DNA from: Chitinophagia bacterium
GTDB taxonomy: Bacteria > Bacteroidota > Bacteroidia > Chitinophagales > Chitinophagaceae
Reading direction: 5' to 3'
Assembly (NCBI GenBank): GCA_021324175.1
Contig: JAJPJP010000169.1
Span: 1-38,365 of the forward strand
DNA length: 38,365 bases
Positions within the stretch are counted from its first letter, which is position 1. Each line of letters opens with the position of its first letter. The notes below the pieces were generated by a model that saw only the letters and a list, made by a program, of their open reading frames with translations, had not been told where the DNA came from and did no database searches. This document shows positions 1 through 38,365 of the stretch, piece after piece. The translations under genes were made by a program, and so were the position numbers.

Positions 1-2712
1 ACTCCCGGAGACATTCTGGAAATTACCAGCATTGGATATACCAGTGAATCATTTACTGTGGGGCGCGAAACCGATATTATGATCAAACTGGAACAGAAGT
101 CCGCTGAGTTGAATGAGGTGGTTGTTACGGGGAACCGCGGTACACCCAGGGTCAGAATTGAAAGTGCCGTTCCGGTAGATGTAATAAAAGTTAACACGAT
201 TGGTGAGACAACTGCGAAACCCGATTTAATGTCACAAATGAATATGGCTGTTCCATCATTTAATTACAATAAACAAAGTGGCGCGGATGGCTCTGACGCG
301 ATCGATTTTGCAAGCCTGAGAGGATTAGGCTATGATCAAACCTTAGTGCTGGTAAACGGCAAAAGATATCATTTGGCTGCCTTCGTTAACGAATTTGGTA
401 CAAGAGGCAGAGGTAACTCCGGAACAGATTTGAACTCGATTCCCGAAGCAGCAATAGATCGAGTCGAAATATTGCGCGATGGTGCGTCGGCACAATACGG
501 CTCTGATGCAATTGCGGGTGTAATCAATATTATTTTGAAAAAGGACGTCAGAAAGTTATCAATGGATGCTGGTTTCAGCGGATATTATGACCATAAATAC
601 AATACGCTCAATAATGTTGATCCAAGTCAATATTACACCGGTTCGCAATTGGATGGTCAAACGTTTAAGGCAAGTTTAAATTACGGACTTCCTATCGGTC
701 AAAACGGGGGGTTTATTAACCTCGGAGCAAACTTCCTTACCGAGGGCAAAACATTTCGCGCGCTTCCGGATACTAATTGGTCAACCAACCCCAATTCTAA
801 ATTGGTGGCACCTTATATTGCTCCATATCGCAGGGCGTTCGGAGACGGATCCATCACGGCAGCAGGTGCCATGTTTAATATGGAATTACCTATTTCAGGA
901 ACGAGAACGACCTTTTACACTTTTGGCGGATTTAATCGCAAGCACTCGAACGTATATGCCTGGACTAGAAATTTTGCTTCACATCCTGAAAAGTTTCCGA
1001 CCGACGCAAATGGCAACCTGATTTTTGTTCCGGGTATAATGAAGGTATTTGACCCGACCAAGGGCTCGTTGGATACCGCTAACGTGTATTATGATCCTCA
1101 GGAAGACGTATATATCACTGACCTGTCTTTGGCCGTAGGCGTTAAAGGTTCGGCAGGCAATGGCTGGGATTGGGACTTGAGCAATGCAATCGGCTATAAT
1201 AATTTTCATTATTTCGGAAACAAGACCTTTAATGCGACTTTGCCTGAGGATGAAGTGGCGACAAAAACAAGATTTGACGATGGCGGGTTCAATTTTCTAC
1301 AAAATACAGCCAACCTGGATTTGAGCAAACGATATGGTGCGATAGCACAAGGATTGACTTTTTCTTTCGGAGCGGAATTTCGCTTTGAAAAATACCAAAT
1401 CTATAAGGGAGAAAACGATTCCTATGGTTACAAGATTCCCCCAAAGTACTATCCCATAGTTGGTGATTCTGTCGATGTCGCATCAGGATCCGAAGGCTTT
1501 CCAGGTTTCAGACCAACTGATGTAGTTAATGCCACAAGGACAAATGTTGGAGGTTATGTTGATGCTGCGTTGGACGTAACCAAAAAATGGTTGCTCGATG
1601 GCGCGATCCGTTTGGAAAATTATTCTGACTTTGGATTTGTGAACACGTATAAGCTTGCAACAAGATATAAACTAACGGATAATTTTAATTTGCGCGGCTC
1701 GGTCAGTACAGGTTTCAGAGCCCCCTCCTTGCAGCAAATTAACTTCAGCAACATCAATACAAACATCGTTGATAATTCCCTCCAATATATCTGGCAGGCC
1801 CCAAATACCAGCGCAGTCGCAAGGGCAGCAGGAATTCCGCCTTTGAAACAAGAGCAATCCGTAAATGGGAGCCTAGGCTTCGCGTGGAAGCCGGTCAGCG
1901 ACCTCACGGTTACTCTTGACGGTTACCTGGTGAAGATGCGAAATCGAGTGATTTTTTCGGGGCAATTTGCCGCGACTTTACCGCAACTTGCGCCGTACAT
2001 GCCAACTAACATATCCCCTCCTGTCAATTCAGTCCAGTTTTTTGCCAATGCCGTAAATACAACCAATACCGGCGTTGACGTTATTATGGATTATTCAAAG
2101 AAGATTGGCAGAAACAGAATTAAAATCCTTCTGGCAGGAAACATTCAAAATATTACGATTGATAAGATTAATGTACCGGGTCCATTGAATGATAATTACT
2201 TTGACCAGCAGACATTTTTCAGCACCCGTGAACAGGCTTTCCTAATTGCGTCCGCACCAAAAGCCAAGTTTTCCCTTAATCTCGAATATGCCATGCGCGC
2301 GCTGTCTGTGGGGACTCATGTGACCTATTACGGAAAACTAACTACTGAGGGATATGGTTATTCAAGCGTGCCCGGTGCGCCGGCTGGCGGCCCTGGAGGG
2401 GCTGGAATTTCCGATGCGGGACTCGGCTACGATCCCTATGTTGAAAAAGATGACGGCTCAGGTGTTGTTCCGGAAGACTTTGTTTTCCATGGTAAGATTA
2501 CGACTGATTTATATCTCTCGTATAAGATCAACAAAAGCGTTTCCTGGGTTGCCGGCATAGACAATATTTTCAATGTCCACCCTGATTTGGCCGCTACTGC
2601 AGGAGCAAAAAATGCGTCATGGGGTGATAGTGAATCGGGCGGCCCCTTTGATGCGGTCCAAATGGGTTATAACGGGATGCGTCTATTCACAAAATTTGCC
2701 CTTAATTTCTAA
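1..2712 (+). CDS. TonB-dependent outer-membrane receptor, 5' end outside window
   Basis: The frame is open from base 1, so the signal peptide and most of an N-terminal carboxypeptidase-like regulatory domain lie upstream of the window. The visible 903 residues start with the end of that domain (SIGYTSESF), then a linker ending in LNEVVVTGNRG, the usual entry to the plug. The plug covers roughly residues 45-180 and has the typical strings LVNGKRYH, IDRVEILRDGASAQYGSDAIAGVINI. The rest is a 22-strand-type barrel ending in FTKFALNF, with a C-terminal Phe as expected for BamA-dependent insertion. The family imports siderophores, vitamins or glycans using TonB energy; the substrate cannot be read from sequence. 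No SusD-like gene follows, so a glycan (SusCD) role is less likely than an iron-complex type receptor. An ATG-less internal start at 58 would remove the regulatory domain and is not credible. Confidence 0.93.
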   Translation, partial: TPGDILEITSIGYTSESFTVGRETDIMIKLEQKSAELNEVVVTGNRGTPRVRIESAVPVDVIKVNTIGETTAKPDLMSQMNMAVPSFNYNKQSGADGSDAIDFASLRGLGYDQTLVLVNGKRYHLAAFVNEFGTRGRGNSGTDLNSIPEAAIDRVEILRDGASAQYGSDAIAGVINIILKKDVRKLSMDAGFSGYYDHKYNTLNNVDPSQYYTGSQLDGQTFKASLNYGLPIGQNGGFINLGANFLTEGKTFRALPDTNWSTNPNSKLVAPYIAPYRRAFGDGSITAAGAMFNMELPISGTRTTFYTFGGFNRKHSNVYAWTRNFASHPEKFPTDANGNLIFVPGIMKVFDPTKGSLDTANVYYDPQEDVYITDLSLAVGVKGSAGNGWDWDLSNAIGYNNFHYFGNKTFNATLPEDEVATKTRFDDGGFNFLQNTANLDLSKRYGAIAQGLTFSFGAEFRFEKYQIYKGENDSYGYKIPPKYYPIVGDSVDVASGSEGFPGFRPTDVVNATRTNVGGYVDAALDVTKKWLLDGAIRLENYSDFGFVNTYKLATRYKLTDNFNLRGSVSTGFRAPSLQQINFSNINTNIVDNSLQYIWQAPNTSAVARAAGIPPLKQEQSVNGSLGFAWKPVSDLTVTLDGYLVKMRNRVIFSGQFAATLPQLAPYMPTNISPPVNSVQFFANAVNTTNTGVDVIMDYSKKIGRNRIKILLAGNIQNITIDKINVPGPLNDNYFDQQTFFSTREQAFLIASAPKAKFSLNLEYAMRALSVGTHVTYYGKLTTEGYGYSSVPGAPAGGPGGAGISDAGLGYDPYVEKDDGSGVVPEDFVFHGKITTDLYLSYKINKSVSWVAGIDNIFNVHPDLAATAGAKNASWGDSESGGPFDAVQMGYNGMRLFTKFALNF

Positions 2713-2849
2713 GCATCCTTAATAATTGCGGGTCGACCGGAACATTTGAGGCCCACAATTATTCACCGATTTTAACCGGCCATTCATCTAATCTTTAGGT
2801 TTAAAACCTTCCTTTATCCGTTTTAACTTTAGGAATCTAAAAACTACAA

Positions 2850-2857
2850 TAGATTTG
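2850..2857 (+). promoter_or_regulatory. Possible -7 promoter element of the kinase/regulator operon
   Basis: TAGATTTG matches the Bacteroidota -7 consensus TAnnTTTG and lies 50 bases before the kinase ATG. No convincing TTG is seen at the -33 distance, so this is a weak call. The rest of the 195-base gap shows nothing else I can assign. Confidence 0.3.
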
Positions 2858-2907
2858 ATGCGTTTTATGTTTTTTGCTGCCAATTACGGCGTCCTAGATA
2901 GACAAAA

Positions 2908-3969
2908 ATGAAATCAGGGAAACTTGCGCTACAGATTGTGATCCACATTGCTGCGTGGGCATGCTTTTTAATGCTGCCTTTTGCATTTATCCCAAGACAA
3001 CGTGAGGGATCATTTATTCCTGCCCAATATTTTTCATTTTATTTTGTCCTCATCAATTGCTTTTATATTGGGTTTTATTACTTGAATTATTATGTATTGA
3101 TTCCGAAGTTGCTCACAAGAAAAAGAGTGATCCCATTTATTATCGTTAGTGTTTTATTCCTCCTTTTTTTTGGACTGTTCCTCAGATTATACCATTATTT
3201 TAGCGACACACTGGGTTGGCTGCCCCCAATAGTGAGACTCTCAACCAGGCCAAGAAACCTGCTTCCTCCACTCCTTTCACCTGGTTCTATTGCTATTTTC
3301 ACGATGGTATTTGCCGTGAGTACCGGCCTGCGTGTCATCACCCAATGGTTTCAGACAGAACAGCGGAACAAGGAAATTGAAAATGAAAAGCTGAATACGG
3401 AGCTATCTTTTTTGAAGTCGCAAATAAATCCCCATTTTTTGTTCAATACTTTAAATAACATTTACTCGCTCGCCGCTGACGGCTCAAGGCATACCGCAGA
3501 AGCCGTGATGAAATTGTCGAGTATAATGCGCTACGTATTAACGGAAGCAAAAAACGATTACGTTCCGGTTGAAAAAGAAATTCAATTCATAAGGCATTAT
3601 ATCGAACTGCAAAAACTTCGTCTGACGGACAAATCGCATGTAACTTTTGAGGTTGAGGGTGATCCAACCGGGAAAAAGATATCCCCGCTTCTTTTTCTTC
3701 CTTTTGTAGAAAATGCTTTTAAATACGGCATAAGTACCCGCGAAAGTTCGCCCATTTCAATCGTATTAAAAATTGTCGACAATGCAGTGCATCTTTCAAT
3801 CAAAAATAACAAGCATAGCAGCACAATTTTGAAACCGGCAGAAAATACCGGAATCGGCATTAACAACAGCCGGAGGCGGCTTGATTTGCTTTATAATAAT
3901 CGGTATTGCTTAACAATTGACAATAATCTCGCAACTCATTTGGTAAATCTAAAAATTGAACTGATATGA
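2908..3969 (+). CDS. LytS/YehU-type sensor histidine kinase
   Basis: A 353-residue inner-membrane kinase. Four hydrophobic segments occur near residues 8-28, 42-66, 76-96 and 124-146, followed by a short coiled-coil-like linker (residues 147-168). The His_kinase (PF06580) signature SQINPHFLFNTLNN places the phospho-accepting His at 176. The ATP-binding half follows, with the N-box LPFVENAFKYG and a late GIGINNSRRRLDLLY segment. There is no periplasmic sensor domain, so the signal is probably sensed in or at the membrane. Its stop overlaps the start of the LytTR regulator (ATGA), which indicates translational coupling and a cognate pair. Family members signal to LytTR regulators controlling envelope or metabolic genes; the stimulus here is unknown. 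Confidence 0.93.
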   Translation: MKSGKLALQIVIHIAAWACFLMLPFAFIPRQREGSFIPAQYFSFYFVLINCFYIGFYYLNYYVLIPKLLTRKRVIPFIIVSVLFLLFFGLFLRLYHYFSDTLGWLPPIVRLSTRPRNLLPPLLSPGSIAIFTMVFAVSTGLRVITQWFQTEQRNKEIENEKLNTELSFLKSQINPHFLFNTLNNIYSLAADGSRHTAEAVMKLSSIMRYVLTEAKNDYVPVEKEIQFIRHYIELQKLRLTDKSHVTFEVEGDPTGKKISPLLFLPFVENAFKYGISTRESSPISIVLKIVDNAVHLSIKNNKHSSTILKPAENTGIGINNSRRRLDLLYNNRYCLTIDNNLATHLVNLKIELI

Positions 3970-4667
3970 TTTCATGCATAGCGGTTGATGACGAGCCACT
4001 GGCGCTTGAAGTGTTAAAAAAGTACATTGCAAAAATTTATTTTCTCGATTTGAAAGGAATTTTTACGGATGCATACGAGGCAAAAAAGGCACTTGACGCG
4101 GAAGCAGTCGATCTGATTTTCCTGGACATCCAGATGCCAGACATCAACGGAATTGAATTCTCAAAACTGGTAAATAGGAAGACAACTGCTGTCATTTTTA
4201 CCACGGCTTTTAGCGAATATGCCGTTGAAGGCTTTAACGTGGATGCAATAGATTATTTGCTCAAACCGATTGAATATGACCGATTCCTGAAAGCAGTATA
4301 TAAAGCAAAAGAATATATCGAGTATACTAACAGCATGGAACTGGCAGAAGGTTACATTTTCGTAAAGTCAGACTACCAAATGATGAAAATCAATCTTAAA
4401 GACATCATTTATATTGAGGGGCTAGACGATTACATAAAAATTTATCTTCCTCAAAAATCGGTATTGACGCTGATGACCTTAAAGACGATAATGCAAAAGT
4501 TACCTCCGAAGGAATTTATTCGAGTCCATCGCTCATATATTGTACCTATTAGCAAAATTGGCAATATAAGCAAGAGCAAAGTAAAAATTGGCGACAAGGA
4601 AATTCCAATTGGGATCAGTTATAGCGAAAGCTTTTTTGCCGAAATGGATAAAAAAATGAGCGGATAG
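3966..4667 (+). CDS. LytTR-family response regulator
   Basis: 233 residues. The receiver domain covers about residues 1-120: acidic pair D8/D9, phospho-acceptor D54 in FLDIQMPD, switch Thr near TTAF, and conserved Lys in LLKPIEYD (about 107). The LytTR DNA-binding domain covers about residues 135-230 (YIEGLDDYIKIYL, FIRVHRSYIVPISKI). The ATG overlaps the kinase stop by four bases, so the two are co-translated. LytTR proteins bind direct repeats upstream of their targets. The adjacent TonB receptor or the downstream aldehyde dehydrogenase could be targets, but nothing in the sequence proves this. A hairpin with a T tract overlaps the stop codon and closes the operon. Confidence 0.94.
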   Translation: MISCIAVDDEPLALEVLKKYIAKIYFLDLKGIFTDAYEAKKALDAEAVDLIFLDIQMPDINGIEFSKLVNRKTTAVIFTTAFSEYAVEGFNVDAIDYLLKPIEYDRFLKAVYKAKEYIEYTNSMELAEGYIFVKSDYQMMKINLKDIIYIEGLDDYIKIYLPQKSVLTLMTLKTIMQKLPPKEFIRVHRSYIVPISKIGNISKSKVKIGDKEIPIGISYSESFFAEMDKKMSG

Positions 4668-4687
4668 TCGTCCGCCGATTTTTTTTT
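4660..4687 (+). terminator. Intrinsic terminator of the kinase/regulator operon
   Basis: A 5-bp GCGGA/TCCGC stem with a 6-base loop is followed after three bases by a run of nine T. The left arm overlaps the regulator's last codons and stop. It is the first of three hairpin-plus-T structures in 230 bases. Confidence 0.6.
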
Positions 4688-4780
4688 CGTATTTGCCTAA
4701 AATTGTGTAGGCCTCGCGCTTCTTGTTCATAATTTTACTGTGATTTTTTTTGGATAAAGCAACAAGCCAATCTTTTTTTT

Positions 4781-4805
4781 CGTACACGTGTTGTACGCTT
4801 TTTTT
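4781..4805 (+). terminator. Second hairpin plus T tract in the gap before the aldehyde dehydrogenase
   Basis: A 6-bp CGTACA/TGTACG stem with a 5-base loop is followed by C and seven T. It lies about 95 bases after the previous terminator, so it may end a short untranslated transcript starting in 4688-4780, or act as a backup terminator. Confidence 0.5.
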
Positions 4806-4818
4806 CATAGTAGATTTT

Positions 4819-4889
4819 AAGTTTGGTTAGGAACTTGGTTAGCAGAATTTCCTAACTTGCTTGCGGTTTCTCTAACCGCAAGCTTTTTT
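4819..4889 (+). promoter_or_regulatory. Attenuator-like leader abutting the aldehyde dehydrogenase start
   Basis: A perfect 10-bp stem (4859-4868 with 4874-4883, loop TCTCT) is followed by six T, and the ATG begins at the very next base (4890). This looks like an intrinsic terminator inside the leader. Upstream, GTTAGGAA (4826-4833) can pair with TTCCTAAC (4849-4856). GGTTAG occurs twice (4825-4830 and 4837-4842) and is complementary to CTAACC (4872-4877), which spans the terminator loop and right arm. Alternative pairing could therefore open the terminator. The structures are seen directly; a regulatory switch is inference. Confidence 0.5.
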
Positions 4890-6413
4890 ATGGACATATT
4901 GAATCAGCTCAATTTAAAAAAAAACAATCCCGGCACTTCTACTGGCCAGAAGTGGATTGGTCGGTCGGCAGGTAAAATTCAATCCCGGTCGCCGGTAGAT
5001 GGAAGGGAGATTGCTTCGCTTGCCGCGACTTCCAAAAAAGAATATGATGATGTTATAAATGAGTCTCTGAAGGCATTCGGGGAATGGCGACTCTGGCCGG
5101 CTCCAAAAAGAGGTGAGGTAGTTCGACAAATAGGCGAAGCATTGAGGGCTCACAAGGCTTCTTTAGGACGACTTGTATCTTATGAAATGGGCAAGAGTCT
5201 CGCGGAAGGACTTGGTGAGGTCCAAGAAATGATAGATATATGCGATTTGGCAGTTGGGCTGTCCCGGCAGTTAAACGGACTAACGATGCACAGCGAACGC
5301 CCTTCCCATCGCATGTATGAACAATGGCATCCGCTGGGAATTGTAGGAATTATTTCTGCCTTTAATTTTCCCGTCGCCGTGTGGAGCTGGAACAGCATGA
5401 TTGCCTGGGTTTGTGGCGATGTCTGCGTCTGGAAACCAAGCGAGAAAGCACCCCTTTGTGGAATTGCCTGCCAGCAAATCGTTGCCAATGTATTTTCAAA
5501 AAATAAAGTACCTGAAGGAGTCAGCAACCTCATCAATGGCGACAGAGAAGTAGGCGAATGGATGGCGAATGATGTTAGGATTCCGCTCATTTCGGCTACG
5601 GGTTCAACGAGGATGGGGCGTGCAGTTGGAACTGCTGTTGCAGCACGATTGGGGAGATCGCTTCTAGAGTTGGGTGGGAATAATGCAATTATATTTTCAG
5701 ATAGTGCAGATTTACATGTCGCAATTACTGGAGCAGTTTTCGGCGCCGTTGGAACTGCAGGGCAAAGGTGCACCTCTACGAGACGCCTGATTGTACAGGA
5801 AAAAATTTATGCAAGGACGAAAGAAAGGTTGAAAGAAGCATATAGCCAACTGAAAATAGGAAACCCACTGGACGAAAAAAATCATGTTGGACCCCTCATT
5901 GACCTGGATGCAGTTAAGGCATACCAAAATGCAATTGCAATTTGCAAAAAGCAGGGTGGTAAATTCATTGTTGAAGGAGGTGTCCTGGAAGGGGATGGCT
6001 TTGAAAGCGGATGCTATGTTAAGCCCTGCATTGCCGAAGTTCGCCCAACATTTGATATAGTTAAACAGGAAACCTTTGCTCCCATCCTTTATTTAATGAC
6101 GTACAAGACAATCGAAGAGGCAATTGCAATTCAGAACGAAGTGCCTCAGGGGCTGTCTTCATCCATCATGACATTAAATCTCAGAGAGTCAGAAAAATTT
6201 CTTTCCGCTTCAGGAAGTGATTGTGGAATCGCTAATGTCAACATTGGAACCTCGGGCGCCGAAATTGGCGGCGCTTTCGGGGGAGAGAAAGAAACTGGTG
6301 GCGGAAGGGAAAGCGGTAGCGATGCCTGGAAGGCTTACATGCGTCGGCAAACCAACACGATTAATTATTCAACTGACTTGCCACTGGCGCAAGGCATCAA
6401 GTTCGAGTTTTAG
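4890..6413 (+). CDS. Aldehyde dehydrogenase, ALDH7 (aminoadipate semialdehyde) type
   Basis: 507 residues from the ATG at 4890. An in-frame TTG at 4857 lies within the leader hairpin and adds a residue stretch unlike the family, so I reject it. Catalytic features are the FNFP oxyanion Asn near 160, the nucleotide-binding GSTRMG at 238-243, the general base Glu260 in LLELGGNN, and nucleophile Cys294 in GTAGQRCTSTRR. The C-terminal segment GGAFGGEKETGGGRESGSDAWKAYMRR is typical of ALDH7, whose best-known role is NAD-dependent oxidation of alpha-aminoadipic semialdehyde in lysine breakdown; it also detoxifies other aldehydes. The protein is predicted to be cytosolic. No other lysine-catabolism gene is nearby, so the exact substrate is inferred from family only. 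The unusual hairpin leader suggests its expression is conditional. Confidence 0.92.
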   Translation: MDILNQLNLKKNNPGTSTGQKWIGRSAGKIQSRSPVDGREIASLAATSKKEYDDVINESLKAFGEWRLWPAPKRGEVVRQIGEALRAHKASLGRLVSYEMGKSLAEGLGEVQEMIDICDLAVGLSRQLNGLTMHSERPSHRMYEQWHPLGIVGIISAFNFPVAVWSWNSMIAWVCGDVCVWKPSEKAPLCGIACQQIVANVFSKNKVPEGVSNLINGDREVGEWMANDVRIPLISATGSTRMGRAVGTAVAARLGRSLLELGGNNAIIFSDSADLHVAITGAVFGAVGTAGQRCTSTRRLIVQEKIYARTKERLKEAYSQLKIGNPLDEKNHVGPLIDLDAVKAYQNAIAICKKQGGKFIVEGGVLEGDGFESGCYVKPCIAEVRPTFDIVKQETFAPILYLMTYKTIEEAIAIQNEVPQGLSSSIMTLNLRESEKFLSASGSDCGIANVNIGTSGAEIGGAFGGEKETGGGRESGSDAWKAYMRRQTNTINYSTDLPLAQGIKFEF

Positions 6414-6521
6414 GCCAGCAAATCATCGGAATGTCAGGGTTTTATCGGCTTTTGTCAAAATAATACTGCTGTCCTGGCGTTATACAATCGTCTAGGTATT
6501 TTCGGCGAATTTATCCAAACT

Positions 6522-8081
6522 ATGAAAAAATACTTGCCTTTACTCGTTGTGCTGCTTTCTGTTAACTGCATCAGCTCCTATGCACAGGTTAAACTGGGTG
6601 GCGAAATCGGTTTTCATTCAGCAAATGTCCAGGAGACCAATAGCCTCCCTGGATGGGATACCGCGGCAAAACCATATTATAGCAGTCGCACTGCCATTCA
6701 CTTCGGCGTCAACCTGGAAATCCCCCTCACCAACCGATTATTCTTCCAGCCGGCTATTGATTATACTTCCAAGGGACGGCAATTTACTAAGAACAGCAAT
6801 GTTATTGACAGTGCAAGCCTGGATACAATTTATATGAAGAATTCGCTTAGTGTGGATTATATCGAAATGCCATTTTACATAACCTATAAATTGCCACTAA
6901 GTAAAAATCACAAGAATAATTTTTTCATTGGAGCCGGTCCGTATTTGGCATTCATTTACAGTGGAAACTGGACAAGTCAAATTCTGACCCAACAGGATAC
7001 AACTAGCCAGTTTTCGACTCAAACCAACAAAATCGAGGTTGGCAACGCGATTGGCAAGTACAAGACGTTGGATCTGGGCATCAACATAAAGACAGGCATC
7101 GAGTTTGGCAGTATAACACTCAGCGGCTATCTCAGCCAGGGGCTTTCCAATTTTTATTCAGCCCCATATACAAGTACTTTTCATCACAAGGTCGAAGGGA
7201 TTACACTTGGAGTTTGGCTTGGAAAATCTGGTAAGCCTGAACATCCTTCAAAGCCGATGCTTCCAGAAAAAGTTGTTGTCAAAGACAGCGACAATGATGG
7301 AATTCCTGACGACAAGGATCTTTGTCCCAATGTACCGGGTGTCGCAAAATATAACGGGTGTCCAGTTCCAGACACGGATCATGACGGGATTGATGACGAT
7401 CACGATTCTTGCAAAACGGTGCCCGGAGTGGCTCGCTACAATGGCTGCCCTGTTCCAGACACCGATGGCGACGGTATTGATGACGAACACGATTCTTGCA
7501 AAACGGTGCCTGGAGTGGCTCGCTACAATGGCTGCCCTGTTCCAGACACCGATGGCGACGGTATTGATGACGAACACGACTCCTGCAAGACAGTGCCGGG
7601 CGTTGCACGCTACCATGGATGCCCCATACCCGATCGCGACCATGATGGCGTTAACGATGAGGAAGATAAATGCCCTGATGTACCAGGTGTACCCGAGAAT
7701 AATGGTTGTCCCGCAATTAAGCAGGAAATCAGGCAAAAAATAAATTACACATCAAAAAATATTCTCTTTGCTTCAGGCAGTGAACGGCTTTCTCGGGTTT
7801 CTTTTGACGCTTTAAATCATTTAGCACAATTGTTGGCAAGCCATCCCGAATTTCATCTGACAATCAATGGTTTCACGGATAATACGGGGACAGCTGAAGG
7901 AAACCTTCTTCTTTCCAGACAGCGTGCGAACACCGTGAAAAATTATCTTATCGGGAAAGGAATTCCTGAAGATCGTATTACCGCAAATGGGTTCGGTCAG
8001 CAAAATCCAATTGCGGATAATAACTCACCAATCGGGAAAGAAAAAAACAGGAGAGTTGAATTCAAAGTAACTACTCAATAA
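6522..8081 (+). CDS. OmpA-family outer-membrane protein with thrombospondin type 3 repeats
   Basis: 519 residues. A signal peptide (about residues 1-21, ending SSYAQ) is followed by a PorT-like beta-barrel region (about 22-230). After a Pro/Lys-rich linker come five Asp-rich TSP3 calcium-binding repeats (about 253-400; DSDNDGIPDDKDLCP and variants). A C-terminal OmpA peptidoglycan-binding domain (about 405-519) has the signature NLLLSRQRANTVKNYL and a GFGQQNPIADN segment. The protein should sit in the outer membrane with the OmpA domain tethering it to peptidoglycan. Repeats two to four are nearly identical at DNA level, implying recent duplication. It stands alone, with about 108 bases on the 5' side and 119 on the 3' side. 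Confidence 0.93.
   Translation: MKKYLPLLVVLLSVNCISSYAQVKLGGEIGFHSANVQETNSLPGWDTAAKPYYSSRTAIHFGVNLEIPLTNRLFFQPAIDYTSKGRQFTKNSNVIDSASLDTIYMKNSLSVDYIEMPFYITYKLPLSKNHKNNFFIGAGPYLAFIYSGNWTSQILTQQDTTSQFSTQTNKIEVGNAIGKYKTLDLGINIKTGIEFGSITLSGYLSQGLSNFYSAPYTSTFHHKVEGITLGVWLGKSGKPEHPSKPMLPEKVVVKDSDNDGIPDDKDLCPNVPGVAKYNGCPVPDTDHDGIDDDHDSCKTVPGVARYNGCPVPDTDGDGIDDEHDSCKTVPGVARYNGCPVPDTDGDGIDDEHDSCKTVPGVARYHGCPIPDRDHDGVNDEEDKCPDVPGVPENNGCPAIKQEIRQKINYTSKNILFASGSERLSRVSFDALNHLAQLLASHPEFHLTINGFTDNTGTAEGNLLLSRQRANTVKNYLIGKGIPEDRITANGFGQQNPIADNNSPIGKEKNRRVEFKVTTQ
7365..7625 (+). repeat. Three tandem 87-bp units inside the TSP3 region
   Basis: Units start at 7365, 7452 and 7539, each beginning GTTCCAGACAC and encoding 29 residues (PDTDGDGIDDEHDSC...GCPV). 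Units one and two are nearly identical over their second half. Units two and three are identical over about their first 40 bases. The phase keeps the frame, so unit gain or loss would only change repeat number. Flanking units on both sides encode the same motif but have diverged. Confidence 0.9.
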
Positions 8082-8200
8082 TGGTTCGAAATTTAACAAC
8101 TCTGTTTACCCTTTCATGTAATTTAAATACTGAGGGCTGGAGAGTTTAATTAATTTCGCCGTTTACTTGTTTTTTAACTTCAACTCAAAAGAATTTTATA

Positions 8201-9907
8201 ATGCGTCAATTGAAAATGTTAGTGGTCTTTATTGGCCTTATAATCTTTAACCTGTCAATTTTTGGCCAGGGCACATCCACGAAGCAGGACCTGCCAAATG
8301 GTTGGCATTTAATGGATAAGCAGCAAGACGGGTATTATGGAATAAGCCTGAACAAAGCTTACGAATTTTTGAAACTAAAAAACCTCAAGAGTAAGACGGT
8401 AATCGTCGCGGTGATCGATTCGGGTATTGATACGCTTCAGGAAGATTTGAAAGATATTTTGTGGACGAATCCGAAAGAAATACCAGGGAATGGGATCGAC
8501 GATGATCATGATGGATACGTTGATGACGTCCATGGGTGGAATTTTCTAGGAGGTAAAGATGGTCAGAATGTTAACGACGATTCTGGTGAAGATGCTCGAG
8601 TTTATTTTGAATTCAAAAAGCAATTCGAGACGCCGGGCTTTGACGCCTCGTCTTTATCGGCCGATGATAAGGAGAAATACACGATGTGGCAAAAGGCAAA
8701 AAAAAGACTGATGGGCGCCACCACAGAAAGTCCTGATGATCTGGTATTGCTTAAGCGTGTACTTGCGGCGTCCGTAATGAGTGACAGTGTCCTGCAAGGC
8801 GCAATGGGAAGGAAAGAATATACAGGAAATGATCTTGACACATTCCAGGCGTCAACGCCCGACATCAAAAGAGCAAAAGAAATATTACTGTTTTCATTTC
8901 GCGAAAACAAGATAATGGATGTTACGAACAAAGCATTCCTGACAGATTTTAATGAGTACGTTAACATGCAGGTAAAAAAGGCTGAATCAAAAGACAAAGC
9001 GCCGGAAAATGTCCGAAAGAAAATTGTCCAAGATAACGAGGAAGATATTAACGATAAATATTATGGCAATAACGATATTATGGCCGGCGAGCCGATGCAC
9101 GGTACCCATGTTTCCGGCATAATTGCGGCCGAACGCGGCAATGGCAAGGGCATGGATGGAATAGCAGACAACGTACGAATTATGATGATCCGTGCAGTGC
9201 CAGGCGGCGACGAACATGATAAGGATGTTGCGCTCGCGATTCGTTATGCGGTCGACAATGGTGCCAAGGTTGTCAATATGAGTTTCGGCAAGGACCTTTC
9301 ACCTGAAAAAAAATGGGTTGACGACGCTGTAAAATATGCGGAAAGCAAAGGGGTTTTATTAGTGCATGCGGCTGGGAATGATGCTGAAGATGTGGATACG
9401 ACTGATAATTTTCCTTGCCCTGATTTCAAGGACCATTCCGGCAAGGCATCCAATTGGATCACCGTAGGGGCCAGCAGTGATCCGGCAGCAGAAGCGGGAT
9501 TCAAGAGCTACACAGCATCTTTTTCAAATTACGGAAAGAAAGAAGTAGACGTGTTCGCGCCAGGTACCAAGATATATTCGACACTGCCCGGAGGCCATAA
9601 TTATGGCAATCTGCAGGGAACAAGCATGGCAGCTCCCGTCGTTACGGGCATAGCCGCATTGATTATGGAATATTATCCAAACCTAACTGTGCAGCAAGTA
9701 AAATTTTGCATAGAAAGATCTGCTACACCCCTGGCCGAGAAGGTTAAAAAACCCGGAACGGACAATGAATTGGTAAACTTAGCTGACATCAGCGTTTCCG
9801 GCGGAATTGTCAACGCTTATGGTGCCGTAAAGCTCGCCTATAATATTAGCACCGAGTCAAAAAAAGACGACCTTCCCAAATCTACCTTAAAAGACAGAAA
9901 AGATTAG
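8201..9907 (+). CDS. Secreted subtilisin-like (S8) serine protease with large Asp-His insert
   Basis: 568 residues with a signal peptide (about 1-23, ending FGQ). The catalytic triad is visible: Asp73 in VIDSGID, His300 in HGTHVSG, Ser475 in GTSMAAP, and the oxyanion Asn393 in AAGND. About 226 residues separate Asp from His, where classical subtilisins have a few dozen. The insert includes a Ca-like GNGIDDDHDGYVDDVHGWNF stretch, shared with many Bacteroidota S8 peptidases, and a Lys/Glu-rich helical portion. The C-terminus is short and Lys-rich, with no T9SS tail, so the protein is probably periplasmic or exported by Sec only. Possible roles are protein turnover or processing of surface proteins; the substrate is unknown. 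A strong terminator follows. Confidence 0.93.
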   Translation: MRQLKMLVVFIGLIIFNLSIFGQGTSTKQDLPNGWHLMDKQQDGYYGISLNKAYEFLKLKNLKSKTVIVAVIDSGIDTLQEDLKDILWTNPKEIPGNGIDDDHDGYVDDVHGWNFLGGKDGQNVNDDSGEDARVYFEFKKQFETPGFDASSLSADDKEKYTMWQKAKKRLMGATTESPDDLVLLKRVLAASVMSDSVLQGAMGRKEYTGNDLDTFQASTPDIKRAKEILLFSFRENKIMDVTNKAFLTDFNEYVNMQVKKAESKDKAPENVRKKIVQDNEEDINDKYYGNNDIMAGEPMHGTHVSGIIAAERGNGKGMDGIADNVRIMMIRAVPGGDEHDKDVALAIRYAVDNGAKVVNMSFGKDLSPEKKWVDDAVKYAESKGVLLVHAAGNDAEDVDTTDNFPCPDFKDHSGKASNWITVGASSDPAAEAGFKSYTASFSNYGKKEVDVFAPGTKIYSTLPGGHNYGNLQGTSMAAPVVTGIAALIMEYYPNLTVQQVKFCIERSATPLAEKVKKPGTDNELVNLADISVSGGIVNAYGAVKLAYNISTESKKDDLPKSTLKDRKD

Positions 9908-9931
9908 ACCCGTTTGACCTAATTTTTCGAA

Positions 9932-9963
9932 AATACCGGATTTTTTGTCCGGTATTCTTTTTT
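9932..9963 (+). terminator. Intrinsic terminator after the S8 protease gene
   Basis: A perfect 9-bp stem AATACCGGA/TCCGGTATT with a 7-base loop is followed by C and six T. It lies 25 bases after the protease stop and 17 bases before the DinB-like GTG start, so that gene needs its own promoter or read-through. Confidence 0.8.
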
Positions 9964-9979
9964 ACATTTACCAAAAAAA

Positions 9980-10489
9980 GTGTTATCCAAGAAAGACTGC
10001 ATAGCTGCCGATTTTTATCGTTCCTATATCGATAAGATAAAAGAACAAGATGTTAGCAAAGCACTGAAAAAAAACACCGCACAGGTGAAAAAAATGCTGA
10101 AAAAAATTCGGACAAAGAAAATTGATTACGCTTATGCTGAAAACAAATGGACAATTAAAGAAATATTGCAGCACGTAATAGACGCCGAAAGAGTCTTTAC
10201 ATACCGCGCAATGACTTTTGCCAGAAAAGACGGAACACAATTGCCAAGTTTTGATGAAAAAGTGTGGGCAGAAAATGCAAAGGTCCACAAACGAAAATGG
10301 AAGGAAATGGTTAACGAATTCAAATCGGTTCGCAAAGGAACGGAAAAGTTATTTCGCTCCTTTGATAACGAGCAACTGCTTTCAACCGGAACTGCAAGTA
10401 ATAATACGATCAATGTGCTTGCTCTTGGTTTTATATGTGCCGGTCATGCCGCACATCACATTAAGGTCATTAAAGACAAATACCTTTGA
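9980..10489 (+). CDS. DinB/YfiT-fold putative metal-dependent protein
   Basis: 169 residues, read from GTG at 9980 because the first in-frame ATG is about 37 codons in and would cut helix 1. The DinB four-helix fold is indicated by WTIKEILQHVIDAERVFTYRAMTFAR (first metal His in LQHVIDAE) and the C-terminal GHAAHHIKVIKDKYL, which supplies an HxxxH pair. Family members bind Zn or Ni; some are thiol-dependent transferases (bacillithiol, mycothiol), and many are uncharacterised. The gene starts 17 bases after the upstream gene's terminator and ends 36 bases before the MFS transporter, with which it may be co-transcribed. The biochemical function is unknown. Confidence 0.82.
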   Translation: MLSKKDCIAADFYRSYIDKIKEQDVSKALKKNTAQVKKMLKKIRTKKIDYAYAENKWTIKEILQHVIDAERVFTYRAMTFARKDGTQLPSFDEKVWAENAKVHKRKWKEMVNEFKSVRKGTEKLFRSFDNEQLLSTGTASNNTINVLALGFICAGHAAHHIKVIKDKYL

Positions 10490-10525
10490 TTTCATTGGGC
10501 TCCTTCACTCCTAATTGTACTGTCA

Positions 10526-11683
10526 TTGGATGATTTGTTAATCCTGGAACAACGCAAGAAACGAACGCTTAGATTTTCTGTAGCAACATTTTTTTTCGTA
10601 GCGGGACTATGTTTCGCAAGCTGGGCTTCGCGGATAGCCGACATCCAATCAACATTGCATCTTAATAATGCTGAACTTGGGTCGGTCCTGCTTGGTCTGC
10701 CGGTCGGCCTGCTCCTATCCTTACCGTTCGCTGGAATCCTTGTTGCAAGATTCGGCAGCAGGAATGTAGTACTTAGCGCAGCTTTTTCTTACGCCCTATT
10801 GCTTCCTTTATTGGGGCTTACCATCTCTGGATGGCAGCTGATGTTGAGTCTCTTCCTCTACGGGATTAGTGGCAATATTCTTAATATTTCTGTTAATACT
10901 CAAGCCGTCGGTGCCGAATATATTTTTGGCCGTTCAATAATGGCGTCCTTCCACGGGATTTGGAGCCTCGCGGGATTTGTCGGCGCGGCGCTGGGAGCGC
11001 TGTTTATCTCGCTCCACTTTTTACCTTACCAGCATTTTTTAATAATCGCAGCTACGGCTTCGTTTTTGATAATCAGGGCTTCGTCCAATTTAATTCCGCT
11101 CGATGTAAATAGCAGCGAACAAAGGCCTGTTTTTTCATTGCCGGACAAATCATTAATAAACCTTGGTTTCATTGCTTTTTGTAGCATGATTTGCGAAGGA
11201 ACAATGTTTGACTGGAGCAGCGTATATTTCAAACGTGTAATCAGGCCCTCTAATGATTTAATTGCTGCCGGCTATACCGCCTTCATGTGTACTATGGCTT
11301 TGGGCAGGTTCGCTGCAGATCATCTAGCGTCAAAATATGGGAAAAGACGGGTCCTTCAATTGAGTGGTGTTCTGACTGCGGCCGGATTGTTACTCGCCAT
11401 AACAGCGCCGTATTTCTTCCCAGCCATTGCCGGGTTCCTCCTGGTCGGCGCAGGCGTTTCATCAGTCGTGCCTTTCGTCTATAGCATAGCGGGCAAATCG
11501 AAAACGCTGTCATCGGGCGTCGCTCTGGCTGCCGTGTCGACGATCGGCTATTTTGGGTTCCTTGTTGGTCCTCCGGTAATCGGCTTCATTGCACAAATTG
11601 TCAATCTGCGTGTTTCATTTTGCGTGATAGCTATTTTGGGCATTGGAATTACCTTCCTTGCCAGGAAAACAATTATCGCATAG
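10526..11683 (+). CDS. MFS transporter, YbjJ-like
   Basis: 385 residues with about 12 hydrophobic segments from residue 16 to the end. The N-terminal block SVATFFFVAGLCFASWASRIADIQ, then LNNAELGSVLLGLPVGLLLSLPFAG and the loop motif ARFGSRN resemble the YbjJ branch of the major facilitator superfamily. The substrate is unknown; family relatives are annotated as sugar or drug transporters without firm evidence. No ATG exists near the N-terminus. The start is TTG at 10526 (or TTG at 10535), both before the first basic stretch EQRKKRTLR. The gene follows the DinB-like gene by 36 bases. Confidence 0.88.
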   Translation: MDDLLILEQRKKRTLRFSVATFFFVAGLCFASWASRIADIQSTLHLNNAELGSVLLGLPVGLLLSLPFAGILVARFGSRNVVLSAAFSYALLLPLLGLTISGWQLMLSLFLYGISGNILNISVNTQAVGAEYIFGRSIMASFHGIWSLAGFVGAALGALFISLHFLPYQHFLIIAATASFLIIRASSNLIPLDVNSSEQRPVFSLPDKSLINLGFIAFCSMICEGTMFDWSSVYFKRVIRPSNDLIAAGYTAFMCTMALGRFAADHLASKYGKRRVLQLSGVLTAAGLLLAITAPYFFPAIAGFLLVGAGVSSVVPFVYSIAGKSKTLSSGVALAAVSTIGYFGFLVGPPVIGFIAQIVNLRVSFCVIAILGIGITFLARKTIIA

Positions 11684-11865
11684 GAATCTATGTATCCGGA
11701 AAATCGAATTTCAAACCGGTTATTTTTTCTCGGATCTTCATTCATCCTTTCGGATTCGGCTAAGCACTGTTGATTTCCGGATCATTGCGCCAAACTTTTC
11801 CCATCAAGCAGAAGTCCATTCATTGTCTGCATTGGTTGCGGAATTGGGGACAGATCCTAAAAGAA

Positions 11866-11892
11866 TAGTCCGGGATATTATAACCCGGACTA
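11866..11892 (-). terminator. Intrinsic terminator of the C-terminal processing protease gene (minus strand)
   Basis: A 9-bp TAGTCCGGG/CCCGGACTA stem with a 9-base loop lies 23 bases beyond the minus-strand stop. Read on the minus strand it is followed by TTCTTTTAGG, a T-rich tail. The plus strand lacks a T tract, so it serves the minus-strand gene. Nothing else is seen in the gap 11684-11914. Confidence 0.6.
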
Positions 11893-11914
11893 CGACAATT
11901 GAATTCGAAATGTT

Positions 11915-14062
11915 TTACTTGTTATATACAAGGCTTTTTGAAGATACCATGTCGTCGACCACTTTTACGGCTTCATCCAGCCAGATGTCTCGTTGAAGTC
12001 CCTTCATCCAACGTGCATACCTTTCTGCCTTGTCTTTGTCGTTGTCGAATTTTCCTGCATCTTGCGGCAAAGTTTCAACCTTGAGTTCATTTGGCAGCTT
12101 GCTTAGCGATTCAATCTGTTTTACGGCTAATTTCCACTTCTTCTGTTCTTCACGATATTTGTCAATATTTAGGGAGTGCGATTTATCGTTTTGAGCATTC
12201 AACCAGGATGCATCGCGATTAATTATGGTAAAAGCGGAATCGTTTTTCAGTCTTTGTTCACTGGCTTTGATGATAGGGTTAAGGTCATAAGCATATTTCC
12301 AAGTGGTGTAATTGGCCTTCTGGATTTCATCCCATGGTAGCGCATCTGGATTATCTTTCTCCCTTACTTTTGCGTATTCGAGCGCGTCAGGCAAGACTAC
12401 ATCGGAAGATACTCCACGCAATTGAGTGGATCCCCCGTTGATTCGATAGAATTTTTGTAAGGTCAATTTGATCGTGCCCAAATCACCATTGTCATTGGAA
12501 AAGCCAAGAGATTTATCGAGTTCGATATTTCTTTGAACCGTACCTTTCCCATAAGTCGAAGTACTTCCAATAATAACTCCTCTCTTATAATCCTGAATTG
12601 CTGCTGCAAATATTTCAGACGCGGAAGCGCTGTATTCATTTACCATAACTGCCAGTGGGCCATCATACAAGAGATTTTTGTCCTGGTCAGTATACACGTG
12701 GGGCTTGCCATCCCTGTCCCTAACTTGGACAACAGGCCCCTGGTCAATAAATAAACCGACCATTTGGACAACGTCGTAAAGCGATCCGCCTCCATTGTAG
12801 CGGAGATCTATTACGATCCCGTCTACTTTTTCTTCCTTCAATTTGAGAATTTCTTTGGCCACATCAATTGAACACCTGTGCGCTTTTGGATTTTCGAAAT
12901 CCGCGTAAAACTCAGGCAGAAAAATATAACCAATTTTGCCCTTTTCTCCATTAATTATCACACTTCTTGCGAACGTTTCATCCTGAACGATCTCGTCTCT
13001 TATGAGTGATACAACTTTTACTGTTCCATCCGCCTTTTTAATAGTCAAACGCACTTCTGTTCCTTTTTCTCCTCGAATTAGTTTTATCGCATCCTCTGTT
13101 TCAAATCCGGTTAGGTCGACTGGCTCTTGATTTCCTTGACCAACCTTCATGATGATGTCACCGCTATTGATCTGTCCGGATTTCCAGGCGGGCATGCCTG
13201 TGAGTAATTCTCCAATTTTGATATTGCCATCCTCCTCTTTTAGCGTGGCGCCGATGCCAAAAAAGTGTCCACTCATCTGCTCATCGAAATACCTTTTCTC
13301 GACTGGAGGGAAATAAGCCGTATGCGGATCCATTGATTCCACCACGGTTTCCACAAACTCGTTGAAGCGTTCATCGTCGCTAAATCTGTACTTTATTCTT
13401 TCGTAAAACCTGTCCATAATCTTCATAACCTTTTCACGTGCTTCTTTTTCAAGATCGCCATTCGATTTCGGTACATGGCCTGCCGTGGCTATACTGGAAT
13501 GTTCCTGATCTAAAAGATCAGCATACCGCTCCAATGCCAGGTATTTTAATCTTTTGCGCCAAGATTCTTTGCGTTCAGCATCATTTTTCGGAAAATCCAT
13601 CTTACTGTAGTCTTCACTTACAGTTTCATCTTTGGAAAAGTCGAACGGATGTGATAAAATATCTTTATATATTGACTCCGTTTCGGAAATACGCTGTTTG
13701 AGAATCGCGACAACTGCCGGCTCGAATTGAATGGTTGTTTTCCCAAGAATTTCGTCATCAATTTTGGTCTCATATTTCTTTAATGCATCAATATCCGTCT
13801 TTAGAAGAATATCCTTCTCATTATCGACTTCTGACAAATACTTATTAAAAACTTCCTTTGAGAATTTGTCATCGATGCTTTTGGGGCTATAATGAACATC
13901 CTCAAGCATCACGCCAACGTCACGCAAAATTTTTTCATATTTGGTTGGGGGATCACCTTTATATCCAAAAGAACGGAATGCGACGAAAATACCGCATCCC
14001 AGCACCATCAAAACTATAGGGAGATTTCTTTTATTGAACATATATTCAAACAATTTTGACAT
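11915..14062 (-). CDS. Carboxy-terminal processing protease (Prc/Tsp type, S41A)
   Basis: 715 residues from the first ATG at 14062; ATG at 14041 and TTG at 14110 are alternatives. A membrane anchor lies at about residues 13-30. A helical region precedes a PDZ domain near 260-350 (FFGIGATLKEEDGNIKIGELLTGMPA). The S41 catalytic core contains the carboxylate-binding DLRYNGGGSL, Ser480 in the SASASE motif and Lys506 in STYGKGTVQ. The C-terminal helical domain matches the Prc DUF3340 region. Length is close to E. coli Prc (682). The enzyme trims or degrades periplasmic proteins from their C-termini; in other bacteria Prc affects lipoprotein and peptidoglycan hydrolase turnover. A TATTTTTG box at 14066-14073 on the minus strand sits so close to 14062 that the 14041 start would fit better if the box is the promoter. 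Confidence 0.93.
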   Translation of the reverse strand: MSKLFEYMFNKRNLPIVLMVLGCGIFVAFRSFGYKGDPPTKYEKILRDVGVMLEDVHYSPKSIDDKFSKEVFNKYLSEVDNEKDILLKTDIDALKKYETKIDDEILGKTTIQFEPAVVAILKQRISETESIYKDILSHPFDFSKDETVSEDYSKMDFPKNDAERKESWRKRLKYLALERYADLLDQEHSSIATAGHVPKSNGDLEKEAREKVMKIMDRFYERIKYRFSDDERFNEFVETVVESMDPHTAYFPPVEKRYFDEQMSGHFFGIGATLKEEDGNIKIGELLTGMPAWKSGQINSGDIIMKVGQGNQEPVDLTGFETEDAIKLIRGEKGTEVRLTIKKADGTVKVVSLIRDEIVQDETFARSVIINGEKGKIGYIFLPEFYADFENPKAHRCSIDVAKEILKLKEEKVDGIVIDLRYNGGGSLYDVVQMVGLFIDQGPVVQVRDRDGKPHVYTDQDKNLLYDGPLAVMVNEYSASASEIFAAAIQDYKRGVIIGSTSTYGKGTVQRNIELDKSLGFSNDNGDLGTIKLTLQKFYRINGGSTQLRGVSSDVVLPDALEYAKVREKDNPDALPWDEIQKANYTTWKYAYDLNPIIKASEQRLKNDSAFTIINRDASWLNAQNDKSHSLNIDKYREEQKKWKLAVKQIESLSKLPNELKVETLPQDAGKFDNDKDKAERYARWMKGLQRDIWLDEAVKVVDDMVSSKSLVYNK

Positions 14063-14170
14063 AATCAAAAATAACGATAAAACTAGAGGCTTGTTGCATA
14101 TTATCAACAATTAACGAGCCATTTTGATGGGTGGCGAGAGTAATGATTTCCCGCAAACTCATTTTTTAAT

Positions 14171-14178
14171 TACTTTTG
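14171..14178 (+). promoter_or_regulatory. Likely -7 element of the tRNA-His promoter
   Basis: TACTTTTG matches TAnnTTTG and ends 13 bases before the tRNA 5' end, the expected distance for a short 5' leader. A -33 TTG is not evident. Confidence 0.5.
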
Positions 14179-14191
14179 TCGCCCTATTGAC

Positions 14192-14266
14192 GGAGGGTGT
14201 AGCTCAGTTGGTTAGAGCGTCAGATTGTGGCTCTGAAGGCCGTGGGTTCGAATCCCATCACTCTCC
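14192..14266 (+). tRNA. tRNA-His (anticodon GTG)
   Basis: A full cloverleaf is present. The acceptor GAGGGTG (14193-14199) pairs with CACTCTC (14259-14265). T8 and A9 are followed by D-stem GCTC/GAGC. The anticodon arm is TCAGA/TCTGA with loop TTGTGGC, giving anticodon GTG at 14227-14229, and the T-arm is GTGGG/CCCAT with TTCGAAT. The extra G at 14192 pairs with the discriminator C at 14266, the G-1:C73 hallmark of tRNA-His. The full CCA end is not encoded. Confidence 0.97.
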
Positions 14267-14276
14267 CACTTTCAAG

Positions 14277-14301
14277 CCCGAGGCATGACTTCGGGTTTTT
14301 T
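14277..14301 (+). terminator. Intrinsic terminator after tRNA-His
   Basis: A CCCGAG/TTCGGG stem (six pairs including one G-T) with a 7-base loop is followed by six T, starting 11 bases after the tRNA. The downstream DUF445 ATG is only 13 bases away, so that gene depends on read-through or on a promoter I cannot see. Confidence 0.7.
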
Positions 14302-14313
14302 CATAAGAAAATC

Positions 14314-14919
14314 ATGAATCCCTGGCTATACACAATCCCTTTTATATCCGCTTTTATTCATTGGCTAACTATTTGGATGGCGCTAAAATTATTGTTCCAT
14401 CCAAGAACCCCGAGAAAAATTTTATTCGTCAAGTTCCAAGGAGTTTTTCCGAAAAGACAGAACCAAATCGCAGAAACCCTGGGCAAAATAGTCGGTCAAG
14501 AGTTATTGTCTTTTGCGGATATTGAGGAAACGATCAGCCATCCTGAAAATGTTCGCAAAATTTTGCCCGCGGCTGAAGTACATATTGACCATTTTTTGCG
14601 CGTCCGCCTAAAAGAAAATATGCCGATGATATCGATGTTTATTGGAGAAAAAACAATCAGCCAACTGAAGATCGTTTTCATGCAGGAGCTTGAGGAGCTA
14701 TTTCCGCAAATAATGAAGTCCTATGTTAACAACCTCAAGCAGGATTTGGATCTCGAAAGGATAGTTGTTGAAAAGGTTGCAGCATTTTCATCGGAAAAAC
14801 TTGAAAAGATGTTGAACCAAATCCTTACGAAGGAATTTCGTGTAGTGGAAGTGATTGGCGCTGCGCTGGGATTTTTTATCGGGATCGTTCAAATCCTCCT
14901 GACACTGGTGATTCGATAG
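14314..14919 (+). CDS. DUF445 family membrane protein
   Basis: 201 residues from ATG at 14314. A longer frame opens at 14227 but would run through the tRNA, so it is rejected. The protein starts with a hydrophobic segment (about 2-28, NPWLYTIPFISAFIHWLTIWMA), then KLLFHPRTPRKI and FQGVFPKRQNQIAETLGKIVGQELLS, the typical DUF445/YheB pattern. It ends with another hydrophobic helix (about 178-200). The middle is amphipathic helical. Members are membrane proteins of unknown biochemical role found in many bacteria. The gene sits between tRNA-His and an outer-membrane receptor with no obvious operon partner. Confidence 0.85.
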   Translation: MNPWLYTIPFISAFIHWLTIWMALKLLFHPRTPRKILFVKFQGVFPKRQNQIAETLGKIVGQELLSFADIEETISHPENVRKILPAAEVHIDHFLRVRLKENMPMISMFIGEKTISQLKIVFMQELEELFPQIMKSYVNNLKQDLDLERIVVEKVAAFSSEKLEKMLNQILTKEFRVVEVIGAALGFFIGIVQILLTLVIR

Positions 14920-15007
14920 AATTCTTCTCGCCCTCCCATCGAGTAATTAGGCCGTTAATAACTATTGAATTTCAATAGTCGATTATTGTTTTCAACTTTG
15001 CGTCACA

Positions 15008-17680
15008 ATGAAACATTTTTACATGAGAAAGTTATTGCTTGCCTTGTTCCTTTCGACTTTTATGGTGAATGCGTATGCTCAATTTCCCGTGGGGGGCGGA
15101 GGTCAGGGCAGGCAGGGGGGGCAGGCGCCGAGTATTGGCCATTTCTATGGTAAAATTGTAGATTCCAAAACAAACAAAGGCTTAGATGGAGTTTCAGTTC
15201 AACTGATTCAAAACAAATTTGATACAGCGACAAAAAAAGGAAAGGACGTTGCAATTGCGGGGATGATTACCGAATCAAAAGGAAACTTCAGTCTGGAGAA
15301 TCTTCCAATTTTTGGTAGCTTCCGACTTAAAATTACAGCTATTGGATACAAACCCTATGAGGTAAAAGTCCAATTCGACATGAAATTTGGGCAGGGCGGT
15401 GACATGAGCCAGGCTTTAAATGGGGTAGATAAAGATTTGGGAAACATTAAATTAGAATCCGAAGCACAAACTTTAAGCGAAGTAACGGTAACTGCCTCAA
15501 AACCATTGATTCAACTTGGGGCCGACAGAAAAATTTATAACGTCGAAAAGGATATTTCCGCCCAGGGCGGCAGTGGCATCGATGTAATGAAGAATGTTCC
15601 ATCGGTCGCAGTCGACATCGACGGAAATGTTACATTGCGTAACGCCACACCAACAATCCTCGTTGATGGCTTGCCTACAACGTTAACGCTGGATCAGATT
15701 CCAGCCGATGCCATACAAAGTGTGGAAATCATCACAAACCCTGGCGCAAAATTTGACGCTTCGGGGGGCACTTCGGGCATTCTGAATATCATACTCAAGA
15801 AGAACAGGAAGGCCGGATATAACGGAAATGTTCGGGCAGGAGTGGACCAGAGAGGCAAGTTGAACTTGGGAGGCGACCTTAATATGAAAGAAGGCAAGGT
15901 AAACTTCTTTGTTGCCGGCAACTATGGTCAGAGGAAGTCAATCTCAACGGGAGTAACGGACCGATATTCATTCTTTTCCAACCCTTTTGACAGCCTGCAA
16001 CAGTATGATAACAATGTCAGTACCGGATATTTTGCCTTTGGACGGGCAGGTATTGATTATTTTCTCGACAATCGAAATACAATATCCGTATCCGGAACCA
16101 TCGTGCACGGGAAGTTTACGCCGTATATCAACAGCAACCTGTTTGTCGATACGCTATACCCCAGCGGGACAGTTTCATCGTTCACTAATAGAAATTCGAA
16201 CACCAACGCCGAATTTAACAATCATGGCGCCATGCTAAGTTACAAGCATAACTTTCCAAGGTCCGGCGAAGAACTGACGGCAAACGCCAACTATAGCAAG
16301 GGGACAAACCAGAATGACAATTTAATCACGTCGAATATATACGAATATAAAGGAGGCGGCTTGACCAGTATCTATACCCAGCAGCAACTTGGCACAGGTG
16401 ACAACGAATTTATGACTGCACAAACGGATTTTACAAACCCCATATCCGACAAATCTAAGTTTGAGACAGGTGCAAGAATTGCGGTAAGAAATGTTTCGAG
16501 CATTAACGATATCGGAATCATCGTGCCGCCAAACAACACGTTCATTTTGGAACCCCTTCTATCATCGCAATATAATTATCATGACCGGGTATATGCGGGC
16601 TACGTCAACTACACAAATGCGGTGAAGAACTTCAGTTACCAGGCGGGATTGAGGGTTGAAGGATCAACTTACAGCGGTTCCTCAAATTATGCCGTGAAAG
16701 ACAACCCGGACACCACTGGGAGTTTCGGAAATAAGTACCCGGTGAGTCTTTTTCCAAGCGTATTCCTCACTCAGAAACTCGGCGGAGAACAGGAAATTCA
16801 GTTAAGTTATACACGTCGCATCGACCGACCTAATTTTTTTCAGCTATTTCCATTCACGAACTATTCAGACTCCCTGAATCTCACACAAGGAAATCCAAAT
16901 TTAAAACCGCAGTTCACCAATTCGCTGGAGCTAACCTATCAAAAGACTTTTCCGGGCAACAATACTTTCATTGCCTCAGTATATTACAAGTATACAACCG
17001 ACTTGATTACTGGATATTCTGATTCAAGTAAAAATCCGCTGAACGATTCAACAGTAATATTGAGCACATTTGTCAATGCAAATTCGAGTTTTGTTGGCGG
17101 CTTTGAAATAATTGGAAGAAATAGCATTACCAAGTGGTGGGACATTACTAGCAACATAAACATATTCACCTCAAAAATAAACGCGAGCAACGTCGCGGTG
17201 CCGACAGTTGGTCAAACCTACAGCTGGTTTGGGAAAATTAACAATACCTTCAAATTGAATAAGCACGTCACCCTCCAATTAACTGGCGACTATACTTCCA
17301 AGACAGTACTGCCTCCCGGCGGAAGCGCTGGTACCGGGAGCAATACCAGCGGTAGGGGATTCGGGGTTGCAGTGAGTGGGAATGCCCAAGGATATACCAA
17401 ACCAAGTGGAGGCGTAGATGCGGCCCTTCGGTATGAATTTCTGAAAAATAAGGCCGCTTCGCTAACACTTAGCGTGAATGATATATTCCGAACAAGAATA
17501 GCAGACGTTTATACATCGTCGCCGTTTTTCATCCAGGAATATAACAGGCGAAGAGATCCCCAGTTTTTCCGCCTTCAATTCAATTACCGCTTCGGCAAAT
17601 TTGATGTTTCTCTCTTTAAACGAAAAAATACCAAGGCCGATACTGATAGCATGCAAAATAGCATGCAAGGCGTCCAATAG
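15008..17680 (+). CDS. Outer-membrane beta-barrel receptor, TonB-dependent (OMP_b-brl_3 type)
   Basis: 890 residues; ATG at 15008, or 15023 (MRKLLLALF) as a second possibility. A signal peptide ends near NAYAQ (about residue 25). A Gly/Gln-rich spacer (FPVGGGGQGRQGGQAPS) is followed by a carboxypeptidase-like domain (about 45-150: YGKIVDSKTNKGLDGVSVQL), then a plug (about 155-265: LSEVTVTASKPLIQL, ILVDGLPTTLTLDQIPADAIQSVEIITNPGAKFDASG). The remainder is a barrel with the QLSYTRRIDRPNFFQLFPF segment typical of Pfam OMP_b-brl_3. These proteins are TonB-family transporters or related exporters with unknown ligands. The gene is convergent with the DUF4407 gene, with 27 bases between stops. Two G-homopolymers (six and seven G) lie just after the signal peptide. 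Confidence 0.92.
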   Translation: MKHFYMRKLLLALFLSTFMVNAYAQFPVGGGGQGRQGGQAPSIGHFYGKIVDSKTNKGLDGVSVQLIQNKFDTATKKGKDVAIAGMITESKGNFSLENLPIFGSFRLKITAIGYKPYEVKVQFDMKFGQGGDMSQALNGVDKDLGNIKLESEAQTLSEVTVTASKPLIQLGADRKIYNVEKDISAQGGSGIDVMKNVPSVAVDIDGNVTLRNATPTILVDGLPTTLTLDQIPADAIQSVEIITNPGAKFDASGGTSGILNIILKKNRKAGYNGNVRAGVDQRGKLNLGGDLNMKEGKVNFFVAGNYGQRKSISTGVTDRYSFFSNPFDSLQQYDNNVSTGYFAFGRAGIDYFLDNRNTISVSGTIVHGKFTPYINSNLFVDTLYPSGTVSSFTNRNSNTNAEFNNHGAMLSYKHNFPRSGEELTANANYSKGTNQNDNLITSNIYEYKGGGLTSIYTQQQLGTGDNEFMTAQTDFTNPISDKSKFETGARIAVRNVSSINDIGIIVPPNNTFILEPLLSSQYNYHDRVYAGYVNYTNAVKNFSYQAGLRVEGSTYSGSSNYAVKDNPDTTGSFGNKYPVSLFPSVFLTQKLGGEQEIQLSYTRRIDRPNFFQLFPFTNYSDSLNLTQGNPNLKPQFTNSLELTYQKTFPGNNTFIASVYYKYTTDLITGYSDSSKNPLNDSTVILSTFVNANSSFVGGFEIIGRNSITKWWDITSNINIFTSKINASNVAVPTVGQTYSWFGKINNTFKLNKHVTLQLTGDYTSKTVLPPGGSAGTGSNTSGRGFGVAVSGNAQGYTKPSGGVDAALRYEFLKNKAASLTLSVNDIFRTRIADVYTSSPFFIQEYNRRRDPQFFRLQFNYRFGKFDVSLFKRKNTKADTDSMQNSMQGVQ

Positions 17681-17707
17681 TTTTTGAAATCTTGTAAAAG
17701 AATCGGT

Positions 17708-18964
17708 TTACAAAATACTCTCTTCGCGAAAATTAAACTGATTTCGGATATTTTTTAGTAAATCATCCATAGCAACTGAATTGTTATGGTAACGCTCACC
17801 TCTCTCCCATCGTTGCAGCTGGTTATCAATTTGTCTTTGCTGAATCGCAGAAACTTTTGTCAAAAGATCGTCAGATATTTCTCTTTTCTTTTGGTAAATA
17901 CCATCCAATTTATCGTCAAGCAGAGATTTCTCGTGCCGCATTTGGTTCTCAGACGTCGCCATTTGCAACAATTCTTCTTTGGCCAATGCGACGTCGTATG
18001 GTCCAACTGTCATTATTAGTTTCGATAATATTGGAGCGGTCTCGATCATAATAATTAAGAGGCTGATAAATAATATAGCCCAGAATACGCTGATTTCCTG
18101 GCTACTCAAATCAGCAAGTGCCTTATTCTTTTCAAGAAAGCCTTTTGTCTCGTTATTTATTTGGGTGAATTGCACTTTCTTGGTCTCGTTTCCCGCTGTA
18201 ATCTGGTTTATCGTGCTGTCTTTGCTTCTGATTTGCAAAGTCAGACGCTGCATTTCCGGCGTGTAGTGTTCAAGATAATCTTGGTATGCCTCCTTTTTCA
18301 GCATGGTGAGATCCTTAATTCCGCGCAACATTGACCCTCCGGTCCCATCGGCCTCTTGTAAATAGGCTCGTTGTAGTGCGGCCAAGGAATCTTCTATTGA
18401 CGATCTCTCGTGCGTCATTAGTTTTTTCGCCGCTTGAGCATCCAATAAGGTTCTGCTTGTTTCTAAATTCACCAAGCTGTCATTGAACATTTGCTGGTGA
18501 TGCCTATTCTCAGAGATTTTTACATTTATCTCTTTCTCAAATATTTTGAGCTCCAATGGTCTCGCGATGGTAAACGAGATCAGTAATGCGAGTATAACTC
18601 TCGGAATTGCCATCATGACCTGTTTTCTGGTTGATACTCCGTATTTGCGCATGGACGTAACCATGAAACGGTCGAAATTAAAAATAATAAGGCCCCAAAT
18701 TATCCCGAACATCCATGCCCAAATCCAATTTCCGAAAACTGTTTCCAACGCGTATCCTGCTGAAATTGATGCCAGAACAAAAGTGCCAATAAGAACGCCT
18801 CCTAAACCCGCATATTTCGAGTGTTCAGATGGGTATTCTTTAAGCAAGTTTTGGTGAACTCCTGCACACCACCAAAAAAAATGCGAGTGGGTATTGCTCT
18901 CGCTCCTACCGAATGACTCATAGGAAAGCGATTCTGTGTGCTGATTATTGATAGCAGCATTCAT
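17708..18964 (-). CDS. DUF4407 membrane/coiled-coil protein
   Basis: 418 residues. The N-terminal region HSHFFWWCAGVHQNLLKEYPSEHSKYAGLGGVLIGTF is characteristic of DUF4407. Hydrophobic segments lie near residues 52-75, 80-100, 125-147 and 290-315. Between the third and fourth there is a long charged, heptad-like region (about 150-285) that should be a coiled coil or helical stalk outside the membrane. A second Lys/Gln-rich coiled coil forms the C-terminal cytoplasmic tail. No enzymatic motif is seen. The function of the family is unknown. It stands alone on the minus strand, convergent with the receptor gene and divergent from topA. Confidence 0.87.
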   Translation of the reverse strand: MNAAINNQHTESLSYESFGRSESNTHSHFFWWCAGVHQNLLKEYPSEHSKYAGLGGVLIGTFVLASISAGYALETVFGNWIWAWMFGIIWGLIIFNFDRFMVTSMRKYGVSTRKQVMMAIPRVILALLISFTIARPLELKIFEKEINVKISENRHHQQMFNDSLVNLETSRTLLDAQAAKKLMTHERSSIEDSLAALQRAYLQEADGTGGSMLRGIKDLTMLKKEAYQDYLEHYTPEMQRLTLQIRSKDSTINQITAGNETKKVQFTQINNETKGFLEKNKALADLSSQEISVFWAILFISLLIIMIETAPILSKLIMTVGPYDVALAKEELLQMATSENQMRHEKSLLDDKLDGIYQKKREISDDLLTKVSAIQQRQIDNQLQRWERGERYHNNSVAMDDLLKNIRNQFNFREESIL

Positions 18965-19126
18965 AAATCTGATTTATTCAGTGAAAAAAATTGGAGGTTG
19001 GAGCGGGAACACAAGCAAAACGTCGATTTTAAAAAGAAATTGCAAAATAAAAGCTAAAGTGAATTCGGGAAAGCTTTAACAGACAAATGCTCGTTGCATT
19101 AGCGCAAAAACAATTTAAATAACCGG

Positions 19127-19154
19127 TTGTTATCGCGAGCAATTTTTTACTTTG
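19127..19154 (+). promoter_or_regulatory. Candidate topA promoter
   Basis: TTG at 19127-19129 and TACTTTG at 19148-19154 are 18 bases apart, close to the Bacteroidota -33/-7 arrangement, although the -7 box is one base short of TAnnTTTG. The start codon follows 57 bases later. Nothing else is apparent in the gap 18965-19211. Confidence 0.4.
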
Positions 19155-19211
19155 ACTGTTATACATTAAACTTGCACGCCGGTGAACAATTGTAAATTGG
19201 TTAAAGAAAGT

Positions 19212-21803
19212 ATGGCAAAGAACTTATTGATTGTTGAATCTCCCGCTAAAGCGAAAACGATTGAGAAAATTTTGGGCAAGGACTTCGAAGTAAAAAGTTG
19301 CTATGGGCATATCCGAGACCTGGAAAAGGAAGACATGGGTATCAACATTGCGAAAAACTACCAGCCGCGTTACATCGTTCCACCTGAAAAACAAAAAGTT
19401 GTAAAAGAGCTGAAAAGCCTGGCCAAAAAAAGCGAAGAGGTATGGCTCGCAACCGATGAGGACCGTGAAGGTGAAGCGATCAGTTGGCACCTATGCGAAG
19501 TCTTGGGCCTGGATCCAAAAACTACAAAGCGAATTGTCTTTCATGAAATAACCAAGCCGGCGATACAGTCAGCGGTAAAAATGCCTAGAACTGTTGACAT
19601 GAACTTGGTAAACGCGCAACAGGCTCGGAGGATCCTTGACAGGATTGTCGGGTTTGAATTGAGTCCGGTACTTTGGAGGAAAATGAGTATGAAGAACAAT
19701 CTGAGCGCAGGTCGGGTGCAGAGTGTTGCGGTCAGGTTGATAGCAGAGCGGGAACGAGAAATCAATGCTTTCTCCCCCATAGGAAGCTTCAAGGTTGAAG
19801 CAATATTTTCAGCAAAAGATAACCATGGTAAAAATGTTGGCATTACCGCAGAGGGCAAGAAATATTCGTCAGATTCCGGTGCCTCTGAATTTCTCAACAG
19901 TTGTATCGGAGCCACCTATTCAGTAAGTGACCTACAAGTCAAACCAGCCAGAAAGTCACCCTCAGCACCGTTCACAACTTCAACCCTTCAGCAAGAAGCA
20001 AGCAGAAAGCTCGGATATTCAGTCAGCCGGACAATGGTTCTAGCCCAAAAGTTATATGAGAGTGGCAAAATAACTTATATGAGGACTGATAGTGTGAATT
20101 TGAGCAGCACTGCGCTTGAAAACATCGAGAACCAAATTGCCAGTCAATATGGAGTGAATTACGTGCAGTTGCGAAAATTCAAGAATAAGAACGAATCAGC
20201 CCAGGAAGCGCACGAGGCTATTCGCCCAACTTACATGGATAATACGAGCGTGGATGATTTCGATTGCAAGAGCCTATATGATCTTATCTGGAAACGTACA
20301 ATGGCAAGCCAAATGGCCGACGCAGAACTAGAGAAGACGGTAGTGAAAATTCAAATTTCGACGAATCGAGAAGAATTAACAGCTCAGGGCGAAATATTAA
20401 AATTTGACGGTTTTTTAAAAGTCTACAGGGAAGACAGGGATGACGAAGATATAAATGATGACGATCTCCGGGAAGGCATTCTGCCACCACTTCGAACTGG
20501 ACAACGTCTCGAACTACGGGACCTTAGAGCAACTGAGAGATTCAGTCGTGCACTGCCAAGATACACAGAAGCCTCTCTAGTAAAGAAACTGGAAGAACTT
20601 GGCATAGGTAGGCCTTCTACCTATGCTCCCACTATATCAACAATATTGAAAAGAGGGTATGTTGAAAAAAGGGATAAAGAGGGTACACAACGAGAATTTA
20701 GGATTTTGATTTTAAAACAAAATAAACTGACCACAAGCATTGAAAAGGAGAATACCGGCGCTGAAAAATCAAAGTTGTTTCCCACGGATCTTGGTCTTGT
20801 CGTGACGGACTTTTTAAAGCAGTATTTTGACGATATTATGGACTACAATTTTACTGCCAGGATAGAAGAAGAATTCGACGAAGTTGCTGAAGGAAAGATT
20901 AAGTGGAATAAAATGATTGATGAATTCTATACGCCTTTTAAAAGAGATGTGGAGAAGACCATAGAGACTGCGGAACGAATAAAAGGAGAACGAGAACTTG
21001 GAGTCGATCCTACGTCCGGTAAAAAGGTAGTGGCAAGAATGGGCCGCTATGGACCTATGGTGCAAATAGGGGAAGCCAATGAAGAAGAGAAACCTCGCTT
21101 CGCGAAATTGAAAAATACGCAGAGCATCGAAACAATATCGTTTGATGAGGCGATGGACCTCTTTAAACTCGGTGCCCCCCTCGGTGAATATGAAGGACAG
21201 GAAATATCGGTTAACGTTGGTCGGTTCGGACCATACGTAAAGTTTGGAGACCAGTTCGTGTCTATTCCACGCGGCGAAGAGGCATCATCAGTCGAATTGG
21301 AAAGGGCAATTGAAATAATTGAAGCCAAAAGAATTGAAGATGCGCCAATTGGCTACTACGACCAAAAACCAATCACCAAGGGTCGGGGCAGGTTCGGACC
21401 TTATCTAAAATGGAACAACCTTTTCATCAATGTACCGCGCGCTTATAATTTCGAAAATCTCACAGTCAAAGATTGCGACACGCTGATTAAAAAGAAGATA
21501 GAAAAAGAAGCGAAGCGATTCATAAGACAATGGCCGGAGGAAAACATTGCCATTGAAAACGGCCGTTGGGGCCCCTTTATAAGGTTTGGTAAAAAAATGA
21601 TGAAAATCCCTGCCGAGGGCGCAAAGGGGAAATTTACGGTCGAAGAACTTGAGAATCTAGGTCTGGACCACATAAAAAAAATGATCAAAGAGCAAGATCC
21701 CAGAGCTTTTGACAAACGATCGGCTTCCAGGAAAAAACCTTCAGCCAAAGTGGCTGGGAGCAAAAAAAACTCGCCGAAAAAAAAGACCCCAAAAAAGAAG
21801 TAA
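19212..21803 (+). CDS. topA: Type I DNA topoisomerase (topoisomerase IA)
   Basis: 863 residues from ATG at 19212; a GTG at 19182 would add ten residues before the conserved MAKNLLIVESPAKAKTI start. The TOPRIM domain (1-110) has Glu9 and the D82/D84 pair in ATDEDREGEAISWH. The active-site Tyr289 is in GKITYMRTDS, with strand-binding RPT and HEAIRPT motifs afterwards. Instead of the zinc fingers of E. coli TopA, the C-terminal third carries four GRxGPxxxxG repeats (GRYGPMVQIG, GRFGPYVKFG, GRFGPYLKW, GRWGPFIRFG) and a Lys-rich tail. This arrangement is known in many non-enterobacterial TopA proteins. It relaxes negative supercoils through single-strand breaks in the cytoplasm. It is an essential housekeeping gene in most bacteria. 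Confidence 0.97.
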   Translation: MAKNLLIVESPAKAKTIEKILGKDFEVKSCYGHIRDLEKEDMGINIAKNYQPRYIVPPEKQKVVKELKSLAKKSEEVWLATDEDREGEAISWHLCEVLGLDPKTTKRIVFHEITKPAIQSAVKMPRTVDMNLVNAQQARRILDRIVGFELSPVLWRKMSMKNNLSAGRVQSVAVRLIAEREREINAFSPIGSFKVEAIFSAKDNHGKNVGITAEGKKYSSDSGASEFLNSCIGATYSVSDLQVKPARKSPSAPFTTSTLQQEASRKLGYSVSRTMVLAQKLYESGKITYMRTDSVNLSSTALENIENQIASQYGVNYVQLRKFKNKNESAQEAHEAIRPTYMDNTSVDDFDCKSLYDLIWKRTMASQMADAELEKTVVKIQISTNREELTAQGEILKFDGFLKVYREDRDDEDINDDDLREGILPPLRTGQRLELRDLRATERFSRALPRYTEASLVKKLEELGIGRPSTYAPTISTILKRGYVEKRDKEGTQREFRILILKQNKLTTSIEKENTGAEKSKLFPTDLGLVVTDFLKQYFDDIMDYNFTARIEEEFDEVAEGKIKWNKMIDEFYTPFKRDVEKTIETAERIKGERELGVDPTSGKKVVARMGRYGPMVQIGEANEEEKPRFAKLKNTQSIETISFDEAMDLFKLGAPLGEYEGQEISVNVGRFGPYVKFGDQFVSIPRGEEASSVELERAIEIIEAKRIEDAPIGYYDQKPITKGRGRFGPYLKWNNLFINVPRAYNFENLTVKDCDTLIKKKIEKEAKRFIRQWPEENIAIENGRWGPFIRFGKKMMKIPAEGAKGKFTVEELENLGLDHIKKMIKEQDPRAFDKRSASRKKPSAKVAGSKKNSPKKKTPKKK

Positions 21804-21952
21804 GCTGGCAGATAACAGTCCATACACAAGATTATGGTTGGCCGCCCGTTATTAAGATTACCATTGTGAATTTGTGGAAAAAAAGGTCGATTCAGGTCCT
21901 TAATGTTCCCCGAATATTACAGAAAGAACGGAAAATCAAAAGGTAATTTTTA

Positions 21953-22822
21953 ATGCAGGAAAATCACGAGATAAAAGCTTTGTTCACCCTCATTGACGAT
22001 CCCGATGAAACGATATTTAACTCGGTTAGTGATCGAATAGTTAGTTATGGAAGGGGCATCATCCCCAACCTGGAAAATTTATGGGAGAACACAATCAGCG
22101 AGGATGTACAGGAACGAATTGAGCTGCTGATCCATAGGTTACATTTTAACGATTTGACTGAAGACTTCTCAAGATGGAAGCAGAACAGTTACCAGGACCT
22201 CCTGACGGCTGCAATGTTGGTTGCCAAATTTCAATACCCTGAAATGGCAACAGCCAGCGTACTTCAGGAGGTTGAAAAACTACGGAGGAATGTGTGGCTT
22301 GAACTAAATAATTATTTGACTCCACTCGAACAGATAAATGTCCTCACTAGTATAATTTTTAATTATTACGGTTTAAAAGGGGTCGAGGTCGGTTATCAAA
22401 ATCCTGACGAATTTCTGATTAACAAGGTTGTCGAAACAAAAAGGGGAAATGCAATCGCAAACGGGATATTGTATCTGATACTAGCCGAATTACTTGACAT
22501 CCCCGTCAAGCCAATAAATATCCCGCGGCAATTTGTGCTGGCATACATAAAGCCGGAATATTTGCAACCTGATACGGAAAACCTGCAATCGAGAATTGAC
22601 TTTTTCATAGATCCAATAAGCGGACAGGTATTCACGCATAAAGATGTAGAAAACTATTTTCGCAGGGTTTCCGTTCCCCCCGTTCCCTCCTATTTCAAAT
22701 CCATTTCGCATATTCGGGTTATTCAAACTTTGCTTGAGGAATTTGGCAAATGCTTTGACAACCCAAAGAGTGATTATAAAAAAATTGAATTGTCCTCTCT
22801 CTCCAATTTGCTCGAAGAATAA
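21953..22822 (+). CDS. SirB1/transglutaminase-like domain protein
   Basis: 289 residues, no signal peptide. The N-terminal third resembles HEAT-like helices (FTLIDDPDETIFNSVSDRIVSYG). The middle shows the SirB1/Transglut_core2 pattern: YLTPLEQINVLTSIIFNYYGLKGVEVGYQNPDEFLINKVVETKRGNAIANGILYLILAELLDIPVKPINIPRQFVLAYI, followed by FFIDPISGQVFTHKDVENYF. The transglutaminase catalytic Cys is absent at the expected helix (KRGNAIANGILY), as in other SirB1-like proteins, so catalysis is doubtful. SirB1 relatives often sit near translation or heme genes; their role is unclear. Here the gene follows topA by 149 bases on the same strand. Confidence is in the family, not in the function. Confidence 0.8.
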   Translation: MQENHEIKALFTLIDDPDETIFNSVSDRIVSYGRGIIPNLENLWENTISEDVQERIELLIHRLHFNDLTEDFSRWKQNSYQDLLTAAMLVAKFQYPEMATASVLQEVEKLRRNVWLELNNYLTPLEQINVLTSIIFNYYGLKGVEVGYQNPDEFLINKVVETKRGNAIANGILYLILAELLDIPVKPINIPRQFVLAYIKPEYLQPDTENLQSRIDFFIDPISGQVFTHKDVENYFRRVSVPPVPSYFKSISHIRVIQTLLEEFGKCFDNPKSDYKKIELSSLSNLLEE

Positions 22823-23292
22823 ATCTTAAAATTTTTTTTGGAATTTTTGCCAAAATTGAGACCAGAGTTATCAGGTGATCAATCATTTAGATTTCGATCG
22901 CGTTTTGTTTACAATAAAAACTTTTCAGGGGCAGAACGACTCCATTGCAAAATCAAAATCTGCATATTAGATTTGCCTCACCTTTAGTTCAAACATCCTT
23001 TTGAGAATTTCCAGCCTGTTCCCCTCAGGCGTATTGTTGATCCCATACTCAATGCCAAAAACCTCCCCTTATTTAAGCTTGAAAGAGCAACAATTCACTC
23101 GACACCAGTTTGACTACATGAAATTCATCCTTTGAATTATCATTGAGCCCTCATGAGGCTATGCGAGCTACCATTTCGCTGAACCAAGCTCCAGATAAAC
23201 CATTTCATTTTCCTTTCTCCTTTAAAACCCTCGTGTATACGCGAGAAGAATTTGTGTTGTCTAAACCCGATTATAAAACAAAAAAATTCAAA
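22823..23292 (+). other. Long gap between the SirB1-like gene and the T9SS protein gene
   Basis: 470 bases without an intact gene. It is AT-rich near its left end. It contains one coding-like minus-strand fragment (22967-23068), described separately. An open frame from 23143 runs into the downstream gene but its first 50 residues look random, so it is leader sequence. I see no clear promoter, though a CCTTTG string occurs near 23132. Confidence 0.5.
22967..23068 (-). pseudogene. Possible remnant of a decayed gene
   Basis: On the minus strand, between stops, 33 codons read with a natural amino-acid mix: GEVFGIEYGINNTPEGNR, then LEILKRMFELKVRQI and TAA. There is no in-frame ATG in front; the codon before the fragment is TAA. 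A little further upstream in the same frame is MIIQRMNFM followed by TAG. The pattern suggests the C-terminus of a gene broken by mutations. I do not recognise the family. Chance is possible for so short a stretch. Confidence 0.25.
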
Positions 23293-26088
23293 ATGAAACG
23301 GCTTTTACTGATCGTCATCACCCTTTTAGGATCAATTTCCGGGACTCTTTTTGCCCAGAGCTTTTCAACAACCGCGACCCCAAACAGCATTTCGGTGTCG
23401 TCGCTCCCCGCAGCGGTAGCACTCAGTTCAACAATCAGTGGAAGCTTTTTTACCAACAAAGGTTCTACCAGCTACGCATTTGCCGGTTCGACTGTATGGG
23501 CCGGCCCTGGCATCAGTATAACTGTTGGAAACACCTCGTTGACCGGGTCAAACAAGACGGCCGTTGCAACTGCAAGCCTGCCTTCCGGCCTGGCAGCAGG
23601 AACATATACTTTCACACTCAATTATTTAACGAACAAAGGAGGTACCAGTAGTGGATCACAAACGGTTTCCGTAACGGTTTTGCAATCTTCAATATCAATT
23701 GGCCCCTCGCCGGTTACAATTACTCCCGGTTCAGTGTCATTGACAGCCGCGGCGAATAGTTTTTCCGGCTCTGGCAGTTACAGCTATAGCTGGTCTGCTT
23801 CCCCGTCTTCAGGAGTGACCCTCCCGGGGAATAGTACGTCGTCAAGCAGTTCGGTTAGTCAGAGCCTTTCATTTTCTAACACTGGTACGTATGTCGTTAC
23901 TGCAACAATATCGAGAGGCACAATCGCCGTATCCGGGACCGATACAATATATGTAGTGACAAGTGGAACGAAGGCTTATAATAGCCCGGTTTATTCGGCG
24001 AATATCCAAGGTGGGCATATTATGATTGGTAATACAATCATGCAGTCCAATTCGTTCAGCGGAGGAGGCAACAACTCTTCCAGTACGAGCATAATCATGA
24101 ATTATTTCAATATTGCTTCAGATGGTACGACGAGCATTTATGGAAACGATAACTCAGACATGGAGTTTGTCAATATCGATAGCGGCGCGACCCCTGGCAT
24201 TACGAGCTCTTCTGCTGCGATGCTTAGACTGCCATCAGGAACGAATACAATAAAGTTTGCGCGATTATATTGGGGTGGCCACTTGGCGAGCGGCGATTTC
24301 TCTTCTGCAAATTTGACTACTGTAAAGTTGAAATATGGTAATAGCTCGTATCAGACGGTTTCGATCCCTGCCTCTCAGGTGGACGCCATTACAGTCAGTT
24401 CGAAAAGCTATGCCTATCAATGTTACGCCGATATTACCAATTTCATTCAAAGCCATGGAACCGGATCATATACCATTGCGAATGTGCCTTCTTCTACAGG
24501 CTCTGACATAAAAAATCTTGATGGAGGCGGCTATGCAGGTTGGAGCATCGTCATTGCTTATGAAAATGCGTCCATGTCATATTATAGCGTAAGAATTTTT
24601 GATGCGTTCATGTGGGTACAATCTCAATCTGCGGCTCAAACGGTAACGCTGACAAATCTCAATGCACCAAACAATACATTGTCGGCATCCGACGCCTATT
24701 TATCAACCTTTGGCTGGGAAGGTGATGCCAACCTTGCTGCTTCCGGTTCGAATGCAGCCGGCGATTACCTCCAGATTAATGGTAACACCTACAGTGATGC
24801 TGTAAATCCCGCGACTAATATGTGGAACGGCACTATTTCCAACAATGGAGTTTTGGTCACAACTTCTAATCCAAATTTCAAGAATCAAATGGGAGTCGAC
24901 ATCGATAATATCAATGTCGGAAACGCATATGGTATTACACCCAATGCTACCTCAGCGACGGTGACCTTTGGAACCGAGCAAGATCAATATTATCCAAGCG
25001 TGTTTGCATTCAGCATTAAAATGAAGGATCCGCTGGTCACAATTAATAAGACAGTTTTTGGAAGTAAAGCGCCTACGAATACCTTGCTGCCGAACGAGAC
25101 TCTGACATACACCATTGCCGGCCAGAATACGGGTCAGGGAAATCTCTCGAACGCTGTCGTTGTCGACTCGTTGCCTGCGGGAGTGACTTATGTTCCTGGA
25201 TCAATGCAGGTTTATTCTTACTCTACAAATTCCTGGAGCAGACAAACTGACGCGAAAGATAATGACTTAGCATATTCGACAGTAACGACCGGTGGCGTTC
25301 AGTATTTAACCTTTTACGTAGGTTCAGGCGCAACAGGGATTTCCGGCGGAACTCTCGGAGCCGGGGACCAGTACTTGGTTCAATTCCTGGTTACGACTTC
25401 CCCGGATGTCAATCTGATGAGTACGGTTTCAAATACCGCTTTCATTACCGGGACTGGATCCCAAACAGGAAACCTATCGACTTCAATTACAAATCAGTCG
25501 ACAGCGATTATCAGCCCGGCAAACAGTCTTCCTGTTACGCTACTGAGCTTTTCGGCGACAAAATCTGGTACCAATGCCAATCTGGTTTGGGAGACGACTA
25601 TGGAAAAGGATAATAATCACTTTGATTTAGAAAGAAGCAGCGACGGAATCAACTTTGAGAAAGTCGGCACAGTGGTGGGAAGTGGCACCACAACTCTTCT
25701 TCGCAACTATGAGTACACCGACGACATTGAAGGATTGTCAGGTATAATTAACTACCGGTTAAAGGACGTTGACAACGATGGGTCATTCGGTTACAGCAAA
25801 ATTGTGGCCCTGAGAGTAGTTGGCTCATCCCTGACGGCCAGTTTCTCTGTCTACCCAAATCCATTCGAGTCAAGTTTGAAAGTTCTGGTGAACAGCAACT
25901 CGGCAAACGAAGCAATCATCAATCTGATCAACACCGCCGGTCAAAGATTGGTCAGCAGATTGGTAAGTATCCAGGCTGGTCAGAATACAGGAGTCCTCTC
26001 AGATCTTGGCGGGTTACAGCCGGGAACATATATAGTTGAAATGGTTACTCCGGACGGCAAAAATTATCAAAAAGTGGTTAAACAATAG
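23293..26088 (+). CDS. T9SS-exported surface protein with DUF11 domain and C-terminal sorting tail
   Basis: 931 residues from ATG at 23293, which begins a proper signal peptide (MKRLLLIVITLLGSISGTLFAQ). The upstream in-frame ATG at 23155 would bury it. Residues about 25-220 are Ser/Thr/Gly-rich Ig-like or PKD-like modules. A central domain (about 230-620) includes LRLPSGTNTIKFARLYWGGHL and a GYAGWSIVIAYEN segment, as in large Bacteroidota surface proteins. A DUF11 module follows at about 625-740 (TINKTVFGSKAPTNTLLPNETLTYTI). An Fn3-like stretch (NHFDLERSSDGINFEKVG) precedes the type IX sorting tail (SVYPNPFESSLKVLV...GTYIVEMVTPDGKNYQKVVK). It should be secreted by T9SS and anchored or released. 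Its role is probably adhesion or matrix; none is proven. Confidence 0.9.
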   Translation: MKRLLLIVITLLGSISGTLFAQSFSTTATPNSISVSSLPAAVALSSTISGSFFTNKGSTSYAFAGSTVWAGPGISITVGNTSLTGSNKTAVATASLPSGLAAGTYTFTLNYLTNKGGTSSGSQTVSVTVLQSSISIGPSPVTITPGSVSLTAAANSFSGSGSYSYSWSASPSSGVTLPGNSTSSSSSVSQSLSFSNTGTYVVTATISRGTIAVSGTDTIYVVTSGTKAYNSPVYSANIQGGHIMIGNTIMQSNSFSGGGNNSSSTSIIMNYFNIASDGTTSIYGNDNSDMEFVNIDSGATPGITSSSAAMLRLPSGTNTIKFARLYWGGHLASGDFSSANLTTVKLKYGNSSYQTVSIPASQVDAITVSSKSYAYQCYADITNFIQSHGTGSYTIANVPSSTGSDIKNLDGGGYAGWSIVIAYENASMSYYSVRIFDAFMWVQSQSAAQTVTLTNLNAPNNTLSASDAYLSTFGWEGDANLAASGSNAAGDYLQINGNTYSDAVNPATNMWNGTISNNGVLVTTSNPNFKNQMGVDIDNINVGNAYGITPNATSATVTFGTEQDQYYPSVFAFSIKMKDPLVTINKTVFGSKAPTNTLLPNETLTYTIAGQNTGQGNLSNAVVVDSLPAGVTYVPGSMQVYSYSTNSWSRQTDAKDNDLAYSTVTTGGVQYLTFYVGSGATGISGGTLGAGDQYLVQFLVTTSPDVNLMSTVSNTAFITGTGSQTGNLSTSITNQSTAIISPANSLPVTLLSFSATKSGTNANLVWETTMEKDNNHFDLERSSDGINFEKVGTVVGSGTTTLLRNYEYTDDIEGLSGIINYRLKDVDNDGSFGYSKIVALRVVGSSLTASFSVYPNPFESSLKVLVNSNSANEAIINLINTAGQRLVSRLVSIQAGQNTGVLSDLGGLQPGTYIVEMVTPDGKNYQKVVKQ

Positions 26089-26110
26089 ATGAGTCGATTT
26101 CCGTATGAGG

Positions 26111-26142
26111 GCCCTCTTACCGAAAGGTAAAGGGTCTTTTTT
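26111..26142 (+). terminator. Intrinsic terminator after the T9SS protein gene
   Basis: The arm GCCCTCTTACC pairs with GGTAAAGGGT around a GAAA tetraloop, with one bulged C, and is followed by C and six T. It lies 22 bases after the stop. Confidence 0.75.
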
Positions 26143-26303
26143 GTTCGTTTATCAAGGGCACTGTAAAATTATCTGCTTCTTAGATGGAAAACCCTATAGG
26201 AAAATGTTGCCATCGAGAGACTATTCTTCAAAAAATATTTTGTTTACTAGTTAGCAAAACCTTTAAATTTATCTTTTTTATTTCTTCATTTTTTCCTTTC
26301 AAT

Positions 26304-28043
26304 ATGGGAGATATTCAGGTTAAGAAACAACCCAAACAGTATGACGCTGTCATTGTTGGATCAGGGGCTGGCGGCGGCATGGCCGCCTATGTTCTGGCGA
26401 ATACAGGTCTAAAAGTTTGTTTGATCGAAGCGGGACCCATGTTTGATCCCAAGAAAGATTCCAACCAGTTAAGAAATCCTTGGGAGTCTCTGCGCCGGGG
26501 AGCGAGTACCAAGTACAGACCTTTCGGAGACTTCGACGGCTGCTACTGGGGTTGGGAAATCGATGGCGAACCATATACCCATGTTGGAGATACCAAATGG
26601 GAATGGTGGAGGGCAAGAATGCTCGGCGGTCGAACCAATCACTGGGGAAGAATTTCACTTCGATTTGGGCCGAAGGATTTTAAGCGGAAAAGTATCGATG
26701 GCCTGGGCGATGACTGGCCTATCGGATATGATGATGTCAAACCCTATTACGATAAAATCGACAGATTGCTGGGGGTATTCGGAACCAACGAGGGTCTCGA
26801 AAATGATCCCGATGGGATTTTTTTACCTCCGCCAAAACCCAGGCTCCACGAATTATTTATAAAGAAGGCTGGGACGAGCGTTGGCGTTCCTGTTATACCC
26901 TCCCGTCTTTCCATCCTAACGAAACAAATCAACGCTGATCGTGGTGCGTGCTTCTTTTGCGCCCAATGCGGGCGCAGCTGTAAGGTTTACGGAGATTTCT
27001 CGTCTTCCTCGTGTCTTGTTATACCTGCTCTAAAGACAGGTAATGTTGATTTGGTGACAAATGCGATGGCGCGTGAAGTCCTGACCAGCAACGAAGGCCT
27101 GGCTGCCGGGGTGTCGTATGTTTCCAAGGATGATTTGCAGGAATATCAGGTTTCTGGACGCACAGTAATTCTCGCCGCCAGCGCATGTGAGAGCGCCAGA
27201 TTATTATTAAATTCTAAATCCAGCCGCCATCCAAATGGGTTGGCAAACAGCAGCGATGTTGTCGGTAAATATCTTCACGACTCAACCGGAGCAGACATGG
27301 GGGGGATTATTCCCGAACTGTTCGATAGGAAACGATATAATGAAGATGGCGTCGGAGGAATGCATGTTTATTCGCCGTGGTGGTTGGATAACAAGAAACT
27401 CGATTTCCCCCGTGGCTACCATATTGAGTACGGCGGCGGTTTTGGCATGCCGATGTATGGTTTCGGGTGGGGCATAGAGAAAATGCAAGAGATGTTCAAA
27501 ATTAAAGGAAATCAAAAGGAGCCGGGAGGTTATGGGTCTTCCCTGAAAGAAGACTACCGCTATTTCTTCGGTTCTCATGTCGGAATGGCTGGCCGTGGAG
27601 AAGCGATTGCAAGGGCTGACAGTTATTGCGAAATCGACCCCGAAGTGGTTGACAAATACGGCATTCCGGTTCTTCGATTTAACACGACCTACACAGACTA
27701 TGAAATAAAACAGGCCAAACACATGAAGGAGACTTTTAAGGAGATATTACATGCCATGGGCGCGGTCGTAACCTGGGGAGGAAATGATGGACCGCACAAC
27801 AATTACGGGTTACATGACCCCGGAAATATTATCCACGAAGCTGGCACTGTGAGGATGGGCAATGACCCCAAACATGCGCCTCTGAATAAATTCAGTCAGG
27901 CACATGATTGCAAGAATCTTTTCTGCGTTGACGGGGGTCCGTTTGTATCGCAGGCAGATAAAAATATAACCTGGACAATATTGGCGTTGTCAATGCGCAC
28001 AAGCGAATACCTCGTTGATGAAATGAAAAAAAGGAATATTTGA
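26304..28043 (+). CDS. GMC-family FAD-dependent dehydrogenase, gluconate/glucose dehydrogenase type, with Cys cluster
   Basis: 579 residues from ATG at 26304; earlier in-frame ATG at 26184 adds a Phe-rich non-homologous stretch. The Rossmann FAD motif is DAVIVGSGAGGGMAA (residues 14-28). GMC features include GGRTNHWGR, His511 in IIHEAGTVRMG and Asn554 in DKNITWTILALS. A Cys-rich insert C216-C219-C222-C226 (CFFCAQCGRSC), with C237 nearby, resembles the iron-sulfur-binding stretch described in membrane-associated FAD glucose dehydrogenases. The partner subunit 3 gene starts 25 bases downstream. The pair should oxidise a sugar or sugar acid in the periplasm and pass electrons to the respiratory chain. 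No Tat or Sec signal is seen on this subunit; export would have to be by hitch-hiking on the partner's Tat-like signal. The substrate is unknown. Confidence 0.92.
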   Translation: MGDIQVKKQPKQYDAVIVGSGAGGGMAAYVLANTGLKVCLIEAGPMFDPKKDSNQLRNPWESLRRGASTKYRPFGDFDGCYWGWEIDGEPYTHVGDTKWEWWRARMLGGRTNHWGRISLRFGPKDFKRKSIDGLGDDWPIGYDDVKPYYDKIDRLLGVFGTNEGLENDPDGIFLPPPKPRLHELFIKKAGTSVGVPVIPSRLSILTKQINADRGACFFCAQCGRSCKVYGDFSSSSCLVIPALKTGNVDLVTNAMAREVLTSNEGLAAGVSYVSKDDLQEYQVSGRTVILAASACESARLLLNSKSSRHPNGLANSSDVVGKYLHDSTGADMGGIIPELFDRKRYNEDGVGGMHVYSPWWLDNKKLDFPRGYHIEYGGGFGMPMYGFGWGIEKMQEMFKIKGNQKEPGGYGSSLKEDYRYFFGSHVGMAGRGEAIARADSYCEIDPEVVDKYGIPVLRFNTTYTDYEIKQAKHMKETFKEILHAMGAVVTWGGNDGPHNNYGLHDPGNIIHEAGTVRMGNDPKHAPLNKFSQAHDCKNLFCVDGGPFVSQADKNITWTILALSMRTSEYLVDEMKKRNI

Positions 28044-28068
28044 AATTAGACTTATTCATAGCGTTAAA

Positions 28069-28737
28069 ATGAATTTTATGGATAGAAGAAAGTCAATTAA
28101 GGCGATGCTTATTGGTGGCGTTTCAACCGGTATCCTGGTCGACGCATGCCAAAACGATAAGAAAAGTGAGGAGACAAAATCGCCTGAAAGCGTGGCAACG
28201 GATGGGATCAACAGAATGAAGGAGGAGCAGACCCACGATAAAGAGCTGCTGGCTGCGACGTATTTTACTCCGCATGAAATGGCAACTATCGCCATTCTAG
28301 CTGACATTATTATTCCAAAGGATGAAGTTAGCGGCAGTGCGACTGATGCGAAGGTGCCGGATTTTATTGAGATTATCGTCAAGGATATGCCCGAACACCA
28401 GGTACCCATGCGTGGGGGAATTCGATGGATTGACATGCAGTGCCTCAGGCGTTACAATAATTCTTTCAGAGATTGCACGCGTGAACAGCAAATGCAACTT
28501 GTGGATGAAATAGCGTGGCCAAAAAAGGCAAAATCGGAAATGGCGCAGGGAGTTTCTTTTTTCAACTTAATGCGAAACCTGACAGCTACCGGTTTCTACA
28601 CTTCCGCGATTGGAGTAAAGGACGTAGGCTATATCGGCAATATGCCAAATCAATGGAATGGTGTCCCGGAAGACGTTCTAAAACATCATAATATGGCTTA
28701 TTCTGAGAAAGAATTAAAAGAATGTATCAGTTTTTAG
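28069..28737 (+). CDS. Gluconate 2-dehydrogenase subunit 3 family protein
   Basis: 222 residues; ATG at 28069 or 28078. The N-terminus MDRRKSIKAMLIGGVSTGILVDACQND has adjacent arginines and a hydrophobic stretch ending in Cys, resembling a Tat or lipoprotein-type signal, although the residue pair before Cys (DA) is not a classic lipobox. The body matches the Gluconate_2-dh3 family (PF13618): YFTPHEMATIAILADIIIPKDEVSGSATDAKVPDFIEIIV, and GVKDVGYIGNMPNQWNGVPE near the end. In known enzymes this small subunit helps export and maturation of the GMC flavoprotein, whose gene is immediately upstream. The cytochrome c subunit of three-subunit dehydrogenases is not present in the window. Confidence 0.9.
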   Translation: MNFMDRRKSIKAMLIGGVSTGILVDACQNDKKSEETKSPESVATDGINRMKEEQTHDKELLAATYFTPHEMATIAILADIIIPKDEVSGSATDAKVPDFIEIIVKDMPEHQVPMRGGIRWIDMQCLRRYNNSFRDCTREQQMQLVDEIAWPKKAKSEMAQGVSFFNLMRNLTATGFYTSAIGVKDVGYIGNMPNQWNGVPEDVLKHHNMAYSEKELKECISF

Positions 28738-28758
28738 GATGCATTCCTGCTTTGATCC

Positions 28759-29013
28759 TTAATTTTCGACAACCGAGAAATAAAAACCTTCCTCGCTTAA
28801 GACAAAACTGTTAGGCACGAACGACATTAACGATCGGGTGATCATCAGCGCGGCTTCTCTTTGATAACTAATGCCGATTTCGGGAGTTTTCATGGCGTAA
28901 CGCCAGCTTTGTATTTTTAATAAGGCTATTTTGCTTTCCTGAATAACATGATTCTCTAGGTTGATCAGTTTTTCTGCAAGGCGATCTTGCTGGTTTTGGG
29001 TATTAGGTTTCAT
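28759..29013 (-). CDS. Small conserved-looking protein of unknown function
   Basis: 84 residues from ATG at 29013 (MKPNTQNQQDRLAEKLIN). An in-frame ATG at 29052 would add 13 residues with no clear merit. No signal peptide, membrane segment or Cys is seen. The middle (IQESKIALLKIQSWRYAMKTPEIGISYQREAALMITRSLMSFV) is likely helical and the end (NSFVLSEEGFYFSVVEN) strand-like. I do not recognise the family. It is convergent with the subunit 3 gene (21 bases apart) and no coding shadow explains it, so it is probably real. Confidence 0.6.
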   Translation of the reverse strand: MKPNTQNQQDRLAEKLINLENHVIQESKIALLKIQSWRYAMKTPEIGISYQREAALMITRSLMSFVPNSFVLSEEGFYFSVVEN

Positions 29014-29099
29014 TGGATATGCAATTATTGGATTTCGAAGGTACAATACCAAAAACGCCCCGGTTTTCTGGAAATTGTATGGCAGTTAAACTTAATTTC

Positions 29100-29235
29100 C
29101 CCATTCAACGGTCCGGTTCTGCTAAAATTCGCCGTGGGGGGGTTCCCGGCGGTCTTGACTGGGATCACACCATTGGTTTCAACTGTTGTTAAGTGCCGCA
29201 CCAGAATTCATGAAGGCCGGTGCCCCGCTTAATGT
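29100..29235. other. GC-rich, structured intergenic stretch upstream of clpS
   Basis: This part of the 276-base gap between the small minus-strand gene and clpS is clearly richer in G and C than its surroundings. It has a seven-G run at about 29136-29142 and an imperfect hairpin at 29130-29151 (CGCC and GGG pairing with CCC and GGCG). It could be a structured RNA or leftover coding sequence. I see no recognised RNA family motif and no intact gene. Confidence 0.25.
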
Positions 29236-29254
29236 GCCAAAGGCCGAAATTGAT

Positions 29255-29262
29255 TAATTTTG
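29255..29262 (+). promoter_or_regulatory. Likely -7 element of the clpS promoter
   Basis: TAATTTTG fits TAnnTTTG exactly and lies 27 bases before the clpS ATG at 29290, leaving a short leader. No -33 TTG is seen at 19-21 bases upstream. Confidence 0.45.
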
Positions 29263-29289
29263 CTGGTAGTCTTTATAAATATTTTTGTC

Positions 29290-29592
29290 ATGACGAGCAA
29301 GCCTGCGATAGTTGAGTCCGATAAAAGTGAAGACGAAATACTTACACTTGGGCAGGAGCCTCATAGCCTTATTGTTTGGAATGACGAAGTCAACACTTTC
29401 GAATGGGTCATTGAGACTTTGATTGCTGTGTGTAAGCAAACCGAAGAACAAGCCGAGCAATGCGCTATGCTCATTCACACGCAAGGCAAATACGTAGTTA
29501 AGAAAGGTTCATTCAAAGAATTGAAACCAATGTGCGATGCCATTATAGAACGCGGAATTGGCGCGACCATTGAAGTGGTACTCACTTCCTAA
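29290..29592 (+). CDS. clpS: ATP-dependent Clp protease adaptor ClpS
   Basis: 100 residues from ATG at 29290; a TTG at 29260 lies inside the promoter-like box and is rejected. The ClpS core is visible: LIVWNDEVNTFEWVIETLIAVC (the N-degron pocket Asn-Asp region), ending with QGKYVVKKGSFKELKPMCDAIIERGIGATIEV. The disordered N-terminal extension (about 1-25) is normal for ClpS and delivers substrates to ClpA-type unfoldases. It recognises proteins with N-terminal Leu, Phe, Trp or Tyr. The gene encoding the Leu/Phe transferase lies 42 bases downstream, so recognition and tagging are encoded together. Confidence 0.93.
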   Translation: MTSKPAIVESDKSEDEILTLGQEPHSLIVWNDEVNTFEWVIETLIAVCKQTEEQAEQCAMLIHTQGKYVVKKGSFKELKPMCDAIIERGIGATIEVVLTS

Positions 29593-29634
29593 GCGCTTTT
29601 TTATTGACGATTTTCCGGAATAATCTGCACTTGC

Positions 29635-30279
29635 ATGCCTGTTTTCGTTCTTGATGAGGAACTGAGTTTCCCTCCCGTTCACCTGGCAGAGCCCAATGGA
29701 CTTCTTGCTATCGGGGGCGATCTTTCGCCGGAGCGATTAATATTGGCTTACAAAAATGGTATCTTCCCCTGGTACGATGAAGGCGATATCCTTTGGTGGT
29801 CCCCGGATCCAAGATTTATTCTGCGTCCAGGCGAATTAAAAGTTTCAAAAACGATGCAGCAGCTTCTTAAAAAAAAGGCGTTTGAATTTACAGTAAACAA
29901 AGCATTCAACGAGGTAATTAGCAATTGCAGATCGATCGTCCGTCCAGGCCAGACTAGTACCTGGATCACGCGCGATGTGGAAGAAGCATATACGATTTTG
30001 CATGAAAACGGGCTCGCCGTAAGCGCCGAAGTTTGGCTTAATGAAAAATTATCCGGCGGACTATACGGAATCAGAATGGGTCGTGCATTTTTTGGAGAAA
30101 GTATGTTTAGCAATCTTCCCAATGCAAGCAAATTCGCATTGATCAATTTTATTCGATTATTACAAAATGAAGGACTTATGCTTATCGATTGCCAGGTTTA
30201 TACTAAGCATTTGGAAAGCCTCGGCGCAAAAATGGTGAGCAGATCCGAATTTATTTTGCTATTAAATGAATGCTTTTAG
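29635..30279 (+). CDS. aat: Leucyl/phenylalanyl-tRNA-protein transferase
   Basis: 214 residues. The signature GLLAIGGDLSPERLILAYKNGIFPWYDEGDILWWSPDPRFIL (about 23-64) is diagnostic, followed by FEFTVNKAFNEVISNC, the TWITRDVEEAY segment, and the late SGGLYGIRMGRAFFGESMFSNLPNASKFAL with the acetyltransferase-like core. The enzyme moves Leu or Phe from its tRNA to N-terminal Lys or Arg of proteins, creating N-degrons for ClpS-ClpAP. It is cytosolic. The gene directly follows clpS on the same strand and is likely co-transcribed. Confidence 0.96.
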   Translation: MPVFVLDEELSFPPVHLAEPNGLLAIGGDLSPERLILAYKNGIFPWYDEGDILWWSPDPRFILRPGELKVSKTMQQLLKKKAFEFTVNKAFNEVISNCRSIVRPGQTSTWITRDVEEAYTILHENGLAVSAEVWLNEKLSGGLYGIRMGRAFFGESMFSNLPNASKFALINFIRLLQNEGLMLIDCQVYTKHLESLGAKMVSRSEFILLLNECF

Positions 30280-30339
30280 CTTGCCTTGAGCCGCAAATCG
30301 CCTGTCCTTCATCATGACTATTGAACCTCAATTACAAAA

Positions 30340-31071
30340 TCAAAATCTTGAGCCCAGATAATGAGGCAAAATTGCGCGCCAGGTTGGCCAGTCATGCCTC
30401 CATTCGCTTCCCCAAATATCCAGTTCATACCAAATATTCTTCCCATACAGAACGCCCGCAAATCGTCGGTTGGCCTCCGGGTCCTCGTGATCACCGCTTC
30501 CCGTCACCAAGTGAATATGACCACTTTTCCTAATTTGCGCTAAGATTTGATGATCTGAAAGGTTGGGCATATAATGAATCGGGCTGTTAAAATAAACATC
30601 GTCGTCGAAATATCCTTTGGTATATTCGGTCAGATCATACACGCCGCTCATCGCGATACAGCCATTGAGTAGATCCGGTCTCTTAAGAAACAAATTGGCG
30701 CTATGCAAGGCGCCAAAAGATGCGCCTGAACTAATGATTGGCGTTTCCCAACTACTGTCATTCCTTACAAATGGAACGACTTCATTAAATACATAGTCAT
30801 TAAACTGCCGATGGCGCATTGCTTTATAGTGGGGGTCCACATTGTTATTCAGCCAACTTTCATTATTAATGCTATTAATGGAATATACCTTAACCTTTCC
30901 GGCATTTATAAATGGCGATATAGCATCAATGAGTTGAAATCTTTCATATTCAAGATAATCAGCTGACGCTGTCGGTATCATCAGCAGAGCAAAACCGTAG
31001 TGTCCATAAACTGCTAATGGCATTTCCTTGGCTAAGGATGGGCTATACCATGATGTTAGTCGCTTTTCCAT
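30340..31071 (-). CDS. Esterase D-like alpha/beta hydrolase
   Basis: 243 residues from ATG at 31071; no signal peptide. It belongs to the putative esterase family (PF00756). Ser118 sits in the nucleophile elbow GASFG, the acid is likely the Asp in VTGSGDHEDPEANRRF, and the His is in EWRHDWPTW near the C-terminus. Related proteins cleave acyl or feruloyl esters, or act like S-formylglutathione hydrolase or mycolyltransferase-fold enzymes; the substrate is unknown. It lies downstream of the lipoprotein and exonuclease genes on the same strand, with 50 bases to the lipoprotein gene. It is convergent with aat (60 bases). Confidence 0.88.
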   Translation of the reverse strand: MEKRLTSWYSPSLAKEMPLAVYGHYGFALLMIPTASADYLEYERFQLIDAISPFINAGKVKVYSINSINNESWLNNNVDPHYKAMRHRQFNDYVFNEVVPFVRNDSSWETPIISSGASFGALHSANLFLKRPDLLNGCIAMSGVYDLTEYTKGYFDDDVYFNSPIHYMPNLSDHQILAQIRKSGHIHLVTGSGDHEDPEANRRFAGVLYGKNIWYELDIWGSEWRHDWPTWRAILPHYLGSRF

Positions 31072-31121
31072 GATCTTTTATTTGTGAATGAACTTTTAAA
31101 ATGATGTCCTCAACGAGCGCT

Positions 31122-31604
31122 TTACTTCGTGTAAACCGCACCAGTATAGTGTTTGAGTGTGGTGACTTTGAGATTGCCATTTTCGACACTTATCAACTTA
31201 TAGTCATTAAATTGATTTTGGATGTCCATAAATCCTACAATACATGAAAACCGTTCTTTGCCAGGTACGATTGCAGGCTTAGGCGAACTGCCAAGATTGG
31301 GAAGTCGTAAAGTATCTTCACCCCTAACTTCCTCATATTGCATTATAATAAGATAATAAAAGGTCTTCGAAGTCTCATACAGTTTGACAGAGAATTTCCA
31401 GTCGTTGAGATTGTTGTCTACTTTCTTTTCATATTCCGCAACAGGATCTTTTTTGACGATGGATCTGTACATTGGCACTCTTTCCATGGGCGTTAATTTG
31501 ACAGAGGAATCCCCCAAAACAACATGATTCAAAGAGGCACTCTGGCATCCGGTTAAATTAAGTAGAATGAGAAAAAAACTTGGCAAAAAAACAAGTCTAT
31601 TCAT
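31122..31604 (-). CDS. Small predicted lipoprotein
   Basis: 160 residues. The N-terminus MNRLVFLPSFFLILLNLTGCQSAS is a lipoprotein signal with lipobox LTGC (Cys20). The mature part has no recognised domain; it is strand-rich with a charged DPVAEYEKKVDNNLNDWKFSVKLYE helix and several Tyr/Ile-rich strands, ending in TLKHYTGAVYTK. It is probably anchored in the inner leaflet of the outer membrane. A TATTTTTG box on the minus strand (31612-31619) lies just before the start, which would make it nearly leaderless if that is its promoter. Function unknown. Confidence 0.75.
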   Translation of the reverse strand: MNRLVFLPSFFLILLNLTGCQSASLNHVVLGDSSVKLTPMERVPMYRSIVKKDPVAEYEKKVDNNLNDWKFSVKLYETSKTFYYLIIMQYEEVRGEDTLRLPNLGSSPKPAIVPGKERFSCIVGFMDIQNQFNDYKLISVENGNLKVTTLKHYTGAVYTK

Positions 31605-31640
31605 CCGGTCACAAAAATAATCAGCAAATATGCGTATTAA

Positions 31641-33020
31641 TCACTGAACTGATATATCAATTTTCTTTGAGGGCCACTTCAATGTATATTCGTAAACAAG
31701 GCCTCGCATATAGTCATTTTCTGGGTATGGTGTCAAGTAAGCTTTTAGTTGTGTAATTTCTCCAATTGGTTGATCGGCTGCGGGCAAATATCCCATTCCA
31801 TAGAATTTTCCACGTTCAATCAGTATGCAACTTTTTTCATTCAGGTTCCTTCCCTGGTCAATCACGGTGAAAGAAGGAAGCCGCCCCCGCAACGATGCAA
31901 CAGCCAATTTTACCCGTTCATTGTAATCCAAAGCAAGCTCCTTTTGTTCGCAGGCGCACGGGCATCCGGTTTGATTGGGGCCAAGGCAACGCTCTTCGCT
32001 TGATGTTAGGAAGCACAACTTTGGACAAAGGCCGAATTCCGCCACTAATTTGCGTAGCAGGTTTTGACCTTCAGAAAACAAACAAAAAGTGTACAAGGGT
32101 TCCAGGTTCTTTTTTCTTTTTTCAATTGCCAGTCGGTGGTAACCATTCATGTCCTCAAAAAAATACAAACCATACATCTGTTCGAACCTTTTTAAACTTC
32201 TATTATATTGAGGCCATAGCCTCCTGATTTCTACACACTCCATCAGAAATGCCATCAATTCGGTTCCGCAAGCCTGGTGACTGATGGCATGTATATTTCG
32301 TAGAAATTCCTGCTTCTGGCGGTTTGGTTTGTTGTTGGAGAAGTGACCCGTCACTCGTTTTTTTATATTCTTGGCCTTACCCACATAAATCACCTTCCCT
32401 TTTTCATTATGGAAATAATAAATACCCGGTAATTGAGGCAAGAGGTCGAGCGCGTCAGTGTTAAGGTGCGGAGGAAGATACTGTTCCGGGTTATGGCTCT
32501 TTAGCATTTCCTGCACTAAATTTACCTTATCTCCAGCCACTATTCTTTCAAATAGCTTTATTGTTGCGTCTACGTCGCCACCGGCGCGATGTCGGTTAAC
32601 AATGTCAATGTTCAGTTGACGGCACAGGCTGCCCAGGCTATAGCTAGAAAGACCAGGAAACGCCTTTCTGCTGAGTCGGACTGTGCAAAGCTTTTTGGAC
32701 TTAAGATCATAGCCGCAGGATTTTAGCTGATATTTTAGGAATGAATAATCAAAGTTGACGTTGTGGGCGACAAACACTGCGTCCTCCAGCAGTTCAGATA
32801 TATCAGCTGCAATTCGTTCAAAAGTTGGGGCATAAGCAACCATGTCATCATTAATTCCTGTTAATGCCTGAATATATTTCGGTATTGGCATTCCGGGATT
32901 CACGAGAGCCTCAAATCGCTTTATTTCCTGTTTTCCATTGTGTAATACAATAGCAACTTCTGTTATCGCGTTATTGGCTGCATAGCCACCGGTAGTCTCG
33001 ATATCAACAATGGCGAACAA
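31641..33020 (-). CDS. DnaQ-type exonuclease fused to GIY-YIG (UvrC/Cho-like) nuclease
   Basis: 459 residues. No ATG is near the N-terminus. TTG at 33020 gives MFAIVDIETTGG, which matches the way family members begin; TTG at 33041 adds seven residues. Residues 1-165 are a DEDDh exonuclease: D6 and E8 in DIETTG, VAHNVNFDYSFL, and HRAGGDVDAT. Residues about 195-280 are a GIY-YIG domain (LPGIYYFHNEKGKVIYVGKAKNIKKR). The C-terminal part has a Cys cluster (GLCPKLC, RCLGPNQTGCPCACE) as in Cho/UvrC relatives. Such fusions exist in other bacteria and are thought to act in DNA repair or processing of damaged ends; this one has not been tested. It heads a minus-strand group with the lipoprotein (36 bases apart) and esterase. 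Confidence 0.9.
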   Translation of the reverse strand: MFAIVDIETTGGYAANNAITEVAIVLHNGKQEIKRFEALVNPGMPIPKYIQALTGINDDMVAYAPTFERIAADISELLEDAVFVAHNVNFDYSFLKYQLKSCGYDLKSKKLCTVRLSRKAFPGLSSYSLGSLCRQLNIDIVNRHRAGGDVDATIKLFERIVAGDKVNLVQEMLKSHNPEQYLPPHLNTDALDLLPQLPGIYYFHNEKGKVIYVGKAKNIKKRVTGHFSNNKPNRQKQEFLRNIHAISHQACGTELMAFLMECVEIRRLWPQYNRSLKRFEQMYGLYFFEDMNGYHRLAIEKRKKNLEPLYTFCLFSEGQNLLRKLVAEFGLCPKLCFLTSSEERCLGPNQTGCPCACEQKELALDYNERVKLAVASLRGRLPSFTVIDQGRNLNEKSCILIERGKFYGMGYLPAADQPIGEITQLKAYLTPYPENDYMRGLVYEYTLKWPSKKIDISVQ

Positions 33021-33144
33021 TTCAAATCGAATGTAGCGCAAAGATAGCGAGAATAGATGGCTGATGGTTTTAATCCCCCTTCTGAAAGCGACCTCCGCGA
33101 CATTTCCTCCGCGGTGAATTCGAAACCTTTTTAATTCAATATTT

Positions 33145-33258
33145 ATGAAAAAAAACTACACATTAGCTACAGTAAAAAGGGACACGCTGGCCGCAGTTAC
33201 GGTTATCGTTTACTTTTGTGCTGTGCTTTTATTCGCGTATGTATTCACAATGAGCTGA
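33145..33258 (+). CDS. Tiny single-span membrane ORF 1 (37 residues)
   Basis: ATG to TGA with the sequence MKKNYTLATVKRDTLAA, then a 20-residue hydrophobic stretch (about 17-35, TVIVYFCAVLLFAYVFT). Three positive charges precede the span, typical for an inner-membrane protein with its N-terminus in the cytoplasm. I do not recognise it. It lies between the divergent exonuclease gene and the second tiny ORF. No clear promoter directly precedes it. A real gene is supported by the domain-like composition only. Confidence 0.4.
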   Translation: MKKNYTLATVKRDTLAAVTVIVYFCAVLLFAYVFTMS

Positions 33259-33288
33259 TAATCAGAGGTATGCTTACCTAAATAATTT

Positions 33289-33318
33289 TTGACTTATAGT
33301 CGAAAAATATTAATTTTG
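33289..33318 (+). promoter_or_regulatory. Strong Bacteroidota-type promoter before the second tiny ORF
   Basis: TTG at 33289-33291 and TAATTTTG at 33311-33318 are exactly 19 bases apart, matching the -33/-7 consensus of this phylum. Transcription should start near 33325, leaving about 135 untranslated bases before the ORF at 33460. This long leader might itself be a small RNA. Confidence 0.55.
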
Positions 33319-33459
33319 TTTGGGCCATGTTGGAATAAAATGGCAATATTTTCTGATCGTCTCTTCTACTAGTAAAGGAAAAACTAATTCATTATCCCCT
33401 TAGTCCGTCCTGATGAAACCGCTTTTTTGAATCAAATGGTTTCACTTAAAATTTGAATT

Positions 33460-33573
33460 ATGAAAAAGGATATGAATTCCTGGCACCTCGGAGAAACTGC
33501 AAAGACTGCATTGATTGCAGGCGGCTTTTTGGGTTTGGTTATGCTTTTATCATACCTGTATTGGTTTGCATAA
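33460..33573 (+). CDS. Tiny single-span membrane ORF 2 (37 residues)
   Basis: ATG to TAA. The sequence MKKDMNSWHLGETAKTA is followed by a hydrophobic span (about 18-36, LIAGGFLGLVMLLSYLYWF) and ends in Ala. Length and layout match ORF 1 (37 residues, basic N-terminus, one span), though the sequences are not alike. The preceding consensus promoter at 33289 and following terminator at 33663 make it a likely expressed transcription unit. Small proteins of this kind often stabilise respiratory or transport complexes; that is only an analogy. Confidence 0.5.
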   Translation: MKKDMNSWHLGETAKTALIAGGFLGLVMLLSYLYWFA

Positions 33574-33662
33574 AGGTATTTTTATTTACGTTAAACTGAA
33601 TGTATTGAGATCAAATTTTACTCTCAAGTGTTAGGATTTTAAAAATCGAAATCGAATTTCAG

Positions 33663-33690
33663 AATTCCCCATTTTAGGGGAATTTTTTTT
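33663..33690 (+). terminator. Intrinsic terminator ahead of valS
   Basis: A perfect 8-bp AATTCCCC/GGGGAATT stem with a 6-base loop runs into eight T. It separates the tiny ORF transcript from valS. Confidence 0.85.
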
Positions 33691-33734
33691 GTCATTCACT
33701 GACCTGCCCTTCTGTGACCCTGCGCATTAATCAG

Positions 33735-33742
33735 TACTTTTG
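33735..33742 (+). promoter_or_regulatory. Likely -7 element of the valS promoter
   Basis: TACTTTTG matches TAnnTTTG and sits 31 bases before the valS ATG at 33774. It shows that an upstream in-frame start at 33714 would lie ahead of the transcript, supporting 33774. Confidence 0.5.
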
Positions 33743-33773
33743 CAACCAATTTTATTTTGGAAAAGGCATTGAT

Positions 33774-36386
33774 ATGGAACTAAGTAAGCACTATGATCCC
33801 GCTTTGGTCGAAGATAAATGGTACAAGCATTGGAACGGCAAGAAGTATTTTCAAAGTGAGCCGGATTCAGATAAAGAACCATTCACTCTGGTAATTCCTC
33901 CGCCGAATGTCACCGGTGTACTCCACATGGGACATACATTAAACGAAACCGTACAGGATATTCTGGCCAGAAGAGCCCGGAGCGAAGGATTTAACGTTTG
34001 TTGGATACCGGGCAGCGATCATGCCTCCATTGCAACAGAGGCAAGAATAGTGCAAATGTTGAAAGACCGGGGAATTGAAAAGAATTCGCTGACCAGAGAG
34101 GAATTTCTACAATATGCCTTTGAATGGACGGACAAATACAGCGGAATCATCTATAGCCAGATCAAGAAACTGGGATGCAGTGTGGACTGGACAAAAGTGA
34201 CCTTTACGATGGACGAACACTACTACAAGGCGGTTATGCGCGTGTTTGTCACCTTGTATCAAAAAGGTTTAATCTATCGGGGTGCAAGAATGGTAAACTG
34301 GGATCCGCAGGCGAAGACAGCGTTAAGTGATGAGGAGGTTGAGTACAAGGAGACTCCGGGGAAGCTTTATTACGTCAAATACAAACTAACCGATGGGGGA
34401 TCATCTGATGGCGATTTCCTGGTGGTTGCCACACAGAGGCCGGAAACGATTATGGGCGATGTAGCTGTTTGTTTAAATCCTAAGGATATCCGACAACAAC
34501 ATTTGAAAGGCAGAAAAGTAAAAGTGCCATTAGTCGATCGCGAGGTTCCTATAATTTTTGATGAGTACGTGGATCCCGAATTTGGTACAGGAGTTTTGAA
34601 AATCACTCCAGCACATGATGTCAACGATTACAACCTTGGAATAAAATACAATCTTCCTGTAATAAATACCTTAAATGAGGATGGCACACTTAGCGAATCG
34701 GCGCAGATTTATGTTGGTTTAGATCGATTCAAAGCAAGGAAAAAGGTAGTTGAGGAACTAATCAGCAATGACCTTCTGGTCAAAGAGGAAGACTACGTGA
34801 CCAGAATTGGATATTCTCAACGCACAAATGCCGTCGTTGAACCAAGGATTTCAACGCAATGGTTTCTAAGAATGAAAGAATTGGCGGTACCAGCTCTTGA
34901 GGCAGTCAACGATGGGAAAATTAAGATCCACCCGGAAGATAGGTTTATAAACACATACCGCCATTGGCTGGAAAATGTTGAAGATTGGTGCATTTCTCGT
35001 CAGTTGTGGTGGGGCCAGCAGATCCCCGCCTGGTACGACGAACTTGGCAATGTATATGTCGCTGAAAGCGAGGAGGAGGCCAAAGCGAAATCTGATGCCG
35101 TCGGACTGAATTTATTGAATAAGTCCCTTACTCAGGATAAAGACGTTCTTGATACCTGGTTTTCGTCATGGCTTTGGCCCATTGAAGTTTTTAATGGGAT
35201 AACTGAACCGGGCAATCGGTATTTCAAATATTATTATCCCACTTCAGTGCTCGTCACAGGCCAGGACATCATATTTTTTTGGGTAGCGCGCATGATCATC
35301 GCAGGATTTGAATTTGAAAATGAAAGACCCTTTCGCGATGTCTATTTTACGGGCATGGTTCGGGACAAAGAGGGGCGGAAAATGAGCAAGAGTCTCGGAA
35401 ATTCTCCTGACCTTCTTGAATTGATTAGCAAGTACGGTGCTGACGCAGTCCGGTTCGGCATCATGATTTCTTCGCCTGCAGGCAATGATTTATTATTTGA
35501 TGAAGCAAGCCTCGAACAAGGAAGGAATTTTAATAATAAGCTCTGGAACGCATTGAAGCTTGTCAGAATGTGGGAAAAAAATCATGCTGAATCCGGAGAA
35601 GAAGAAAATGACAATCTTTCGGTACAGTGGTTTGACAGCAGGCTTGAGGAATCAAAAATTGCAGTCAAAACCTTGTTCGCCGACTTTAGACTCAGCGAAG
35701 CCTTGAAACAGATCTATTCCCTCATATGGGATGATTTTTGCAGCTGGTACCTTGAATGGATAAAGCCGGAATATCAAAAACCGATCAGCAGCAATCTCTT
35801 AAAAAAGACGATTTATTTCTTCGATGAACTTCTGCTGCTTTTGCACCCATTCATGCCATTTATTACCGAAGAAATTTTCCAGACATTGAGAGGCAGGACT
35901 GATGATCTTTGTGTCAAGAAGCAGACTGATTTGCGCCAAATTAACAAGCAGGCTTTGAATTATGGTGAATTTCTCAAGAAATGCATTTCTGAAATTAGAA
36001 ATGTCAAAGCAAAGTTTGAGTTGAAATCATTTGGTTTTTTGCTGACCAGTTCGGATCAAATTCCAATGGCCGCTATACTCAGAAAGTTATTCAAAGGTTC
36101 AACCGTAAAATTGGAGACTAATTTTCCTCAAGGATTAATTCCGATCTTAATCGATGGTCAAATAATATATATCGAAGCCGAACAGGATATTCACCAAAAA
36201 GAGGACCTTGAAAAAGATCTGCATTATCAGCGAGGCTTTTTGCAGTCTGTTTTAAAAAAACTCAATAACGAGCGATTTATCCAAAATGCCAGACCCGAAG
36301 TCATTGAGCTTGAGCAAAGAAAAAAAGCCTCGGCGGAGGAAAACATCCGAAAAATTGAAGAAGAACTGGCAAAATTGAAATCGTGA
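33774..36386 (+). CDS. valS: Valine-tRNA ligase
   Basis: 870 residues from ATG at 33774. Class I signatures are HMGH at 51-54 (PPPNVTGVLHMGHTLNETVQDI) and KMSKS at 536-540 (GRKMSKSLGN). The editing domain (about 190-350) has the TQRPETIMGDVAV and TPAHDVNDY motifs that deacylate Thr-tRNA-Val. The anticodon-binding region and the C-terminal coiled-coil arm (about 800-870, rich in Lys/Glu) complete the typical ValRS layout. It charges tRNA-Val in the cytosol and is essential. It stands alone, preceded by a terminator and convergent with the next gene by 39 bases. Confidence 0.97.
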   Translation: MELSKHYDPALVEDKWYKHWNGKKYFQSEPDSDKEPFTLVIPPPNVTGVLHMGHTLNETVQDILARRARSEGFNVCWIPGSDHASIATEARIVQMLKDRGIEKNSLTREEFLQYAFEWTDKYSGIIYSQIKKLGCSVDWTKVTFTMDEHYYKAVMRVFVTLYQKGLIYRGARMVNWDPQAKTALSDEEVEYKETPGKLYYVKYKLTDGGSSDGDFLVVATQRPETIMGDVAVCLNPKDIRQQHLKGRKVKVPLVDREVPIIFDEYVDPEFGTGVLKITPAHDVNDYNLGIKYNLPVINTLNEDGTLSESAQIYVGLDRFKARKKVVEELISNDLLVKEEDYVTRIGYSQRTNAVVEPRISTQWFLRMKELAVPALEAVNDGKIKIHPEDRFINTYRHWLENVEDWCISRQLWWGQQIPAWYDELGNVYVAESEEEAKAKSDAVGLNLLNKSLTQDKDVLDTWFSSWLWPIEVFNGITEPGNRYFKYYYPTSVLVTGQDIIFFWVARMIIAGFEFENERPFRDVYFTGMVRDKEGRKMSKSLGNSPDLLELISKYGADAVRFGIMISSPAGNDLLFDEASLEQGRNFNNKLWNALKLVRMWEKNHAESGEEENDNLSVQWFDSRLEESKIAVKTLFADFRLSEALKQIYSLIWDDFCSWYLEWIKPEYQKPISSNLLKKTIYFFDELLLLLHPFMPFITEEIFQTLRGRTDDLCVKKQTDLRQINKQALNYGEFLKKCISEIRNVKAKFELKSFGFLLTSSDQIPMAAILRKLFKGSTVKLETNFPQGLIPILIDGQIIYIEAEQDIHQKEDLEKDLHYQRGFLQSVLKKLNNERFIQNARPEVIELEQRKKASAEENIRKIEEELAKLKS

Positions 36387-36425
36387 CGGATTATGGCCGG
36401 GCTTTCAGTGTCATCTTCCACCAAT

Positions 36426-38365
36426 TCATTTGCTCAGGAGGTTGATCGGAAGAATAAATTCCCATTGGTTAGGGCCGCGGCCTTCGAAGTCAGGATCGAT
36501 CAATCGACTATAGCGGATTCCAAAGCTTACAGGTAATTGATTCCACCATTTTGTATCCAGATAGCATTCCACGCCAAAGGATCGAAACTGCCTTACGTAG
36601 GGTGTCGGCGGCGAAAAATAGTCGAGCACATGAGTGTAATCATAAAAAATATTCGCGCGAGCTCTCAATATGTAAGCTACTCCACCCAAGCCCAAATCAG
36701 GATACGCGAGCGGAAAATGATAATTCGCACTTAACCGGTACATCCGATAAAAATTTTCGGCGCTATAACCGCGCGAAAACGGAAAATCATTGCTAAAGCT
36801 CACATTGTGAAGGCTGTCGTGCTGTTGGAAAGCTGCACCAAGTACCAGGCTGTTTGTTAGAGAGGCGCCAGGCAGATAAAAATACGCCGATGCGAGTAGC
36901 TGGTTGCCCTGCAGACTTGCAATAGCGCGATTATAGTTTAATGTAATTGTTTGCGCCAGCCTGGGATATATTTGCATTTGAGCTTGCTGAACCTGGTTGG
37001 TAAAAACAATAAAAGGGTCTACATAAACAAACCCCTTGGTGTTAAAAGAATCCTTATATGTTCCCCTAAAAAATCGTTCGTCATAGACCATATCGCTTCC
37101 AAATTGAATGGACCTGTAGTGTAGTCCGGCATTGTAATTCAAGGGGACGCTTAACCCCGCATTGAATTGGGACTCATTCCAAAATAGCTTGTTCAATCCA
37201 TACAGGCCATTTCGGCCAAATGTATAACTAGCGCCGGCGTCCAGCCAGGGAAACAGCTGAGCATAGGTACCATCAACTCCAATCTGCTTATAGTTTTCAT
37301 TTCTATTATAGTCAAGGAATAATTCTGATTGAAGTGTATTTAAAACATTTTCACTTACCAGGGAAAAACTATAATCAGGATCGTTTATGTAGGGTCGAAG
37401 GCTATGAATATTTATCAGATGATAAGTCTGCGAATATGGAGATACCGCATATTTCTTGAATAGGACATGATCAAGAAGATCTGCAGACGGCCCCCTAAGC
37501 GCGGTTACCGATTCATCCGATAGCGGAGAAACCCAGTCTGCATTTGTGAGAGGCAAAAACTTCACATTTTTTGAATACTCGAAACTCATTCTGTATCCCA
37601 CCGCACTAAATGTCGAAAAAGCCAATTTTCCGTCTGTCAATTGCAAACCATAATTTCCAGTTGTTGAATGGTTGCCAGGCACAAGAATTTCGAACAGACC
37701 TTGTGGTGTGTATGCAAACATGCGGTCATATCCTCCTTTCGTGGCGGTGAAACAAATCGTGTCGCCGTACACTGAAGGGAATCCTACAACGTTCATGCTG
37801 AAAGGCGTAATATATTCAACTTTTCCGTCCTCCGGATTTACGATTGCCATTGCCATCTCGCCTGCTTTATTTCTCACCGCAGCAGCGATTAATTGATCTT
37901 TATAGAATTTTGGGTAGGTGTAGAACAAACCTTCGAGATTTGGAATAGCTTTTTCAATATTTCCGGTCTTCGAATCGAGAATCAATAGCTGGCACGCGCC
38001 ATTGAGCGCGACCCTGGCAACGACTACATGAAGTCCATCTGCTGATATGTCCGGTGCAAAAAATTTAGTAGCTGAAGTAATCTTCCTGTCGACCCCCGTC
38101 CGGAGATCGAGCAGCCGAACCACACTATAATCCCGCCAATTCCATCTCGAGTCGGATTCATACGCTGAATAAACTATTAGACTATTTCGATAAGAAAAAT
38201 AATTATCGAGTGAAATTCTTTTTGCGTAAAGAGATTTTTCCCTTTCTGTCGATAGATTGTATAATATAAAATGTGGTATCTTTTTATAGGAACTGCGAAC
38301 AAGGATGACCTGCTGCGATCCTGCCCATTGCGGAAATTCTTCGCTGGAAGTAAAATGCTTGTGCA
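36426..38365 (-). CDS. TolB-like propeller plus beta-barrel protein, N-terminus outside window
   Basis: The minus-strand frame stays open to base 38365, so the gene begins beyond the window; 645 residues are visible. The GTG at 38123 is an internal Val. The N-terminal visible half has WD40/PD40-like strands (FAPDISADGLHVVVARVAL, LLILDSKTGNIEKAIPN), as in TolB-type propellers. From about 330 residues before the end, alternating aromatic strands and loops (FGRNGLYGLNKLFWNESQFNAGL, LGGVAYILRARANIFYDYTHVLDY) resemble an outer-membrane barrel, ending with WEFILPINLLSK. It is probably an exported envelope protein. Some Bacteroidota proteins of this build carry an N-terminal peptidase domain, which cannot be checked here. 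Confidence 0.75.
   Translation of the reverse strand, partial: HKHFTSSEEFPQWAGSQQVILVRSSYKKIPHFILYNLSTEREKSLYAKRISLDNYFSYRNSLIVYSAYESDSRWNWRDYSVVRLLDLRTGVDRKITSATKFFAPDISADGLHVVVARVALNGACQLLILDSKTGNIEKAIPNLEGLFYTYPKFYKDQLIAAAVRNKAGEMAMAIVNPEDGKVEYITPFSMNVVGFPSVYGDTICFTATKGGYDRMFAYTPQGLFEILVPGNHSTTGNYGLQLTDGKLAFSTFSAVGYRMSFEYSKNVKFLPLTNADWVSPLSDESVTALRGPSADLLDHVLFKKYAVSPYSQTYHLINIHSLRPYINDPDYSFSLVSENVLNTLQSELFLDYNRNENYKQIGVDGTYAQLFPWLDAGASYTFGRNGLYGLNKLFWNESQFNAGLSVPLNYNAGLHYRSIQFGSDMVYDERFFRGTYKDSFNTKGFVYVDPFIVFTNQVQQAQMQIYPRLAQTITLNYNRAIASLQGNQLLASAYFYLPGASLTNSLVLGAAFQQHDSLHNVSFSNDFPFSRGYSAENFYRMYRLSANYHFPLAYPDLGLGGVAYILRARANIFYDYTHVLDYFSPPTPYVRQFRSFGVECYLDTKWWNQLPVSFGIRYSRLIDPDFEGRGPNQWEFILPINLLSK

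Follow-up and report, generated by a model that had tools for sequence, protein, structure and literature searches.

A conserved terminator hairpin at the start codon of an aldehyde dehydrogenase gene probably ends a separate FopS/GibS-like small RNA gene

The hairpin that touches the start codon of an aldehyde dehydrogenase (ALDH) gene in a Chitinophagia bacterium is probably the terminator of a separate small RNA (sRNA) gene of the FopS/GibS kind, which is interlocked with the promoter of the ALDH gene. The DNA analysed, called the window here, is one contig of 38,365 nucleotides from a draft genome (5.1 Mb, 88% complete). An earlier note on this DNA had described a perfect 10-bp stem followed by six T that end at the ATG, and reading of the letters confirmed it (Table 1). 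In the arrangement that we propose, an ECF-like sigma factor would transcribe about 100 nt from near position 4790, and transcription of the sRNA would end at the 4859-4889 terminator. The mostly unpaired 5' block UUUUUUUCAUAGUAGAUUUUAAGUU would pair with the start regions of mRNAs, including those of SusC-type and other signal-peptide genes, and keep them from being translated, in the manner of FopS and GibS in Bacteroides. The ALDH mRNA would start inside the 5' arm, could not form the full terminator and would have a more accessible start codon, and the terminator may both end the sRNA and insulate the ALDH gene.

Table 1. Positions of the genes, predicted signals and helices around the ALDH start codon in the window
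Feature	Position	Strand	Basis
LytTR response regulator, upstream neighbour	3966..4667	+	Pfam Response_reg and LytTR
Terminator-like hairpin of the LytTR gene	4660-4675	both strands	overlaps LytTR stop codon
ECF-sigma-like promoter (predicted)	4759..4784	+	GCAAC 4759-4763, CGTA 4781-4784, 17 bases between CAAC and CGTA
Predicted sRNA, about 100 nt	4790..4889	+	between promoter boxes and terminator; 5' end estimated within a few bases
Seed block TTTTTTTCATAGTAGATTTTAAGTT, mostly unpaired	4799..4823	+	near-invariant in 20 loci
GGTTAG copies	4825-4830 and 4837-4842	+	direct reading
Hairpin 1	4825..4857	+	GTTAGGAA 4826-4833 / TTCCTAAC 4849-4856; optimal fold of the window
Putative ALDH promoter -7 box TAACTTGC (TAnnTTGY)	4853..4860	+	like F. 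psychrophilum SM5; overlaps terminator 5' arm
Intrinsic terminator of the predicted sRNA	4859..4889	+	10-bp stem, 5-base loop, T6; covariation
Terminator stem	4859-4868 / 4874-4883	+	GCTTGCGGTT/AACCGCAAGC, 10 perfect pairs, 6 G-C
Terminator loop TCTCT	4869-4873	+	direct reading
CTAACC	4872-4877	+	terminator loop/3' arm
T6, then ALDH ATG	4884-4889, then 4890-4892	+	direct reading
ALDH gene, L-piperidine-6-carboxylate dehydrogenase, 507 aa	4890..6413	+	NCBIfam NF050084, 825.6 bits vs cut-off 730

The terminator is a conserved regulatory RNA structure rather than a chance hairpin. There are 27 terminator-like sites on both strands of window positions 1-19000 (shuffle mean 19.4, sd 4.4), and this hairpin is listed first among them. 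The stretch 4819-4900 folds at -27.8 kcal/mol, compared with -15.4 +/- 2.8 kcal/mol for its shuffles (z -4.5; 0 of 200 as good). Across 20 loci, window included, 95.5% of the cells of the helix are paired, versus 27.5-37% for slid versions of the helix. Both sides have changed in 4 of the 10 pairs, and in none of five measures did any of 500 shuffles equal the helix. A DNA operator at the inverted repeat was considered and rejected: the loop between the arms differs in length among relatives and G-U pairs are present, and RNA pairing is therefore preferred.

The ALDH gene has orthologues in 92 of 98 genomes searched, and the enzyme that it encodes belongs to lysine catabolism. By ALDH, the best named relatives are drafts of Bacteroidota and Chitinophagaceae and species of Chitinophaga, which makes Chitinophagaceae the probable family of the bacterium. 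The conserved element in front of it (about 4759-4889 in the window) was found in 20 of the 33 genomes of the genus, by reading the DNA upstream of ALDH and then by a pattern search that added three genomes, and it always lies between the LytTR gene and ALDH. The LytTR gene is the next gene upstream, on the same strand, in all 20 element loci, and a histidine kinase gene is also located upstream of ALDH in the window. Model R1 placed all 20 elements before ALDH (E <= 5.8e-9) and added no further genome; as the model was built from those 20, its positives are given by construction and the informative part is the absences. Four weak extra matches (E 0.36-0.70) all fall in genomes that already have the element, and at good R1 scores the ALDH-linked type is single copy in each genome. 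By this model 13 of the 33 genomes are without the element, and the region upstream of ALDH was read in 8 of the 13. In the element-negative genome G031 the ALDH match starts at a contig edge, the upstream region of G005 was left out of the reading, and G001, G016 and G018 gave no ALDH match at E<=1e-100. On the ALDH tree, where many forks are weak, the distribution of the element is clustered and takes at least three changes, and a single supported clade unites 7 of the 8 genus loci that are without it. One locus (L008) was trimmed by 12 bases before alignment A2.

In its upstream part the element resembles an independent sRNA gene that carries a seed of the FopS type. The order is CAAC, spacer, CGTA, (insert), block, variable-length stretch, TAA[AC]TTGC, terminator and ATG. 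CAAC is present in 20 of 20 loci, and C, G, T and A of CGTA in 20, 19, 20 and 19 of them; the spacing is fixed at 17 save for one gap in L015, and the letters of the spacer are not conserved. CAAC...CGT at such a spacing is a type of site recognised by ECF sigma factors, and we infer an ECF-like sigma type for the sRNA promoter. PMC9723704 assigns the SM6 promoters of Flavobacterium psychrophilum, which have a CGT -10 box, to sigma-ECF. Between CGTA and the block, 12 of the 20 loci hold an extra hairpin stretch (mostly GCCGG/CCGGC). In the DNA alignment of the 20 loci the block reads T5-6-CATA(A)GTAG[AG]TTTTAAGTT and is nearly invariant; as RNA, its near-invariant consensus U5-7-CAUA(A)GUAG(A/G)UUUUAAGUU is complementary to a AUGAAAAA-type start region. 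In the window the seed block is the reverse complement of a ...AACTTAAAATCTACT-ATG-AAAAAA start region, and single-sequence folds leave the block mostly unpaired or weakly paired.

The terminator region also seems to hold the promoter of the ALDH gene itself. SM5 promoters of F. psychrophilum are described as having TAnnTTGY at -12 to -5 (PMC9723704). Such a box lies at -37 to -47 from ALDH in 18 of the 20 element loci, where the aligned letters are TAA[AC]TTGC. All 8 same-genus loci that were read and are without the element have it too, 7 of them at -25 or -26 and the eighth at -30, and none of 5 loci from outside the genus does. The predicted ALDH mRNA start is at about 4865, within the 5' arm of the terminator, and an RNA from 4865 retains just GGTT-TCTCT-AACC of the hairpin. 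Because the box overlaps the arm, the ALDH mRNA should be without most of the 5' arm and would escape termination; the same overlap speaks against an ALDH mRNA that begins upstream of the terminator, so far as the sequence can tell. The cost of opening the ALDH start in the window is 17.3 kcal/mol in the long RNA versus 7.9 kcal/mol in the RNA from 4865, and the means over 18 loci (leaving out L007 and L008, which are without the TAnnTTGY box) are 18.5 versus 5.2 kcal/mol.

The earlier note had read the region as an attenuator or riboswitch with mutually exclusive folds. RNA from an upstream promoter would then be the 5' UTR of ALDH, in which a signal (lysine, an aldehyde or a protein) bypasses the terminator. 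We consider this unlikely, even if an element that precedes ALDH in 20 of 20 loci and was never found away from it is what is expected of a leader, and even if, in the window, the terminator adjoins the ATG and the leader holds two stable hairpins. The separate GTTAGGAA/TTCCTAAC hairpin that the note proposed (hairpin 1) is indeed present in the optimal fold of the window, but it forms there side by side with the terminator, so the two are not mutually exclusive. Likewise, the letters for pairing GGTTAG with CTAACC are in place, but they do not make a true competitor: the forced pairing gives -17.4 or -15.0 versus -29.4 kcal/mol, which is 12-14 kcal/mol weaker. Complementarity of six bases between the leader and the terminator loop plus 3' arm is attained by 53 of 200 leader shuffles, and in all 20 loci, 20 or more of the 200 shuffled leaders pair equally well with the terminator loop/arm. 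The letters CTAACC near the ATG occur in 1 of the 20 loci, the window, and are absent from the other 19. The hairpin 1 region reaches z <= -2.0 in 8 of the 20 loci and not in the remaining 12, and RNAalifold on alignment A1 recovered no consensus for hairpin 1. At gathering thresholds, Rfam reported tRNA only in the window (a tRNA gene lies at 14193-14266) and no cis-regulatory family, and permissive Rfam scans (5 loci, 6 loci; E<=5, E<=10) gave no cis-regulatory family either; their matches to rli36, snoRNA and the like were judged to be chance. From the above, a riboswitch or attenuator fails both as a set of conserved mutually exclusive helices and as a known aptamer or cis-regulatory family, and the ALDH switch is unsupported because the competing pairing is weak, at chance level and missing in 19 of 20 relatives. 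The FopS-like conserved block, the ALDH promoter box within the terminator region and the start site that is costly to open in a read-through mRNA also count against it.

Two other explanations leave the sRNA out. The element may be a plain insulator, in which the one role of the terminator is to halt transcripts that run on from the LytTR operon and the upstream block belongs to the control DNA of ALDH, for example as an operator; the covarying terminator, the promoter box over its 5' arm and the LytTR gene upstream in 20 of 20 loci are in agreement with this. However, LytTR has a terminator-like site of its own (Table 1), the distance from block to box varies and the stretch between them changes in length, which fits RNA better than an operator, and the block resembles a multicopy sRNA-like family elsewhere in the genomes, so that we rate an insulator even lower than a switch. 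Far more improbable than either is a small minus-strand gene that begins with the block (ATGAAAAAA at 4808). A 91-aa minus-strand ORF (4808-4533) begins there, ATGAAAAA is conserved on the minus strand and the peptide start MKKLVL is common to several relatives, but the length of the frame ranges from 5 to 91 and 9 of the 20 loci have a stop within 20 codons, on which ground this candidate was rejected, and the covarying terminator and the promoter boxes sit on the plus strand.

The separate sRNA gene that we prefer would be of the FopS kind. FopS sRNAs of Bacteroides are described as base-pairing close to the susC start codon and so repressing translation, with the RRM protein RbpB as antagonist, and as highly conserved within Bacteroidaceae (PMC11697453). 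GibS of B. thetaiotaomicron is described as a longer relative of FopS with a non-canonical promoter (PMC7366714). The FopS covariance model RF04319 (cut-off 56 bits) gave matches in the permissive Rfam scans after the element was already defined, in 1 of 5 loci and then in 2 of 6. The two relatives scored 24.8 and 24.1 bits (E 4-7) versus the cut-off of 56, and the window copy (L126) had no RF04319 match in the six-locus scan. In the own genome at E<=10, RF04319 gave 10 matches, among which the element is second (21.0 bits) and the best other match has 30.4 bits; the E-value of the element is 1.84, meaning that about two such matches are expected by chance in this genome, and 8 of 14 control genomes also give RF04319 matches at E<=10. 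The position of the match weighs more than its score: by simple proportion, the chance that any of the 10 matches overlaps, on the same strand, a 92-base place fixed beforehand within 10.2 Mb of strand is about 1.6 in 10,000.

As for membership in FopS, the element has a mostly unpaired 5' seed of R1 type, aligned in two relatives, and a 3' intrinsic terminator. By score it stays below 56 bits in the window (21.0) and in the relatives, and where FopS has the primary-sigma promoter TAnnTTTG the element carries CAAC-N17-CGTA. RF04319 bears Bacteroidetes in its title, but its cut-off was reached in 0 of 148 sampled genomes of the phylum, with 43.9 bits as the best score, and in one control genome, Bacteroides ihuae. 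The 43.9-bit match (L303 in G188, same class, another family) contains TGTGTTTTTCATTG and a strong terminator, and is a possible link between Bacteroides FopS and the sRNA family described here. The own genome has 6 RRM_1 matches. Among the titles and abstract openings listed in searches of openly licensed papers, we found no description of FopS-like sRNAs outside Bacteroidaceae.

Among the own-genome RF04319 matches, L158, L160 and L161 carry one exact 26-mer in common, and L153 and L155 are similar by eye; L156, L157, L159 and L162 were set aside as not sRNA-like by eye. With up to 3 mismatches, the 26-mer GTTTTTCATAGGATATTGGATTTTAA occurs in 33 of 33 genus genomes at 2-10 copies each, versus 0 for the backward control. 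In 30 paralogue loci that were read by eye, one per genome, a terminator lies downstream (L198 runs off its contig), and the regions immediately upstream are promoter-like, mostly with TAnnTTT-like boxes. In paralogues L191, L204 and L216 we noticed CACAAT-N17-CGTTAAT, with the 17-base spacing of the ALDH-linked element, which suggests more than one promoter class for the family. Many genus genomes (G009, G013, G002 and others) also hold exact repeats of a third seed variant, GCTTTTAATAGGATATTGGATTTTAG, which is without CAT (anti-ATG) and may have other targets. There are also divergent FopS-like sRNA candidates (L153, L155, L304), of a GGATAAGGTTTAATGG type in the own genome and, similar, in another genus of the family, with a very short GTGTTTTTCATAGG type among them.

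Model R2 was built on alignment A3 from 22 of 27 extracted genus paralogues, two of them trimmed. It finds 2-13 copies per genus genome. Elsewhere in the family it matches 20 of 26 genomes of other genera, 16 of these at E <= 2.5e-12, and in the rest of the order it matches, weakly, 6 of 39 genomes of other families (E<=0.01). In a 247-genome sample of the phylum, 14 match at E<=0.001, 7 of which are outside the family with 30.7-33.9 bits. R2 gave no match on the window element; on the element loci, 11 of 20 match in register at 9.9-15.1 bits, and the best element row (L019) has 17.9 bits out of register. Two unrelated window sites score 13.6 and 12.4. Since R2 misses the window element and is weak on the others, the ALDH-linked RNA is a distinct branch at best. 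Compared at the seed, 11 of 352,538 genomic 40-base windows (a set that takes in the G009 copy of the element) score as high as the window element against the paralogue seed, and 60 of 352,538 against the FopS 5' end; for the L022-like subtype the numbers are 426 and 60.

Predicted pairing with start regions was counted for 872 crudely called ORFs in 1.2 Mb of G009, with 24 shuffles per seed. At <=-16 kcal/mol, the G009 ALDH-type seed has 44 start versus 23 internal windows, the paralogue seed 45 versus 25 and the window seed 36 versus 18, all three above their shuffles (start-region means 21.9, 17.4 and 22.9; maxima 35, 35 and 34); this excess is partly built in, because the seeds complement AUGAAAAA. 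At <=-14 kcal/mol the G009 and window ALDH-type seeds (89, 97) fall below the highest shuffle (92, 106), and at <=-18 kcal/mol the best shuffle of the paralogue seed equals it (12) and that of the window seed surpasses it (14 v 11).

SusC is the target class of FopS, and the ALDH-type seed appears to favour SusC starts. Against 20 SusC starts of the own genome the window seed has a median of -12.2 kcal/mol with 6 of 20 at <=-14, and 0 of 60 shuffled seeds attain its median or its count. Other own starts (n=173) have a median of -10.1 kcal/mol with 18 at <=-14, so that SusC is paired better (p 0.00024). Three other subtype seeds against the same SusC starts gave p 0.013, 0.00011 and 0.03, and the G009 seed gave p 0.0083 for 11 SusC-like genes versus 861 others in G009; the paralogue seed has no SusC preference (p 0.99, 0.24). 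The comparison was devised late in the analysis. Its SusC set is 20 of 25 matches with start codons picked by hand, and the other genes start at the first ATG of crude ORFs; because the SusC starts were hand-picked, we regard the preference as a lead rather than proof.

Directly after ALDH in the window lies an OmpA-like outer-membrane gene (6522-8081), whose start region is the best of 23 window start regions for predicted seed pairing (-17.2 kcal/mol), at about chance level. Genes for signal-peptide-like proteins in two genomes have an exact complement of the block 4 bases ahead of their ATG, in G021 (L127 = L135, perfect over 20 bases) and in G031 (L124), but the element was not found in G031. 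L127 and L135 are one gene at two contig ends, probably an assembly duplicate. With up to 3 mismatches, AACTTAAAATCTACTATGAAAAA has one site in G012 plus the two copies of one G021 gene outside the elements, versus 4 backward-control matches, and GTAG[AG]TTTTAAGTT occurs at 5 places away from ALDH versus 4 in the backward control. Long specific targets of the block were rejected, since the backward controls turn up about as often as extra copies of this kind and the rare long matches are no evidence for targets.

A multicopy relative in 33 of 33 genomes of a distant genus suggests that sRNAs blocking A-rich start regions are old and general in a phylum without classical Shine-Dalgarno signals. 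We tentatively suggest, as something possible that we would not yet call probable, a Bacteroidota-wide superfamily of start-codon-blocking sRNAs that includes the FopS/GibS branch. The genus would have a multicopy branch and an ECF-driven branch. The latter would have a terminator that is also the promoter region for a gene of lysine catabolism, and would tie the synthesis of SusC-type outer-membrane proteins to envelope stress, as the sigma-E sRNAs of enterobacteria do. The ECF-like promoter offers a testable link to envelope stress. Moreover, the overlap of an sRNA terminator with a downstream promoter, with the start inside the stem, would be a compact layout that naive prediction of terminators or attenuators misreads.

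Compared with known systems, the element is like attenuators and riboswitches in having a terminator immediately before a start codon, but it has no conserved alternative helix or known ligand-binding core, and it has a promoter box downstream. In enterobacteria, an envelope-stress sigma factor, sigma-E, drives the sRNAs MicA and RybB, which block the start regions of outer-membrane proteins; these are Hfq-dependent and have other sequences, so the likeness is an analogy only. GibS, likened here by description only, is a longer single sRNA that has the R1 seed in common with FopS and a non-canonical promoter, PM2, but it is described as 145 nt long with two seeds, other neighbours and two established target mRNAs (PMC7366714). 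FopS is bound by RbpB in Bacteroides, where it blocks susC translation near the start codon (PMC11697453). The similarity of the element to it is sub-threshold (21-25 bits vs the cut-off of 56), and the element has an ECF-like promoter and about 100 nt with an extra hairpin region, whereas FopS uses sigma-ABfr and has 65-70 nt. The element and FopS (RF04319) share a 5' unpaired seed starting with G-U5-CAU and an intrinsic terminator downstream, and FopS is multicopy in Bacteroides genomes, as the related paralogue family is here.
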